From IMG/VR virus record IMGVR_UViG_3300017971_000066, positions 1-52,866 of that record: a stretch of 52,866 bases of DNA. One strand, 5' to 3'. Shown here in pieces: positions 1 to 52,866 of this stretch (position 1 is the stretch's first letter; every line of letters begins with the position of its first letter). This stretch comes from a virus. Under the pieces are notes generated by a model. The model searched no databases. It saw nothing but the letters and a program-made list of their open reading frames with translations, and was not told where the DNA came from. A program made the position numbers and the translations under genes.

Positions 1-123
1 CATAAGCAGTGCTAATATTTCCAGCACCTTCATCTATTTCGACTTCAGAGTATGTACCATACGCATTTGCAGTCGTACCTGTGGCTGCTGACTGTTTAAG
101 AACTTTATTGTAAGAACCATTAG
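1..123. repeat. Terminal direct repeat, copy 1 (assembly overlap)
   Basis: These 123 bases are identical to the last 123 bases of the window (52744-52866). The repeat lies inside a coding sequence that stays in frame when the copies are merged, so it is best read as the overlap left when a circular or circularly permuted molecule was assembled. A true short terminal repeat at this point is unlikely because it would split a fibre gene. Confidence 0.95.
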
Positions 124-2683
124 CAGCAGAGGTTACACCTGCATTATTTTCATAACACATATTAAGAGAACCATAAGCAGCACCTACAACTGTAGTAGAC
201 GTGCCATATGATTGTGCAGTATTATAAGTCCCAACTAAGGTAGAAACAGTACCAGAGCTATGACTAGCATTACTGACCATATAACTGCCGTAGATTAAAT
301 CTGAATCCCCTGTTGCAGTAATGTTAACAACTACTCCACCGATACGGTGCTCATTATTTACGTCACCCCCAGTAGCAGACGAATCTATATCAATATTAAT
401 ACCACGATGCCATGTGTCTGTTGTAGTAGCTACATCACCCGAAATAGCATAAGTCAGTAGGAACGCATTATACCCAGCATCAGCGACTGTATCTCCTTGG
501 GAGTACATTTCAAGACGACCATCAGGATAAAATATCCAAGGAAGATTAGCTCCGGGTAGATTTTGTGGGCGTATTCTAAAGGTGTCATTATACAAATATG
601 CTTGCCAATACTCATTGTCTGTATCAGCAGTTGCACCGTTATAAAAGTAAGCTGACCCACCTTGAAGAGCATCTGCACCGTAAAGGTACAAGTTTCCAGA
701 AGTAGTGTCCGACTCACCAACAAAAACGGAGCCGCCTTTAATAGTAGCATTAGCACTCGCTACGATATTTTGAGAGTTCTGTACAGTCAATGCAGTAGTC
801 TTTGCAGCCGTACCAGTCGATATTACTAATTCACCAGCAGACTCATCCCAGTGTAACCATGTGTTGCCGGCAGCAGCTATTTCAGTATCGTTAGCCTGAG
901 TTGCATGATTAGAAGCATATAACTTAACGTTACCGCCTTGTCCTGCTGTCCAACTACCATTGATGTGCAACATACCATCGTTGATGGAATTAAGAAGTAC
1001 ACCAGTATCTGCGGATGTCCCATCTCCTATGTTGACAGAACCTGCGTAAACACTAAGTGATCTGGTTTTAGTACCAGTACCACCACTAAGAGTTAACGTA
1101 CCTGCTGACTCATCCCAGTGCATGAAAGTCTGATTATCAGACTTAAGCAGCATATCGCTACCATTAGTATCAGTGCTACCACGTAAAGTAATAGCTGCAC
1201 CATCGCCAGCTACGTTACCTCCGCTTATTGTTAAAGCAGCAGCCGTGTCTATTTTTACAATGGCATAGTCTGTCGCAGTTGTTCCGAAATAAGTTTGACC
1301 ATCATGAACATTTAGTCTTTCACCAGTGCAATTATCATCAATACCGATAGAAGTGAAGGCACCATTAACTGTTAAATCATAGTTCTGGACTAAATTACCA
1401 GCTTGATCCCATGAAGCAAAAGTAGTTGAAGCGTTTTGCTGCAATAACAAGTCATCATTATTAACAACCCAGCGATACTGCTCAACAGTGGTGTCATAGT
1501 CAGCAGAAGTGAACAGGGAAATACTGCCGCCAGTTGCTATACCAGTACCATCACCACGAACATTAATAACGCCGCGAGTTGTATCGTTAACACCAACTTC
1601 AAGGCTACCTCCTAAGACATCCACATCACCGGCAAATGTTGCAGCTTGAGAAGAATCAATGGTAAGTGCTGTTGTTTTCGCACCTGTGCCAGTCAGTAAT
1701 TCAAGACTACCAGCAGACTCATCCCATCTTAAGAATGCATTAGTACCTGCTCTAAGGCTCATATCGTTAGCAGCTGAAGCATGAGCGCTGCCATACATCA
1801 ATATATTGGAACCAGTGTTAGCATTTGATGTTGAAGAAATCTGAAGAGCACCGTCAGAGTTTCTAGTGACTAAGGCCGCTGTAGCTGCGCTAGTGTTATC
1901 ACCAATACTAACTTTAGTATCTGCAACAACAAGACGAATTCCAGTGGCATTATCATCAATACCAACAGAAGTGAAAGCACCATCAACAGTAAAATTTGAA
2001 GCCCAGATACAATCACCATCATTGTATATTGTGGCGTAATCAAGATCAGAGTTACCCAGTACAAGGTTGTCACTATCGATTCTAAAGTTATGCCAGCTTA
2101 TAACTCCGTCTTGATCTCCGGCAGTATAAAGATATAAAGACCCTCCGTTGGTAGCTCCCGTTGCGCCACCGAAAATGTATACCGACCCTTTTTTAACATC
2201 GTTAATGCCGACTTGAAGTGTGGATACAGTAGAGCCGCCTTGTATGCTAACAGTGCCATCGCTTTCTAAATAAAGATAATCATCGTCTGTGTTTGGGCCA
2301 AGCCTAAAACCATCAGCAAAACTATGTAGTACCCAATAGTCAATAGTGGTGTCATAGTCAGCGGTTGTATACAGCCGAAATTCAGGTTGTTGCAAAAGAG
2401 TTGCACCTGCATACAGCGATAAGATTCCTTTTTCAGTATCGTTTGTTCCTATTGTCACATCGCCAGTGAAAGCACAAGACTCATCACTACCGACAGTCAA
2501 CCATGTGGCATCAGAATTATCCACTATGCCTGGTATGACATAATTTCCGCCGGCAGTCGTACCATCGCCGATGAACAGCTTCTTGCCATCGGTGGTGTAG
2601 ACCAGCTCGCCCTGCAGCGGGATGCCGAGCGTCGTCGTCCTGGCTGACTCAAGCCCGCGCAGTATTCTCAGGTGGTTTGACAT
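1..2683 (-). CDS. Large tail fibre protein, N-terminal 894 codons (continues across contig join)
   Basis: Translation starts at ATG 2681-2683 (MSNHLRILRGLESAR) and stays open to position 1. When the terminal repeat is merged it continues at 52743 and stops at 51989: 3438 nt, 1145 aa. The first ~45 residues (GELVYTTDGKKLFIGDGTT) resemble the head-binding N-terminal domain of Mtd-type fibres. The rest is a repetitive beta-rich shaft low in Cys and Lys. Blocks of the form hWDESAGxLxLxxGTGxKT recur near 784-864, 1071-1125 and 1678-1740, and FTSxGIDDNxT recurs twice. The same modules occur in the fibre at 20232-22280. It sits 3 nt after the gene at 2687-4072. The shaft-coding DNA is visibly more A+T-rich than the N-terminal anchor, which suggests an exchanged shaft. 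Receptor binding is inferred. Confidence 0.85.
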   Translation of the reverse strand, partial: MSNHLRILRGLESARTTTLGIPLQGELVYTTDGKKLFIGDGTTAGGNYVIPGIVDNSDATWLTVGSDESCAFTGDVTIGTNDTEKGILSLYAGATLLQQPEFRLYTTADYDTTIDYWVLHSFADGFRLGPNTDDDYLYLESDGTVSIQGGSTVSTLQVGINDVKKGSVYIFGGATGATNGGSLYLYTAGDQDGVISWHNFRIDSDNLVLGNSDLDYATIYNDGDCIWASNFTVDGAFTSVGIDDNATGIRLVVADTKVSIGDNTSAATAALVTRNSDGALQISSTSNANTGSNILMYGSAHASAANDMSLRAGTNAFLRWDESAGSLELLTGTGAKTTALTIDSSQAATFAGDVDVLGGSLEVGVNDTTRGVINVRGDGTGIATGGSISLFTSADYDTTVEQYRWVVNNDDLLLQQNASTTFASWDQAGNLVQNYDLTVNGAFTSIGIDDNCTGERLNVHDGQTYFGTTATDYAIVKIDTAAALTISGGNVAGDGAAITLRGSTDTNGSDMLLKSDNQTFMHWDESAGTLTLSGGTGTKTRSLSVYAGSVNIGDGTSADTGVLLNSINDGMLHINGSWTAGQGGNVKLYASNHATQANDTEIAAAGNTWLHWDESAGELVISTGTAAKTTALTVQNSQNIVASANATIKGGSVFVGESDTTSGNLYLYGADALQGGSAYFYNGATADTDNEYWQAYLYNDTFRIRPQNLPGANLPWIFYPDGRLEMYSQGDTVADAGYNAFLLTYAISGDVATTTDTWHRGINIDIDSSATGGDVNNEHRIGGVVVNITATGDSDLIYGSYMVSNASHSSGTVSTLVGTYNTAQSYGTSTTVVGAAYGSLNMCYENNAGVTSAANGSYNKVLKQSAATGTTANAYGTYSEVEIDEGAGNISTAY

Positions 2684-2686
2684 CGA

Positions 2687-4072
2687 TTAAAAGGTTCCGC
2701 CATCCAACAGATTATTTATTAAAGTTTTTACTGTGCTGGTCGCTGTAGCATCATAGATAGCCACCGAGTCTGCGGCGCCATCAACGGCAGCTGCAACAGA
2801 AAGGTTGTCCACATCTAATTCGAGGGACCGATCAGCAGATAGATCACCACCACCAGCCAGACCACTGTTAGCGTTAGTATTAATGTTGCGAGTATCGAGG
2901 ACATAGCCATCCAGATTTTTCTGTACGACGGTCCACTGGTCGCCGTTACTCAAGACGCCATTGGCCTCGGCAATCAGTACGTCACCAATTTCCAGAACAG
3001 GGTCTGTGCCAGTCGTGAAGTTATAGGTACCGGCTGCGGTAACCGTGTAGGTATCACCGACAGATGATGTGATTGTATTCAGGTTTGGCGAGCCAGCGCC
3101 AGCTGCAGCGGTAGGATCAAAGCCGCCTTTGTAGGTCATTTCTGATGCCAGGGCTGCTGAAATCTCTGCATCGACATAGGCCTTGATTGACTGCTGTGAT
3201 GCTACCTTGGTGGCATCGTTGCCCGTGAACGTGTCATCATCGAGGAACCATGACTTGCCGGATAGGTCTGTGGCGGTATCAGCCGTGTAGCCATTGGTAT
3301 CAATCGCAATCGTGTCGGCTGCAGTCTTGTATAAGAACTGAGAACCTGCACCAGCAGCGCCTGTCATTTGACCAGCAAGAGAAGTCAGTGCCGGGCCTAC
3401 AACCGGGTTGATCGTGACGTTGGACGCCGTGTTGGCGGAATAAGCGGCTGAGAAGTTTAGTGCTACCGTGGTGTTGGTTGCGCCAGCGGTCCCTGCAGCA
3501 GATCCCAGAGTGCCGTCATTAACAGTAGGTAGGTCAGAAGTAAGCGCCAGAGTACCTGTTCCGCCAGGAATGGTATGCGTATTCAGCGTGCCGACGCCGG
3601 CCATGTTACCGGTGGTATCAGCAATGGTGACTACAGAATTCTGAATCAATGTGCCAGATGTGGTGTCCCAGCGAGTTATTGCATTATCGGTTACCGCCGC
3701 ACCTGGACCGGAAACATCGCCAGATCCAGCTGGTGTCGCCCATTGACCATCGCCGCGCCAGAATGTTGAGCTGGTCGCGCCAGTGCCAGAGTTTAGATGT
3801 GATACCGGAAGGTTGCCGCTTACCTGGCTGGCCAGATCCACCGTCGCCGATATGGCGTAAGCGCCAGCGCCGGTTCTGCGCATGAAGCCGTTCGAGCTGA
3901 AGTCACCATCAACCAGCACCGAAGTCGAGCCGATCATAACCGGCGTGTTCGAGCTGTTGGCGATATACAGGTGGTTATCGTTTTCAGTAAAGATTAACTG
4001 ACCGAAGGCGACCGTTCCGACAGACCCAATCGCCGTACTTGTTGATCTTTTTATTCTTAGTTGGTTGGCCAT
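2687..4072 (-). CDS. Tail fibre/appendage protein with Mtd-like N-terminus (461 aa)
   Basis: The N-terminus MANQLRIKRSTSTAIG followed by FGQLIFTENDNHLYI is a second copy of the fibre-anchor pattern seen in the 1145-aa fibre. Next comes a Ser/Thr/Gly/Ala-rich segment containing FWRGDGQWATPAGSGDV, a phrase common in phage fibres. Near residue 300 is an AYVDAEISAALASEMTYKG segment, also typical of fibre and tip proteins. It ends in LLDGGTF, matching the end of its upstream neighbour. Two anchors of the same kind in adjacent genes suggest that both proteins attach to the same virion site. The receptor-binding role is inferred. Confidence 0.75.
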   Translation of the reverse strand: MANQLRIKRSTSTAIGSVGTVAFGQLIFTENDNHLYIANSSNTPVMIGSTSVLVDGDFSSNGFMRRTGAGAYAISATVDLASQVSGNLPVSHLNSGTGATSSTFWRGDGQWATPAGSGDVSGPGAAVTDNAITRWDTTSGTLIQNSVVTIADTTGNMAGVGTLNTHTIPGGTGTLALTSDLPTVNDGTLGSAAGTAGATNTTVALNFSAAYSANTASNVTINPVVGPALTSLAGQMTGAAGAGSQFLYKTAADTIAIDTNGYTADTATDLSGKSWFLDDDTFTGNDATKVASQQSIKAYVDAEISAALASEMTYKGGFDPTAAAGAGSPNLNTITSSVGDTYTVTAAGTYNFTTGTDPVLEIGDVLIAEANGVLSNGDQWTVVQKNLDGYVLDTRNINTNANSGLAGGGDLSADRSLELDVDNLSVAAAVDGAADSVAIYDATATSTVKTLINNLLDGGTF

Positions 4073-4082
4073 ATTTTAGTCC

Positions 4083-4457
4083 TCAGAAGGTTCCGCCATC
4101 AATTATAGTATCTCCATCTTGTGATGCGAGACTGTGTTCATCTACCAGCTTGTCAGCTGTAATGTACTGGATCACAAAACTGTCAGCCGGCCAGACTTGA
4201 GCTATCGTTCCCTCAAGACCCCGCGTCATGCCAGTGATCGTATAAGGACCAGTGCCTGTCCTGCCGGTGTAAGAAACTACCTCAAATTTGGTCGGTGCAG
4301 AAAGTGAATCGGTTATGGTTGCCCAGGCTATGCCGCCAGCTGGATCTGGTGGCGTGGTCCATGGAGCGATAGCCGCTGCAATATCCATCGTGGATGATGC
4401 CTGCAACGTCTGCGTGGTTGTCTTTGATTGTACGAAATTGTTCCAGCTCGCTGCCAT
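4083..4457 (-). CDS. Small tail-associated protein ending in DGGTF (124 aa)
   Basis: I do not recognise a named family. The protein begins MAASWNNFVQSKTTTQ, carries a central stretch FEVVSYTGRTGTGPYTITG typical of small beta-structured phage tail proteins, and ends in DTIIDGGTF. Its ATG overlaps the stop of the upstream gene (TAATG), which indicates translational coupling in the tail operon. It may be a chaperone or tip component for the neighbouring fibres, but this is inferred from position only. Confidence 0.7.
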   Translation of the reverse strand: MAASWNNFVQSKTTTQTLQASSTMDIAAAIAPWTTPPDPAGGIAWATITDSLSAPTKFEVVSYTGRTGTGPYTITGMTRGLEGTIAQVWPADSFVIQYITADKLVDEHSLASQDGDTIIDGGTF

Positions 4458-5026
4458 TATGACCTCTGGATAGTAAATGAACCGTTACCGTTATCATTCC
4501 TATCGAGCGTGTAGTCGTCGTTGGTGATCTGGGTACCGTCGTTGTTGTAAGTATTAGGTTTGTTGACATCAAGATCCAGTCTGCGCCACATTTCATCAGA
4601 CCTGTTATTGATATCTGAAAGCTGTGTCTGCTCTTCTGGGCTTAGTCCTGAACCGACAGATACAAGCTGTAGACCGAGAGAGTTTGACGGTACAACAGAG
4701 CAACCGTTGGTGTTCACATATACGTCAATAAAGTTATTATTCGACCCTTTTAGATCGCAGCGCACAGCGGAGCCAGATATGGTTACCGTATAGCCATTGA
4801 TGATTTCATCGAACGGTGGATAATCCGCGCCAGCGAAATCAAGCCTGGCATTATCGTGTGCCAAGATTTGTTCTGCCCATAAACCATCAACAAATGATGA
4901 CTCAAGGCGTCTGATCTCGATCAAAAAGTCGGACATCTGCAGCTCATAACGATCACCCGACACCAGATTTAAGTCTGATGTCGGGATCGTTATTAACTTA
5001 GTCGTCCAGTTGACTGAATAGGCCAT
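4457..5026 (-). CDS. Virion-associated protein (189 aa)
   Basis: This is a soluble protein with N-terminal beta-strand-like segments (YSVNWTTKLITIPTSDL) and a short predicted helix SPEEQTQLSDINNRSDEMWRR followed by LDLDVNKPNTY. That last segment resembles C-terminal tails of small structural proteins in many tailed phages. It overlaps both neighbours by 1 nt at stop/start junctions. The function is unknown; a tail or baseplate component is inferred from the gene block. Confidence 0.7.
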   Translation of the reverse strand: MAYSVNWTTKLITIPTSDLNLVSGDRYELQMSDFLIEIRRLESSFVDGLWAEQILAHDNARLDFAGADYPPFDEIINGYTVTISGSAVRCDLKGSNNNFIDVYVNTNGCSVVPSNSLGLQLVSVGSGLSPEEQTQLSDINNRSDEMWRRLDLDVNKPNTYNNDGTQITNDDYTLDRNDNGNGSFTIQRS

Positions 5027-6816
5027 TAGGTCTGATCTTCAAGTACCACTGTGACTGAAACCGAGTTTGATCCTACCCCTGTAAAGGATATGGGTACAGG
5101 CTTATCTGGTGTAGTCTCATCACCATGACGGACCCAGCCAATGAAGTCGCGTGTACCAGAGGCGAATACAAAGGTGTTGCTCGCTGTCTTGGTAGTGCCT
5201 CCGCCTGTTGCGGACTCGTACAAGAAGGCTACCAGAATATCATCGGCTGCCACGATATTGCTATTCAGCGTACCGCCGTTCAGTGTTCCGCCTAGTGTGA
5301 ATGTGGTGCTTGTACGGGAGGTGTACTCGTAGAAGGTAATGAAGGTATCACCAGAGTGCTGCACACCAACATAGCCTGCTGCAGGCTCGTCTGAATCAAT
5401 CGCAGCGACAGTGATAGTTGTTCCGCCAGTAGTCTCGCCACCAGTTGCAGAATACTTATCGTAATCTGGTGAACTGAGGACAGGATCTTTTTCCGCCAGG
5501 AAGACGCGTGGATCATCGCCAGCATTACCGACTTCGACATTCACCGTCAGTGTTACGTTCTGAGGAACAGTAGGCTGCTGATTATCCAGAGAGGTAACAG
5601 AATCACCGAATTCCAATTCGCCAGCGCTGATACCAACGCCGAACGCGGCGATCCAAGCAGAGCCGTAGAACTGGCCGATCCAGTTGGCATTGGTAGCAAG
5701 AGCGCTTGATGCTTCAGACATAGCCTGGGAACCAGTCGCACCTGATAGAGTTACCGTAGCATCTGGCGGAACACCCGTTTCCAAGTGAATGACCATGCGC
5801 GTGTTTGATGAGCCTGCCGTGTTACGAACACCCATCAGCGTACCTGTACCGGCTGTAGCACCTGTGCCCCACGATACTTGTTCGTCCTGTACCCAAGTGC
5901 CAGAACCGGAAGTCAAGTTGTCACAGTCATAGACGCGTGCGGTCCACAAGTCACCATCAAAACCCCAAGGCGTGTTGGTGGTGTTGTAAGCAAACATCGA
6001 TTTAACGCGCTGATACAGTGATTTCTTATCAGCGTTACCGACGCCCACATAAGACAGGGTGCCGACGAATTCTTTGTCGCCGTTACCATCAACATCGATC
6101 AGGTCGATACCCTGCAGCCCGGTAGTAATAGAGCCCCAGGTATTTACGGTCGCTTCAGCAGTGTCGTTCTGCGAATCAGCAAAGGTGTTAATCGCCGCGA
6201 CTTTTTCACCAAGACCCAGCGTGGTTTCCCATACGGAATAGGTATCGCCCCAGTGGGCCGCTTTCACATTGACGCGAGAGCCGTCTATCTCAGCATCGGC
6301 TGCATAGGTTTTCACCAGTACGCGCAGAAGAGTGGAGCCATCGGTTTGGTTCCAGCCGTTAGCAACATTGCCCCAGAACTCTGTGACAAGCGCGTTGTTC
6401 TGCAAAATCTGCAGCGTGGTGGATGTGTTGGCTACAGAGCCCAGTACGATCAGACCTGAATATCTTTCCAGCTCGGCAGAAGCGTTCTGCTGCTCTACTG
6501 AGCCGCCAAAGAAATATTGTGCCGCCGTGTCATCGATATTGTATCGGACACCGTAGTTGGTGGTGTGATCCTGCAAGGTAATGATGGTACCCAAGGCCGC
6601 CGATGTGCTGGGGTTTGGTTTTGCCAGGTTGACCAGATCATCTGAACTGGTAGTGAAGTCCCATACCTTGTGTTGTAGTGCTCTATCGAGCCAGGTCACA
6701 TGGAATGTATCGGTACCGGAAACGTATCGAACATCACCGGTTGCACTGATACTGAACTGCGTTAAAAACGCGGCTACAGCGGTTGTCGCCGTAGCACCTA
6801 CGTCATAAATAGCCAT
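5026..6816 (-). CDS. Large structural (tail) protein, 596 aa
   Basis: The protein is Gly/Thr/Ser/Asn-rich and beta-rich, without signal peptide or membrane segment. Near residue 240 there is an acidic loop DVDGNGDKEF that resembles a calcium-binding DxDxNGD loop. The C-terminal third (TVTLSGATGSQ, FTGVGSNSVSVTVVLEDQT) looks like Ig-like or jelly-roll strands. A clear Shine-Dalgarno (AGGAGAAG) precedes the ATG at 6816. It is co-transcribed with small proteins at both ends. Its role as a virion structural or tail-tip protein is inferred from composition and context. Confidence 0.7.
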   Translation of the reverse strand: MAIYDVGATATTAVAAFLTQFSISATGDVRYVSGTDTFHVTWLDRALQHKVWDFTTSSDDLVNLAKPNPSTSAALGTIITLQDHTTNYGVRYNIDDTAAQYFFGGSVEQQNASAELERYSGLIVLGSVANTSTTLQILQNNALVTEFWGNVANGWNQTDGSTLLRVLVKTYAADAEIDGSRVNVKAAHWGDTYSVWETTLGLGEKVAAINTFADSQNDTAEATVNTWGSITTGLQGIDLIDVDGNGDKEFVGTLSYVGVGNADKKSLYQRVKSMFAYNTTNTPWGFDGDLWTARVYDCDNLTSGSGTWVQDEQVSWGTGATAGTGTLMGVRNTAGSSNTRMVIHLETGVPPDATVTLSGATGSQAMSEASSALATNANWIGQFYGSAWIAAFGVGISAGELEFGDSVTSLDNQQPTVPQNVTLTVNVEVGNAGDDPRVFLAEKDPVLSSPDYDKYSATGGETTGGTTITVAAIDSDEPAAGYVGVQHSGDTFITFYEYTSRTSTTFTLGGTLNGGTLNSNIVAADDILVAFLYESATGGGTTKTASNTFVFASGTRDFIGWVRHGDETTPDKPVPISFTGVGSNSVSVTVVLEDQT

Positions 6817-6832
6817 TTATTCTTCTCCTGAT

Positions 6833-8536
6833 TTAGACTCTTTTTAATCTGACCGTTATTGAAAAACCACTACTGGTGTATTGCCCATTAATGTCAGCCG
6901 GAACATAATCTTCCCCTGACAGATCCATATCTCTCGCCCAGCCTGTGACGTTAGTGTCAGCGTCATAGTCGATCTGGGTACTAATCACACCCGAAGCATT
7001 TGTCGCCCCATTGAGATAGACAGTGCCAGTATCGCCCACCTTGTGTAGGTAGACTCTTGATGTGGTACCGATTGCGCTACCTGTTACGTCATCAAGCACA
7101 GTTACCTGCAGGGTGATCTGGTTCGCGGTTACATTTACTGTAGCGGTTGATCCGCTTGGCAAAGCAACAGATGGCACAGACGCACCGTCTGCCACCGAAA
7201 TATTAAACGTACCGCTGGCGGCATTAATAAACAGCGCCTCATTGCCGTTGGCTGTCGATCCCTCGTAATACGGGGTAATCGGGCTACCAGTCGCACCAGC
7301 TCTGAAACCAGACAGCGTGTTACTCCATGAGTAGGTCGCAGCAGATCCGGTCAGCTCCACGGCGTACTGGGTATTAGTTGAATGTTTGGTCAGTGAACAT
7401 TTGTCCACTTTGTTCGTATTGGCGGTGGTCAGTACGGCATCACTGGTAACGGTTGAATCACTTACGCTCCAACTGTCCACTTCACCAGTGACTGTAATCT
7501 GGCCGCAACCTACAGCAGCACATCCGTTCGATGTGTTACCTATCGTTATGGAAGTCCGTGATGTCAGAACCACATTATCCAGTGTCTGGCCCGTTGCCGT
7601 GGTGACCGTACCGGGGCCATAAATTGAACCGCCACTCATCGAGAACGATGTAGCCGATGACGTGTCCATATTGACTCCCACGCCGCCAGCTGTTCCGATG
7701 GTGGAGTTTGTCAGGGTATGGGAGCCGGTAAAGTCACAGGTATAGGTGTAGGTCGAGTCCAGCACCGTGTCAGTGAACACCATTGTTTCACCGTCTGATA
7801 CCTGACTTGAGCCATCAAACTCGATATTGCCCTGCGCAAAGATAATCCCGTTTTCGTTAGAAAGAATACCTACTTTATTAGTATCTTGCGCGTTAAATGA
7901 TTCAAGAAATAATGCATCACTGGTAGTGGAGCCGGTGAATGTCAGGCCGTCACCGATGTCGTAGGCGTCAATAACAAAGTTGGCAAAACGTGTAGTCGCC
8001 GTGCCCACGTCTGTAACCACACCAAACTCGGTAATGTTACCAATCTGGGGTGTACCTGCGTCATCAGTAGTGAATCGGGTGGATAGGTCAATAGAGATTG
8101 CCCATTTTTTAAACCCGCCTAAATATGTGTCAGAACCAGCGATATTCCAAAAGCCTCGGTTCGTGCCGTCACCCAGCATCATCTGGTAGCCGCCGCTTGC
8201 CTCAGTTAAGAGTGAGCCTGATGCAAGAAACGTAGACCATGCCCAAAACAACCCACCGGGAATTTTTACTGTGCCGGAGCCGGTACTGCCAGACGTAAAA
8301 TCGTAGCTCGTACCTGGGGTGTGTAGCATCATGATGCGTTGTTTGTTGGTCGTGGTTTCAATGGCGTTGGAGCCTTCCACGAACAAGTCGGTAGAACCCA
8401 CCGAGTTCACGATAGACGGAGTACCACCGCCGCCTTCTAGTTTTACGAGTGACCAGTTGGTTGTGTTTTCACAATCCGCACCTGTAGCCCTTGTAACTAC
8501 AGAGAAAGTACCCGATGCGTTAATACTTACAGCCAT
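6833..8536 (-). CDS. Beta-helix-like structural protein, 567 aa
   Basis: After an N-terminal segment (~1-200), residues ~200-450 are a run of short Ser/Thr-rich turns (TYTCDFTGSHTLTNSTIG, TSFSMSGGSIYGPGTVTTA) as expected for a right-handed beta-helix. Residues ~450-567 look like an Ig-like or carboxypeptidase-regulatory-like sandwich (LQVTVLDDVTGSAIGTTSRV, VYLNGATNASGVIS). No catalytic motif is visible. It lies between tail-gene neighbours at 16 nt and 1 nt spacing. A tail-fibre or baseplate surface role is inferred. Confidence 0.7.
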   Translation of the reverse strand: MAVSINASGTFSVVTRATGADCENTTNWSLVKLEGGGGTPSIVNSVGSTDLFVEGSNAIETTTNKQRIMMLHTPGTSYDFTSGSTGSGTVKIPGGLFWAWSTFLASGSLLTEASGGYQMMLGDGTNRGFWNIAGSDTYLGGFKKWAISIDLSTRFTTDDAGTPQIGNITEFGVVTDVGTATTRFANFVIDAYDIGDGLTFTGSTTSDALFLESFNAQDTNKVGILSNENGIIFAQGNIEFDGSSQVSDGETMVFTDTVLDSTYTYTCDFTGSHTLTNSTIGTAGGVGVNMDTSSATSFSMSGGSIYGPGTVTTATGQTLDNVVLTSRTSITIGNTSNGCAAVGCGQITVTGEVDSWSVSDSTVTSDAVLTTANTNKVDKCSLTKHSTNTQYAVELTGSAATYSWSNTLSGFRAGATGSPITPYYEGSTANGNEALFINAASGTFNISVADGASVPSVALPSGSTATVNVTANQITLQVTVLDDVTGSAIGTTSRVYLHKVGDTGTVYLNGATNASGVISTQIDYDADTNVTGWARDMDLSGEDYVPADINGQYTSSGFSITVRLKRV

Positions 8537-8862
8537 CAGATTACCTCAAATATTTTTCCAGTATGATCGCTGACCAACTTACAAATGCCAAGCTGCTGTG
8601 CAGTATGAGCATCGGCATAGGTCATATCACCTTGCCCGGCGGCAATCAGTGTTTCTGTAGTGAAGTCTTCGATATCGATTGTAAACTGGCTGTCATCATC
8701 GAATACGATTGTATCGTTTTCGATCTTATAGTGCTTCAAGACCATGGTAAGAAAATACTGGGACGCTTCTGACGCGGTGTCTGGTATCCGCTGCTGGATG
8801 GTCTGGTTGACCATGAATATATAAGGATATTCATCATTTACATCTGTGTTCTTGATTGCCAT
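8536..8862 (-). CDS. Hypothetical small virion protein (108 aa)
   Basis: This acidic protein (MAIKNTDVNDEYPYIF; FDDDSQFTIDIEDF) matches no family I recognise. It overlaps the start of the 567-aa structural gene by 1 nt and the upstream 106-aa gene by 1 nt, so all three are probably made from one message. The C-terminal half (ADAHTAQQLGICKLVSDHT) is helical in appearance. No membrane segment is visible. Confidence 0.65.
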   Translation of the reverse strand: MAIKNTDVNDEYPYIFMVNQTIQQRIPDTASEASQYFLTMVLKHYKIENDTIVFDDDSQFTIDIEDFTTETLIAAGQGDMTYADAHTAQQLGICKLVSDHTGKIFEVI

Positions 8863-9182
8863 TAAATGAACTCCACATATTCGATGAGATCTTTCCTGTC
8901 GCCAGCTTCGTATCGATGGACATTCATTCTTTTTATCCTGTTGCCTGCAATCTCCTGCAGGATCTGCTGCACCTGATTCATCTGATCAGCATTCATCTGG
9001 TAGATAGTATCAACCGCCTGCTTCATCTGGGTAGCTACTTTCTCTGAATTGTCTGGAACAATAATCGGTGGTGGAGCTTCTGCAGCTGGTGCAACCGGAG
9101 TTGTTTTATTCGGTTTACGCTTGATCCTCGTATTCGATTTCCTCTCAAGCGCCGCCAGCTCTTTCGATGACAGTTGCCTCAT
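8862..9182 (-). CDS. Hypothetical coiled-coil protein (106 aa)
   Basis: The start is taken at ATG 9182 (MRQLSSKELAALERKS) because GGAG lies 8 nt upstream and the ATG overlaps the TGA of the 1568-aa gene. An upstream in-frame GTG at 9191 lacks such support. A basic N-terminus and Pro/Ala linker precede a Gln/Met-rich amphipathic helix (~50-85, MKQAVDTIYQMNADQMNQV). The function is unknown; a small assembly or structural helper is possible. Confidence 0.65.
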   Translation of the reverse strand: MRQLSSKELAALERKSNTRIKRKPNKTTPVAPAAEAPPPIIVPDNSEKVATQMKQAVDTIYQMNADQMNQVQQILQEIAGNRIKRMNVHRYEAGDRKDLIEYVEFI

Positions 9183-12100
9183 CCCAGACACTCCTTCAGT
9201 TTCTCAAGCATATCCAGCTGTTGCTGCTGCTCTGCTACCAGCTCTTCGGCTGTTGCCCGTGTCTCGATCTCAATTTCATTGCCTTCTGGATCCAGCACGG
9301 TTTCTTTATCAACCAGCTTTATTTTAGCAAGTGGCCTGCCTTTTTTCTCAGTCTGTTTGTCAATATTATCCATGAATGCAGCCATTTCTGCATCCTGCTG
9401 ACTCACTGTTTCTTGAGCTTCTGGTTTGCGTAGCGCATACCCGGTATTTCCACTGGAATCACCGACTTCAACAATCTCGTAGCTGCTGTAGCCATTCTTC
9501 GTCTGGAAACTTTTGGCGGCGCCTTTTGTTGCGAACGGTTTCCCATTCTTCGGCACCACGTCTGTTTCCTGCAGTGTTCTGCGTTCCAGCTCTTCTTGTG
9601 CCTTGCGCTCCTCTGCCTCGCGCTCGGCGCGAGCCATGTCTTTCTTTTCCTGCTCACGGAACTGCTTCAGCTTTTTGTCACGTTTGGCCTGCTCTTCTGC
9701 TTGGCGCTCGCCTCTTTTTGCGTCATATTCCGCTTCAAGATTTTCGGCAAAAGCAATAGTATTTTCTTCGCCGGTCAGATCAAAAGTCTTGGTCCGTGCG
9801 TCTGCTCGGCCAATGGTGTTGGCCACGGAATACAGGCCAAGGTCTTTGCCTTCGATCATATTGTCATTGATCGCTATTCCTGCCAGGCCGGCAATATAGC
9901 CATCAACGAATTTTTTCTTCTCCCCAGCTGGCAGCCTGTCCTCATAAGACTTGTCGAACATTGCTTCGCCTTTCGCTCTCGGAGATCCTGGCTCTGCCGC
10001 TTTTTGCTCGACTGGTTTGTGGTTTGCCACGAAGAAGGCATAAGCGATACCCTCTGGCGTCAATGAACGCAGACCTTCATCTTTCTCAGCCCTGCTCCAC
10101 ATTTTATGCATTAATGATCCTTGTTTAGGATCTACGTTTGCAGTCGGCAGGTTCGGATTAAAGTTGCCCCAGAAGTCGGTCTTCTTGGTGTAGTCATCGC
10201 CAAAATGATGTGGCTCAAACTTCAGTGTTGCCTCTGGCATTCCCATTTCGGAAGCGATTCTACCAACCGGGTTTTCCAGTACAGTAAACTGTGTAGGTTC
10301 CGCCAGGCCAATCAGCATGTCCGTCATAGCTACCAGCGCTTTGGTGTACTGCTTTGGCTCATTGAAGTATTCTGCAGCGTCTGGTCCGAACATGGCATTT
10401 ACCATGTCGTTGTCCTTTGGATCGTGTCGCTCATTCCACCACCGAGCACCAGATGCTGCAAAACAAGTACAAGGCGGCTGCGCGATTACGCCGACGATCT
10501 CGAACCCAGCGTCCTTAATTTCCTGAATCTGCCCCACTGGCGGATACTTAAAAATATCATCGCCAAGTTTGAGGTCATACTGAACAACCTGGTAGCCAGC
10601 GTCCTTCCACGGCTTACTGATTTCACCTGTTGCGTCAAACAGGGAAATGATAACTCTATTGCTGTTATCTTCGTTTTTGCCTGCGTCTTTGGCAGCCTGC
10701 TTCCAGCCTTTGATAATCTTATTTGCTTCAGCCTGTGATACCTGCGGAGGTGTCTGCTCCTTCTTTCTTAAATTTACCCTACCCTGGGTAGGTGTGAAGT
10801 ATTCTTCAGAAACGGTAAAGCCGTCCCAGTTACCGAATTCATCACGAAATGCATCTTCAGCCGCTTCTGCTTCTTCGTCGATCTTATAGTCAATACCAGC
10901 GACAGCCTCTTCAGATCGCTTTAGCACACGGGCATCATATTCTTCAAATGTTTCACCTGGGCGCTGAATCAGCTGATATTCATTTCCGTCAGCATAGCCT
11001 TCGATACCGTTTGTGTACCAAAGATGATCTATGACCTTGCCGTTTTGGACAGCAACAAAACTCATTGTCTCATTCTGCCCAGCACCAAGGATCTCGAAGT
11101 CTGCGCCTTCTTCCACTCTCACTAACCTCATGAATGCAGAATCAGTATCACCTTCAATATCATTGGCAAGCTCAGTTACCCGGTACTCAACTTCGCGTCC
11201 GCCAGCCTCATTCCTGTCGATCTTGACAATAATGTCACCAACTTTGAAATGATCTGTGAGCTTTTCCTTCGGGTTATTCTTAACAAAGAATGACGTATCA
11301 GATTGTGGGTTTGGCTCAATTTCAAACTGCTCAGTGAACTTCAGGCCAATATACTCTTCTGTCTCAGTCTTCTCGATCTGATCCAGCAGATTGGTCTGGC
11401 CACGCGCTTCTCGCTGATCAACTTCTCGATCTGAGCCGGTCAGGGTAAATTCACCTTCAGGTTCAGGCTCTGGCTCTACCTTTTGCGCTTCGCGCTTGGC
11501 GATGTCTTCTTCGGTGTATGTTTCGAGCTGGAAGTCCTCTGCCTCATCTTGCTTGCGACCTTCTTGCACTTTTTGCCCATCGGCATTCTCCTTCAAACGT
11601 GTTAATTCACGAACGATGGCGGCATCGCTCAAATTGCGTTCCAGTAGGTTCATAACAACCTCTGGATCCACACCAGCATTTTCTGTAGCTACAACAAGAT
11701 CAGCAATAGACCTGGTTTCCGTATCCCAGTCAGACTCGTAATATTCCTGCGCAATGCCATCGATGTTCTCTTCGGCCAGCGTTTCGTGAACATAGTCCTG
11801 ACCTTCGACGCGCTCCATTTCCAGCATGTCCAGCATGCCTTCCACCCATTCTTGCTGGCGAATACCTAGACGTTTTCCCGCCAGGGCTTTATCGACGGCA
11901 TTTCTCAGCGCTTTGACGCTGGGATATCCACCACTCTGGAACCAGTCGGGATTGATGGATGGCGTGCGCCCTGTGATACGGTCGTTCTCGTCGTAGGTAT
12001 ACTGGATGTCACCACCTTCAACCAGCTCGGCAGTCATATTCTTCAGGCCAGCCCTGAATGTTATATCCTGAATACGATCAAGACCCTTTGGTCCGCCGAA

Positions 12101-13885
12101 ATCTTTTGGCGGCTCGCCTTTGACTTGCTCAGGCATACCGCGCTCATCGAACATCTGTTCCTGCTCGGTTTCCTGTATTGGCTGCGGCGTTCTGAGCGCC
12201 TGCAACACGTCCTGTGCAAACTTCTTGGCAAAGCGCACGCCTTCGCCCGTGGAAATGCCCTTGGCCTCAATACCGGCTTTTTTCAGATCCCTGCGGATAG
12301 CACCGGGATCTCCCTCTACCATCAGGCTACCCTGCTCGGTAATGCGCATGCCGTACCTGGTGGTTGGGCCTTCAGTCGTGACCGGGGCATGACCCATATT
12401 AATAGGGGCCGGCAGACCAGCTCTGTGCGGGGTCGCGGGTAGTGCTGGCTGGCCTACTGGCATTGCAGCATCAGTTGGCTGCAGCTGTGGCTGCACCAGA
12501 ATTTCTTCATTGATGATCGGGCGCGTTAATGCCTCGACCTTTTTGTATTCTCTTTCGACGTGCGGCAGCGGATGTGATGTCGCGGCATCCGTATAAGGAT
12601 TTGGTCGAAGGCGATCCATGTCAGCCGTGCTTTGGTATGGCTGGACGATATCAGTTGTGTTAAAGCTGACTGGTTCTAGAGCTTTTGCTGCCGCTTGTTC
12701 TTCAGCCGCGCGCATGTCCTGCTGAAATTTAGCAAATCCCTGAACCTCTTCAGGTTTGGTCATGTCCACGCCGGTATTGTCGGTTACCGCATCGGTGACG
12801 GTATCACCGGTTTTCAGCTTGTTGACCACGGCCAGCTCGCCGATACTCATTGGAGCCGACATCAATGATTCCAGTACAGCATCCGTGGCGGACGCTTCAC
12901 CGGTTGCAGCTAATTCGCCGGCATATTCACCGATACCCTCGGCGAATGTCTCATTCGAGAATGCACCAACACCACGGGCGATATTCTTACCCTTGGTGGT
13001 CGCTTCGGTAAATGCTTTACCACCGGCTGCGACAACCTGTTCGGCAATATTCCTGTCAGCCATGGCAGCAGCAACGGCTGTTTTGTCGGCCACATCAACG
13101 CCATTGCGTGCCAGAACCTTGGATACAGCTTGCTCTACAGCTTTGCCAGGTACGCCAAGAATCAACTTTGACAGACCCATGGAAAGAGCATCAACACTGG
13201 TAATTACGCCACCCTTGATAATGCCCTCAGACAAGGCGTCGATACGCTCTTGCTCGGTAAATTCTTTGTCTTTGGCCTTTTCTGTTGCCTTGAAGCCGGT
13301 TTCGATCAAGGTGTTGCCAGCGAACAATCCGATAAGGCCGCCAACAACTGTGCCGACTGGACCTGCTGCTGTGCCGACTGCACCACCGGCCATCATGCCG
13401 CCCATAGCGACACCCATGTTCGGCAGCTGGGCACCCAGCTCATCGAGCGCACCCAATGGCGATTCCCAGATAGCACCGGCTACATTGGAGATACCATCAA
13501 GAATACCTTCATCGCCCTCTTCCATACGCTTTGCCAGCGCATCATAAAAGAGCTTCTGATCATCAGTGACGTTGGCCGATTCAAGATCAGCAGCATTGGC
13601 CACGACATCATCGAGATCGCCAACAGAAGTATTCCAGGCCGCCTTGGTGCCAGCCCAAAGTTTCTGGAAACCACCTCCTACAGCGCCCAGCCAGCTGTCA
13701 TCGATCCAGTCTCTTTCTTCCTCATTGGCCACTGGCTCCCAGTCATCCATTGAGGCACCAACTGGCTCCCAGTCATCCATTGAGGAACCGACTGGCTCCC
13801 AGTCATCCTGGCTCCACTCATCCGCAGCGTTTTGCTGACGATTGAGAATATCTCTCTGTTCGTCAGATAAATAGCCGTATGCCAT
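9179..13885 (-). CDS. Giant multidomain virion protein with cytosine-methylase-like domain (1568 aa)
   Basis: Domain order: residues ~25-52 hold three DDWEPVGxSM repeats. Residues ~150-190 form a Gly/Ala-rich hydrophobic stretch (GGMMAGGAVGTAAGPVG), as in proteins that insert into membranes during DNA ejection. Residues ~570-1050 are long and charged. Residues ~1075-1300 look like a C5 cytosine-methyltransferase fold: a motif-I-like FDATGEISKPW then VVQYDL, a motif-IV-like PPCTCFAASGARWW (~1137), ENPVGR (~1203) and KKTDFWGNF (~1233). Residues ~1380-1435 are a charged coiled coil. I infer a polyvalent ejected protein that may modify or protect DNA on entry. The Pro-Pro-Cys is present, but activity is not established. 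ATG 13885 overlaps the preceding stop. Confidence 0.8.
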   Translation of the reverse strand: MAYGYLSDEQRDILNRQQNAADEWSQDDWEPVGSSMDDWEPVGASMDDWEPVANEEERDWIDDSWLGAVGGGFQKLWAGTKAAWNTSVGDLDDVVANAADLESANVTDDQKLFYDALAKRMEEGDEGILDGISNVAGAIWESPLGALDELGAQLPNMGVAMGGMMAGGAVGTAAGPVGTVVGGLIGLFAGNTLIETGFKATEKAKDKEFTEQERIDALSEGIIKGGVITSVDALSMGLSKLILGVPGKAVEQAVSKVLARNGVDVADKTAVAAAMADRNIAEQVVAAGGKAFTEATTKGKNIARGVGAFSNETFAEGIGEYAGELAATGEASATDAVLESLMSAPMSIGELAVVNKLKTGDTVTDAVTDNTGVDMTKPEEVQGFAKFQQDMRAAEEQAAAKALEPVSFNTTDIVQPYQSTADMDRLRPNPYTDAATSHPLPHVEREYKKVEALTRPIINEEILVQPQLQPTDAAMPVGQPALPATPHRAGLPAPINMGHAPVTTEGPTTRYGMRITEQGSLMVEGDPGAIRRDLKKAGIEAKGISTGEGVRFAKKFAQDVLQALRTPQPIQETEQEQMFDERGMPEQVKGEPPKDFGGPKGLDRIQDITFRAGLKNMTAELVEGGDIQYTYDENDRITGRTPSINPDWFQSGGYPSVKALRNAVDKALAGKRLGIRQQEWVEGMLDMLEMERVEGQDYVHETLAEENIDGIAQEYYESDWDTETRSIADLVVATENAGVDPEVVMNLLERNLSDAAIVRELTRLKENADGQKVQEGRKQDEAEDFQLETYTEEDIAKREAQKVEPEPEPEGEFTLTGSDREVDQREARGQTNLLDQIEKTETEEYIGLKFTEQFEIEPNPQSDTSFFVKNNPKEKLTDHFKVGDIIVKIDRNEAGGREVEYRVTELANDIEGDTDSAFMRLVRVEEGADFEILGAGQNETMSFVAVQNGKVIDHLWYTNGIEGYADGNEYQLIQRPGETFEEYDARVLKRSEEAVAGIDYKIDEEAEAAEDAFRDEFGNWDGFTVSEEYFTPTQGRVNLRKKEQTPPQVSQAEANKIIKGWKQAAKDAGKNEDNSNRVIISLFDATGEISKPWKDAGYQVVQYDLKLGDDIFKYPPVGQIQEIKDAGFEIVGVIAQPPCTCFAASGARWWNERHDPKDNDMVNAMFGPDAAEYFNEPKQYTKALVAMTDMLIGLAEPTQFTVLENPVGRIASEMGMPEATLKFEPHHFGDDYTKKTDFWGNFNPNLPTANVDPKQGSLMHKMWSRAEKDEGLRSLTPEGIAYAFFVANHKPVEQKAAEPGSPRAKGEAMFDKSYEDRLPAGEKKKFVDGYIAGLAGIAINDNMIEGKDLGLYSVANTIGRADARTKTFDLTGEENTIAFAENLEAEYDAKRGERQAEEQAKRDKKLKQFREQEKKDMARAEREAEERKAQEELERRTLQETDVVPKNGKPFATKGAAKSFQTKNGYSSYEIVEVGDSSGNTGYALRKPEAQETVSQQDAEMAAFMDNIDKQTEKKGRPLAKIKLVDKETVLDPEGNEIEIETRATAEELVAEQQQQLDMLEKLKECLG
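13731..13808 (-). repeat. Three 30-bp tandem repeats encoding DDWEPVGxSM
   Basis: Units begin at 13731, 13761 and 13791 and share actggctcccagtcatcc. They encode repeated acidic/aromatic decapeptides near the N-terminus of the 1568-aa protein. An acidic repeated linear motif like this could be a docking tag for the portal or another ejected protein. Copy number could vary by slippage. Confidence 0.9.
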
Positions 13886-14664
13886 TATTTGATTTTCTCT
13901 ACAGTTCCGTCAGCATTTTTACGCCATACTGTGTTTGTAGGCCTGTGCCTCATTTCCATACCAACATCCATGCGCTCAATCATGGAAGGTGAAGGTCGGA
14001 AGTTACTGCCATTGCCGCCAGATCCTCCGCCGCCTGTGCCCTGCATGTTCATTAAAGTATTCAGCCTGTTACTCGCATTCTCATATTCCACATATAATGG
14101 ATCGCCTGGCTCTGGACGCATGCCGCCGTTTTGCTCTGTAAGGAGCTTCAGGTGATTCTGCAGTACCTTTTTATCGGTCTGGTCGGCTGTGGCTGAATAG
14201 CGCGATTGCTCGACTTTGCGCAATGGCGTAAATGATGGCTGCGGCTGCACTGGGCCTTCATCAGAATAATTAACACCCTCATCGAATAGGCCAAGCGCAC
14301 CTGGCCTCTTCTCCACGACATGCTGATTTTTTGTTATAGGATCTTCAGTCAGCATGTAATCAGGTTTGCGGTATTTATCCTGCATCTTGTACTGATTTTC
14401 AGTCGATTCGAGCGCACGCCGATGCTTCAGCTCATTCTGGCCTTCGGTATAGGCGCGCTCGTCACCCAGCAGACCTCTGTCATATTGACGCTGATCTACT
14501 CTATCGTCCAGTGTATCAGTGCGCTTTCGGTCATAGCGTTTCATCCATGATTCATCCTGTACCTGTATCAGCCGTTCTTTACGACGCATTTCTAGGATAT
14601 CCCCGGCCTGATCGGCAACAACGCCTGCTGCGCCGGCTGCAGCATTTGACCAGTTAAAACTCAT
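13885..14664 (-). CDS. Probable internal/ejected virion protein (259 aa)
   Basis: The N-terminus MSFNWSNAAAGAAGVVADQ is small-residue-rich. It is followed by a highly charged, probably helical region rich in Arg, Asp and Gln (~30-110) and a Gly-rich linker GTGGGGSGGNGSN (~212-224). No enzyme motif is visible. Its position between the 1568-aa protein and other Gln/Ala-rich proteins, with stop/start overlaps, suggests that it belongs to the ejected-protein set. Function not recognised. Confidence 0.65.
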   Translation of the reverse strand: MSFNWSNAAAGAAGVVADQAGDILEMRRKERLIQVQDESWMKRYDRKRTDTLDDRVDQRQYDRGLLGDERAYTEGQNELKHRRALESTENQYKMQDKYRKPDYMLTEDPITKNQHVVEKRPGALGLFDEGVNYSDEGPVQPQPSFTPLRKVEQSRYSATADQTDKKVLQNHLKLLTEQNGGMRPEPGDPLYVEYENASNRLNTLMNMQGTGGGGSGGNGSNFRPSPSMIERMDVGMEMRHRPTNTVWRKNADGTVEKIK

Positions 14665-15203
14665 TACAAAATGCCCCCCTGTTCAGGCGCTGCTTGCGCT
14701 TGAGGTTCTGCGCCCATCTGCTGTGCCATCTGGCCCATGCCCTGCGCAAATTCCTGCTCATTGAATTTACCTGGGTGTTTTTCTGCCCAGTTGGTAAGCG
14801 TGAGCTGAATGGTTTGAATGATCTCTTGCTGACCCAGCTCGTCGCCATTGATTACGCCTCCTGCTGCCATATCTTCGAGCAGAATCTCGAACAGCTTGAC
14901 ACCGATCTCGGCAGCGGCTTGTTGGGGTAATTCTCCAAATTCCTTTTCGAGTCTATCGAGAACCCCATTGATTGCTGTAGACATCGACACGGCGAAGGTT
15001 TGATTTCCGCCTTGCTGAAACATCTGAATAAGGTTTTCAAAATTTTCACCATACAGCATCTCGATAGCGTATTTCATGAGAGGTTTTACTTCCTCACTAA
15101 CGTCATCAAGTGTAGCAGACTGACCTTGCTGCTGCACCGGTTCCTGTGCCATTTCTGGACCAGCTGCTGGCGTCATTTCTTCTTCGTCGAGTAAGCCCTT
15201 CAT
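14664..15203 (-). CDS. Hypothetical virion protein, Gln/Glu-rich (179 aa)
   Basis: This acidic helical protein has Gln-rich ends (PEMAQEPVQQQGQSA; MGQMAQQMGAEPQAQAAPEQ) and a central helical body (VKPLMKYAIEMLYGENFENL). Similar small acidic proteins are common next to ejection genes in podophages, but I cannot name the family. It overlaps its upstream neighbour by 4 nt and abuts the 259-aa gene with a 1-nt overlap. Confidence 0.65.
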   Translation of the reverse strand: MKGLLDEEEMTPAAGPEMAQEPVQQQGQSATLDDVSEEVKPLMKYAIEMLYGENFENLIQMFQQGGNQTFAVSMSTAINGVLDRLEKEFGELPQQAAAEIGVKLFEILLEDMAAGGVINGDELGQQEIIQTIQLTLTNWAEKHPGKFNEQEFAQGMGQMAQQMGAEPQAQAAPEQGGIL

Positions 15204-16048
15204 GTTCTCACCATCCCCTCACGCTGGCGGTCCAGCATTTTTTTGTAGTTTGCATTCTGCCCACCCTGATAGAGCGGAGTATAACCGGTTTGACGTAACA
15301 GGCCGGCCTGCGGCGTGTAGCCTCTGCTTGCCAGGCTGCTGTTGATCTCGTTCATGCGAGCGATGTACTCGTCGGGATTATCGATTGACTGGTGTTCACG
15401 CGCATAGCGCTCTGCATCCAGATCACTCTGCAATGCATATTTCTCGCGCAGAAGATCAGTCTCGTCAGGCTTCAGACCAGCCTGAATGAACCCGGCGCCA
15501 ATCTGTGTCAGCCCTGGGTTTTTCTCCATCCAGCCGATAGGATCTGAAAGCAATCCGGATGGCTCACCTGGGGCTGTTTCGGCGACAACATCATTGCCGG
15601 CCAGCTTGTCGAGGATACCGCCTTCCGTTGCATTGCCAACTGAAGAGCCAGACGTGGTAATCGCGTTACCCGCTGCGTCGAAGTCCATTGAATCGAATGC
15701 TGCAAACTCTGCTGCAGAACCTGCTGGCAATACGCCTGAGATTCCTTCAGCACCGATAGCATCAAATGGCGCTGAACCGAAGTTTGCCCATTCACCAGAC
15801 GTGCCAGCGCCGAACAAAGTCTGAGCGCCGCCGGACGTGCCAGCAGACACAGCTATTTCCGAGCCGACATTCGCCGCTGCATCAGCGCCGTACCCAAGTG
15901 CCGTGGCACCCTTGTCGAACAGTGTCCCACCAAAGGCCATGCCCGCTATAGAACCGATCAGCTCATTCCCCGTGATCTTTGTGACCACATGACTTACTGC
16001 GGCACCAACAAGCACCTTACCAATAAACGCTACGACTGGACCTGACAT
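15200..16048 (-). CDS. Gly/Ala-rich virion protein with hydrophobic N-terminus (282 aa)
   Basis: Residues ~1-60 (VAFIGKVLVGAAVSHVVTK; GSIAGMAFGGTLFDKGATAL) are hydrophobic and Gly-rich, resembling membrane-active N-termini of ejected proteins. The middle is a Gly/Ser/Ala-rich linker. The C-terminus (YALQSDLDAERYAREHQS; YIARMNEINSSLASRGYTP) is helical and ends near LYQGGQNANYKKMLDRQ. No catalytic motif is visible. A role in DNA ejection is inferred from composition and neighbours. Confidence 0.65.
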   Translation of the reverse strand: MSGPVVAFIGKVLVGAAVSHVVTKITGNELIGSIAGMAFGGTLFDKGATALGYGADAAANVGSEIAVSAGTSGGAQTLFGAGTSGEWANFGSAPFDAIGAEGISGVLPAGSAAEFAAFDSMDFDAAGNAITTSGSSVGNATEGGILDKLAGNDVVAETAPGEPSGLLSDPIGWMEKNPGLTQIGAGFIQAGLKPDETDLLREKYALQSDLDAERYAREHQSIDNPDEYIARMNEINSSLASRGYTPQAGLLRQTGYTPLYQGGQNANYKKMLDRQREGMVRT

Positions 16049-16471
16049 TTATATCACCTTTTTGGAGTAGAACACCCCATCCTCGTTATAACCCAAAATA
16101 TTCATCATTTTTCTGTACCTATCATTTTTACTTTCATCCGATAATATGACCGTATCGATTCCTTGGCTCGCTGCCCATTTCTCGAAATTCCTTATCAGAC
16201 GATGTGTAGACCGGTCAGAAAAACACATCAATTCTACGGCTCGCTTACTACCCCATATACTGGTATCCACCATGCCGCCAAACATGCCAACCAATTCTCC
16301 ATCGATTTCTACGACTTCAAAGTGAAAAGCAGGCAATACGGCCCCTACCGTTACCATACGGCGCAAATGCAATTCATCCATCGGCTGATCCCGATAAACG
16401 GTGAATGCATGCGCCTTTTTAAATAAAGGTAGCAGTTTTTTATAATCGTCAGGCCGAGCCTTTCTGATCAT
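16049..16471 (-). CDS. GNAT-family N-acetyltransferase (140 aa)
   Basis: The start MIRKARPDDYKKLLPLFKKA is a classical GNAT beginning. It is followed by strand FHFEVVEIDGELVGMFGGMV (beta 2-3) and the C-terminal GIDTVILSDESKNDRYRKMM and LGYNEDGVFYSKKV, matching the acetyl-CoA fold's last helix and strand. Length fits a minimal GNAT domain. It is translationally coupled to both neighbours (ATGA overlap at 16468-16471). The substrate is unknown. Its place inside the virion block suggests modification of a phage structural protein or of a host target at infection. Confidence 0.8.
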   Translation of the reverse strand: MIRKARPDDYKKLLPLFKKAHAFTVYRDQPMDELHLRRMVTVGAVLPAFHFEVVEIDGELVGMFGGMVDTSIWGSKRAVELMCFSDRSTHRLIRNFEKWAASQGIDTVILSDESKNDRYRKMMNILGYNEDGVFYSKKVI

Positions 16472-17541
16472 GTTGTAGTTGTGCCTGGCATAGAACTGAG
16501 TCCTGATAGGAAGTTCAGTCCAGCCTTCAGGTTACCAACAATGACAGACAGGCCATTTTTCTGCTGCGTGGCGCTCATGTCAGGATTATCAAGGAACGTG
16601 GAGATCGACTTGATGGTGTCTGAGTACATGCCGGCCATTGCAGAGTCCAGATTTTCCATGATGCTGTATTCCTGCTTCAGGGTTTCCAGATCCAATGCGT
16701 AACGCTGATCAATCGCTGACAGTCGTTCACGAATACTGGCATCAGCATTCATCAGGTAGTCACGGTAATCAGTATCCAGATACATCTGGTACTGCTGGGC
16801 TAGGTTTTGACTTGCTGTTGTGGCCGCTTGATTCTGGACATCAGCGAAATACTGATCTGACTTGTTGCGGGCATCCTGATTGGCCAGGCTCTGCTTATAC
16901 ATGGTTTCAGCGTCTTGCTGGGCAATCGGCATAGCCGACTCGATGGCAGCGCGCTGGGCGTTACCTGCAGCAATACTGGAATTGAGAAGGCCTCTGGCGT
17001 TCGCCTGTTCCATCGCTTGCTGGCGTGCCTGTTGGATATACGGGTTATCGGTATCGAGCAGCCCTTGGAGGCGCTTTTCTACCAACATCTGGTCAGTGAT
17101 TTCACCCAGTACAGGGTCATAACCAACAACTTCAGGCTTGAAGCCTTTACCAGTATCCCATGCGCCCATTGACTGCGGCTCAAAGATCCCGCCTTCGTAT
17201 GGTCCGCCAGGAGTATATCCACCTGTGCCGGAGCCGCCAGACAATGCATCAAACTGCTGCTTCCAGTAAGTGTCCATTTCGTTGAGCTGGTCTTGAACAC
17301 TGGTTACGTCACTGGGGCTGGCCAAATTATAGAAACTGTCATTCTTCACATACTGCGGAATCTCTGTGTAAGTTGATCCTCCGCTGTCATCCATCGGTTT
17401 TTGAATAGTTCCGATTTTGGTGTAGTTGCTATCGCCGGCAAATTTGTCACCGCCAAACCCTGTTAATATTGAGTAGCCAGGTGTAACAATATCTTGCGCG
17501 TTGTAATACTGGTCGAGTGGTTCGTAATAAGTGACTGCCAT
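16468..17541 (-). CDS. Helical putative ejected virion protein (357 aa)
   Basis: The first ~130 residues are Gly/Tyr/Asp-rich and extended. Residues ~155-300 are an Ala/Gln-rich long helix (QQARQQAMEQANARGLLNS; AQRAAIESAMPIAQQDAET), the usual look of podophage internal or DNA-transfer proteins. It ends in a short Thr tail. The ATG at 17541 lies 1 nt after the upstream stop. The function is inferred from composition and context; no enzymatic motif is visible. Confidence 0.65.
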   Translation of the reverse strand: MAVTYYEPLDQYYNAQDIVTPGYSILTGFGGDKFAGDSNYTKIGTIQKPMDDSGGSTYTEIPQYVKNDSFYNLASPSDVTSVQDQLNEMDTYWKQQFDALSGGSGTGGYTPGGPYEGGIFEPQSMGAWDTGKGFKPEVVGYDPVLGEITDQMLVEKRLQGLLDTDNPYIQQARQQAMEQANARGLLNSSIAAGNAQRAAIESAMPIAQQDAETMYKQSLANQDARNKSDQYFADVQNQAATTASQNLAQQYQMYLDTDYRDYLMNADASIRERLSAIDQRYALDLETLKQEYSIMENLDSAMAGMYSDTIKSISTFLDNPDMSATQQKNGLSVIVGNLKAGLNFLSGLSSMPGTTTT

Positions 17542-17542
17542 T

Positions 17543-17806
17543 TTAGTCTCCGTTGTTCATTTTCAATAGCATTTGCTCAAGCAGTTTTCGCTGTGCGCTA
17601 ACTTGATCTAATATCAACCGCTGCCTGGCATCTGCTGCAGCCTGTTGGGTTTTTACTTCTTGAATAACTTGCTCATTCTGCACTTGCTGCGTCACAGCCT
17701 GCTCAAGCGTACTGATCTTCTGGAATCCTGCGCCAAATGCAGTTGTCGTGGAAATTACTGCGGCAATGATTGGCCATGCATCAATTATTTTTCTTATTTC
17801 CATCAT
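17543..17806 (-). CDS. Small inner-membrane protein with coiled coil; lysis candidate (~87 aa)
   Basis: I place the start at ATG 17806 or the adjacent ATG 17803 (MMEIRKIIDAWPIIAAV), because longer versions would run deep into the upstream gene. A single membrane segment (~10-28, WPIIAAVISTTTAFGAGF) is followed by a Gln-rich coiled coil ending in QRKLLEQMLLKMNNGD. This plan fits an i-spanin or a pinholin-like protein. It is one of three consecutive small membrane proteins. Confidence 0.6.
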   Translation of the reverse strand: MMEIRKIIDAWPIIAAVISTTTAFGAGFQKISTLEQAVTQQVQNEQVIQEVKTQQAAADARQRLILDQVSAQRKLLEQMLLKMNNGD

Positions 17807-18026
17807 CTCCACCAAGTAATTGAATGATAACTTCCTGTCGCTGCTCAACGGCCATTAACCGTATTTCCATCGCGTCACCGCGCTGCTTTGTAAATCTGTC
17901 GCCTTGTCCCATGAAATCTTGAGCGGCTTTCACAAAGTGTGCATGCTCTTCCTGCATTTCTGCTCTTACATAAACCATGTAGCCAAGAACAATAATGACC
18001 AGCATAAATATCAATTTTTCTTTCAT
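17781..18026 (-). CDS. Small membrane-anchored protein, lysis candidate (81 aa)
   Basis: An N-terminal membrane segment (residues ~4-20, KLIFMLVIIVLGYMVYV) precedes a charged helical domain (FVKAAQDFMGQGDRFTKQ; MAVEQRQEVIIQLLGG). The topology resembles i-spanins such as Rz. Its ATGA overlaps the stop of the upstream gene, and it shares ~26 nt with the next gene. The lysis role is inferred from topology and clustering. Confidence 0.65.
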   Translation of the reverse strand: MKEKLIFMLVIIVLGYMVYVRAEMQEEHAHFVKAAQDFMGQGDRFTKQRGDAMEIRLMAVEQRQEVIIQLLGGDDGNKKNN

Positions 18027-18223
18027 CCGCCCATAAATAAGCGCTTTATGTCTGGCAGGAAATTCGCCAGAGCGATTGCGCCTATTAATCCGTAAGTAAT
18101 TTTTTCTTGCATAGCCAGGCGGCGCTCATGATGGTCAAGCCTTTCATTGTGTCTTGATATCACGTCTTCGAGTGCCTCAATTTTCCCATCACGCTTTCCG
18201 GCCTCATAATCATGATCGGTCAC
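18023..18223 (-). CDS. Putative holin-like protein, C-terminal membrane helix (66 aa)
   Basis: The start chosen is GTG 18221-18223 (MTDHDYEAGKRDGK), 2 nt after the DUF1353 stop and preceded by AAGGTGG. A charged, His-rich coiled coil (ALEDVISRHNERLDHHERRL) is followed by one C-terminal membrane segment (ITYGLIGAIALANFL) and a short basic tail. Small phage proteins with this coiled-coil plus C-terminal membrane layout are frequently holin candidates. The evidence is topology and context only. Confidence 0.6.
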   Translation of the reverse strand: MTDHDYEAGKRDGKIEALEDVISRHNERLDHHERRLAMQEKITYGLIGAIALANFLPDIKRLFMGG

Positions 18224-18225
18224 TA

Positions 18226-18579
18226 TTACCACCTTGGACCGAACCACCGCACAGCATAGTACATACTTTGGGCCTTAATCCGTGCCACGCCGTCTTCCAC
18301 CATTGCCTGGTAAAACATTTTGTCCACATCTTTTCTAGTCTCGCCTCTATGGTCAGCGTAATAGGAATCATGCAGCAAGGCTGCACGGCGATAATGTCCA
18401 GTGAAAGGTGAACCAATCGCCCGCCACAGGAATCTGGGTATTGAAGCGCCATCGTAAGGTACGTTGGTTTTTGCAGTCCAGACTTTGCCCTGCTGATCGA
18501 CGTAGCTCAATTCCTCGACCAGCATCATGTCTCGGCCATTTCTGACCCAGATTGTAATTGGTGTGCCTGAAAAACTCAT
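18226..18579 (-). CDS. DUF1353 family protein (117 aa)
   Basis: Characteristic family features are visible: TNVPYDGASIPRFLW, then GHYRRAALLHDSYYADHRG and a DKMFYQAMVEDGV segment, over nearly the whole length expected for the family. DUF1353 proteins are common in phage lysis or tail regions; their biochemical role is not established. Here the gene sits between a lipoprotein gene and the holin-like gene with 1-2 nt spacing, so it is co-expressed with the membrane cluster. Confidence 0.85.
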   Translation of the reverse strand: MSFSGTPITIWVRNGRDMMLVEELSYVDQQGKVWTAKTNVPYDGASIPRFLWRAIGSPFTGHYRRAALLHDSYYADHRGETRKDVDKMFYQAMVEDGVARIKAQSMYYAVRWFGPRW

Positions 18580-18580
18580 T

Positions 18581-18820
18581 TCAATCCGGGGTAAACCCGT
18601 CCTCTTTCAAGCACATTGTTTTCCACGCCTCAATGCGTTCTGGCGTATTAAAGGATCTCCGGATAGCACCTACTGAGGCGCCATAGCAGATCGTGAATTC
18701 TGAAGCTGTCACTGCATCGTCATTGGCCTTGGCACCTGTGCGCACCACCTCAGAAATGCCAGAGCATCCACTCAGTAGCAACAAGAGTAGCAATGACAAT
18801 GATGCAAAAAAAATTCTCAT
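18581..18820 (-). CDS. Lipoprotein, o-spanin-like candidate (79 aa)
   Basis: The start at ATG 18818-18820 is supported by GGAG upstream, although the frame is open further. MRIFFASLSLLLLLLLSGCS is a complete lipoprotein signal with lipobox LSGC, predicted to be cleaved before Cys19. The mature part is ~60 aa and contains FTICYGASVGAIRRSF and a second Cys near residue 70 (KTMCLKEDGF). An outer-membrane lipoprotein next to small inner-membrane proteins fits a two-component spanin, but the mature sequence is not Pro-rich as in Rz1. It follows a strong terminator and so may depend on read-through. Confidence 0.75.
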   Translation of the reverse strand: MRIFFASLSLLLLLLLSGCSGISEVVRTGAKANDDAVTASEFTICYGASVGAIRRSFNTPERIEAWKTMCLKEDGFTPD

Positions 18821-18830
18821 TCTTATCTCC

Positions 18831-18857
18831 AAAAAGAAAGCGGGACCGAAGTCCCGC
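18831..18857 (-). terminator. Intrinsic terminator upstream of lipoprotein gene
   Basis: On the minus strand GCGGGAC-TTCG-GTCCCGC forms a perfect 7-bp stem with a stable TTCG tetraloop, followed by TTTCTTTTT. It lies just after the stop of the 78-aa gene (18864) and just before the ribosome binding site of the lipoprotein gene. It would reduce or gate expression of the membrane cluster and everything downstream unless antiterminated. Confidence 0.9.
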
Positions 18858-18863
18858 GAGTCA

Positions 18864-19100
18864 TTAGGCTGCCGCTTCTTCTGTCGGCTCTTCTTTTGAG
18901 GCTGCAAGTGACGCCTGCAGCTGCGCCATGATCGCATTGCGACCGAACTGCATCTGGTCCAGATTAAACTTGGTCTGGCCCATCTTGCGGTCAAGATCCG
19001 CCACATGATTAATTAGAGTAATCTGCTCTTCACTCAGCTGATCCTGGGTGTATTCAACTTCATCAATAACGATTCTTGGGGTTTCTTCATTTTTTCCCAT
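18864..19100 (-). CDS. Hypothetical small helical protein (78 aa)
   Basis: The product is an acidic coiled-coil protein (TQDQLSEEQITLINHVADLD; KFNLDQMQFGRNAIMAQLQ) with an acidic Ala/Glu tail. A good Shine-Dalgarno (AGAGGAAA) precedes the ATG. It resembles small proteins conserved among tail genes of several phages, but I cannot name a function. A strong terminator follows directly. Confidence 0.65.
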   Translation of the reverse strand: MGKNEETPRIVIDEVEYTQDQLSEEQITLINHVADLDRKMGQTKFNLDQMQFGRNAIMAQLQASLAASKEEPTEEAAA

Positions 19101-19117
19101 TACGTTTTCCTCTTAGG

Positions 19118-19531
19118 TTATTGCCTTATCAGGCCTTTCAAATATGTCTTGAATTGCGTGCCAGTAATCGTGCCCTGGCCCTTCAAGACGCGTACATCAT
19201 TGACCACTTCAAAAAGTGTTTGCGCCAATGCTCTTACAACACCGGCATTATCCATCATATCAGCCGCGACTGCATCGTCTTCAGCATCAATTTCTACTGG
19301 TGTTTTGTCTCTGATCTCAGTGACCAATTCAACCCTATCAGCATAGATGGTTTCTACCGGGTTTTCATAGGTTTTATTAGGCCCAGTGCTGGTGTCATTG
19401 GTGATCCTGTTATACGGCACCCAGTAAGGTTTATCGATATGCAATGAGCCTGGCGGGATAACGGCTGACGGATCAATATCCCTTCGCTTTATAACTGTTA
19501 AAAGATCTCTCGTAATAAGTGCATGTTCCAT
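19118..19531 (-). CDS. Hypothetical tail-region protein (137 aa)
   Basis: N-terminal half: beta-like with VIPPGSLHIDKPYWVPYNR. C-terminal half: helical (MMDNAGVVRALAQTLFEVVND) ending in TGTQFKTYLKGLIRQ. No known motif. It lies 2 nt downstream of the 232-aa structural gene and 17 nt before the next gene, so it is part of the tail operon. Confidence 0.6.
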   Translation of the reverse strand: MEHALITRDLLTVIKRRDIDPSAVIPPGSLHIDKPYWVPYNRITNDTSTGPNKTYENPVETIYADRVELVTEIRDKTPVEIDAEDDAVAADMMDNAGVVRALAQTLFEVVNDVRVLKGQGTITGTQFKTYLKGLIRQ

Positions 19532-19533
19532 AA

Positions 19534-20232
19534 TTAACTCGCTATAAATGAGGCTACTGCAGTTGAAAAATTAGTATAGGAGGCTTGATACAGTCCATAA
19601 GGTTTTTCTGTTGCTAACTGCTGAAAGTACGCGTGGCCATGTCCATATCGCACGGTTCCAGCATCCCATTGGTATTCGACCGTCAGGTTCTGCCCCAGAA
19701 TCGGATTGGTACCTGTGTCCCATTGACAGATGGCGCTCGCAAGAACTATGCCGCCGCCAAGAACATTAACGAACCAGTTATCTGCGCCAGCTCCGCCACC
19801 ATTATCTGTATCATGTACCGATAACGTCATACCACTGGCTACCACTATCCTGTGAATAGAAATACTTGAGTCCGACATGGTATTCGCGTCATTAGAATTA
19901 ACTGCGATGGTTGCTGTTGTGCCAGCAGTTACCTTGCGGTAGTAAATAGCGGTCCAGTGATCGAATGTCGGATTGTTATATTCAACAGCTAAAGTTCCAG
20001 CCTGGCCGCCAATATCGACATTACAGCCAATGTCAGCACTACTTGAGCAGACAGTCACAACAACATAACGATCTGAATCAGCAGCGCCGATATTGCTGCC
20101 ACTATAGGTATGAGTAGTGGCAATCGTGCTGTTGTTGTAATCCGCTATATGGTCTGCTTCGAGTATGTTCGCGCCACTGAAGTTTTGCGTTCCTGAGCCG
20201 AAACCGACTAATCGATTAGTTGTTAATGCCAT
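19534..20232 (-). CDS. Structural protein, probable tail/appendage component (232 aa)
   Basis: The protein is beta-rich and Ser/Thr/Asn/Gly-rich (TTHTYSGSNIGAADSDRYVV; GGQAGTLAVEYNNPTFDHW) with no catalytic motif, similar in style to phage decoration or fibre-tip domains. It overlaps the end of the fibre gene upstream by 1 nt. It may be a tip, chaperone or accessory subunit of that fibre (inferred from position). Confidence 0.65.
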   Translation of the reverse strand: MALTTNRLVGFGSGTQNFSGANILEADHIADYNNSTIATTHTYSGSNIGAADSDRYVVVTVCSSSADIGCNVDIGGQAGTLAVEYNNPTFDHWTAIYYRKVTAGTTATIAVNSNDANTMSDSSISIHRIVVASGMTLSVHDTDNGGGAGADNWFVNVLGGGIVLASAICQWDTGTNPILGQNLTVEYQWDAGTVRYGHGHAYFQQLATEKPYGLYQASYTNFSTAVASFIAS

Positions 20233-22280
20233 TAGTCGTCCGTTGGTGCGTCAGCTGTCCAGTGTAGTTTTACACCGATAAGCCTGGCATCTTGCGTGTA
20301 GGTGTCTGCTGCGTTGGCGGCATCACGATAGACCCTGAAATTCACCAGCTCTTCAGCGCCAGGTGAGCCAGCAACCGTAAATGCCGCGCCTTCTGCCGTA
20401 ATATGGCAGTCACCAGCGGCAAGGAATGTATCTACCGTGTTGGAGGCTGTGCCCCATGCAACGTCCATTGCGTCATTATCGGCTACTGCCGTTGCCTGTA
20501 TAGCCCACCTGACATTACCCGTGCCTGCTGTAGCGCCGTCTTTCCAGATAAATTGAGGAACAATCGTTCCTTCATTCCATGATTTTGGCATCTGGATAGC
20601 AAATTGCACCCTTTCAGCAAGGGAGGCATCGAAATCAAAACCGAAGACCTGCACATCATTGGTCGCCAATTCCTCACTGACTGCTGACGCCCCACTGGTA
20701 GTGCTTGGATACATGGCCGACGCAGGCATATAGATCGTGTGCTGCCCATCAATCGCATTGGCAATCTCATTCATCACGAACAAACGATTAGGAATATCGT
20801 CGTCAGCCGTTACCAGGGTTTCGTAGTTGGTTACACCAGCGACATTCAGCGTACCGTTAGCCTCGATCTGGAAACTGCTGGTAATGCGCGAACCTGTTGG
20901 ACCGCAGTCAAAAGTAATCGTGCCTGCGCTGTTATCCCACTCAAGAATATCGCCAGCCAGACCCCGTAGAATCAAGTCACCTGCGTTAGAGGCATTGTTG
21001 TCTGGAAAAATTGAAAGATAAGCCCCACCGAACGGATAGCCCAGCCTGATTTGGCCTTCGTCGTTATTGCCTGAAATGTAAAATACTTCAGCTACACCGG
21101 AAGTGTTGTTACTTAGCTCAAGTCTATTTGCCTGCAACTTCATCTGCTGGAATTTAGTTGTAAGGCCACCAGCATTCCATGCATGGGAACCACTTGAGCT
21201 GTTGGTGTAGGAATAGATGCCGTATGTGCCTATATCCATGGTAAGCAAGTTATCTTCAAGCTCAATATTGGCACCCCAGCCTGGGATATATCCTCCATTA
21301 ATGTGCAGGCCACCGGTGACAGGATTTCCTGTGAAGCCCCTGCTGATGGTGAATGTGGTTGTCAAATCATTACCGCAAATAATCTTATTGCTGGTTACTG
21401 TCACTTCAGTGGGTTTGGAGCTGCCTGTTCCTGATTTCAGCGTGAGCGTGCCACCTGATTCATCCCATTGCATCCAGGTTTCAGTGCCTGCTCTGAATAA
21501 CGTATCTCCACCATCCGTATCAGTAGAACCCCGCAGGATAATGTTGCTACCATCATCAGAACCATTACCCCCACCAATTATAAGTGACGCCGCAGTATCA
21601 GGCTTTAATATGGCATAGTCAGCAGCTGTCGTGCCGACATAGGTGAATGTATCATTAATTTTTATCCGTTCAGATGTGGCGTCATCGTTGATGCCGCGTG
21701 AAGTGAATGTGCCTACTTCTACTGATACATTCCCGGCGAAGGTAGCCAACTGACCAGCGCCCAGCGTTAATGCATTGGTGGTGCCGCCAGTGCGGAATTG
21801 AATGGAGCCATCGCTTTCCATTGCCAGGGTATCGTTGGCGCCTGACAAGAAACCGATACGACCTACGTTTGTATTCGTGTTTCCTTCTTCAAACTCGATA
21901 AAGCCGTTGAAATCTGTGGCGTTGGTCGCGTTGCTGTCGATGATGGTAAAAATCGGCGCAAGAGCTGTCTGGGTAAGAGCGCCACCTATAATTGCGCTAT
22001 CGTTGGCAAGCGTGAGTACCGGACCTACTGTCGCATTGTCATCGATGCCGACCGACGTAAATAGCCCGGTTACAGTCAGATTAGTGATATTCAGATCTGT
22101 TGCGCTGAGAGTAGCGGACTTCGCCTCTAAAGCTGTTCCAGCAGCATTAACCGTGATGATCTTGTTCGCGTTTCCTGTCAGTGTCGGCAGCTTGTCGAAA
22201 CCGTCCTCAATGGACTCGACATCTGAAGCAGTCCAGAATTCTCCGTCTACCTTGGTATTATCGTAATATTCGTTCGCCAT
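20232..22280 (-). CDS. Tail fibre protein sharing modules with the 1145-aa fibre (682 aa)
   Basis: A long beta-repeat protein carrying FTSVGIDDNATVGPVLTL, FTSRGINDDATSERIKIND, ILRGSTDTDGGDTLFRAG and MQWDESGGTLTLKSGTG. Close counterparts of all of these are in the gene spanning the contig ends. Near residue 480, LNVAGVTNYETLVTADDDIP matches the C-terminal region of the other fibre. The last ~180 residues form a distinct domain (ERVQFAIQMPKSWNEGTIVP; TADAPTDD end). The two genes therefore descend from a common fibre shaft by duplication or recombination. It overlaps the adjoining genes by 1 nt. Receptor binding is inferred. Confidence 0.75.
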   Translation of the reverse strand: MANEYYDNTKVDGEFWTASDVESIEDGFDKLPTLTGNANKIITVNAAGTALEAKSATLSATDLNITNLTVTGLFTSVGIDDNATVGPVLTLANDSAIIGGALTQTALAPIFTIIDSNATNATDFNGFIEFEEGNTNTNVGRIGFLSGANDTLAMESDGSIQFRTGGTTNALTLGAGQLATFAGNVSVEVGTFTSRGINDDATSERIKINDTFTYVGTTAADYAILKPDTAASLIIGGGNGSDDGSNIILRGSTDTDGGDTLFRAGTETWMQWDESGGTLTLKSGTGSSKPTEVTVTSNKIICGNDLTTTFTISRGFTGNPVTGGLHINGGYIPGWGANIELEDNLLTMDIGTYGIYSYTNSSSGSHAWNAGGLTTKFQQMKLQANRLELSNNTSGVAEVFYISGNNDEGQIRLGYPFGGAYLSIFPDNNASNAGDLILRGLAGDILEWDNSAGTITFDCGPTGSRITSSFQIEANGTLNVAGVTNYETLVTADDDIPNRLFVMNEIANAIDGQHTIYMPASAMYPSTTSGASAVSEELATNDVQVFGFDFDASLAERVQFAIQMPKSWNEGTIVPQFIWKDGATAGTGNVRWAIQATAVADNDAMDVAWGTASNTVDTFLAAGDCHITAEGAAFTVAGSPGAEELVNFRVYRDAANAADTYTQDARLIGVKLHWTADAPTDD

Positions 22281-23767
22281 TAGCGCCTGCCTCTGCCTTC
22301 TAAATAGTCATAAGTGATGCCGTCGATCTCCCAGCCTATGTTCTGATCGTCGGAACTAAAAATCATCGCAATATAAGCGCCATGTCCGGGTATATCCAGC
22401 TGGCCCTCCGTTATTAATGTGCTGCCAAGTACCAGGCTGCCAAGCGCCCCAGATCCCAATGCCCCGCCGCCAGCTCTGGTAACAATCGATTTGTACGCAA
22501 TCTGCGGAACAATGCCGGCCTGCTCTACCTCAAAATCAGGTTTCACAAACAAAGAACCTGTCGCAACACCAACAGCTGGCATTTCAAAAATAGCACGGCG
22601 AAAACGCTTTCTTTTGCGCGGACTATCAATGAACGTGTACTGGGTGTACATGAGTGTGACGATATTGGCGCCATCAAAACTGGTGGCGGTATCCATTTCG
22701 TAGATATAGCCGTCAGTCGATCCCCAGTAGATAGCCTCGTCACCATTGCTATCTTCGGTTGATACAACGCATTTCACTTCCAATGGGAATTCAAACGTCG
22801 TAATACCGGCCAGAGTGTCACCCTGAAAGGTAAAGCTCATGCCGGTTGAGTCATTGAAGAACAATCTGTACTGCGATTTATTGCGCACAATGCACGATGC
22901 ATTCACCAGATTTTTTTTCGGTAACAACCAGTCATTAATATTGACCGAGATCATGGCATCCTGAAAATCGCCGAAACGATCTGACGCACCCAGCTCTGTT
23001 ACACCACGATCATCAAAGTATCTGACCCGTGCACCAAGCTGCTGCAGCGACCATTCGATTGCGCCGATCCGGTTACCGTGTTCAGACAGGTTGGACATGT
23101 TGAAGTCAGTGGCGGAAGAGCCTGACAGTAGGTTGGTTGAATTGCGTCCGAAAATGCCTAAAACACCACCGGCCATCTGCATAAACCCGGTAACGCCGTC
23201 TTCTATGCGAATTTCATTAGCACCACCAACGCCGGTATAAGCCGTCGGCACACCCAGATCTGAGTTGACTACGCTCTGATCATAGCTCAGAAACAGGTAA
23301 TTTTTGTGCGCAATAATGTGCTGCGGGGTATCAGTCGCCCAGCCAACAGTGATATCGGTCCATGTTGTGCCGTCCCATTGGAATGCCTTATGAGTACCGG
23401 AAACGCCGTACATCATCTTGGACGTACCAAAGTTGTAGTTCACAAATTCATAACGACCACCGGGGCTTAACCCGGTCTTCTTGGCTGTCCAGCCGGTTCC
23501 GGTTGATTCATGCATGGCAGCAGTTGCGCCGCCAACAGCATTACGGAATGCGTAGACCTTTCCGTCGTAAAACCATACACCGAGTATTGAGCCTTCGCCT
23601 GGCACAATGTTCGTGTCGTATTTTATATAACCATCCACACGGCGATAGCCACCAGTGATCTTCTGCTCGACATTCTTGGCAATCAGTAGCCTGCCTGGAT
23701 CCGACTGCAGCAGCGGCGTCTTGAGATCCAGACCGCCGCCCATTGCGAAGTATTTACTCTGCTTCAT
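22280..23767 (-). CDS. Neck/tail-tube propeller protein, P22 gp10-like (495 aa)
   Basis: The start MKQSKYFAMGGGLDLKTPLL with NVEQKITGGYRRVDGYIKYD is characteristic of phage nozzle or stabilisation proteins. Repeated short Trp/Asp blades (WFYDGKVYAFRNAVGG; AFQWDGTTWTDITVG) suggest a beta-propeller, and an Ile/Val-rich C-terminal sandwich ends at YDYLEGRGRR. Length is close to P22 gp10 (~470 aa). It follows the gp4-like adaptor with a 4-nt overlap, the order expected for portal-adaptor-nozzle assembly. The role is inferred from order and architecture. Confidence 0.65.
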   Translation of the reverse strand: MKQSKYFAMGGGLDLKTPLLQSDPGRLLIAKNVEQKITGGYRRVDGYIKYDTNIVPGEGSILGVWFYDGKVYAFRNAVGGATAAMHESTGTGWTAKKTGLSPGGRYEFVNYNFGTSKMMYGVSGTHKAFQWDGTTWTDITVGWATDTPQHIIAHKNYLFLSYDQSVVNSDLGVPTAYTGVGGANEIRIEDGVTGFMQMAGGVLGIFGRNSTNLLSGSSATDFNMSNLSEHGNRIGAIEWSLQQLGARVRYFDDRGVTELGASDRFGDFQDAMISVNINDWLLPKKNLVNASCIVRNKSQYRLFFNDSTGMSFTFQGDTLAGITTFEFPLEVKCVVSTEDSNGDEAIYWGSTDGYIYEMDTATSFDGANIVTLMYTQYTFIDSPRKRKRFRRAIFEMPAVGVATGSLFVKPDFEVEQAGIVPQIAYKSIVTRAGGGALGSGALGSLVLGSTLITEGQLDIPGHGAYIAMIFSSDDQNIGWEIDGITYDYLEGRGRR

Positions 23768-24435
23768 GCTAAAGGTTTGTGCGCCAGTTTGGTTTTAATG
23801 AGTAGGTTTTTCTTCATTTCGTCGTAGAATTTCACCCAGCGCTGCGAGCCCAGCTGCGCAAGCTCCGGCGCATACTCATAACCGGCATAGGTCATCATCG
23901 CGTAAAACACGATGGCCATGTGATATTCCTCCGGCATAGCTGGCTCGTCATCATTAGCTGCCAGAATAACTGGTGGGGTGCATCCCTCAATATCTATCTG
24001 GTAAATGTCATTGGGGTTCGGCCAAATACGCATCTGCGTGTTGGGGAGAATAGTGAAATACTCCGGCACGTCCTGCTTCGTCTGGTCTTCTTTGAAGTAA
24101 CGCTCTTTCCAGACCGCGTATTCCATGTATCTGAGCATGCGCATGGAGGTGCGGCCGGCAGCCACATTATGGGAATAGACTTTCTGCTTGGAGAGTTTTT
24201 TGATGTTTTGATTGGTGAAGATATCGTAGTCCATGGTACCGGCAACGGTATTGAAATTATCTTCTTTCCACATGAACCGCCAGTAACCTGGGGTGTTCTG
24301 AATCTCGGTCCACGCATCCCTGATCCAGTCTACTAGGCGCTCGTAATCGCCGGTCTGATCAATAACACTAGACGGACCAATGCCGGATACGCCGCAATGA
24401 AAACGCAGCTTTTTTGTCAGCTCAAGAAATGTCAT
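23764..24435 (-). CDS. Head-to-tail adaptor, P22 gp4-like (223 aa)
   Basis: MTFLELTKKLRFHCGVSGIG, WIRDAWTEIQNTPGYWRFMW and MPEEYHMAIVFYAMMTYAGY are signature blocks of the adaptor proteins that bind below podovirus portals. The helical N-terminus, the central beta segment (YFTILPNTQMRIWPNPND) and the C-terminal helix fit the family. It overlaps the preceding gene by 14 nt and the following one by 4 nt. Confidence 0.75.
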   Translation of the reverse strand: MTFLELTKKLRFHCGVSGIGPSSVIDQTGDYERLVDWIRDAWTEIQNTPGYWRFMWKEDNFNTVAGTMDYDIFTNQNIKKLSKQKVYSHNVAAGRTSMRMLRYMEYAVWKERYFKEDQTKQDVPEYFTILPNTQMRIWPNPNDIYQIDIEGCTPPVILAANDDEPAMPEEYHMAIVFYAMMTYAGYEYAPELAQLGSQRWVKFYDEMKKNLLIKTKLAHKPLA

Positions 24436-24658
24436 TCAGTATGTCCAATGCTTGTTGTTTGCTCTCGTATCTGTGACCAAGGCGCCTGACTTCAGCGCGC
24501 AGCTGCTTGGATGTCCAAGTGCTGTAATCAGGTTTTGGTGGCGCTTTTTTTTCTAACTCTTCCAGATCCACTACTTTCAAGTGCGGATTGGCTGCGGCGT
24601 ATTCATCGCTGTATGCGAACCGACGACCACCCGGTTTTACTTCAATATATTTTGTCAT
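24422..24658 (-). CDS. Small protein with HeH/SAP-like C-terminus (78 aa)
   Basis: The N-terminal half is charged. Residues ~46-78 (WTSKQLRAEVRRLGHRYES, then KQQALDILNDIS) form a helix-extension-helix of the SAP/HeH type that often binds nucleic acid. Proteins with this domain are frequent between coat and neck genes in phages. The gene follows an intrinsic terminator after coat, so it is expected at a lower level than coat. It overlaps the adaptor by 14 nt. Confidence 0.65.
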   Translation of the reverse strand: MTKYIEVKPGGRRFAYSDEYAAANPHLKVVDLEELEKKAPPKPDYSTWTSKQLRAEVRRLGHRYESKQQALDILNDIS

Positions 24659-24689
24659 TGGGTAATGCCCTCAATAAAGACCCTACCCA

Positions 24690-24715
24690 ATAACAAACCA
24701 GCCCCGAAGGGCTGG
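24690..24715 (-). terminator. Intrinsic terminator after the coat gene
   Basis: On the minus strand CCAGCCC-TTCG-GGGCTGG is a perfect 7-bp stem with TTCG loop, followed by TTTGTTATT. It lies between the coat stop (24730) and the HeH gene start (24658). It probably makes coat mRNA more abundant than downstream messages. Confidence 0.9.
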
Positions 24716-24729
24716 AATGTCATTGGGGA

Positions 24730-25716
24730 TTACAGGTAAACGCAACCCTCGGTAATGCCTTCGCCTTTAACGATCTTAGAGCCGAAGACCTGTAGGCCAC
24801 GGATCAGAGCACCGAAAGTATCAGGGTTCGGCAAAGTTTCATTCTCAACGATCTGAGAAGCGAATGCCAGGCAAGAAGGATGGCCAGCGTAGACCATTGT
24901 TGCGTTGGCAGCTGCTTCGTCAGTTTGAGTGGCGGCTGGGAGATTGTTGCTCACATACAGCGTGAAACGATCAATCATGCCCAGACGACCATTACGAAGA
25001 ACAGACTTCGCGTCGCCCATGATGGACGCATCTTTGATGTCAGAAGACTTCAGGATACGAGCCATCCAGGCTGGGATTACCATCCAGCGACCAGTCTCTG
25101 GCACGTTCTGCTCATCAAGAGCCTGACCGTGTTTCAAGATGTAGTCGATCACAGTAGTAGCTGAGAGCTGAACTGCTTGGTTACCCGCAGTTGCACTGTC
25201 AGTACCCAGGTCCAGATTGCCAGAGACAGCACCGGCAGTGGCGCCTTTGTTTTCCGCCACGATATCGGCAGATCCTTTCAGATCAGACAATACAGTACCG
25301 TCAACCTGCACCTTCAGGGACTCGGAAGAGGCTTCCGCAAACTTGTCCATCAACGGCAGATCAGACTGGTATTTATCAACAGAGTCGATAGCCAGTGAGA
25401 ATGATTTACCTTTGTTGATGTTCAGCTCTACTTTGGTAGAAGTAGGAACCTGATAGGTCAGTGGCGCACCAACAGTGTAGTCACTGATAGTGATGTCTGG
25501 GACAACACGAATCTGGACGGTATCACCGTAGTTGCTAATTTCGCCTTCATACTCGGTGGAGGCGATTTCACCGAAAACAGTCGCTTTATAGAACTGTTCA
25601 ACCATTTTTCCAGACCATACGTCTGGGACGAAACCTACCGTACCGCCGGAGTGGTAATTCGCTGGGTAGGCGCCGCCTGAGATCCAGTCAGCACTGGAAC
25701 GTGTCAAACCTGCCAT
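24730..25716 (-). CDS. Major capsid (coat) protein (328 aa)
   Basis: Placed directly after scaffold in the canonical order portal-scaffold-coat. The sequence contains FVPDVWSGKMVEQFYKATVF near the N-terminus, DTVQIRVVPDITISDYTVG, and the C-terminal block GALIRGLQVFGSKIVKGEGI typical of HK97-fold coat proteins of podophages. Length 328 is in the usual range for this class. A strong terminator follows, as is common for highly expressed coat genes. Confidence 0.85.
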   Translation of the reverse strand: MAGLTRSSADWISGGAYPANYHSGGTVGFVPDVWSGKMVEQFYKATVFGEIASTEYEGEISNYGDTVQIRVVPDITISDYTVGAPLTYQVPTSTKVELNINKGKSFSLAIDSVDKYQSDLPLMDKFAEASSESLKVQVDGTVLSDLKGSADIVAENKGATAGAVSGNLDLGTDSATAGNQAVQLSATTVIDYILKHGQALDEQNVPETGRWMVIPAWMARILKSSDIKDASIMGDAKSVLRNGRLGMIDRFTLYVSNNLPAATQTDEAAANATMVYAGHPSCLAFASQIVENETLPNPDTFGALIRGLQVFGSKIVKGEGITEGCVYL

Positions 25717-25753
25717 TTTAGAATCCTCTTAGTCATGGCGCGGCCCGACAAGG

Positions 25754-26632
25754 TTATCGAATTCGACCTTGTTTTTGAGCCGCAAAGATATCTTGCTCAA
25801 GACGTTTGGCCTCGTTCGGTTCGATCATTCCCAACCCTTTGCGCTTATAGAACTCTTTAATCTCCGGACCGGTCCAGATTTTACCCTGGGGCTGGCCGCC
25901 TGTTTCCATATTCGCGCCGGGATTCGGCGTGATCATCTGCTCACGGGGATCCACGTCCACTTGTCTTTGGTCTTGCCATTCACTGTAGATATCTGCAACA
26001 CGACGGACATCACCCATCTGCTTGGCTCGTATGGCCAAATCGCGTCTAGGTCTGCCTGATAATTCGTCTAGTCCACTTAACCAATGTCGGAAATCGGCAT
26101 TTCTGTCGATTTGCTCGCAGTCAGGGATCAGCTGCTTGAGTTTTTCCTTGAAGGACACCTCAGTTTGCTGCTGCTCCTTGCCTTGGCGAAGATCTCTTTC
26201 ATGCTTCAGCTGCGCCTTGGTTTGTTCCAATTCCGCTTCTGTGTCTGAAAGTTTCTGCTGGATAGGCTGTACCTTGGCGTCCATCATCTTACTGAATACG
26301 CTCGCGGTTTCCTCGTCGACCAGCTCTAGGTCTTCCCTCGAAAGTTCAAATGGTTTCTGCTCTGGTGCCTGCTTCAGTTGCTCTTCAAGACTGGAAATCC
26401 GATTTAACATGGACCTGTTATCGCCTTCGACTGCCGCCAGGTTTTGCCTGAGCTGATATATCGTGCTGTCAGCATGCTGCTTGTAAGATGAATAGCGATC
26501 CTTCCAGTTGTCAGGGGCTATCTTCTCACGCGATTCTGCTGGGGGAGCGGACTCGTCCGGTTTCCCGTATGCTTCTTTGTGGGCCTCATTGGCCCTCTTT
26601 GCATTTTTTACTACTTGTTCTGGCAATGCCAT
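25754..26632 (-). CDS. Scaffolding protein (292 aa)
   Basis: The start is placed at ATG 26630-26632 (MALPEQVVKNAKRANEAHK) because AGAGGTGAC lies just upstream; the open frame begins 16 codons earlier. It is highly charged and Gln/Glu-rich, with a long coiled coil ~55-155 (YQLRQNLAAVEGDNRSMLN; KLSDTEAELEQTKAQLKHER). The C-terminal region is basic (FYKRKGLGMIEPNEAKRLE), as in coat-binding scaffold tails. It lies between portal and coat. Role assigned from composition and order. Confidence 0.8.
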   Translation of the reverse strand: MALPEQVVKNAKRANEAHKEAYGKPDESAPPAESREKIAPDNWKDRYSSYKQHADSTIYQLRQNLAAVEGDNRSMLNRISSLEEQLKQAPEQKPFELSREDLELVDEETASVFSKMMDAKVQPIQQKLSDTEAELEQTKAQLKHERDLRQGKEQQQTEVSFKEKLKQLIPDCEQIDRNADFRHWLSGLDELSGRPRRDLAIRAKQMGDVRRVADIYSEWQDQRQVDVDPREQMITPNPGANMETGGQPQGKIWTGPEIKEFYKRKGLGMIEPNEAKRLEQDIFAAQKQGRIR

Positions 26633-26735
26633 ATTGTCACCTCTTTTGAGCCAGATTTCTGTGGGGCTTACGCGGTCCACTACTGGGATTCATGAAGTTA
26701 AAAGTTTGTCCTTTCGGACGGTTAATGGAAGAGAG

Positions 26736-26969
26736 CTACTGCTGATTCTTCCGAATTCTGGTTAATACCTCGTCCACGCTGTCGAACATGGCAAGCTGGT
26801 CCGCTATGAACTTCGCTTTGCCCTGGCCTCGGCTTAATTGGACGCCATCAATTATTCTGTTTTTCTTATCCTGTTCCGCCAGCTCCGCTTCCAGATGCTC
26901 CCGGTACTTCAGGAAGTCTGTAGACATGGAGAGCTTCTTCAGGCTCAGGTACAGATCGTTACTGGCCAT
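26736..26969 (-). CDS. Hypothetical small protein between portal and scaffold (77 aa)
   Basis: The protein is helical and charged (KYREHLEAELAEQDKKNRII; FIADQLAMFDSVDEVLTRI), with no known motif. It is translationally coupled to portal (1-nt stop/start overlap). Small helical proteins at this position occur in many podophages and could assist head assembly. The ~100-bp gap to scaffold carries only a short GTCC-GAAA-GGAC hairpin. Confidence 0.6.
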   Translation of the reverse strand: MASNDLYLSLKKLSMSTDFLKYREHLEAELAEQDKKNRIIDGVQLSRGQGKAKFIADQLAMFDSVDEVLTRIRKNQQ

Positions 26970-29131
26970 TAAATGCCAGACCCGAACTGGGCTTTAATCT
27001 GTGCCTCATCCGCAATGACCTGACGCTTGTTCTGTGCTGCCAGGATCGCCTGCTGGTATTTCGCCTGCGCATCATGTACGGCTGATTCATATTCCAGTCG
27101 CAGCTTGTCGCGTTCGCGCTGGTCATCGACCTTGGCCAGCATGATCTTGAGCTGGCGTTCACGCTCGCGGTCCTGCATTTCCATCTTCTGGTCTTCCAGT
27201 CGTGACTGCATGCGGATCTTCTCTTTTTCAACAGCAGGATCCTGCTGCTGTCCCTGCTGGGCTGCCTGCTGCTGTTTCTGCTGCAGCTCTTCAAAAGTGG
27301 GCACGCGTACATCCATGTCCAGATCATTAACAACCTGGCGGAGTAGATCTGTGCGGCCTTCCAGCCCAAGAATCTGCATATCAACCGGGTTATTGGTCAG
27401 CTGCATGAACTCATTGCGGCGGGCCTGATTCGCGGCTTTGGCAATCATCGCGGAAGATCCACGGGCCACAACAGCAATATCGCCTTTGATGTCTTCATCA
27501 GGCTCGTACAGCATGTTCCAATGGAACTGGCGCAGAATACGCTTCTCGATCACGCCTTCATCCACATGACGGACCGCTTCTTTAATCGTCTTGGCGGCAT
27601 TCTCGGACATGATGGCAATACCCATCGCTGTCTGGGCACCCTGCGGCATACGCTGATCAATGCCATAGGACATCTTCGATACACCGGTGACGTCGGCAGC
27701 CTGCTCCCAGAAGTGAGTCAGCACCCCTAAAAGCTCCTGCGCATTGGAATCTGGCTGGAAGAACTGAATCGGTGACTGTGTGTTGCCGTTCGGGTCACTG
27801 GTCATCTGCCAGTTTTTCCACGGATACAGCGCCTCGATCTCTTCACCTTCCGGCAGCCGGTCAATCAGGGTAATGATCTGCGGACCAGATGAAATGCCCA
27901 TGTTGTTGGACAGGGCGCGGGCCGAAGCATTGGCCATACGCTGGTGACCACGCAGTAATTGCGGGATCGCTATGCCCCAGAAGTGACCTGGGCGGTTGCG
28001 GTAGCTCGCTTTGTAGTACGGACGGCGGTCCAGCGGATCACTGTTGATGCATGCCTTGATCACATGACGACCAATCAGGATGGCCTCGATCTGGTATTCC
28101 GCCAGAGGATCTTCGATCTGCTCGACCGGGATTCCCCATTCCATCAGCTCAGTACCCTGCGCAGAACCCCAGTAATGCAGCGCCTCGATCAACCCATCTT
28201 TGTCGGCAAACCAGTCGTCTTGCTCCTTCTCGAACAATCCCCACTCTTTGTAGCCTTGGTCATACTCCATCAGCACCTGACGGATCTTGTCTTCACGGTA
28301 ACCCGGTACAGATATCAGCCCGTAGATCTCGGACCGTGGCAGGCGCTTTCTGATAATCAGGTTGCCTTCATCGATCTCAATCTGTTCGGGACTTGGAAAT
28401 ACATCATACGGAGACACGCGGCGATCAATCTCGCACACAGTCTGTTTCATGACCGGTTTACCGCGCTGCCACTTCAGCTTGGACTTGCGCTGGTAGGATG
28501 TTTCGATAAATGCCGTCGGGTATGTGGTGAAATCGTCGATAAAATCCTCGAAAGCACCAGACCACTCAGAATCAACCAGCTGGTCCTCGATCTTCCTTTC
28601 CATCTTGTCGGACGCTTTAGCGACCATTTTGGCGATCTCGGACTTCTCCTTCTCCGCCAATTCATCAATGCGGGCCATCATCTGCGGCATCTGCGGCTTA
28701 ATACCCTGCTGCTGGGCCTGCTGAACCTCCTGATAGAACTGCCGCTTGATATTCTCAAGTGCCTTCTCATCGATCTCTGGTTCTGGTGTCGGATCCAAAG
28801 ACCACGGCTTATCACCGGCTGGCATCAGGATATCAGTCAGCCAGGCGGACGCTGCGACACACTGCATCTGCGTTAATGGCAGGTAGATATCAGAGCCACC
28901 CATCCGCTTGATCTCAGCCTGAACGTCCGGATCATACTGGTTATTGCGGGATCTCTGGCATTCCTGCAGAACACCTTCGATCTTGGACTTGTGCGACTTG
29001 TTAACCTCCCACTGGCGGCGAATGCGGGAAGACAGATTGTCGGTGAACATCTCGATAACGCGCTTCTGCTCTTCTTCTGCAGCGGCGTTCTCTTGTTCCA
29101 CCATCTCGGCGTTTGAGACAACTCTAAGCAT
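26969..29131 (-). CDS. Portal protein (720 aa)
   Basis: Large helical protein with DPDVQAEIKRMGGSDIYLPL and CVAASAWLTDILMPAGDKPW near the N-terminus, and a central HFWGIAIPQLLRGHQRMANA block seen in long podophage portals. A very long Gln/Arg/Glu-rich C-terminal helix (~590-710) matches the P22-type barrel and extended tail. Its place after terminase and before scaffold and coat supports the call. It overlaps the upstream small gene by 8 nt. Confidence 0.85.
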   Translation of the reverse strand: MLRVVSNAEMVEQENAAAEEEQKRVIEMFTDNLSSRIRRQWEVNKSHKSKIEGVLQECQRSRNNQYDPDVQAEIKRMGGSDIYLPLTQMQCVAASAWLTDILMPAGDKPWSLDPTPEPEIDEKALENIKRQFYQEVQQAQQQGIKPQMPQMMARIDELAEKEKSEIAKMVAKASDKMERKIEDQLVDSEWSGAFEDFIDDFTTYPTAFIETSYQRKSKLKWQRGKPVMKQTVCEIDRRVSPYDVFPSPEQIEIDEGNLIIRKRLPRSEIYGLISVPGYREDKIRQVLMEYDQGYKEWGLFEKEQDDWFADKDGLIEALHYWGSAQGTELMEWGIPVEQIEDPLAEYQIEAILIGRHVIKACINSDPLDRRPYYKASYRNRPGHFWGIAIPQLLRGHQRMANASARALSNNMGISSGPQIITLIDRLPEGEEIEALYPWKNWQMTSDPNGNTQSPIQFFQPDSNAQELLGVLTHFWEQAADVTGVSKMSYGIDQRMPQGAQTAMGIAIMSENAAKTIKEAVRHVDEGVIEKRILRQFHWNMLYEPDEDIKGDIAVVARGSSAMIAKAANQARRNEFMQLTNNPVDMQILGLEGRTDLLRQVVNDLDMDVRVPTFEELQQKQQQAAQQGQQQDPAVEKEKIRMQSRLEDQKMEMQDRERERQLKIMLAKVDDQRERDKLRLEYESAVHDAQAKYQQAILAAQNKRQVIADEAQIKAQFGSGI

Positions 29132-29369
29132 TTATGCGTCCTGTCTGTTCATCGTGTAGTTCAACCAGCGTTTGGTAACCTGGGCGTGATCGATCAGCAT
29201 TAATCATGTCCCGGTTGGCTATCTTAAAATCTGTTATTGCCCGGCGTGCCCGGACCTCATCTTTCTTGGCCAGTGTCAGCGACTGAAAGAAATTGCCTTG
29301 GTAGTAATACACCCGGCCTTTCATCTGTTTCTTGGTTCTCACTTCCGCCAAGATCGTAATATCCATCAT
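29124..29369 (-). CDS. Hypothetical small protein between TerL and portal (81 aa)
   Basis: The start is taken at ATG 29369 (MMDITILAEVRTK), which overlaps the TerL stop in an ATGA arrangement; an earlier GTG (29375) is less likely. A basic protein with MKGRVYYYQGNFFQSLTLAK followed by helical DEVRARRAITDFKIANRD. No family recognised. Its position suggests a packaging or head-assembly helper. Confidence 0.55.
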   Translation of the reverse strand: MMDITILAEVRTKKQMKGRVYYYQGNFFQSLTLAKKDEVRARRAITDFKIANRDMINADRSRPGYQTLVELHDEQTGRINA

Positions 29370-30847
29370 GACCACCCGGATGCAGCCTTCGCTCTGACTG
29401 CACGCGCTTTCGGCCTCGCGTTCACCAGCAGGATCGGATTAGCAAATGACATCATCAAAGCATCCGCCATGTTGGGTGATTCAATACCCAGTCTGGCCAT
29501 ATCCTGCTTGGACATGATCTGGATCAGGCCGGTCGGGGTCCGCTTTAATGGGATCCTGCACACCTCGGATCTCAGCAGATCCAGCGACTCAATGCCTGAA
29601 TCGAATGAGATCAGCTCATCCGGGTCAAAGTATTTCTTCTTCTCTACCGCTTGGTAGGTTCTGTAAATCCGGTCACGAAGCAGCCAGTAGTATTGTGCGC
29701 GCTTGTTCTTAAACGTCTGCTTGTTGGTCTTCACACCTACATCACCAGCCGCTTCGTAAAGGTCGTCGGGTCTGTCTACGGAATTTGATCCCTTGAACAT
29801 TTCGACTTTAATTCGTTTGGGCATCAGCGCATCTTTAAACTGGCGCCGAAGGCCTACTCCCATTCCGTCACCGTCCCATAAGAACATATCGGGCTTTCGC
29901 TCTTCGCAGTATTCGATGGCCCAGTCTCCGCCTTCATTGATGTCGCCGATGTTTCGCTCTTGAGCATCAAGGATGACAACGCCGTGACGATAAGTAAGGC
30001 CTTTAGCGTCCGAACCATCGTCTGACGGGTCATGAGTGACAATTTCAATACCTCTTGGTTCAAATCCCAGCACCTTATGCGCATCTACGCAGGCATCAAA
30101 CCAATGAGGCATGATGATCGCGTTCTCGACTGTATCGGCATAAGCTCCCAGCCACTTGTGTTCATACGCTGCAGGACTCAGGTTTTCCTCGTCATCTGCG
30201 CGCTCAGATTCAAGACCAGACGCCTCGAACCACTTCTTTGGCATGTCAGTGTAGTTAATCTCGACGATCATGATGTTGTCGTCTTCGTAATAACCGCACC
30301 TGGCTAAATCTTTTTCAGCACGCTTGAGCCACTTCTGACTGATCGGATCCGTGCTGTTGCCCCGGTTCAGGGTGATCCAGATCTCCGGCATTTTGACATC
30401 TTCGCCGGCTATCACTCGTTCGGCATCTGCTGCAGATAATCGAAGACTGGCGGACAATACGCGCAATGTCTCAGCGCTTAGGCTGTCTCCTTCCTCTATC
30501 CAGAGCCCGTCAACACCGGAAAGCATTGACTTCAGGGATCCGATATTCCTGCCCAGGCCGCGGTAGAAGTTCCTGCCGCCACTGGCGTGATAAATGTGGT
30601 TGTTGTCGCTGGTGAATCCCTCGAACCCCAGCCGAACCGCTTCATCAAGCATCAGTCTGTGAACTGACTCGTCAATACTGTTCTGGAATTCACGACCGCA
30701 GCACCAGAGCTGCCCCATGCTCATCCCTGACAGAACGTAGTCAGATACGAACGTGGACTTGGTTGAACCTCGACCACCGACAATGATCTTGATTCTCTTC
30801 GATTTGAGAATCAGCGGCTCAAGTTTTTGAGCGCATTTAATCCTCAT
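29366..30847 (-). CDS. terL: Terminase large subunit
   Basis: The start is ATG 30847 (MRIKCAQKLEPLILKS), overlapping the TerS stop (ATGAGGATTAA); a TTG six codons upstream is less likely. Walker A is GGRGSTKS (24-31). Walker B is LWIEEGD (115-121), with the catalytic Glu following. The coupling-type motif follows at TLNRGNSTDP. The C-terminal RNase-H-like nuclease begins with THDPSDDGSDAKGL and contains ERKPDMFLWDGDGMGVGL. Length 493 aa is normal. It packages concatemeric DNA through the portal. Partnership with a P22-like TerS suggests headful packaging. Confidence 0.92.
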   Translation of the reverse strand: MRIKCAQKLEPLILKSKRIKIIVGGRGSTKSTFVSDYVLSGMSMGQLWCCGREFQNSIDESVHRLMLDEAVRLGFEGFTSDNNHIYHASGGRNFYRGLGRNIGSLKSMLSGVDGLWIEEGDSLSAETLRVLSASLRLSAADAERVIAGEDVKMPEIWITLNRGNSTDPISQKWLKRAEKDLARCGYYEDDNIMIVEINYTDMPKKWFEASGLESERADDEENLSPAAYEHKWLGAYADTVENAIIMPHWFDACVDAHKVLGFEPRGIEIVTHDPSDDGSDAKGLTYRHGVVILDAQERNIGDINEGGDWAIEYCEERKPDMFLWDGDGMGVGLRRQFKDALMPKRIKVEMFKGSNSVDRPDDLYEAAGDVGVKTNKQTFKNKRAQYYWLLRDRIYRTYQAVEKKKYFDPDELISFDSGIESLDLLRSEVCRIPLKRTPTGLIQIMSKQDMARLGIESPNMADALMMSFANPILLVNARPKARAVRAKAASGWS

Positions 30848-31217
30848 CCGGTGCAGTGCCGACAAAAGTAATCATGCCGGTATGTTTGTGCGTGTTCTCG
30901 CTGGTCACGACTTTCTCGACCTTATCCTGCCAGCCGAAGTTATTTTTCAGGTTGAAAATACAGCCGGCAGGGTTCCGCCCAGTGAGCAATCCCAGCTCGA
31001 TTCCATGCTCGACTCTGAGCTTTGCTTTTTTTACTGTGTCAGAAAATTTGTCTTTTTCCCCGTATTCCAGCAATCCCTGTCTGGTCAGATCCAGAGCAAG
31101 GCAGAGTCCAGTAACAGTAGCGGGAAGCTCATCGGCAGCGCATTCAGCGAAGTATCCATCGATCTTCTTCTGCATTTCTGCGACAGTTTTGAATTTGGGT
31201 GGTCTACCCGCGCCCAT
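30837..31217 (-). CDS. terS: Terminase small subunit, P22 gp3-like (126 aa)
   Basis: It begins MGAGRPPKFKTVAEMQKKID and continues VTGLCLALDLTRQGLLEYGE, then AKLRVEHGIELGLLTGRNPA and IFNLKNNFGWQDK: the block order of the small terminases that recognise DNA through a helix-turn-helix-like N-terminal half. It overlaps TerL by 11 nt and the upstream gene by 14 nt, with GGAG 9 nt before the ATG. It probably chooses the pac site; no pac sequence could be recognised. Confidence 0.85.
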   Translation of the reverse strand: MGAGRPPKFKTVAEMQKKIDGYFAECAADELPATVTGLCLALDLTRQGLLEYGEKDKFSDTVKKAKLRVEHGIELGLLTGRNPAGCIFNLKNNFGWQDKVEKVVTSENTHKHTGMITFVGTAPDED

Positions 31218-31578
31218 CTTTCATAGTCTCCTGAATTGCTGCGCTCAGTTGTGATTGTGTTGGGATGAGAATAGTTGTCTCACCTTTTTCGTGTCTGTCT
31301 CTACGCTTATCGGATATTTGTTTAACGACCGCCAAGGCGATTTCCCCGATACCCGTGTTGGGATCTTTAGCCAGATGGCCCAGCTGGTCCCGGTCCAGAC
31401 TGAAGGTGATATCGATATTGTCCATGGTGACAAATCTCACAGTGAACCCGGAGTTATCATCGTGCCTGAAGAACTGCAGACCATTGTCGTCAGTATCAGG
31501 AAGTTTGCTGCGATCTGCCAGCTCGCCCAGTATCTCGGACATAACCTGGAAGATCTCACGAAAATTAAATTCTTGCAT
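31204..31578 (-). CDS. Hypothetical protein preceding terminase (124 aa)
   Basis: The start chosen is ATG 31576-31578 (MQEFNFREIFQVMSEI), directly after a GAGGTAAT ribosome binding site, rather than the more distant upstream ATG at 31665. It has FTVRFVTMDNIDITFSLDRD in the middle and a charged helical end. No family recognised. It is the first gene of the leftward late unit and overlaps TerS. Confidence 0.65.
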   Translation of the reverse strand: MQEFNFREIFQVMSEILGELADRSKLPDTDDNGLQFFRHDDNSGFTVRFVTMDNIDITFSLDRDQLGHLAKDPNTGIGEIALAVVKQISDKRRDRHEKGETTILIPTQSQLSAAIQETMKDGRG

Positions 31579-31834
31579 ATTACCTCGGAGGCTACTCGCG
31601 TTTCCGGGTTGGGGTGAAGGTACCCGCCAGCAAGGGAGGCTAACCGGCGGGCCTTCGTTCAACACAATAAACTACAGCTTGGAGTTTGATACCGGGAGTT
31701 TCACCCACTATCACAATTCAGTATATATCTGCACAGTGAATTTAAAAACCGGCATATCTATCGCTTTTAACCCAGCAAAACGTACAGTCTGCACGCATGG
31801 GGTAATTAGCGGACACTTTTTTTTCATCAAACCC
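31579..31834. promoter_or_regulatory. Late-unit leader region with hairpin; no clear leftward promoter
   Basis: This non-coding stretch should hold the start of the leftward late transcript. It contains a hairpin with 8-bp arms CCCGCCAG (31623-31630) and CCGGCGGG (31644-31651, one wobble pair) about 45 nt upstream of the first late gene, and a T-run at 31817-31824. I looked for a sigma70-type leftward promoter and found only weak matches, so the late promoter remains unplaced. The hairpin could be a pause or antitermination site for the Q-like protein. Confidence 0.45.
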
Positions 31835-31863
31835 TTGCATTATCGTGACGCGTCACATATATT
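31835..31863 (+). promoter_or_regulatory. Rightward promoter with 12-bp palindrome in the spacer
   Basis: A -35-like TTGCAT (31835-31840) and a -10 TATATT (31858-31863) are separated by exactly 17 bp. The spacer holds the perfect palindrome GTGACGCGTCAC (31845-31856), well placed for a repressor or activator. It lies ~55 bp before the first gene of the rightward operon. The -35 is weak, so the promoter may be activator-dependent. Confidence 0.65.
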
Positions 31864-31916
31864 CGTATTAGAGCGTAAGCTCAGAACCAAAACTCACAAA
31901 CGAAAAGGAAAGGAAA

Positions 31917-32105
31917 ATGGACAGATACAATTCACAATACGAGGAATATGACGGTATTCAGGTAGAACACATCGAAACCATCGAGATCACTGCAGCAGCA
32001 GATGAAGATCTCCCATTCTATAAATTATTTGACATCCTCATGTTCGGGCTGGCCGCAGCAATTATCTGGCTCGGCGCTGTCGCATCACTCATCATGATTT
32101 ACTAG
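31917..32105 (+). CDS. Small membrane protein, first gene of rightward operon (62 aa)
   Basis: An acidic N-terminal ~32 residues (MDRYNSQYEEYDGIQVEHIE) is followed by one strong membrane helix (~37-60, LFDILMFGLAAAIIWLGAVA). AAGGAAAGGAAA lies just before the ATG. The function is unknown. As the first gene of a short, probably early operon, it may act on the host membrane, for example in exclusion or host takeover (inference). Confidence 0.65.
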   Translation: MDRYNSQYEEYDGIQVEHIETIEITAAADEDLPFYKLFDILMFGLAAAIIWLGAVASLIMIY

Positions 32106-32115
32106 GAGCAAGACA

Positions 32116-32352
32116 ATGGAAAAAACCATCAAAATCTCAAACACCATCGATCTGACAGTCGTACCCAATGACGACCGGCCCGGCGTGAATATCTTCATCG
32201 AGAAGGTCGTCGAAAGACGTGGCCGCCGGATCACTGTAGCCTACGCCTCACTGGCTGTTGCCCAAGACTGGGAAGAGTTTGACGACGGCACCCGCGTTCC
32301 ACAATACGCCATCAAGGCAGCCGAGAAGCTGGCCGAGAAAGTCGGTTACTAA
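32116..32352 (+). CDS. Hypothetical protein (78 aa)
   Basis: The protein is beta-rich (IKISNTIDLTVVPNDDRPG; RRGRRITVAYASLAVAQDW) and has a helical C-terminus with KAAEKLAEKVGY. No family recognised. Its ribosome binding site, AGGAGCAAGACAATG, is almost the same as that of the 185-aa gene downstream (AGGAGCAATACAATG), so the two are likely translated at similar strength. Confidence 0.6.
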   Translation: MEKTIKISNTIDLTVVPNDDRPGVNIFIEKVVERRGRRITVAYASLAVAQDWEEFDDGTRVPQYAIKAAEKLAEKVGY

Positions 32353-32359
32353 AGTCGAA

Positions 32360-32395
32360 ACCGCCTCCGGGCGGTCTGGCCGGGCGGTTCCCGGT
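32360..32395 (+). other. Two tandem intercistronic hairpins
   Basis: ACCGCC-TCCG-GGCGGT (32360-32375) is a perfect 6-bp stem. It is followed by GCCGGG-N5-CCCGGT (32379-32395, one wobble pair). They fill the space between two genes of the rightward operon and lack a T-run, so they look like mRNA processing or stability elements rather than a terminator. Confidence 0.6.
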
Positions 32396-32427
32396 CACTG
32401 ATGAGACAACCAATTAGGAGCAATACA

Positions 32428-32985
32428 ATGACACTCAAATACGAAAAAACTGCAGAAATCGGCGACATGATCAAAGCCTATGACTTCCAGCCATACGCCG
32501 GCAGGGCGCCTTCGTTCATCGAGGGCAAGGTCGTCAACAAGGGCTATGACCTGTCTGTACCTTACGCCGCCTATGAAGTCGTCGTTACCCGCGACGTTTT
32601 CGGTGGTGAAGAAGAGCAGGCCCGCATCGGTGAAACCTTCTACGTGCCATTCGAGTCAACCATGGACTACGACGGCAGAGTAGAGGTTATCGTTAAACCC
32701 AGCCCAATGGTCGTCACTCGCAAGATTGGCCGCAACAAGGGCCGGCCCAGACTCTGGTTGGAGGGCAAGATCCTGACCGCTGCCGGCTTCGGGCCCGGTG
32801 ACCGGTACAATTTTGTTGAAGGCTGGATCATTAAAAACAACGAAGAAGGCTCCAGAAAGATCTCCGGCAAGGGTGATAAGCCCATCGTCGATATTCTGGG
32901 CCGGGCGCTGGAAGAGCTTTTCGATGAGATCCCAGAAACCGTGACAGTGACAGTCGCTGGTCCCGGTTTAATTTTAATCAGGTAG
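32428..32985 (+). CDS. Two-domain protein with SymE/AbrB-like C-terminal half (185 aa)
   Basis: The start is ATG 32428 (MTLKYEKTAEIGDMIKAYDF), supported by AGGAGCAATACA. Residues ~15-100 form a phage domain with AYEVVVTRDVFGGEEEQA and ETFYVPFESTMDY. Residues ~100-185 (GRPRLWLEGKILTAAGF, PGDRYNF, RKISGKGDKPIVDI) resemble the swapped-hairpin fold of SymE-type proteins, which is also found fused to cytosine methylases. DNA or RNA binding is therefore possible. The function is inferred from motif resemblance only. Confidence 0.6.
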   Translation: MTLKYEKTAEIGDMIKAYDFQPYAGRAPSFIEGKVVNKGYDLSVPYAAYEVVVTRDVFGGEEEQARIGETFYVPFESTMDYDGRVEVIVKPSPMVVTRKIGRNKGRPRLWLEGKILTAAGFGPGDRYNFVEGWIIKNNEEGSRKISGKGDKPIVDILGRALEELFDEIPETVTVTVAGPGLILIR

Positions 32986-32992
32986 CACAGCT

Positions 32993-33030
32993 GTTGGCGG
33001 TTTCATCATGGAATCGCCAACTTTTTTTTT
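32993..33030 (+). terminator. Strong intrinsic terminator abutting a ribosome binding site
   Basis: GTTGGCG (32993-32999) pairs with CGCCAAC (33015-33021), with further pairing inside (TTTC/GGAA) giving ~12 bp and a short ATCAT loop, followed by nine T (33022-33030). The next four bases are the Shine-Dalgarno GGAG of the gene starting at 33042. It separates the last gene from the rest of the rightward operon and looks like an attenuator. Confidence 0.9.
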
Positions 33031-33041
33031 GGAGAAATAAC

Positions 33042-33380
33042 ATGAAATACACTGTAATAACCCAGTATTACGACGCTGACGAAGTGATCCAGACCGTAAA
33101 AGAAGAGTTTGGATCCATGTTAGACGCCAGAAGTGAAATGCGCCATGCACTGGAAGATGAGGCCACTATCCTTGTCAAAATCTGGGAAGGTGACTACAAG
33201 GTATCGCCAATGGAAACGGTACAGGGCAAGTCATTCAGGGAAATGGCGCTGACCCCTGCTGAACGTCAAGCGCGGCGCAGAGCCCGCCAGCAGGCAGCAG
33301 GCTTTAAGGAAGTTCGTGGGATCTGGGCAACCCCTGAACAGGAAATCAAAATCAAGCAGTTTGCCCGCTCGTTAGTTTAA
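33042..33380 (+). CDS. Hypothetical basic protein downstream of an attenuator (112 aa)
   Basis: The start is ATG 33042 (MKYTVITQYYDADEVIQTV), with GGAG 7 nt upstream. N-terminal half: acidic alpha/beta. C-terminal half: basic, LTPAERQARRRARQQAAGF, then KEVRGIWATPEQEIKIKQF, a pattern seen in small phage and plasmid DNA-binding or ribbon-helix-helix-like proteins. Expression requires read-through of the terminator at 32993-33030. Function not established. Confidence 0.65.
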   Translation: MKYTVITQYYDADEVIQTVKEEFGSMLDARSEMRHALEDEATILVKIWEGDYKVSPMETVQGKSFREMALTPAERQARRRARQQAAGFKEVRGIWATPEQEIKIKQFARSLV

Positions 33381-33390
33381 CTTCCAATTA

Positions 33391-33429
33391 AAACGGGTTT
33401 TTTGCAGAAAAACTGCAGAAGGCCCGTTT
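33391..33429. terminator. Bidirectional terminator between convergent operons
   Basis: AAACGGG (33391-33397) pairs with CCCGTTT (33423-33429). An inner GCAG/CTGC pair and T-runs on each strand are present. It lies between the rightward operon end (33380) and the end of the leftward early unit (33428), overlapping the last two bases of the Q-like stop codon. Confidence 0.8.
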
Positions 33430-33778
33430 ATTTTAACTTTCTTTCCAATTTGCTGTGCAGTTCATCTATCCAGCTGCGCACCGTGTTCCTGTGAATCTTC
33501 ATCTGCTGCGCAACCCGCGCATTCGAGTGACCGGCTTTGTACTTGCATTTACATAACCTGATCAGCTTGGGTGGTAGTTCACCGATGGCATGATCAATCG
33601 ACATCATCATGTCTTCGTCCAGTAGTGTTTTATCCCAGACAGTATCCGAGCCTTCCCCCGCTTCGATCTGTTTTCTTTTTATCAGCCGACCGATGACTGT
33701 CCCACCCCGGTTTATTATCATGTCGCCGCGACTCCAATCCCCCCACTGCCACAGCTTTTCTTCTACCGACTGTATCAT
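33428..33778 (-). CDS. Q-like antiterminator / late regulator (116 aa)
   Basis: I place the start at ATG 33778 (MIQSVEEKLWQWGDWSRGD), with GAGG and GGTGG upstream; the open frame extends 12 codons further. VEEKLWQWGDWSRG resembles the start of lambdoid antitermination Q proteins. Residues ~70-110 hold a sigma-region-4-like helix-turn-helix (AGHSNARVAQQMKIHRNTV, RSWIDELHSKLE). It is the last gene of the leftward early unit, the position of Q in lambda, with the late unit downstream. Late-gene activation is inferred. Confidence 0.7.
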   Translation of the reverse strand: MIQSVEEKLWQWGDWSRGDMIINRGGTVIGRLIKRKQIEAGEGSDTVWDKTLLDEDMMMSIDHAIGELPPKLIRLCKCKYKAGHSNARVAQQMKIHRNTVRSWIDELHSKLERKLK

Positions 33779-33890
33779 CCACCAGAACCTCTTTTGTCGA
33801 AAACCTGAACCCACAGTTCTGGCACTGCCTTCGGCGACGGTCCGTCGTTCGTATTACGTTCGTCTTCGCGTCGCACTTTGGGCATTTCAA
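33630..33890 (-). CDS. Zinc-ribbon protein, NrdR-like N-terminus (86 aa)
   Basis: TTG 33890 is the likely start (GGGGAG 8 nt upstream), giving MKCPKCDAKTNVIRTTDRRR then RQCQNCGFRFSTKEV. CxxC...CxxC with a basic loop is the zinc ribbon of NrdR-type and transcription-factor-like proteins. The last ~45 residues share DNA with the Q-like gene in another frame and are probably unconstrained. It may be a DNA-binding partner of the Q-like regulator (inference). Confidence 0.6.
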   Translation of the reverse strand: MKCPKCDAKTNVIRTTDRRRRQCQNCGFRFSTKEVLVDDTVGRRKAVAVGGLESRRHDNKPGWDSHRSADKKKTDRSGGRLGYCLG

Positions 33891-34138
33891 TGCACTGTCT
33901 CCCCGTGTGGTGTCATTATTATTTGCTCAGAGACATGAGATTCGAGCTGGATCACCATACGCAGGCACATATCGTAGGCCTTGATCATGATGTCGTCCGC
34001 CAGCTGGTAGTTTTCGTCCTGCATGGCATCAAGCGCATCCTCCAACGCATTGCGGGTGCCGTACAGGACCGCCGCTGATTGACCGAACAGCTGAATCATT
34101 TCCGCCTGCGTTACTTGCATGTTTTTCAGGTCTGCCAA
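33887..34138 (-). CDS. Hypothetical helical protein (83 aa)
   Basis: Starts at TTG 34138 or at a nearby downstream ATG. The protein is helical (AEMIQLFGQSAAVLYGTRNA; DALDAMQDENYQLADDIMIK) with no recognised motif. Its end overlaps the start of the zinc-ribbon gene by 4 nt, and its start region overlaps the preceding gene in another frame. The start is uncertain. Confidence 0.5.
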   Translation of the reverse strand: MADLKNMQVTQAEMIQLFGQSAAVLYGTRNALEDALDAMQDENYQLADDIMIKAYDMCLRMVIQLESHVSEQIIMTPHGETVH

Positions 34139-34280
34139 TTTCGTTTATCTCCATGTCGTAATCTGGTCCGAGCTTACGGATAAGGTCGCGCATTGTTTTG
34201 TGTGCGTGTCTTGAGCTATCTTCGATCTCAGGAGAATAGTAGATGTGAAATCCGTGTATGACAATCTCGCAGAGTCTCAC
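34029..34280 (-). CDS. Hypothetical protein, N-terminal part most credible (83 aa)
   Basis: The start codon is GTG 34278-34280 immediately overlapping the stop of the VRR-NUC-like gene. The first ~55 residues (RLCEIVIHGFHIYYSPEIED; HKTMRDLIRKLGPDYDMEI) look like a compact domain. The last ~35 residues share DNA with the next gene in another frame and may be unconstrained. No family recognised. Confidence 0.45.
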   Translation of the reverse strand: MRLCEIVIHGFHIYYSPEIEDSSRHAHKTMRDLIRKLGPDYDMEINEIGRPEKHASNAGGNDSAVRSISGGPVRHPQCVGGCA

Positions 34281-34588
34281 AGCCCAGCCCTGCGCAGCCG
34301 GTTCACCAACTCTATAGCCTCGTCTTCAGTTTCTATTTTGTGGATCTCACCTTTCCATGATGACCAAAATTCCTCTTCATCCTTCGTGAGCTTGCGGGCA
34401 CTGGGGTCTTTTTCGCCGTCTTTAATCTCGACCATGTGAGCTGGCCCGCCTTCGCGTACAGCCAGAAGAACATCTGGAAAACCTGGCACAGGATTAGCGT
34501 GAGTATGAGCGACAGAGCAACCAAGACTCCGCCAAAGCCTAACCAGAGCCGGCTGATTCGCATCGACCTTACAAGCATACTTAGGCAT
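34277..34588 (-). CDS. VRR-NUC-like PD-(D/E)XK nuclease (103 aa)
   Basis: Shows the family layout: ANQPALVRLWRSLGCSVAHT, then GFPDVLLAV (PD at 38-39) and MVEIKDGEKDPSA (E54-x-K56), followed by LTKDEEEFWSSWKGEIHKI. These are the metal-binding and catalytic positions of the PD-(D/E)XK fold. Likely a structure-selective nuclease, for example for junction resolution. It is co-expressed with other nuclease-like genes and the helicase and primase. Confidence 0.8.
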   Translation of the reverse strand: MPKYACKVDANQPALVRLWRSLGCSVAHTHANPVPGFPDVLLAVREGGPAHMVEIKDGEKDPSARKLTKDEEEFWSSWKGEIHKIETEDEAIELVNRLRRAGL

Positions 34589-34778
34589 CCTCGTCGATCT
34601 CTTCGGGTTTTGGTTTGTAGGCCCACTGTCGGCAGCGCTCGCCGATCTTGGGCCAGCCGTCCATGCCGATCAGACATCCGCCAGACCGGTGTTGCTGACA
34701 AGTGGAACAGTCTAGGATCGAAGCAGACCAGCCTCGACTAAAAGTTCTGTTGTGCGATGGGTACCTTCGTAAAACCAT
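34581..34778 (-). CDS. Small Cys-containing protein (up to 65 aa)
   Basis: From ATG 34778 the frame reads MVLRRYPSHNRTFSRGW, then ILDCSTCQQHRSGGCLIGMD and GWPKIGERCRQWAYKPKPE. A CxxC...C...C set suggests zinc binding. The first ~22 residues overlap the DUF1364 gene, so the true start may lie further in, but no better start codon is evident. Similar short Cys-rich proteins occur in phage early operons. Function unknown. Confidence 0.5.
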   Translation of the reverse strand: MVLRRYPSHNRTFSRGWSASILDCSTCQQHRSGGCLIGMDGWPKIGERCRQWAYKPKPEEIDEDA

Positions 34779-35020
34779 AAGCGCAGTAGCTCTTGTTTGT
34801 AATTTGTTTTTATTCTTCCGTCTACAGCATCATGACAAGCGCTGCATCCGTATGAACCATAGTCTACTTTTTTGCCGTCCGGGGATTTGAATACAGATTT
34901 TCTTCCCATCCCAGCCCCAGGTGCATGACAGAACACTACTGTCTCAGGGTTATGGTTGCAAATTCCGGGCACCCTGATCAGGCAGTCTTGGCCTCTTGCA
35001 GATTCTGTGATCTTGCTCAT
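34712..35020 (-). CDS. DUF1364-like putative nuclease (102 aa)
   Basis: CLIRVPGICNHNPETVVFCH and YGCSACHDAVDGR are signature blocks of DUF1364, a Cys/His-rich HNH-like family found in lambdoid phages. Cys13, Cys21, His32, Cys59, Cys62 and His63 are candidate metal ligands. Length is typical. It overlaps the upstream nuclease gene by 4 nt. DNA cleavage in recombination or replication is presumed for the family, not shown. Confidence 0.8.
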   Translation of the reverse strand: MSKITESARGQDCLIRVPGICNHNPETVVFCHAPGAGMGRKSVFKSPDGKKVDYGSYGCSACHDAVDGRIKTNYKQELLRLWFYEGTHRTTELLVEAGLLRS

Positions 35021-35628
35021 TTATGCGGCCACTCGTCGTTAAAGTTTATCAGCTTTTCTGGCTGCATACAGTATCTCATCCCGTCTTTTTTTGGCAGCTT
35101 GAAGAGATTTTCCGGGCGCTTCAGATCCTCCGATAATATCCAGCCGATGATTTCAAGCGGCGCCTTCTGGGCGAGTTTGTCTTTTGTTTTTGGCCACAGA
35201 TCATAGACCAGCAGGTATGCGTCGCATTCACGCGTGTCCTCATCTACCACCAGTAGGCCATTGTGATAACCTATCCCTTTCACATCGACAGTACATCCTG
35301 AATTCATTTTCAGATCATAACCGTGGCGTTTTTGTGATTCAGTTACCGTGTCGTAGTAGAGATTCATCATTCTGGCAGATGCGATCTCACCACGGGCGCC
35401 AATCGCATTGGCCAGCACATTCGGATCAACACCGGGAATGGACGGCGTGTCTGGTGCATGGCGATTGTTGGTATTGCCTGCTTTTATGTTCTGTTCATTG
35501 CGCAGCTGGGCCAAGTTTATAGCCGCCTTCCGTTCATGAAGATTCAGCTCGACGACGGTCCTGTCGAATTCCTCTTCGCTGAACAAGAAAATTTTTTGGT
35601 AGGTGTTTTCAATGGTTGGTCTTGGCAT
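35017..35628 (-). CDS. Putative PD-(D/E)XK nuclease (203 aa)
   Basis: GARGEIASARMMNLYYDTV (Glu81) followed by YDLKMNSGCTVDVKGIG (Asp105, Asp115-x-Lys117) matches the E...D...DxK active-site spacing of Holliday-junction resolvase or restriction-like nucleases. The N-terminal ~70 residues are helical with a Pro-rich linker. A C-terminal extension includes PLEIIGWILSEDLKRPENLF. The gene overlaps both neighbours. Assignment is from motifs only. Confidence 0.65.
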   Translation of the reverse strand: MPRPTIENTYQKIFLFSEEEFDRTVVELNLHERKAAINLAQLRNEQNIKAGNTNNRHAPDTPSIPGVDPNVLANAIGARGEIASARMMNLYYDTVTESQKRHGYDLKMNSGCTVDVKGIGYHNGLLVVDEDTRECDAYLLVYDLWPKTKDKLAQKAPLEIIGWILSEDLKRPENLFKLPKKDGMRYCMQPEKLINFNDEWPHK

Positions 35629-36097
35629 TTCTTAATTCTCCAAGTCTTCTCATTTCTTCTTCACTCGGAAACTCAACGTGAATCCCAAACAGCTCACCGG
35701 TTCCCCTGTCGAGATTCATGTAAACATCATTGACCTGGCGCTTGGATAAATGCCGGCTGCTCTTCACTTCCGGGTAAAGCGCTGCCTGCACACGGTCCCA
35801 CATTTCATGCTTACAGTTGTCCTTGGTCGGCATGATCGGCATGCGGATAGCTGTGCGCATATCAAGCCCGGCGTCGTTCATTGCCTTGGCCAGTCGCGTG
35901 AGATATAGCCACATGGCGTTCTGCTGTTTGCGTGTGAGCAGTTCGATCTCTTCGTTGGTCATGGCGAAGGTAGCTGGCTCGAACATCATGAAGGCCTCGA
36001 AGGCCTCATCTTGTGTGACGTTCGGATGGGTGTCTGCGTACATGGTGGAGATCTCTTTGTGCGTGATCTCCGATCCGCAATGTGGGCAAGCAATCAT
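35609..36097 (-). CDS. Phage protein with CPHCG start and helical core (162 aa)
   Basis: An N-terminal single zinc-knuckle half (MIACPHCGSEITHKE) precedes LTRKQQNAMWLYLTRLAKAM and AGLDMRTAIRMPIMPTKDNC, then DRVQAALYPEVKSSRHLSKR and QVNDVYMNLDRG. This Lys/Gln-rich helix plus NDVYxxL pattern recurs in phage replication or recombination regions near primase genes. Function not established. It overlaps the neighbouring genes by a few nucleotides. Confidence 0.65.
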   Translation of the reverse strand: MIACPHCGSEITHKEISTMYADTHPNVTQDEAFEAFMMFEPATFAMTNEEIELLTRKQQNAMWLYLTRLAKAMNDAGLDMRTAIRMPIMPTKDNCKHEMWDRVQAALYPEVKSSRHLSKRQVNDVYMNLDRGTGELFGIHVEFPSEEEMRRLGELRNAKTNH

Positions 36098-36381
36098 TTT
36101 GTTTCCCCAATGTGCTTACTAAGTGGTGCTGTTTCTATTAACGGCAGAATCCTAGACATAGGTTCATTGCGCCATTGTGGAGAAGATGCCATAGACTCTA
36201 TATCTTCTAAAACATCACGCAGTCGCTTGTTTTCGCCTTCAAGCCTTGCAATGGTAATCTCATACAACTGCCCTTGACTTTGATGGAACTCTATAAATTC
36301 ACGTTGCCGCTTGTTTTCTGCTTTCAGTATTTTTATGTACTGCGCAATCTCTAAGCCGCCCAGTTTTAAAGTATCAGTCAT
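36094..36381 (-). CDS. Hypothetical coiled-coil protein (95 aa)
   Basis: Start at ATG 36381 (MTDTLKLGGLEIAQYIKIL), embedded in GGGAGAAAAGTGATGACTGA so that it overlaps the preceding stop. The middle is a coiled coil (IARLEGENKRLRDVLEDIE). Related in junction design, and partly in sequence style, to the next gene. No function recognised. Confidence 0.6.
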   Translation of the reverse strand: MTDTLKLGGLEIAQYIKILKAENKRQREFIEFHQSQGQLYEITIARLEGENKRLRDVLEDIESMASSPQWRNEPMSRILPLIETAPLSKHIGETK

Positions 36382-36553
36382 CACTTTTCTCCCGTAGGGC
36401 TTCATGTGCTCTACCAGTAACATCGCCTCGCTCCCTGATGATTAATACCAAAGCCTCACGATACCGATCACGTTCGGCTTTAAGTTCAGCGTTTTTTTGC
36501 TCAAGTTCGTTGATTCTTGGAACTAAAATAACTTCAATCTCGTAGTCACTCAT
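36374..36553 (-). CDS. Small coiled-coil protein (59 aa)
   Basis: The start is ATG 36553 (MSDYEIEVILVPRINELEQ), overlapping the upstream stop by 8 nt. An almost continuous leucine/glutamate coiled coil (NELEQKNAELKAERDRYREA) ends in ALREKSDD. The EKSDD codons themselves contain the ribosome binding site of the next gene. Function unknown. Confidence 0.6.
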   Translation of the reverse strand: MSDYEIEVILVPRINELEQKNAELKAERDRYREALVLIIRERGDVTGRAHEALREKSDD

Positions 36554-36785
36554 CACTTTTCTCCTGTAGTGCCTTTAAAATAGGCGCATAGTTCGTGCCT
36601 TGCATTACAGGACAAAGCCCAACAGCAGCCTCATGAGCAAACTCCATTGCTGATGTTTTTGTTTGCAGAGTTCCTAAATGTATATTATTTCCAAGGTGAA
36701 AATGTCCATAGACTTCCCAAAATGGTTTGATAGAACTGCCTCTATTATAGAAAGTCACTAATTTGTAATCCCATCTCTCACTCAT
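36546..36785 (-). CDS. Hypothetical small protein (79 aa)
   Basis: A compact alpha/beta protein (MSERWDYKLVTFYNRGSSI; FWEVYGHFHLGNNIHLGTLQ; EFAHEAAVGLCPVMQGTN) ending in LQEKSDE. No family recognised. Its 3' end encodes the Shine-Dalgarno and start of the downstream gene, as in the following pair. Confidence 0.6.
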   Translation of the reverse strand: MSERWDYKLVTFYNRGSSIKPFWEVYGHFHLGNNIHLGTLQTKTSAMEFAHEAAVGLCPVMQGTNYAPILKALQEKSDE

Positions 36786-36786
36786 C

Positions 36787-37011
36787 TTAGGCTCCTGCTT
36801 TATCGATGTGTTTATTTACTATACCCATAATTCCACTGGCAAGTTGTTTCACTTTGTGACTGAATATAGGATCATTTTGATAAGCATGAGTCCATGGCGG
36901 TTGTGATGTTTCTCTATTCATTCCAGTAAAAGGAAAAGGGTTCTCAAGTCGCCATTGATATTCTATTAACCCATCAACTAGCTCCTCATATATCGCTTGT
37001 TTATCAATCAC
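36787..37011 (-). CDS. Hypothetical small protein (74 aa)
   Basis: Contains GLIEYQWRLENPFPFTGMNR and a helical C-terminus FSHKVKQLASGIMGIVNKHI. No motif recognised. It lies 1 nt from the next gene and overlaps the zinc-binding gene upstream by 4 nt. Confidence 0.55.
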   Translation of the reverse strand: MIDKQAIYEELVDGLIEYQWRLENPFPFTGMNRETSQPPWTHAYQNDPIFSHKVKQLASGIMGIVNKHIDKAGA

Positions 37012-37295
37012 AATGACATCCTCAAAAATTGCTTACCCAGCTCAGGCACAGGGATTTCTGTTTTCTTCGGCGCAGATTGCGGTATGCCCTTTCTATGCTC
37101 GGAACTACACGCTCTACAATACTGTGTCGCCTTGTGTATCTTGTCGTATATCTGCCGCTTGACGAACCAATACTCTCGGCCACAATCGCAGCGTACAGGC
37201 CAGATCCAGTTACTATCTTCGTTCCGCTTTCTATCGCCGGTAACGGTGTAGTTTTGAAACACGGTACCTTCAGGGAATTTGTTAATCATTTCCAT
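37008..37295 (-). CDS. Zinc-binding small protein (95 aa)
   Basis: VRCDCGREYWFVKRQIYDKI followed by TQYCRACSSEHRKG forms two CxC/CxxC-type half-sites, a probable zinc ribbon. Basic and aromatic residues around it suggest nucleic-acid contact. Its ATG overlaps the stop (TAATG) of a 35-aa membrane-protein gene. Function not established. Confidence 0.65.
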   Translation of the reverse strand: MEMINKFPEGTVFQNYTVTGDRKRNEDSNWIWPVRCDCGREYWFVKRQIYDKIHKATQYCRACSSEHRKGIPQSAPKKTEIPVPELGKQFLRMSL

Positions 37296-37402
37296 TATTC
37301 ACTCCATCCATCACGTACAAACCAACCAGTAATAACGCCCAATATCCACATTGCCCACGGCACTACAAAATCCTGTGCTATCCATAAAAGTGCGTCAGTC
37401 AT
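37295..37402 (-). CDS. Small membrane protein (35 aa)
   Basis: Reads MTDALLWIAQDFVVPWAM, then WILGVITGWFVRDGWSE. A single membrane helix (~12-28) is flanked by charged ends. The start (37400-37402) has GGAG 5 nt upstream, and the stop overlaps the next ATG. Strong translation signals and coupling make it credible despite its size. Function unknown. Confidence 0.6.
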   Translation of the reverse strand: MTDALLWIAQDFVVPWAMWILGVITGWFVRDGWSE

Positions 37403-37431
37403 ACATGCTCCACAAAGTTGTAATCGCTCAT
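37399..37431 (-). CDS. 10-codon coupling ORF between primase and the 35-aa protein
   Basis: ATG 37431 overlaps the primase stop (ATGA). It encodes MSDYNFVEHV and stops in an ATGA overlap with the next start. It also carries that gene's GGAG within it. Likely a translational bridge that carries ribosomes from primase into the 35-aa gene rather than a functional peptide. Confidence 0.4.
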   Translation of the reverse strand: MSDYNFVEHV

Positions 37432-38327
37432 TGTGTCACCTCATCAAGATAATCATTGCCAATCGTGTCTGGCACAATCACTTCGCAGCCGATCCCCTTC
37501 AGGTACAACTTGTTGGCCAGCATGTAGGCTGCGCGCTGTCCGGTGAATGTTTTGTCATTGTCCGCCAAGATGATGGCGTGCTGCAGATGGTCTGGTGGAT
37601 CGAATAGCTCCATGCCATTGGCGCTGATCGTAGCTATGCCTGGCAGTTCAAATTCCTGAATACCGGCCAGTGTTGTCTCAATGCCTTCAGCAATCACGCA
37701 GACAGATCCCTTGCCCAAGTAAACAGCTGCCCCGGAGATCGTGCCATCAGCTGGCATGATTTTCTTCTGGCACTCCACGTCTGCTTTCTTACCATCAGCC
37801 AGGTATGTCACATGAAACGATTTGCGACGCATATTCTTGTCACTGATTCTGGCGATCATCGCATCGAACGTGCCGATCTGTTTGCCATTGTGGTAATACG
37901 GGCGCTTCATGTAGCGCAGTGAATTAAACCTGAACGTATTCAAACCACGGCCTTTCAGGTATTGGGAAACAGGATCCATACCAGACAGCTCTAGTGCATG
38001 CCTTGAAACATAGTCCAGCGCTGGCCTTGGGTCTTTCTTTTTTCGCACAGGATCTGGCTCGACGTAACCAACCACTTCTCTCACCTTGGCCGACGCCTGC
38101 TTAAAGTCCAGCTGCAGATAGCGCATGAGTAGATCTATGCCGTCGCTGGGCTTTGTTTCGCATTGATTGCATACCCATGTGCCCTTGCCTTGAAAGTCCA
38201 TAAACCTGAAGCGGTCCTTGCCGCCACACAATGGGCATGGCCCATGCTTACCGGTTAAAAATTCAGGATCCATGTACTGGGACAGAATATTTCGCCATCT
38301 GCCGTGCGCTGCTTGAATGATATTCAT
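37428..38327 (-). CDS. DNA primase with zinc ribbon and Toprim domain (299 aa)
   Basis: N-terminal zinc ribbon CPLCGGKDRFRF...WVCNQC (Cys31, 34, 53, 56). Linker with ALDYVSRHALELSGMDPV. Toprim domain ~205-260: VIAEGIETTLAG (Glu214) and AIILADNDK (Asp256, Asp258). This is the P4-alpha/plasmid-type primase architecture without its own helicase. It lies directly after the helicase gene (4-nt overlap). It would prime replication for the host polymerase. Confidence 0.88.
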   Translation of the reverse strand: MNIIQAAHGRWRNILSQYMDPEFLTGKHGPCPLCGGKDRFRFMDFQGKGTWVCNQCETKPSDGIDLLMRYLQLDFKQASAKVREVVGYVEPDPVRKKKDPRPALDYVSRHALELSGMDPVSQYLKGRGLNTFRFNSLRYMKRPYYHNGKQIGTFDAMIARISDKNMRRKSFHVTYLADGKKADVECQKKIMPADGTISGAAVYLGKGSVCVIAEGIETTLAGIQEFELPGIATISANGMELFDPPDHLQHAIILADNDKTFTGQRAAYMLANKLYLKGIGCEVIVPDTIGNDYLDEVTQ

Positions 38328-39799
38328 GATACTTTCCTTTTTGCGAATGCGATTTGACGTGACTTGATCCAGTTCAGCGTTTCTTCACTGGCTGGTACCC
38401 GTGGAGCATTGCGGTATTTGTTCGGCCATACTCCGAATTTTTCTTTGTACTTGTTGGAGGCCCAGCCTTCCCGGTAGTTGTGCATGTAAGCGTAATGCTT
38501 CAGCTCACCGAAGAATTGCTCTTTCTGCTCTGGCGTGGCGTCTTTGTTCAGCTTCTTTTTCTTCCTCAGCTCGACCAGTTCACCCTCTTCAACTTCCAGC
38601 TGACTCTGCCTGGCTGCCTCGAATCCGCAGGATGGACAGGTTTTTGTCTTGGGCGGTTTCATAAACCCGCATGATGGACATGCTTTCGGTAGCGGCTCGT
38701 CTTCTGGTTTGCGGTCGATCTTGGATCTGTTCTTTCCGTCGTCCAAGTGATCTGGATACTGGTCATCTGGCAAACCGTTGCGCAACATATTGCCGGCATT
38801 GTCCAGAATTATCACGTCGTCTTTGTCAGGATGTGTGCGCAATCCCCTGCCCAGCTTCTGGATGTGGCGCATTAGCGACTTGGTTGGCTGGGCATCGATG
38901 ATACAGCCGACATCTTTCACGCTGAACCCGGTGGCCAGCTTTGCCACAGAACACAGCACGTCGATCTGGCCTTGACGGAATTTTTCAATTTCCTCCTGAC
39001 ACTCAACCTGATCCATGTAGCCATTGACCGAAACAGATTTCACACCTGCCGCTCTGAATTCAGCAGCGAATCGCTCCGCATCTGCAACCCTTGGCGCGAA
39101 AAGGATTGTCTTGCGGCCAGCTGCCAGCTTGAACCAGTGCTTTACGATGTCACCGATCACGCGGGGAGTATATTTCTCACCCGCTTCCGACTTGGAGAAA
39201 TCATCACCCACAGTCTTTACGCCGCTCATGTCAGGAACGTGGTGACTGTAGGCCCGATAGTCGGACAGGAAACCATTGTCGATTAGCCATCTGGTTGATG
39301 GACCGTTGACCAAGTGGCTGTACTGCTTACCCAGTCCTTTGCGCCATGGTGTAGCGCTCAGCCCGATCACTGGTTTTACCGCCATGCGATTCATTGCTTC
39401 ATGAGTTTTATGGCAGATGTGAAATTCGTCGTGAATGATCAAGCGCTCCTGCTGGTAGGCCTTCCAGCCTGCAGGGTCCGCCTTCATGCGTGTCTCGATT
39501 GTCTGGATAGAGCAGACTTGGACAGGCTGCGAGTAGTCCGTGAGGAAGTGATCAGCCTGAATAACGCCAATGTCCTTGATCCCGAAGCTGTTGAACTCGA
39601 CGATGGTCTGGTCAACCAATGTCAGGAACGGCGCTGTGAATAAAACTCCGACGCCCTTGCTCAAAGCATCGTGGATAATATCTGCCGCCAGAACAGTCTT
39701 GCCGAAGCTGGTCATCGCCTGAACCCCAATGTGCGTGTGCCCATCACGCATCGCCTGGTAGATCTCGCGTTTCACTTGGAGCTGGTGGTCGTAAAGCAT
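38324..39799 (-). CDS. Superfamily 2 DEAD/DEAH helicase with zinc ribbons (491 aa)
   Basis: Motif I is AMTSFGKT (28-35), motif II is DEFH (124-127), motif III is SAT (148-150) and motif VI is QKLGRGLR (~330). Two CPSCGF clusters (CPSCGFMKPPKTKTCPSCGF) form a zinc ribbon, followed by a Lys-rich tail that ends in IKSRQIAFAKRKVS. Phage helicases of this kind act as origin-melting or replicative accessory helicases. It has a strong GGGGAGG ribosome binding site and lies beside the candidate origin. Confidence 0.88.
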   Translation of the reverse strand: MLYDHQLQVKREIYQAMRDGHTHIGVQAMTSFGKTVLAADIIHDALSKGVGVLFTAPFLTLVDQTIVEFNSFGIKDIGVIQADHFLTDYSQPVQVCSIQTIETRMKADPAGWKAYQQERLIIHDEFHICHKTHEAMNRMAVKPVIGLSATPWRKGLGKQYSHLVNGPSTRWLIDNGFLSDYRAYSHHVPDMSGVKTVGDDFSKSEAGEKYTPRVIGDIVKHWFKLAAGRKTILFAPRVADAERFAAEFRAAGVKSVSVNGYMDQVECQEEIEKFRQGQIDVLCSVAKLATGFSVKDVGCIIDAQPTKSLMRHIQKLGRGLRTHPDKDDVIILDNAGNMLRNGLPDDQYPDHLDDGKNRSKIDRKPEDEPLPKACPSCGFMKPPKTKTCPSCGFEAARQSQLEVEEGELVELRKKKKLNKDATPEQKEQFFGELKHYAYMHNYREGWASNKYKEKFGVWPNKYRNAPRVPASEETLNWIKSRQIAFAKRKVS

Positions 39800-39814
39800 A
39801 GGCCTCCCCTATGA

Positions 39815-39892
39815 GTATATTAATATAAATATATATATAACCTTCCTTGGCGGAAGATTTTAATATTGGTTCTTGGTTATTGGTTATTGGTT
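39815..39892. other. Candidate replication origin: AT-rich tract plus four 7-bp iterons
   Basis: ATTGGTT CTTGGTT ATTGGTT ATTGGTT occupies 39865-39892 as perfect tandem 7-mers with one varied base. It is flanked at 39815-39840 by an almost pure A/T tract and by a CTTCC-TTGG-CGGAAG hairpin. It sits between the DUF1376 gene and the helicase and primase genes, the usual place for a phage origin. No DnaA box was identified. Confidence 0.5.
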
Positions 39893-39916
39893 AGCATTGG
39901 GTTCGCAATACGGACG

Positions 39917-40249
39917 CTATGCGTTCGCATCACCATTGTTTCTCCATCGTTTTTTTGCGGATGCCCGTGCTTTGTCCGATTTGTCGTGAAATCGCTCTAT
40001 TTCCTGGGTAACTCGCTTGTTTATGTAGCCTTCTGGCGTTTCGTCGTAATACTCCTGCAGTACATAGGCTATGCATTCGCTATGCGTTCGCATACGAATT
40101 TGCTTGGCTACGACCTCAATATCGAGTGGAATTGGACGTTCATGTAAGAATTGCCAGTCGATTAACCGGCGGTAGGCGATATCCTCCAAAGGATCCAGAT
40201 GCGCCGTGTGCGTCTGGTAATCACCTATATTGAAATTGTAGTAATGCAT
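39917..40249 (-). CDS. DUF1376 replication-associated protein (110 aa)
   Basis: MHYYNFNIGDYQTHTAHLDP and LEDIAYRRLIDWQFLHERPI are the defining start of DUF1376, found at the N-terminus of phage replication initiator-like proteins. IEVVAKQIRMR continues a winged-helix-like region, and the C-terminus is basic (ARASAKKRWRNNGDANA). It is short, having only the DUF1376 domain, and lies just before the iterons and the helicase. A role in origin recognition is inferred. Confidence 0.8.
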   Translation of the reverse strand: MHYYNFNIGDYQTHTAHLDPLEDIAYRRLIDWQFLHERPIPLDIEVVAKQIRMRTHSECIAYVLQEYYDETPEGYINKRVTQEIERFHDKSDKARASAKKRWRNNGDANA

Positions 40250-40294
40250 TTGTTATTATTAACCCCGTTACGTTGACCCCGAATTAACGAACAA

Positions 40295-40327
40295 AAACCC
40301 GCTCTGGCTGCCGGCCTGGCGGGTTTT
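40295..40327. terminator. Terminator after the Cro-like gene
   Basis: On the minus strand AACCCGC...GCGGGTT with T-run TTTTTG closes a hairpin enclosing a GC-rich loop. It directly follows the Cro-like stop (40326-40328) and precedes DUF1376, so downstream replication genes would need partial read-through, as in lambda early transcription. A T-run on the other strand also makes it potentially bidirectional. Confidence 0.75.
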
Positions 40328-40505
40328 ATTTTGTCAGCTCATCATAAAGACGCTGGATCTTTTTTACGCCGGGATCAGAAATCCTGCCCTGCCTTAATTT
40401 GTTGTACCAATCACGCTCGACCTGAGCGTTGTCGCACAATTCCTGAATGGTTCCCTTGTAGCTGGGGGCCAATGCCATGACGGCATCAAGTAAGTTTGTC
40501 TTCAT
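40326..40505 (-). CDS. Cro-like helix-turn-helix regulator (59 aa)
   Basis: The gene starts at ATG 40503-40505 and reads MKTNLLDAVMALAPSYKG, then IQELCDNAQVERDWYNKL and RQGRISDPGVKKIQRLYDEL. The segment from IQELCDNAQ to ISDPGVKKIQ is a lambda-type helix-turn-helix whose recognition helix includes VERDWYNKL. It has its own promoter with an operator-like repeat directly upstream, fitting an autoregulated repressor. No CI partner gene was seen. Confidence 0.75.
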   Translation of the reverse strand: MKTNLLDAVMALAPSYKGTIQELCDNAQVERDWYNKLRQGRISDPGVKKIQRLYDELTK

Positions 40506-40537
40506 AGTGTTACCGTGTTGTTTGTGTGTATATCCCG

Positions 40538-40566
40538 ATTATGGAAAAGATTCCATCATCTTGCAA
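40538..40566 (-). promoter_or_regulatory. Leftward promoter of the Cro-like unit
   Basis: On the minus strand -35 TTGCAA (40566-40561) and -10 CATAAT (40543-40538) are separated by exactly 17 bp. The TTGCAA element is itself palindromic and could also serve a rightward promoter (TTGCAA, 16 bp, TAAATT). It lies ~33 bp before the Cro-like start. Confidence 0.7.
40541..40556. promoter_or_regulatory. Operator-like inverted repeat 1
   Basis: ATGGAA-AAGA-TTCCAT: 6-bp perfect arms around a 4-bp centre, overlapping the -10 and spacer of the leftward promoter. A likely binding site for the Cro-like protein. Confidence 0.6.
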
Positions 40567-40612
40567 GCGGCATAATAAATTTTAAATTGGGGGTTGGCAA
40601 GAGGCAAGAGTT

Positions 40613-40628
40613 ATGTAATTATTTACAT
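40613..40628. promoter_or_regulatory. Operator-like inverted repeat 2
   Basis: ATGTAA-TTAT-TTACAT has the same 6-4-6 geometry as the repeat at 40541-40556 and lies just upstream of the first rightward gene, where it would block rightward transcription. The two half-sites share ATGxAA. Confidence 0.55.
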
Positions 40629-40644
40629 GGGAGGTACAACACAA

Positions 40645-40929
40645 ATGAACACCAATCAACACGAATATGCACATCTGGACGCAAAGGACGAGGCCTATCT
40701 TGTCAGTGAAGAGTACCTGGCTGCCTGCAAAGAGCAGAAGTTTGCAGACCGGGTGAAGGATGAAGAAAGCGCCGTTCAGGATGCGTGGGGCGAATTACTT
40801 ATCGATAACCCAGACATCATGACTGACCTGAAGGCCGCTCTTCTGGACCAAGAAAACGCTGATACGGCTGACCTTGGCAAGAGGGTTCTCGCAGCAATGT
40901 CTGAGTGGCTGCACTACGAAGACGATTAA
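40645..40929 (+). CDS. Acidic protein, first gene of rightward recombination operon (94 aa)
   Basis: Start at ATG 40645 (MNTNQHEYAHLDAKDEAYLV), with GGGAGG upstream. An acidic helical protein (FADRVKDEESAVQDAWGELL; DLKAALLDQENADTADLGKR) ending in HYEDD. No family recognised. An acidic early protein of this type could be a DNA mimic or host-interacting factor, but there is no motif to prove it. Confidence 0.6.
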   Translation: MNTNQHEYAHLDAKDEAYLVSEEYLAACKEQKFADRVKDEESAVQDAWGELLIDNPDIMTDLKAALLDQENADTADLGKRVLAAMSEWLHYEDD

Positions 40930-40939
40930 CCGGGGAAGC

Positions 40940-40972
40940 GCCGGCCACCCCACTTGTCAAGACATGGCCGGC
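40940..40972 (+). other. Perfect 8-bp hairpin before a ribosome binding site
   Basis: GCCGGCCA (40940-40947) pairs with TGGCCGGC (40965-40972) around a 17-nt loop. There is no T-run, so it is more likely an mRNA stability or translation-control element. The Shine-Dalgarno of the next gene follows 11 nt later. Confidence 0.65.
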
Positions 40973-40992
40973 ACCAAATTCTGGGAGGAATA

Positions 40993-41229
40993 ATGGATAA
41001 AATTGATGAAATGGTATTGGTGCATATCTGGGAGGGTATGCGCGGTGATATCGCATTCCGTGAATATTATCGCGGAGAATTAAATGGAGTTTATCACGGC
41101 GCGGTGCGTACCAATCCTGAGCTGGCGGAAGCTGCTCATTTCCTCAACATGATCGACTCAAACCTTGTGATTATTGAATACGAAAATGCCTACAAAAAAA
41201 TATACAACACCTACAAAATTGTCGGATAA
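40993..41229 (+). CDS. Hypothetical protein (78 aa)
   Basis: The start is ATG 40993 (MDKIDEMVLVHIWEGMRGDI), with GGGAGGAATA directly before it. Mixed alpha/beta with FREYYRGELNGVYHGAVRTN and a C-terminal strand NLVIIEYENAYKKIYNTY. No family recognised. The 3' end overlaps the next gene in another frame. Confidence 0.6.
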   Translation: MDKIDEMVLVHIWEGMRGDIAFREYYRGELNGVYHGAVRTNPELAEAAHFLNMIDSNLVIIEYENAYKKIYNTYKIVG

Positions 41230-41371
41230 GGACTCATTGATTGAGCCTCCGAAGGACTATCATGAAGAAGAGAAGAGGCCGACACAGCCTAAAAGCGGAA
41301 TGCTTGTCGATGCTGTCAGGGTTTCTTTTATTGCCGCGATTCTTATCGCATTAATCTTAAACCTACTCTAG
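41186..41371 (+). CDS. Small tail-anchored membrane protein (61 aa)
   Basis: From ATG 41186 (MPTKKYTTPTKLSDKDSL), a charged Pro/Lys-rich N-terminus precedes one C-terminal membrane helix (~43-60, VSFIAAILIALILNLL). The ribosome binding site is poor, and the gene overlaps its predecessor by 44 nt, so translation may be coupled. Function unknown. Confidence 0.5.
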   Translation: MPTKKYTTPTKLSDKDSLIEPPKDYHEEEKRPTQPKSGMLVDAVRVSFIAAILIALILNLL

Positions 41372-41379
41372 GAGTTATT

Positions 41380-42201
41380 ATGAACGAATCAAAACCAAGT
41401 GATCTGATTCAGAACGAATCAGCACCAACAGATATCGTACCGAGCAATACGCCCGGTCCGATAACCTATCAACCGCCAACACCAATGCAGCAGCAGCTGG
41501 CACCACTCACACAGGCCATGCTTAACGGCACACTGGATGTAGAAAAAGTCAAAATGCTGCAGGAGATCCAGCGCAACGAGGAAGCCGCACAAGCAGAGCG
41601 CGCATTCAATAGCGCACTGGCGCAATTCAAATCAAACCCACTTACCCTGAAAAGGGATAGGACTGTTGATTACAGTACATCCAAGGGCAGGACCACATAT
41701 AATCATACCTCACTAGGCTATGCACTGTCCGTTGTTAATCCGATACTCAGTAAATACGAGCTGTCGCTGTCATGGCGTACTGTCACAGAGCCTGACGGCA
41801 CTATCATCGTTACCTGCAGACTGTCACATGCCATGGGTCACTTTGAAGAAACCAGCCTGCCAGGCATGCCAGATCAATCTGGTGGCAAGAATGACATTCA
41901 GGCGGTCGGCTCTACCGTGACATACCTGAAGCGCTATACCGCCTTCTCACTGCTGGGTCTGGAAAGTGAAGACGCAGATAACGATGGCGCCAAAGGCGCT
42001 GGCGGCGATACGGTCGAATACATTTCAGACGGACAGGCCAAAACCATTCGTAATCTGATTAAGCAAACCGAATCAGATGAAGCGAAATTCTGCACAGCTA
42101 TTAAAGCTGAATCAGTCGAGCGTATTAATGTCGCCGGCTATCACCAAGCAGTCAACATGCTTAAAAAGAAACTACAGGGAGCAAATAATGCCAAGAGCTA
42201 A
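41380..42201 (+). CDS. erf: ERF-family single-strand annealing protein (273 aa)
   Basis: Residues ~60-205 show the Erf core: QRNEEAAQAERAFNSALAQF, RTTYNHTSLGYALSVVNPIL, SLPGMPDQSGGKNDIQAVGS and TVTYLKRYTAFSLLGLESED. The N-terminal ~45 residues are Pro/Gln-rich and the C-terminal part is helical. Erf rings anneal complementary single strands and circularise or recombine phage DNA. An AGGAG site precedes the ATG. It lies next to the exonuclease and SSB genes, a full annealing-recombination set. Confidence 0.9.
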   Translation: MNESKPSDLIQNESAPTDIVPSNTPGPITYQPPTPMQQQLAPLTQAMLNGTLDVEKVKMLQEIQRNEEAAQAERAFNSALAQFKSNPLTLKRDRTVDYSTSKGRTTYNHTSLGYALSVVNPILSKYELSLSWRTVTEPDGTIIVTCRLSHAMGHFEETSLPGMPDQSGGKNDIQAVGSTVTYLKRYTAFSLLGLESEDADNDGAKGAGGDTVEYISDGQAKTIRNLIKQTESDEAKFCTAIKAESVERINVAGYHQAVNMLKKKLQGANNAKS

Positions 42202-42496
42202 AATGAATCCGATGGCCAAGCTGGCCAGACGCTGCGCCGAGCTGGCAGATCTTGAGGTTGAACTTGAGAGACAGCAGATCGAAGCGGGGGAAGAGCGCGA
42301 GAGACTACAGAAAGAACTGGCAGGACTTCTTGCTCTTAATTGCGAAGACGCCATAGACAGCAACACCCAGATCACTATACAGGCGCGCAAGGATATGGTG
42401 ATTGAGGTTGATTTCACTGCATGGGTTAATAGCGATAAATCGCTTGAAGATAATGACTCTGTTTCTTTCTTTTATCAGCCGGTGGAAACATGGTAA
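42188..42496 (+). CDS. Coiled-coil protein between ERF and exonuclease (102 aa)
   Basis: Start at ATG 42188 (MPRAKMNPMAKLARRCAELA), with GGGAG 6 nt upstream and a 14-nt overlap with ERF. A strong coiled coil (~15-55, LEVELERQQIEAGEERERLQ) is followed by DTITIQARK-like strands (NTQITIQARKDMVIEVDFTA). Function unknown; position suggests an accessory to recombination. Confidence 0.6.
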   Translation: MPRAKMNPMAKLARRCAELADLEVELERQQIEAGEERERLQKELAGLLALNCEDAIDSNTQITIQARKDMVIEVDFTAWVNSDKSLEDNDSVSFFYQPVETW

Positions 42497-43104
42497 TACT
42501 TGATATCGAGCAAGGCTCTGATGAATGGCTGGCCGCTAGGTTGGGAATACCTACGGCCAGCAACTTCGACGCCATCATTACGCCGACCGGGAAAAAGTCT
42601 ACCCAGTTTGCTGGTTATCAGAACAAACTGATAGCGGAGCAGCTGGCAGGCAAACCACTGAACAACTTCAAGTCCGAATGGATGAACCGTGGCAACGAGC
42701 TGGAACCAGAGGCCCGTATGTACTATGAGTTTGTGAAGGACGTTCATGTGGATGAGGTCGGAATTGTATTCAATAATAAACATCATGAGATCGGAGCGAG
42801 CCCTGATGGACTAATTGGCATCGACGGCGGTCTGGAAATAAAGTGCCCAGCACCCCATACGCATGTCGGGTATCTGCTTGCAAACAAGATACCGAACGAA
42901 TATATTCCACAAGTACAGGGAAACATGATGGTAACTGGAAGGAAATGGTGGGACTTTATGAGCTACTGCCCAGAGCTGGCAGAATCAGGCCGGGAGTCGT
43001 TGATCATCCGGGTACCAAGAGACACAGAATACATCAAGAACATGCGCATTTATATGAAGGAATTTCTATCTGGGCTGGCAGAGAAGAAAAGCAAACTAAT
43101 TTAG
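42490..43104 (+). CDS. YqaJ/lambda-exonuclease-type recombinase nuclease (204 aa)
   Basis: QGSDEWLAARLGIPTASNFD is the family start. GASPDGLIGIDGGLEIKCP supplies Asp106 and Glu116-x-Lys118, the active-site residues of lambda Exo and YqaJ proteins. HTHVGYLLANKIPNEYIPQV and NMMVTGRKWWDFMSYCPE follow. It degrades the 5' strand to create single-strand tails for Erf. The ATG overlaps the preceding stop (ATGGTAA). Confidence 0.9.
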   Translation: MVILDIEQGSDEWLAARLGIPTASNFDAIITPTGKKSTQFAGYQNKLIAEQLAGKPLNNFKSEWMNRGNELEPEARMYYEFVKDVHVDEVGIVFNNKHHEIGASPDGLIGIDGGLEIKCPAPHTHVGYLLANKIPNEYIPQVQGNMMVTGRKWWDFMSYCPELAESGRESLIIRVPRDTEYIKNMRIYMKEFLSGLAEKKSKLI

Positions 43105-43254
43105 CCTGGTTGGTTGAGTAAGACCCCAGCGGGCGGTGGGGCCAATAACACCCGCAGCCGAGGATTGGCGCTCCTTTCCGAGGTACTTTTTTTCCTCCAA
43201 GGCCAAGGCCGTCTGGTCCACGACACGGACCTCCATTAACCATAGGAGTATTAC
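43105..43254 (+). other. Intercistronic region with GC hairpin
   Basis: No gene is supported in these 150 bases. CCCCA and TGGGG around GCGGGCGG form a short strong hairpin near 43122-43141, and a run of seven T's occurs around 43188, not adjacent to that stem. AGGAGTATTAC serves the next gene. Confidence 0.5.
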
Positions 43255-43485
43255 ATGAGCAAAACCAAAACAGCATCGATCACTATTGATGGTGATCTTA
43301 TAGAAGCATTCGATATTGTCCGCCAGAACATGATGGATCTGGTACCGGGCATTAATCCCAACAACGCAGAAGTCGTGCGTGCTGCCATGTTTATGGCTGC
43401 AAACAGCATCGAGCGGAAAAAGGCGGGTGCAGCAACTGTTGCAAAGATCGGATCCGGCGGCGAAGGAGTAGCGAACAATGGCTGA
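43255..43485 (+). CDS. Small ribbon-helix-helix-like protein (76 aa)
   Basis: [20 protein letters not shown] is a beta-strand/helix start typical of small ribbon-helix-helix proteins, followed by [21 protein letters not shown] Gly-rich tail overlaps the SSB gene by 8 nt. It could be a local transcription regulator. The family call is tentative. Confidence 0.5.
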
Positions 43486-43897
43486 TCGCGGAGTGAACAA
43501 AGTCATCCTAGTCGGTAGGCTGGGTCAGGATCCAGAAGTGCGTTACATGCAAAATGGTGACGCCGTGGCAAACATATCACTCGCAACCAGTGAGGAATGG
43601 AAGGATAAGAACACTGGCGACAAGAAATCAAAAACCGAATGGCATCGCGTCGTCGTCTACAGGAGACTGGGTGAGATTGCCGGGGAGTACCTGAAAAAAG
43701 GCGCCATGGTTTATTTCGAGGGCAAGCTGCAGACACGCAAATGGCAGGACCAGAACGGCAATGACAAGTACACCACTGAGATCATCGCACACCAGATGCA
43801 AATGCTCGGCGGTAATCAGCAACAGCAATCAGCGCCAGCAGACCAAGGTGCGCCAGCTGGTGATGATGGTGGTTTCGACGACGATATTCCTTTTTAG
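43478..43897 (+). CDS. ssb: Single-stranded DNA-binding protein (139 aa)
   Basis: [58 protein letters not shown] and [20 protein letters not shown] are the canonical bacterial-type OB-fold blocks. The Gln-rich linker ends in the acidic tip FDDDIPF that recruits host replication and repair proteins. A clear AAGGAG precedes the ATG. Confidence 0.95.
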
Positions 43898-43918
43898 CTG
43901 AAAGAAACACGGGAGAAA

Positions 43919-44008
43919 ATGCGAATGAGTGAGGCCACCCCGCAAGTCCGCAAGTCTGTTGACGAGGTGTTAATTAAAACTACTGTTATGGAGTACAAAG
44001 ATGATTGA
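43919..44008 (+). CDS. Small ORF after SSB (29 aa)
   Basis: GGGAGAAAATG gives MRMSEATPQVRKSVDEVL, then IKTTVMEYKDD. Its stop overlaps the next gene's start region by 8 nt, suggesting coupling. Start signals are good, but the peptide resembles no family I know. Confidence 0.45.
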   Translation: MRMSEATPQVRKSVDEVLIKTTVMEYKDD

Positions 44009-44318
44009 AACAAAAGTTATTAAAGAAAAATACAGCGACGAGCCGCGTATCTACAAGCACGATACAGAAATACTGACGCAGCAAGCGAAGCTGGTATTAG
44101 ACTTTATTGAAAAATGGGGCATGGTTGCTGCTATTGATGCTGGCGAAGACTCTGCAGGCCGCCAGAAGATTGGCCTCATGCCTGAAGATGAAGTCGTCAC
44201 TCGCGCCATAAACATGGCCGAGATCGCATGGGCGAGGCTGGATGACATGGGCCTGATACATAAGCTGCCAGGTATCGTAGAAATGGAAGCTGAAGTGGCT
44301 GAAATTGACGATGAGTGA
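44001..44318 (+). CDS. Hypothetical protein (105 aa)
   Basis: The ATG at 44001 has GGAG 8 nt upstream. Helical body with EILTQQAKLVLDFIEKWGMV and AINMAEIAWARLDDMGLIHK and an acidic end EVAEIDDE. No family recognised. Confidence 0.6.
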   Translation: MIETKVIKEKYSDEPRIYKHDTEILTQQAKLVLDFIEKWGMVAAIDAGEDSAGRQKIGLMPEDEVVTRAINMAEIAWARLDDMGLIHKLPGIVEMEAEVAEIDDE

Positions 44319-44508
44319 TAACGACATCTTCAAACGATCCAGTATCTACAAGGTCGGTCAGTTTTACCAAGACCTTGGCGAGGCTATGGTAAACCCGGAG
44401 ACAACCATCGACGAGCTTTCGACGATTGGCTGGACCTACGGGTTTGATATTAAGTTCTTCCTGCAGCCGGTACGCGAAGTTGAGGCGCTGAAAGATCGGG
44501 AAGAGTAA
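44311..44508 (+). CDS. Hypothetical protein (65 aa)
   Basis: The start is ATG 44311 (MSDNDIFKRSSIYKVGQFYQ), overlapping the preceding stop (ATGAGTGA). Helical, with ELSTIGWTYGFDIKFFLQ and an acidic C-terminus. No function recognised. Confidence 0.6.
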   Translation: MSDNDIFKRSSIYKVGQFYQDLGEAMVNPETTIDELSTIGWTYGFDIKFFLQPVREVEALKDREE

Positions 44509-44513
44509 CCAAA

Positions 44514-44577
44514 TTCGGCCTGCTGCCCTTTCATTAATTATGGAAGCAGCTACGAAACTCACTGGCAGTGGGCCGAA
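44514..44577 (+). other. Long imperfect hairpin with alternative inner stem
   Basis: TTCGGCCTGCTGCC (44514-44527) can pair with GGCAGTGGGCCGAA (44564-44577), 12 of 14 bases. The same left arm can pair instead through GCTGC with GCAGC at 44546-44550. Mutually exclusive structures ahead of a ribosome binding site suggest attenuation or a translational switch. Confidence 0.5.
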
Positions 44578-44598
44578 CCTATAGGGAGGAATACAGCA

Positions 44599-44778
44599 AT
44601 GCCAAAATCACACAAACCTCCGGCTAACCATCCGTGGCGGGTTGCCCCGGATAGGTTCTTCAGCAAAAAAAGCAGGCGCCTTAATATGGTCAAGGACGCC
44701 TATAGGAAAATTCAAAGGGAGGAAAGCAATGGCGAAAGAGAAGACGTTCGTAATCTACGCGAAGAGCAAGGTCGATGA
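44599..44778 (+). CDS. Small basic protein overlapping next gene (59 aa)
   Basis: The start ATG 44599 follows GGGAGG. The protein is MPKSHKPPANHPWRVAPD, then RFFSKKSRRLNMVKDAYRK and a charged helix. It is highly basic, suggesting nucleic-acid contact. Its last 50 nt overlap the next gene in another frame. Confidence 0.5.
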   Translation: MPKSHKPPANHPWRVAPDRFFSKKSRRLNMVKDAYRKIQREESNGEREDVRNLREEQGR

Positions 44779-44911
44779 TTCGGTCTGGTGTGTGCGGGTC
44801 GAGTGCCAAGACCTGCTGCAGGCCAGAGAGATCTGCCGCCACCTGAAGATAGACATTGACGACATCGGCGAGCTGGTCGATGAGATTCGATTTAACCCAA
44901 GGAAGCACTGA
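44729..44911 (+). CDS. Hypothetical protein (60 aa)
   Basis: The start is ATG 44729, with GGGAGG 7 nt upstream. MAKEKTFVIYAKSKVDDSV, then WCVRVECQDLLQAREICRHL and IDDIGELVDEIRF: a compact alpha/beta fold. No family recognised. It abuts the next gene. Confidence 0.55.
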   Translation: MAKEKTFVIYAKSKVDDSVWCVRVECQDLLQAREICRHLKIDIDDIGELVDEIRFNPRKH

Positions 44912-45372
44912 TGAAGTTTCTAGTCAAAACACATGGACGCAGCGGCCTTATTCACCCGGTCTATATTGAAGCAGACTCTGCAGATATTGCGAAAGCTGAC
45001 CTAACTGACATTGGTCTGGAAGTGGATGATGAAGATATTTCTCAGATCATCGAGGGTGTATCGGATAGACGCAACAGTGAGTCAATAAAGCCTACTGGAA
45101 TTAAAAGATACAAGAAAGTCCCGGTTATTGTTGAGGCGATAGACTGGGTTAACACGCCGCTTGATATCCTGTTCGAGTTTGTAGGAGACAAGGCCGGCAT
45201 TGAAGTAAGAGATGATGACACAGCGGTAATGATCATCAATACCAAAGAGGGTGACATGACGGCAGACGAGGGTGACTACATCATTAAGGGTGTAGAGGGT
45301 GAGATCTATCCCTGCAAGCCCGGCATCTTCAAAAAAACCTACGAGGCGTTATGTCACGAAGATCCTAAATAA
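44911..45372 (+). CDS. Phage-conserved protein of unknown function (153 aa)
   Basis: The C-terminal half has DYIIKGVEGEIYPCKPGIFK then KTYEAL, a pattern repeatedly seen in small phage proteins ('EGDxIIxGxxGExYPxxP'). The N-terminal half is alpha/beta. It is the last rightward gene and its stop overlaps the end of the convergent M23 gene by 8 nt, so the two transcripts may interfere. Confidence 0.65.
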   Translation: MKFLVKTHGRSGLIHPVYIEADSADIAKADLTDIGLEVDDEDISQIIEGVSDRRNSESIKPTGIKRYKKVPVIVEAIDWVNTPLDILFEFVGDKAGIEVRDDDTAVMIINTKEGDMTADEGDYIIKGVEGEIYPCKPGIFKKTYEALCHEDPK

Positions 45373-45799
45373 GATTAACTTCGTGTGGTTCAGAGCCAAA
45401 TATCATTAAGGTAGGATCGATCTTTGCGCCATCGACTTCACAATCGATATGCACATGGTCGATCATGCCGGGGTAAACCTCATTAATACCCTGAGAAACC
45501 CCAATAGGCTGCCCAGTAAAGACAGATTGGCCAGCTTCCACAAGCGGATCCATATACAAGTAGCGCCATATTTTTCCCTTATCATCTTTGATCTCTACCA
45601 GGCGGTAGTGTTTCCGCTCTTCGTTATCCTGACTATACGGGAAACCAATGCGTGTGACCTTGCCGCCAACGACGCAACGGATCGTGCTGCCTTTATAGCA
45701 GGCCACATCGACGCCATCATGAAGCCGTCCGCCGCGAGAAGCACCGAAGTGCCCGCAGCCCCACTTGTCGCAGCCGCGTAATGGCGGGTAAATGTCCAT
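45365..45799 (-). CDS. M23-type metallopeptidase, endolysin or virion hydrolase (144 aa)
   Basis: GCGHFGASRGGRLHDGVDVA and the later HVHIDCEVDG supply His27, Asp31 and the HxH pair that coordinate zinc in LytM/M23 peptidases. GGKVTRIGFPYSQD and GQSVFTGQPIGVSQG are typical core strands. It cleaves peptide bridges of peptidoglycan. No signal peptide is seen, so release depends on the holin, or it acts as a virion protein. It is the only peptidoglycan hydrolase recognised in the genome. Confidence 0.82.
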   Translation of the reverse strand: MDIYPPLRGCDKWGCGHFGASRGGRLHDGVDVACYKGSTIRCVVGGKVTRIGFPYSQDNEERKHYRLVEIKDDKGKIWRYLYMDPLVEAGQSVFTGQPIGVSQGINEVYPGMIDHVHIDCEVDGAKIDPTLMIFGSEPHEVNLI

Positions 45800-45891
45800 G
45801 TTATAATTCCCCTTATGGATATTTTGTTCTTATGGCTGTGCTTTGTAGGTATTGCCGGGCTGATCGCAGCCGTCTGGGATTACCTGTCAAA

Positions 45892-48800
45892 TCACTGATA
45901 CATTACCTCGCGATATGTTTCCATATACCGGTCCATGATCTTCAGCTCCTGCTCTTCAATTCGTCTGACCAGATCGTCGCGGTCCTTCTTGATGGCATTC
46001 TTCTTCTGTTTTTTCAGTTTGTTCAGCTGACTCTTGGTGAGCTTGTTTGTCCCGAATAGTTTGCGACGCTGCTTGATGTCGTCAAAAATCTTTCTGACCT
46101 GCGTATTATCGCCTTCGCTCTTGGCCCGGTTCACAGCTGCCTTCACATCCTCGATCTCGTAGAAGGCATCATAGAATGAGCGCTTGCGATCAGAAGGACC
46201 GACCTCGCCGATAACTTTCCTGGCAATAGGAATGTCGCGCCATTCCATTTCTGGACCTTGAGTTGCTGCGTTATATATAAACCTGCCACTATCCACAGCA
46301 ACGCGACCAGCAGCACCGGTCAATGTATCTGCAATCATGTCCACCCACTCAGGCGACCAGTCGATCAGTGACTTCTGGGTACCAGGGTTCTTGGTGATTT
46401 CTGCCAGCCATTTAGTGAAGGTCTTATATTCCTCTGGAACATTCTGATAGAACTTCGTGTGATCTGGCTGGCTCTTGTTGTAGTCCGGGTAAAGCGGTCC
46501 GCCGTGCCAGTCTTTGTTCTCTGATATCTTAGTAATCGGATCCGCGATGGTTGGCGTCAGAGTTTGCAGGAATGAGCCATCCTGTATCGGGTTAAAGGCT
46601 TGCAGCGAAGCAGAGAAAACTCTACCAGCAGATTCTGCTACAGAGTATCCATCAATGTTACCGCGTGCGGCATCAGTTGCCTTACCGATCTCCTGACCCA
46701 GAACATGGAATATATTGTAGCCCCATGGCAGTGGTATCTTGGCATAGCCATCGTCAAAGGTACCGGTTGGATCCATGATGATCAGGTTACGCTCTTTCAC
46801 ATGGTCTGGGATCTTGTCGTATTTTGACTCTTCGTCATCATCATCCTGACCCAGAGCCCTGTTTAGCATGTCCAGCGCTGTCGCAAAGCCTACGGTAGCG
46901 AGCAACATACCGCGCAGCTTCCAGTTGCCCTTGGCGAAAATAGCCCGCAGCATGCGCACAGTGCCCTGTATGGATGCGTTATAGAACAGGTAGGCAGAGT
47001 TAAGGACCATGCCCCATTCGCCTTTCCTGTTGAAGTCCACGGTGATCTCTTTAGAAATCCTGGCGGCTTCTTTGGCGCTTAGTCCATGCTCCTTGGCAGA
47101 GATAAAGGTCGATAGCCTGATACCGTTTTCTACAATCGTGTTGTAGTCCTCGATCCACTTGAGCATATCGAAGAATTGTTTCGCGCCAGGCTTCGTGCGA
47201 CGACGCAGATTCGATTCAATGCTCTTCATTAGTGAATCGATATCTTCATGGCTCTGCAGCCAGCCCGTCATGCCGCCAAGTTTTCGGAACTCCCTGAAGT
47301 CATCGGCATACTCAGCGGTTCCGTCACCACGCAGCACGCTACGAATAGCTCGCAGCGCCTTTGGCGCTCTGGCCATGGTGGTCAGCTCCATGTTATTTAC
47401 GTCTGTGTCCGTCAGGTTATATCCAGCGGTCTGCACATCACGGAAGAAGTTTGATATAACGAATTCCGGAGAAAGACTGGTATTGATTGCCGACAGGTAT
47501 CTATTGATCATCATCAGGAAGTTAATCAGTCGATTGCCCTGATCCATGTTCAGATTCTTCATGGCAGTGGCGATGCGTTCGGCATGCTCATTGTCGCTCT
47601 TGAACCAGATGTACTGATTCACGCCGTTGAATTTAACAGCCATCAACTGGTCATCAAGCATATTCTCGCGGCGCTTGGCCACTCCCAGTTTATCGAGATA
47701 AATATCTTCCGGCTTATCAACAACTGACCACATATTGTCATCAGGATTTTCGACCACGAAACGATACATATCCTGAGCAATCTTGTTCTTTTGGCCACGG
47801 ACGATACCAGCCTGCGCATTACCCACCAGATGCGCGATCATATTTTTATAGTCCACAGTCTTTTCAGAGCCGCCCCTGATCTTGCTTGGTTTTCCGCGCA
47901 TATCGAAACCGCGACCCCTGCCTGGCATATCACCAGCAACATCTTTACGGTTCAATGGAACGTAGTATCTGTAGTTTTGACGCCATGCCATTGCTTCTTC
48001 TTCAGTCAGCAGCTCATCGGCTACCAGTTGGTTGACGTGCCTATTGCTGACCTCATCGACAATCTCAGCAACACGGCGCAGCTTGTTGTTGTTGCCATAG
48101 CGTATCAGGATCCCTGCAGCTTCTTCGTTTGACATACCGGACAGCGCCTTGTTCGGACGGTCGGTAACCTCCATAGCCTCGATGTCAGCCAATAGCCTGG
48201 TAAGTCTTGCGTGTTCGCCTTCCAGATTAGCCATCTGCGGAGATCTTGCGGTAGCGCCGGCCTCGCGCAGCTGGGCCATATCAGCCTCTACAACTGATAT
48301 TTCCTCGGTAGTCTGCGCGATGCGTTCGTCTTTTTCCTGCTGGGTAGGGTTCCTGAAGCGCAGCACTTCATTGGCCTCTTCAGCATGTCTGGCGTGTAGG
48401 TATTTTCCTACATCCTCGAACGACATCCCGGTAGCCTTGATTGCGTCCGCCAGTGGTTCAACGTATGCCTGCTCGAAATCCTCGATAACCGCACGGGTTG
48501 CGCCAGGGTAAAGCGTGACAGTGCGCTCGACATCTACGGTATCAGGATTTGCCTCTTTGGCGGCCTCCTGAACCTTGCTCAATGCATGGAATCGATTGTA
48601 GAAAAGCGTCTTCAGCTTGTCGCCAGTGGTGAACGTATCATCGAAGCCGGTTTGCTCTGTGCTGTAATTGGAAGACTCTTCTTCAACGGTGTAGGATTTT
48701 TCACGGACGGTGTATTTCTTCTCGGCGCCCTTCATGACCAGCGAGAATGGAGAAGTCCACTGGTCAGCCATCAGCGCATCAATGACCACGCCATTTTTCA

Positions 48801-51306
48801 CAGCGGCTTGGGCGAGTGACTCAAGTGCAGTAGGAACATTGACCAAGAACATTTCACCCGCACCAGTCTGCCTGGAAAAAGCTCTCGCCTCGGCCAGCAG
48901 TTTACGGCGCTTGCGCATCTTGTTCTGCTCTGCATACAGATCCATAGCTGGGATAGATAGAATGCCGGCCACACCATTACGGTTGATGCTGACCAGCTGC
49001 ATCTGACCTTTATGGTTATCACGCAGCTCTTTGGCGAAGGCCGCCAGTGTATCTGGGCTGTTGATCGTATAACCCAGCAGCGGGTGATCCTTGGTTGGGT
49101 TCTTGCCGACTTCGTAGGAGTCTTTCGGAATGCGCTTGCTGATTACACTCTTGGTGCCATTCTCATCAATGAATCCGTAGGTGTTGCCATTGATAATGAC
49201 ATGGCCTTTGAATCCTTTGAGCTCAGTCTGGAAGACGCCAGTGATTCCGATATCAGCAGAAGACGCGTCCGGATTTCCGGATGGGTGATTGTGCTGCATC
49301 CAGAAACCGTCAGCTTCCAGCGTTTTCATTTGGGCCCGGATATCAGCTAATACCTGCTCTTTGTGTTCTTTGTTATTGAAGATCTGCACAACACCTGGCA
49401 TGCGCGATGTCAAGCCGGTCTGACCTACGATCTGATCGCCCTTGGTGTAGAATACTCGGAATGTTTCGACAGATGGGTTGCGGTATATTTCCGCCAGATC
49501 CGCCAGCTCTTGGTGATTCCTTACGACTTGTCCGGTGAGCTTGGTGGTTCCCCGGTCTTTGAAGTCGGCAGCAATTTGATTGGCGAGTATGGTACCCGAT
49601 CTCGCACTCCATAGAGAAACCAGTCCTTCGGCTTGCTGTCTGGCACGATTGTCAGCGTCGGTTTGTTTTTCAGGGTCAACTTCATACTTGAACTCAGACT
49701 CTACAGTTTCGCGGACCTTTCCTTCCGTTCCTTCTGCATCAACCTGGCTCTCTTCATAAGTTTCCGCAGCTCTGCTTTCTCGCTTGGAGTCCAGTCTGGA
49801 CTGAAGTGCCTGTAATAGTCCATCGATTTGTTCTGCTTCGGCATTTGATAGTTTCTCCTGTGAGTCCAGCCTTCTAATCACGTCGTTGATGTCACGCTTA
49901 ACACCCTCGGCGCCAGTGAAGTGACCATTGAAAGTTATCTGCCCACTAAAACAACCTATACCCCTGCCTTTATCACATTTCAAGCAGTTCCAGCGTTTCT
50001 TTTGACCGGAGTCAACAGGACAGACTTTATCTTTTACAATTATCGGGATGTCTTCAATGACTTCATTGGAGGCACCAAAATTCTTGTCGCCATAAACTGG
50101 CAGCACAACCTGCACCCGTTCAGGCTGATCATGCATCAACTTTTCTTCACGACCACCATTCAGGTTAATAGCCAGCGGCAGATCATTGCCAGCTGCCAGG
50201 TCAACATTACTGTCATCGATAGATAACAGTCTGGTGTTGCGAGCATCCACTTTCTGAAGGAATTCAGGTTTCTTCGAGAACACATGGGTCCGGATATTTT
50301 TCCGGTTCAGCTGGGTGATCATTTCTTGGTGAGCGTCTGTGCCGTCACCGATATCGAACATGCGCAGTGCTGTTGTTTTCCATGCAGCCCCGACGCCATC
50401 TTCTGAAGATTTGAATTCTTCAGCTGCCATGTTGGCGGCACGCACGGGATCGCGCTGCGTCATCAGATCGACCAGCTCGGCCTTGGCCTTGGAAGCTGGC
50501 CAGATGTGACGACCAGCTGTTGCATAACAGAATTTCGCACAGGCCTTGGATGGATCGCAGTTCTGCAAGGAGGAATTCACTGTGAATTGTGGTTTGCCAG
50601 CCTTGCCTAGAATCTTGTTTTTTTCCAGATAACGCCAGCCGCCTTCCCAGCCGTGCTGCTCAAGCATGTTTGCCAGCGTTTTATTCAGAGACTTGGCGTC
50701 TTCGGCTTTGATCTTGCCTTCAGCGACATCGATGATCTCCATGCGGTAGATCAGGCTGCGCTTTACTTCGCGTGCCCATGGGGTGGTTCTGTGAGCCTTG
50801 AGTCTTTCCTTTAGTTCCGGGCTGGCAGCCTTTGCCCAGTGGCGTTTTTCCACACGGCTATCCACATGCTGGGTGGTTACGGAAGCCTCGTAGCCTGTTT
50901 TACTTTCCTCTACGGTCATCAGGTCCAGATCACGGGCCTGCTTGTCGATAAACTCTTCAGTCAGCCTGGTAGACTCTGGTACCTGAATCTGATATTCAGA
51001 GCCTAGATCCTTGATGGTGCCATCAAACAGATCATCTGCAGTGACCACCTCGTCCTCGACAGGCGCTGCCTCAGTCACTTCAGGCATCACCATATCTTCA
51101 ATGACGCCGCCTTTATCACGAATCCTTCCCGCCAAGGTGTTGAAGTCCTCGACTGCCTGCACGATGGTATCATCAATCGCTCGCATGCCAGCCTCTGTCC
51201 GCGTCAGCCCGTCCTGCTGATATTCCTCGGCAAGAGACTGGATCTGCTCCTTGTATTCAGGTTTCAGATCTTTCGCTTTCTTCAGGCACTGGTTGAGCGT
51301 ACTCAT
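45892..51306 (-). CDS. Giant multidomain polyvalent virion protein (1804 aa)
   Basis: Domains read from the sequence: residues ~240-470 resemble a gene-product-88-like region with Cys clusters (CDPSKACAKFCYATAGRHIW, then CLKCDKGRGIGC). Residues ~630-720 form a RadC/JAMM-like domain with QHNHPSGNPDASSAD (His672, His674, Asp ~685). Residues ~830-1150 are charged and helical. Residues ~1240-1600 match the LPD38-type region of large polyvalent proteins (FVISNFFRDVQTAGYNL, LVNxAYLFYNASIQGT-like, PWGYNIFHVLGQEI). A long basic helical C-terminus follows. I infer an injected multifunctional protein. It is separated by 92 nt from M23. Confidence 0.8.
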   Translation of the reverse strand: MSTLNQCLKKAKDLKPEYKEQIQSLAEEYQQDGLTRTEAGMRAIDDTIVQAVEDFNTLAGRIRDKGGVIEDMVMPEVTEAAPVEDEVVTADDLFDGTIKDLGSEYQIQVPESTRLTEEFIDKQARDLDLMTVEESKTGYEASVTTQHVDSRVEKRHWAKAASPELKERLKAHRTTPWAREVKRSLIYRMEIIDVAEGKIKAEDAKSLNKTLANMLEQHGWEGGWRYLEKNKILGKAGKPQFTVNSSLQNCDPSKACAKFCYATAGRHIWPASKAKAELVDLMTQRDPVRAANMAAEEFKSSEDGVGAAWKTTALRMFDIGDGTDAHQEMITQLNRKNIRTHVFSKKPEFLQKVDARNTRLLSIDDSNVDLAAGNDLPLAINLNGGREEKLMHDQPERVQVVLPVYGDKNFGASNEVIEDIPIIVKDKVCPVDSGQKKRWNCLKCDKGRGIGCFSGQITFNGHFTGAEGVKRDINDVIRRLDSQEKLSNAEAEQIDGLLQALQSRLDSKRESRAAETYEESQVDAEGTEGKVRETVESEFKYEVDPEKQTDADNRARQQAEGLVSLWSARSGTILANQIAADFKDRGTTKLTGQVVRNHQELADLAEIYRNPSVETFRVFYTKGDQIVGQTGLTSRMPGVVQIFNNKEHKEQVLADIRAQMKTLEADGFWMQHNHPSGNPDASSADIGITGVFQTELKGFKGHVIINGNTYGFIDENGTKSVISKRIPKDSYEVGKNPTKDHPLLGYTINSPDTLAAFAKELRDNHKGQMQLVSINRNGVAGILSIPAMDLYAEQNKMRKRRKLLAEARAFSRQTGAGEMFLVNVPTALESLAQAAVKNGVVIDALMADQWTSPFSLVMKGAEKKYTVREKSYTVEEESSNYSTEQTGFDDTFTTGDKLKTLFYNRFHALSKVQEAAKEANPDTVDVERTVTLYPGATRAVIEDFEQAYVEPLADAIKATGMSFEDVGKYLHARHAEEANEVLRFRNPTQQEKDERIAQTTEEISVVEADMAQLREAGATARSPQMANLEGEHARLTRLLADIEAMEVTDRPNKALSGMSNEEAAGILIRYGNNNKLRRVAEIVDEVSNRHVNQLVADELLTEEEAMAWRQNYRYYVPLNRKDVAGDMPGRGRGFDMRGKPSKIRGGSEKTVDYKNMIAHLVGNAQAGIVRGQKNKIAQDMYRFVVENPDDNMWSVVDKPEDIYLDKLGVAKRRENMLDDQLMAVKFNGVNQYIWFKSDNEHAERIATAMKNLNMDQGNRLINFLMMINRYLSAINTSLSPEFVISNFFRDVQTAGYNLTDTDVNNMELTTMARAPKALRAIRSVLRGDGTAEYADDFREFRKLGGMTGWLQSHEDIDSLMKSIESNLRRRTKPGAKQFFDMLKWIEDYNTIVENGIRLSTFISAKEHGLSAKEAARISKEITVDFNRKGEWGMVLNSAYLFYNASIQGTVRMLRAIFAKGNWKLRGMLLATVGFATALDMLNRALGQDDDDEESKYDKIPDHVKERNLIIMDPTGTFDDGYAKIPLPWGYNIFHVLGQEIGKATDAARGNIDGYSVAESAGRVFSASLQAFNPIQDGSFLQTLTPTIADPITKISENKDWHGGPLYPDYNKSQPDHTKFYQNVPEEYKTFTKWLAEITKNPGTQKSLIDWSPEWVDMIADTLTGAAGRVAVDSGRFIYNAATQGPEMEWRDIPIARKVIGEVGPSDRKRSFYDAFYEIEDVKAAVNRAKSEGDNTQVRKIFDDIKQRRKLFGTNKLTKSQLNKLKKQKKNAIKKDRDDLVRRIEEQELKIMDRYMETYREVMYQ

Positions 51307-51653
51307 TGAATAATCCTCGTTTGTATTGCTGCTGCAATGATAGACAATAATTCGTCGTCTTCACGCATTAGTTGTTCTTTTCTGAGTGCTTCGTCAGTGA
51401 TTGGATAGTATTCACGATGAACGAATGGGAATCGGCGCCCACCATGTCTGGCCTCGATGACTTCTTCTACTGGAATATCACCACAGCCTACCCAGCCATT
51501 GGTGTAATATTCGGTTACGCAGGGCAGACCCCACGCCCAGTTGACTGCGCCATGACCAACACCAGCGCCTGGTGGCGGCTCTACCGGTGTCGTCGCTTCT
51601 GGGACATTCGGCCCGTAGGCTAGGGCACCGTAGCCTAAGTAACCGAATGCCAT
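51303..51653 (-). CDS. Hypothetical virion protein (116 aa)
   Basis: Begins MAFGYLGYGALAYGPNVPEA, Gly/Tyr/Ala-rich with a Pro-rich linker, then AVNWAWGLPCVTEYYTNGWV, and ends in a charged helix. No family recognised. It overlaps the 1804-aa start by 4 nt, implying coupled translation, and may be a partner of that protein. Confidence 0.6.
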   Translation of the reverse strand: MAFGYLGYGALAYGPNVPEATTPVEPPPGAGVGHGAVNWAWGLPCVTEYYTNGWVGCGDIPVEEVIEARHGGRRFPFVHREYYPITDEALRKEQLMREDDELLSIIAAAIQTRIIQ

Positions 51654-51657
51654 CTAT

Positions 51658-51954
51658 TTAGATATCGTCGCCGTCAGTACCAGGGTTTAGCAACCCTTGA
51701 GCATCTGCATCGATATAGCACAGATTCAGTACACCGCGAACAGCCGTCTTCATTGCATCCGGGATCTCGTCGCCAGGCACAACACGGTATCCGTTTTCCT
51801 GATTTTCAGGAAGATTCATTACGCGATAGCTCATCTGACTTTCTGCAAGATTAATCGAGCCGCTTTGGGTGAACGCGAGATCGACGGAAATCTTGGTGAT
51901 TACCTGCTTAGTAATTGTTTGCTCTGTTACCGGAGCGCTTAGTGTTCTTGCCAT
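51658..51954 (-). CDS. Hypothetical small virion protein (98 aa)
   Basis: MARTLSAPVTEQTITKQVIT, then ISVDLAFTQSGSINLAESQM and GDEIPDAMKTAVRGVLNLCY. Beta-rich, with no motif. It lies immediately downstream of the 1145-aa fibre gene and may be an accessory of the fibre or the giant protein. Confidence 0.6.
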   Translation of the reverse strand: MARTLSAPVTEQTITKQVITKISVDLAFTQSGSINLAESQMSYRVMNLPENQENGYRVVPGDEIPDAMKTAVRGVLNLCYIDADAQGLLNPGTDGDDI

Positions 51955-51988
51955 TTTATTCTCCTATTAGTGAATAGTTTCATTGGAA

Positions 51989-52866
51989 TTACAACTCGTA
52001 TTGGATGTTAATTGCGCCAGCGTCAAAGGTATCTGTGCCGTTGACCGTGGTAATTCTAACGATATCAATAGCGCCAGATAACCCACTGTGGCCACCTGCT
52101 GTCTGGTGGAATTTAGTATTACCGTTTCCAAGCATACCGGTACAGGTCCAGACATGGTTGGTGCCATCTTCCAAACATAGCTCAAAATGCCCTGAATGAG
52201 TATCACCTGCATTATTTATATAAACATTAAAGCCCGCTGTAGATGAAGCAGTCGCCAGTGTAGTAGCACCAAAAATAATGGAACTTGCTGTATATCCGCT
52301 GGTTTGCGGCGTACTTGATGTGCCGACCTGTAAAAGGAGATCGCTTGTTCCACTGGTAGAAACGCCTGAAAACATGACCTTTATGCACTTAACGTTTGCT
52401 GGAATAGTGAAGTCTATAGATGTTCCTGATGTTGAAGCCTGCTCTGTGCCTAATGTAATTAGGCCATTACCAGCAGTAATAGCATCATCCACATACTTCT
52501 TATTTGGGATGTCATCATCAGCAGTAACTAAGTTTTCATAGTTAGTAACCGCACTAACATTCAATGTGCCATCTGTTTCAATGGCGAAACCACTCATCTG
52601 ATGCTTAATGCCTGAAGTCGGTATATAAACACCCCATGAAGTTCCGGGCAGCGTACCTTGGTAATCACCGTAGAAAAGAATAGCATTGCCAATAGCCGTT
52701 GTGGGAGAAGTAGTACGGTCGTTATCGATACGAGAAAGAACGCCATAAGCAGTGCTAATATTTCCAGCACCTTCATCTATTTCGACTTCAGAGTATGTAC
52801 CATACGCATTTGCAGTCGTACCTGTGGCTGCTGACTGTTTAAGAACTTTATTGTAAGAACCATTAG
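51989..52866 (-). CDS. Large tail fibre protein, C-terminal part (continues from 2683-1 across the join)
   Basis: This is the 3' end of the gene that starts at 2683. The frame is open through 52866 and matches the codons at 1-123. It contains AIETDGTLNVSAVTNYENLV then TADDDIPNKKYVDDAI, a junction seen in the smaller fibre, followed by a C-terminal ~160-residue beta domain (SIDFTIPANVKCIKVMFSG; FHQTAGGHSGLSGAIDIVRI) ending in GAINIQYEL. The C-terminal domain is probably the receptor-binding tip (inference). Confidence 0.85.
   Translation of the reverse strand, partial: NGSYNKVLKQSAATGTTANAYGTYSEVEIDEGAGNISTAYGVLSRIDNDRTTSPTTAIGNAILFYGDYQGTLPGTSWGVYIPTSGIKHQMSGFAIETDGTLNVSAVTNYENLVTADDDIPNKKYVDDAITAGNGLITLGTEQASTSGTSIDFTIPANVKCIKVMFSGVSTSGTSDLLLQVGTSSTPQTSGYTASSIIFGATTLATASSTAGFNVYINNAGDTHSGHFELCLEDGTNHVWTCTGMLGNGNTKFHQTAGGHSGLSGAIDIVRITTVNGTDTFDAGAINIQYEL
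52744..52866. repeat. Terminal direct repeat, copy 2 (assembly overlap)
   Basis: Identical to 1-123; removing either copy gives a 52,743-bp circle with an intact fibre gene. Confidence 0.95.

Follow-up and report, generated by a model that had tools for sequence, protein, structure and literature searches.

The window, that is, the whole stretch of 52,866 nucleotides of an IMG/VR virus record that was analysed, carries on its minus strand an open reading frame (ORF) of 1568 residues (9179..13885). From its open frame, a PHROG match and its late-gene position, the product is annotated as a probable ejected virion protein of the polyvalent type with a C5-cytosine methyltransferase (C5-MTase) domain. 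The ORF lies on the same strand and in the same region as the genes for the terminase, the portal and the major head protein, which it follows on the late-gene strand. That the product is of virion type is probable, and is argued from this gene position and from its relatives rather than from its own sequence. The late operon also contains a gene for a GNAT-type acetyltransferase (16049-16471, minus strand; phrog_1249, E 7.5e-18), and the virion module of phage JC1 likewise has an acetyltransferase gene, gp63. Two minus-strand ORFs cut at the window ends (1-2683 and 51989-52866) join in frame into 1187 codons, so that the record probably represents a whole genome in circularly permuted form; no end repeat is reported for it.

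Close to the N-terminus of the 1568-residue protein, a triple repeat of DDWEPV(G/A) occupies residues 27-53 (13727..13807, minus strand), with a self-similarity of 98 that none of 200 shuffles reached. Among the large proteins that embed the same domain at related loci (hereafter giants), 13 of 51 have short N-terminal tandem repeats that beat shuffles (p<=0.01), compared with 5 of 51 internal segments taken as controls; N-terminal repeats were also seen at loci L008, L018, L033, L043, L047, L048, L049, L025, L036 and L050. Such repeats might represent a packaging or assembly signal. Further along, residues 151-190 (13316..13435, minus strand) form a Gly-rich hydrophobic stretch. The sequence-only reading of this DNA had described the N-terminus as Gly-rich and membrane-active-looking, and the composition bears this out, with 7 Gly per 20 residues and a GRAVY of 1.45 near residues 171-190, alongside weak sub-threshold matches to membrane proteins. 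The Pfam hits to this region (Mntp, C19orf12 and VTT) fell below their own cut-offs and were discarded, as were NCBIfam hits to the protein (pdsO, TraH and HblC), which lay far below theirs. A zincin HExxH motif occurs neither in this ORF nor in the second large ORF of the window, which has 1804 residues.

The C5-MTase domain spans residues 1060-1310 (9956..10708, minus strand) and is defined by a PHROG profile, an AlphaFold2 model and fold comparison. Four strings had been singled out as lying in the order expected of a cytosine methylase, and all four match the translation exactly and in that order: FDATGEISKPW (residues 1083-1093), PPCTCFAASGARWW (1137-1150), ENPVGR (1204-1209) and KKTDFWGNF (1234-1242). 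The ordered combination of motif I, PPC and EN[PV] has a single occurrence in the protein, and 5000 shuffled versions yielded none. The profile phrog_757, 'DNA methyltransferase', covers residues 1070-1301 with an E-value of 1.3e-36 (profile positions 8-231 of 247). Pfam PF00145 recognises 54 members of the alignment of 72 relatives, at best with 1e-8; the window domain alone gave no Pfam match, and phmmer found none for it among PDB sequences. The family profile, searched against the same PDB sequences, returned a weak true match to 3g7u, a prophage C5-MTase, together with coiled-coil noise and a weak match to DNMT2 (E 0.09). Motifs I, II, III, IV and VI of the profile align with those of 3g7u.

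The proposed C5-methyltransferase-type fold is upheld by structure prediction. Built from the alignment of 72 domains, the AlphaFold2 model of the window domain has a pLDDT of 91.4 and a pTM of 0.87, and the best 50 PDB entries listed by VIA-align are all C5-MTases, with Z-scores of 12.6-14.9 over 176-198 aligned residues. These include DNMT3A/B/C, DNMT1, complexes of M.HhaI with DNA and AdoHcy, M.HaeIII and 3g7u. A special closeness to DNMT3 was considered and rejected; DNMT3A precedes M.HhaI by less than one Z unit, which amounts to a tie, and sequence profiles show no such closeness. Together, model and sequence support a C5-MTase fold with an intact-looking active site at residues 1070-1301, which would make the domain a putative enzyme.

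The predicted active site can be followed motif by motif along the minus strand. Motif I, the presumed SAM-binding loop, is F1083-DATG1087 (10625..10639); it aligns with motif I of 3g7u, and its Gly1087 is invariant in 72 relatives. In the window domain this predicted SAM site reads FDATGE, as against the canonical FxGxGG. Motifs II and III contribute D1104 and D1110 (10556..10576), the expected SAM contacts, of which D1110 is invariant and D1104 is kept in at least 90% of the 72. Motif IV is PPC with the putative catalytic Cys1139 (10469..10477), and motif VI is E1204-N-P1206 with the putative catalytic Glu (10268..10276). At the position of motif VIII, K1234-K-T1236 (10178..10186) stands in place of the canonical QxRxR, and an invariant K-x-T occupies this position throughout the family. 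Only about 30 residues separate KKTDFWGNF from a C-terminal RSLTPEG motif, which leaves no room for the usual target-recognition domain. The large target-recognition domain that canonical type II enzymes such as M.HhaI and M.HaeIII carry between motifs VIII and IX/X is accordingly absent from the window domain, which might need a partner.

The motif conservation in relatives on which the sequence-only reading depended is present. In the alignment of 72 domains, made up of the window and related viral loci, the catalytic Cys, the Glu-Asn-Pro of motif VI and the Asp of motif III are invariant (72/72, window included), and PCT and EN[PV] are kept in all 55 unique giants. dS was measurable for 13 close pairs of embedded domains, whose NG86 dN/dS ratios were 0.03-0.14 in 12 pairs and 0.43 in one; some of the dS values exceed 1 and make these ratios rough, and the pairs all come from relatives, the window sequence sitting on a long branch without a close relative. 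In nearly all close pairs the flanks of 300 residues on each side are more diverged than the domain. When 15 complete giants were aligned, nearly all invariant columns fell inside the C5 domain, which is thus their best conserved part. In the tree the embedded forms cluster together, and the window groups with loci L008, L009 and L010 (98/85 support).

The relatives were recovered with the family alignment, which returned 80 loci from IMG/VR; the whole 1568-residue protein as a single query found no relative among viral contigs. At 44 of the 80 viral loci the C5 domain is part of an ORF longer than 1000 residues, and most of the others encode stand-alone forms of about 180-250 residues. The embedding proteins range from about 1,400 to more than 5,000 residues and contain polyvalent-protein domains. 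One belongs to a cultured phage, Pseudomonas phage 8P, in which the domain sits in a 5145-residue protein whose designation as 'structural protein' is an annotation label only. The same giants occur in genome contigs of Rhodobacter, Sagittula, Breoghania, Janthinobacterium, Marinobacterium and others.

Among the 15 complete giants, LPD38 is found in ten, and LPD1, LPD5, LPD39, ART-PolyVal, InPase, MuF_C and ddrB-ParB in one to three each. Several giants start with peptidoglycan hydrolases (SLT, Hydrolase_2 or peptidase M15/VanY), and an N-terminal cell-wall hydrolase is present at L010, in the window's own subclade. In three of the five N-terminal parts that were looked at, InPase precedes the methylase by about 110-380 residues. 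Of the 55 unique giants, 19, phage 8P included, contain a region with homology to BcepIL02 gp70, namely to its N6A-MTase/helicase part; this is a lower bound, as several giants are incomplete at the end of their DNA. This DarB-like region is always C-terminal to the C5 domain (19/19), and 16 of the 19 have the NPP[FYW] motif. The giant at L027 is 74% identical to BcepIL02 gp70 over 1738 residues of the N6A-MTase/helicase region, whereas the C5-domain profile found no match in gp70 itself; the C5 domain therefore behaves like a module that DarB-like proteins may carry or lack.

In the 1568-residue chain the C5-MTase is the sole recognised catalytic domain. The other hallmarks lie on the separate 1804-residue ORF (45892..51306, minus strand), for which profile matches and gp70 homology indicate a GP88-like region, a RadC-like fragment and LPD38. 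The LPD38 domain covers residues 1494-1694 (46225..46827, minus strand; PF18857, E 1.9e-38). The RadC-like JAB fragment (residues 662-698) scores just below the Pfam cut-off. Residues 896-1804 align with residues 3774-4658 of BcepIL02 gp70 at 22% identity (E 1e-44), and the C-terminal half also matches the C-termini of C5-bearing giants at L037, L038, L043, L011, L013 and L078. On these sequence comparisons the two ORFs appear to be one giant split into two genes. Neither matches residues 1400-3300 of gp70, where the DarB-like dyad of N6-adenine MTase and SNF2-type helicase resides, and neither contains a recognised cell-wall hydrolase, unlike many relatives.

The domain is shared with plasmids. 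At the phage locus L030 it is 85-90% identical to plasmid-borne copies, one of which, on a Massilia plasmid, is embedded in a 5555-residue PLxRFG protein; a gene for a glycoside hydrolase of family 19 is also present on that plasmid. On plasmids of Citrobacter, Pseudomonas and Agrobacterium, separate C5-MTase genes of about 350-430 residues are found near ssb, parA, parB and mobC, and a similar block of C5-MTase, ssb, parAB and mobC was seen at the three loci concerned (L089, L090 and L091). The separate plasmid forms nest in the giant clade, and well-supported branches force at least five to six changes. The leading regions of plasmids are enriched in orphan MTases and SSBs, which may protect entering DNA (Samuel et al. 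2024, PMC11541004); cytosine is absent from the main text of that study. The likeness is that genes on plasmids, with about 85% identity to a domain of a phage giant, lie near ssb, parAB and mobC, and the difference is that orphan MTases of leading regions are expressed after transfer and not delivered as protein. The methylase genes of the plasmids described here are located by their neighbours ssb, par and mobC and not relative to oriT.

Several known systems help to place the window protein. LPD, InPase, ART, MuF-C and ParB domains and peptidoglycan hydrolases are hallmarks of polyvalent proteins of the phage type (Iyer et al. 2017, PMC5512222), and LPD38, InPase, ART, MuF-C, ParB and hydrolases recur in the C5-bearing giants. 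The MTases of the described polyvalent proteins, in contrast, are mostly EcoKI/TaqI-like N6-adenine enzymes that come with a helicase and LPD36; a C5-cytosine MTase is not described in the main text of that paper, in which 'cytosine' occurs once, within a reference. The closest parallel in function is the group of DarB-like giants (P1 DarB, BcepIL02 gp70 and JC1 gp69), giant polyvalent proteins whose DNA methylase is thought to protect incoming DNA and whose LPD38-type C-terminus is homologous to the 1804-residue ORF. Theirs is, however, an N6-adenine methylase (NPPF, Eco57I-like in gp70) accompanied by an SNF2-type helicase, whereas the window has a C5 domain, lacks the dyad and has its giant in two ORFs. 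The stand-alone C5-MTases of PHROG 757 (in Drexlerviridae, Webervirus and others) belong to the same domain family and share its catalytic motifs, but are separate proteins of about 180-250 residues; in the tree the embedded forms cluster with one another. M.HhaI and DNMT3A share the fold and the order of motifs I-VI; at motif VIII the window domain differs from both by its KKT, and it differs from M.HhaI in having about 30 residues where that enzyme has its target-recognition domain. No description of a C5-MTase in polyvalent proteins was found in the main texts of the open-access papers searched. Set beside the known particle-borne adenine methylase (DarB), the new element, as judged from sequence, would be a cytosine-type module in such giants.

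These relatives lend support to the idea that the C5 protein is carried by the particle to act on DNA as it enters, and packaging of the window protein may be expected by analogy: the relatives have hydrolase N-termini, LPD domains and DarB-like fusions, and a homologue has been detected in virions. In JC1, a Bcep22-like podovirus, virions purified on CsCl yielded 51 unique peptides of the 4515-residue DarB-like gp69, whose score in mass spectrometry was second only to that of the major capsid protein (PMC9144972). According to the summary in PMC5512222, P1 DarB likewise belongs to the virion head, and its protection of DNA acts in cis.

From the predicted fold, the conservation and constraint of the domain and the fusions among its relatives, we infer packaging, ejection, catalysis and an anti-restriction role in this phage, and consider the following course of events probable. 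The polyvalent-type 1568-residue protein would be packaged into the virion and leave it by ejection together with the DNA. On entry, its compact C5 domain would bind SAM from the host cytoplasm, Cys1139 would attack C6 of a flipped cytosine with Glu1204 assisting, and cytosines of the incoming phage DNA would be methylated in cis before phage gene expression. Restriction enzymes sensitive to m5C would then be unable to cut the methylated incoming DNA, the whole amounting to a cytosine counterpart of P1 DarB. Shielding of incoming DNA is the probable role because the module recurs in dozens of giants, often beside the DarB-like anti-restriction module.

Other readings of the same observations have to be weighed against this one. 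The 1568-residue protein could be expressed in the infected cell without being ejected and could modify progeny DNA before packaging, as orphan phage MTases do. Stand-alone relatives do occur in many phages among ordinary expressed genes, and expression from a late operon would coincide with packaging. However, a methylase confined to the producer cell would not need such a protein context; the giants fuse the C5 domain to cell-wall hydrolases and LPD domains, and the homologous JC1 giant is found in virions. We give this reading a small chance. A similarly small chance attaches to an active C5-MTase whose substrate is host DNA or, as with DNMT2 and tRNA, an RNA, and which disturbs host expression or marks host DNA. 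The minimal size of the enzyme and its lack of a target-recognition domain would fit a substrate that is non-specific or is not DNA, domains aimed at the host, such as ART, are frequent in polyvalent proteins, and the weak DNMT2 match fits as well; on the other hand, it is DNA enzymes that lead the fold comparison, and both the DarB-like fusion in 19 of 55 giants and the ssb/par neighbourhood on plasmids point to the element's own DNA as substrate.

The sequence-only reading had itself raised the alternative that the domain is a degenerate DNA-binding relic, which would be catalytically dead and have a structural role. The lack of a target-recognition domain, the altered motifs I and VIII and the long branch of the window sequence are what such a relic could show. 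The alternative is nevertheless very improbable and was set aside: none of the 72 sequences, the window's among them, departs from the Cys, the Glu or the motif III Asp, the domain is under strong purifying selection in the relatives while its flanks drift, and no part of the giants is better conserved. With low dN/dS in relatives and invariant catalytic residues, the C5 domain is not regarded as a relic, and delivery in the particle to protect incoming DNA remains the preferred reading.

Restriction enzymes can act before any phage gene is expressed. Methylases that must first be expressed come too late for this, and a particle-borne methylase solves the problem of timing. To our knowledge, the well-described methylases borne by particles are all of the adenine type (DarB). 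It is conceivable, though we hold this broader idea as speculative, that cytosine methylases without a target-recognition domain are widespread and delivered by particles, where they could bring about broad, low-specificity methylation of the incoming phage DNA soon after entry and, together with a DarB-type adenine methylase of the same chain, a two-base protection from many restriction systems at a time, the module being exchanged time and again between phage particles and plasmids. A conserved cytosine-type module that stands beside the DarB module and is common to plasmids would widen the known anti-restriction strategies.

Follow-up and report, generated by a model that had tools for sequence, protein, structure and literature searches.

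The 1804-residue product of a single late gene, P0001, is a phage polyvalent protein in which three unrelated domains, GP88, RadC and LPD38, are carried in one open reading frame encoded among the virion and late genes. We favor, at a probability of roughly 0.7, a reading in which this LPD38-type protein couples a carrier that would be ejected from the virion with exchangeable GP88 and RadC cargo that would act inside the bacterium as infection begins. The analysis, based on a window of 52,866 nucleotides that covers the whole of IMG/VR virus record IMGVR_UViG_3300017971_000066 (Table 1), shows by computation which domains the protein contains, that its catalytic residues are invariant, that its modules are exchanged and that its gene lies among the late genes.

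The first 123 bases of the window recur exactly as its last 123 (52744-52866), and from this direct terminal repeat the window can be recognised as an entire phage genome, about 52.7 kb long. The frame of P0001 spans exactly 1804 amino acids on the minus strand, the plus strand being full of stops, in agreement with a preliminary description of the DNA that had proposed a single late-operon gene of this length and had given no strand. P0001 is the last large gene of a same-strand late module comprising terminase, portal, major head protein and SU10-type adaptor, and is preceded across the circular junction by a tail-fibre gene and then two small genes. The frames at 2-2683 and 51989-52864 together form a single tail protein that spans the junction; it is about 1145 aa long and has a weak Mtd_N match close to its N-terminus. 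The early region (37428-43897) encodes a primase (zinc ribbon and Toprim), a DEAD/ResIII helicase, an ERF recombinase, a YqaJ exonuclease and SSB. A second giant late gene (9179-13885, minus strand) encodes 1568 aa, shares 39% identity with a "structural protein" from Pseudomonas phage 8P and is DNA methyltransferase-like at residues 1070-1301 (phrog_757, E 1e-36); its product is possibly another injected polyvalent protein.

Table 1. Features of the polyvalent protein gene and its late module (window positions; residues are those of P0001)
Feature	Positions	Strand	Basis or remark
Polyvalent protein gene P0001, 1804 aa	45892..51306	minus	start codon overlaps stop of upstream gene
Small gene adjoining P0001 upstream	51303..51653	minus	4-base overlap with polyvalent gene
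Small gene downstream of P0001	45365..45799	minus	weak matches to phage metallo-endopeptidase/endolysin families
Helical region, residues 86-229	50620..51051	minus	co-conserved ahead of GP88 domain in other giant ORFs; helices in model
Divergent GP88 domain, residues 230-456	49939..50619	minus	profile chain and fold; predicted beta/alpha barrel-like
Cys cluster I, C-x5-C-x3-C then YA, residues 250-260	50527..50559	minus	invariant in 29 relatives
Cys cluster II (CP...C-x2-C...C), residues 429-452	49951..50022	minus	invariant in giant-protein clade
RadC-type JAB domain, residues 573-718	49153..49590	minus	profile, fold, motif
Metal motif HNHPSGNPDASSAD, residues 672-685	49252..49293	minus	plus E614 at 49465-49467
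Second, degenerate JAB copy, residues 743-843	48778..49080	minus	profiles; strand/helix order in model; without HxH
Conserved carrier module, residues 902-1804	45895..48603	minus	Pfam, PHROG, tblastn; model pLDDT 90.6
LPD38 (PF18857), residues 1494-1694	46225..46827	minus	Pfam
Terminase	29366-30865	same as P0001	
Portal	26969-29131	same as P0001	
Major head protein	24730-25716	same as P0001	
SU10-type adaptor	23764-24435	same as P0001	

The C-terminal half of P0001 is widely distributed among phages. LPD38 is matched at 132.9 bits (E 1.9e-38) over a Pfam cut-off of 27; the preliminary description had anticipated this domain, at residues 1240-1600, and its actual location is more C-terminal. 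The profile phrog_14770 covers residues 905-1795 (E 1e-141). In tblastn searches with P0001, 147-149 phage records matched, among the matches listed through the C-terminal half only and mostly across residues ~1046-1723; these include phages of Vibrio, Burkholderia, Bacillus and Bacteroides and Stx-type phages of Escherichia, among others. A C-terminal half common to ~150 phage records and an N-terminal half matched in none of them by tblastn fit an arrangement of carrier plus cargo. In several of the phages matched by tblastn the carrier gene is the last of the virion module. A scan of IMG/VR with the carrier drew upwards of 590 relatives, and 80 of these were retained. AlphaFold2 modelled residues 890-1804 with high confidence (pTM 0.86; pLDDT in Table 1), and comparison of this model with the PDB gave no solved structure by sequence and no convincing match by fold, the best Foldseek E being 0.34 and the best VIA Z of 9 extending over a single 65-residue helical stretch. 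Several different phages (L007, L006, L011; PMC9144972) have PAPS reductase-like genes close to their giant carrier gene.

The two cargo domains fall just short of their Pfam cut-offs in P0001 itself. RadC (PF04002) scores 21.2 bits against a cut-off of 22.1, and GP88 (PF17338) 18.3 bits for the whole protein and 21.6 for the domain against 24.4. Relatives exceed both thresholds, with RadC at 75.1 bits in locus L256 and 51.9 in L155 and GP88 at 29.2 in L155, so that the sub-cut-off matches in P0001 are not chance. Structure prediction and profile comparison likewise bear out the domains first proposed from the letters, the JAB region resembling RadC and the GP88 region resembling phage GP88 proteins. 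The metal ligands H672, H674 and D685 stand where the preliminary description had read them, with E614 and S682 now added, and its GP88-like cysteine clusters near residues 240-470 correspond to all but one of the eight cysteines in P0001 (C250, C256, C260, C429, C441, C444 and C452; the exception is C7).

Judged by sequence and predicted structure, the RadC region is a true RadC-type JAB domain with an intact JAMM motif. A profile built from 65 sequences of the module matches the RadC structure 2qlc (E 1.1e-11), which is also the best Foldseek match of the region's model (E 8.8e-6), and E614, H672, N673, H674, P675, S682 and D685 are invariant in all 65. The module further contains a second JAB copy that the earlier description had missed: in almost all relatives a profile of residues 740-880 also picks up the first copy, the RadC profile matches residues 738-822 of P0001, and the order strand-strand-helix-strand-helix-strand is repeated in the model. 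These cross-matching profiles and the repeated order of strands and helices indicate a tandem JAB whose second copy has lost its HxH. The same module of ~280 residues occurs on a conjugative Nitrosomonas plasmid (31% identity, E 5e-34) in protein WP_107787995.1, which adjoins a zincin-type protein and the traI relaxase region; this protein shares the whole module, the degenerate copy included, but stands alone, without fusion to a virion carrier. Across 79 phage loci the position of the module varies, and 24 of these loci encode the carrier in the same frame as well. A tblastn search of annotated phages with the RadC region found no match.

What such a domain might do in the cell depends on which JAB lineage it belongs to. 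The literature does not agree on the function of RadC itself; for RadC domains, nucleic-acid processing has been predicted and a groove for a ubiquitin tail argued to be absent (PMC5512222). We adopt from that work, as an assumption, the view that the RadC cargo would process nucleic acid (PMC5512222). A different role is conceivable given the intact E/HxH/S/D motif: the module could be a protease that clips the polyvalent protein itself after ejection, or one that strips ubiquitin-like tags from host defence proteins (CBASS/Bub-type) in the manner of JAMM isopeptidases, and fold matches to JAMM proteases, Cap3 and BubCD among them, do exist at Z 7.5-9.4. We regard this as unlikely, since the same model superposes on Chlorobium RadC (2qlc) with a VIA Z of 16.4 (rmsd 1.9 over 117 residues), as against at most 9.4 for the ubiquitin-type JAMM proteases, since the groove is argued to be missing from RadC, and since the RadC module also occurs among the genes of conjugative elements. 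By the same fold comparison and published argument (PMC5512222), of the two roles offered in the preliminary description, protecting incoming DNA or editing host proteins, the latter becomes the less likely. Searches of P0001 with Pfam, PHROGs and NCBIfam detected no metallopeptidase domain for cargo release.

The more N-terminal cargo is, by a chain of profiles and by predicted fold, a divergent GP88 domain. A search seeded with P0001 and L155 gathered 56 loci, about 17 of them in giant ORFs and the rest mostly stand-alone GP88 proteins, and a single iterated profile joins the two kinds; in the combined alignment the tails of the stand-alone proteins were shortened. PF17338 is matched by all 29 GP88-family sequences scanned, and C250, C256 and C260, the following YA, R315, D318, G320, D321, K345 and S362 are invariant throughout them. 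In a BFVD fold search, the matches to the model included phage proteins carrying the name "Gene product 88 domain-containing"; one had E 1.2e-23 and another E 1e-3 with TMt 0.65. The domain thus shares with the GP88 family a CY(A/G) three-cysteine motif, an R..D.GD motif and a predicted beta/alpha fold, and is set apart by its extra four-cysteine cluster and its fusion into a giant protein. A scan of species genomes of bacteria and archaea, ~85,000 in all, turned up just four loci, so that the clade appears to be essentially viral. PF17338 had no match in 249 Bacillota genomes, but the controls gave no signal in that scan either, and it carries no weight as evidence of absence. Residues 1-463 found no tblastn match in annotated phages, and the GP88 domain alone, searched in phages and plasmids, drew chance-level matches only. 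Comparison of GP88 profiles with PDB sequences gave nothing above chance and no solved structure, and a literature search for phage GP88 function found nothing.

GP88 is a family without known function, for which DUF5131 and the radical SAM enzymes are possible distant kin. We infer that this domain is probably an enzyme of the iron-sulfur or zinc kind, built on a partial beta/alpha barrel and perhaps akin to the radical SAM enzymes; three hints, none decisive, suggest that it may be a radical-SAM-like iron-sulfur barrel. The predicted structure matches QueE with Z 7.5 over 181 residues, a value that chance arrangements can also reach. When a canonical-type GP88 profile is aligned with radical SAM enzymes, their Cys loop and GGE motif fall in register with its cysteines and G-D motif (P 0.0011; reversed control 0.092). 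Profiles of GP88 and DUF5131 align in the right register with P 0.001-0.003 for larger alignments, against 0.2-0.6 for reversed controls, and with 0.03-0.35 for smaller ones, which is suggestive of a kinship that we do not claim. Filing GP88 as a member of the radical SAM superfamily was rejected, its spacing being C-x5-C-x3-C and not the canonical CxxxCxxC. That noncanonical spacing, along with a weak resemblance of cluster II to the zinc ribbon of ribosomal protein L37Ae (E 0.03), lends some credence to GP88 being here a zinc-binding, nucleic-acid-binding domain rather than an iron-sulfur enzyme; set against the QueE match and the in-register radical SAM alignment, we consider this a tentative but serious possibility, somewhat short of even odds.

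The three modules are combined and recombined across loci. All of them recur in L261, in the order RadC-GP88-carrier, and in L310, a contig of Endozoicomonas acroporae, in the order seen in P0001, while GP88 and RadC occur without a detectable carrier match in L155, L256, L263, L264, L265 (some truncated) and L312, the last a contig of a bacterial genome. This recurrence in differing orders and partial sets indicates an architecture that is rare, not unique, and modules that are shuffled; the exact combination, which at first could not be placed, occurs elsewhere too. Among the 80 loci drawn by the carrier alone, RadC is present in six and GP88 in none, and in 50 records of LPD38 relatives PF17338 appears solely as separate GP88 genes, in two. 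Giant relatives also hold ART-PolyVal, ddrB-ParB and LPD22, which are typical polyvalent cargo. In L313 (Anaerovibrio slackiae), stand-alone RadC-type (2860-3648) and GP88-type (9830-10732) genes lie about 6 kb apart, a spacing that may mean that the two modules travel together even when unfused.

Podovirus giant internal proteins function in ejection, and the largely helical carrier shows high conservation, so one might regard the N-terminal half as mere packing or structural virion material, an ejection-channel protein whose domains are inactive remnants. The invariance of the active-site residues and of all seven cysteines at 30-50% identity, and the swapping of modules as intact units, make this highly unlikely.

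P0001 resembles the LPD38 polyvalent proteins of phages (PMC5512222) in its large size and multiple domains, its LPD38 at the C-terminal end, its late-gene location and its unrelated enzyme domains. The survey of Iyer et al. (2017) had LPD38 confined to polyvalent proteins of the phage type and RadC to those of conjugative elements, and made no mention of GP88 (PMC5512222); P0001, unlike the proteins described there, has both RadC and GP88 alongside LPD38. Relatives by carrier are the "DarB-like antirestriction" proteins of Bcep22-like phages, JC1 gp69 and BcepMigl gp69, which share the carrier and the position as last virion-module gene, but which are much larger and have no detectable match to the GP88/RadC half. 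Methylase-helicase domains are the defining feature of DarB from phage P1; searches of P0001 with Pfam, PHROGs and NCBIfam returned neither a methylase nor a helicase domain, and an identity with DarB was thus rejected.

These Bcep22-like relatives bear on whether P0001 is a virion protein, as originally proposed. JC1 gp69, a carrier homologue, was recovered from CsCl-purified virions with 51 unique peptides and the second-highest proteomics score after the major capsid protein (PMC9144972). The proposal is consequently supported by gene position and by a homologue from another phage, the JC1-type BcepMigl gp69 being only ~23% identical to the P0001 carrier over ~740 residues. Late-module position and the proteomics of this relative together make it likely that P0001 is packed in the virion and injected with the DNA. 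They also speak against P0001 being made early inside the cell and never entering the virion, an idea that would have to accommodate its place as the last large gene on the strand of the late module, the same placement of the carrier gene in relatives and the presence of the JC1 homologue in virions, and that we consider very improbable indeed.

Under the reading that we favor, of an ejected carrier with exchangeable cargo, the carrier half of ~900 residues would be taken up into the virion and leave it together with the DNA, as position and homology suggest, whereupon the N-terminal cargo would act in the newly infected cell. The first cargo would be the divergent GP88 domain, a putative iron-sulfur or zinc enzyme, and the second the RadC-type JAB metalloenzyme, with its intact predicted active site, joined to the degenerate JAB copy. 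We infer the enzyme activities, substrates and catalysis of P0001 from these identities, and the most likely role of the cargo would be to process or protect incoming nucleic acid against host defence. A more specific version, in which the virion delivers a radical-SAM-like GP88 together with the tandem RadC so that either nucleic acid or some component of host defence is modified ahead of any phage gene expression, we hold to be doubtful.

The domains themselves are already in databases, and UniProt has phage proteins named RadC or GP88 in long chains. What is new is the repeated placement of RadC on a phage LPD38 carrier, the use of GP88 as polyvalent cargo and the tandem JAB. A module that had been assigned to conjugative elements is thus regularly loaded onto a phage LPD38 carrier, and GP88 joins the list of polyvalent cargo. 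Given the confident carrier model and the invariant residues, packaging and enzyme activity can be tested directly, and if GP88 is a radical-SAM-like enzyme, an orphan phage family would gain a chemistry.
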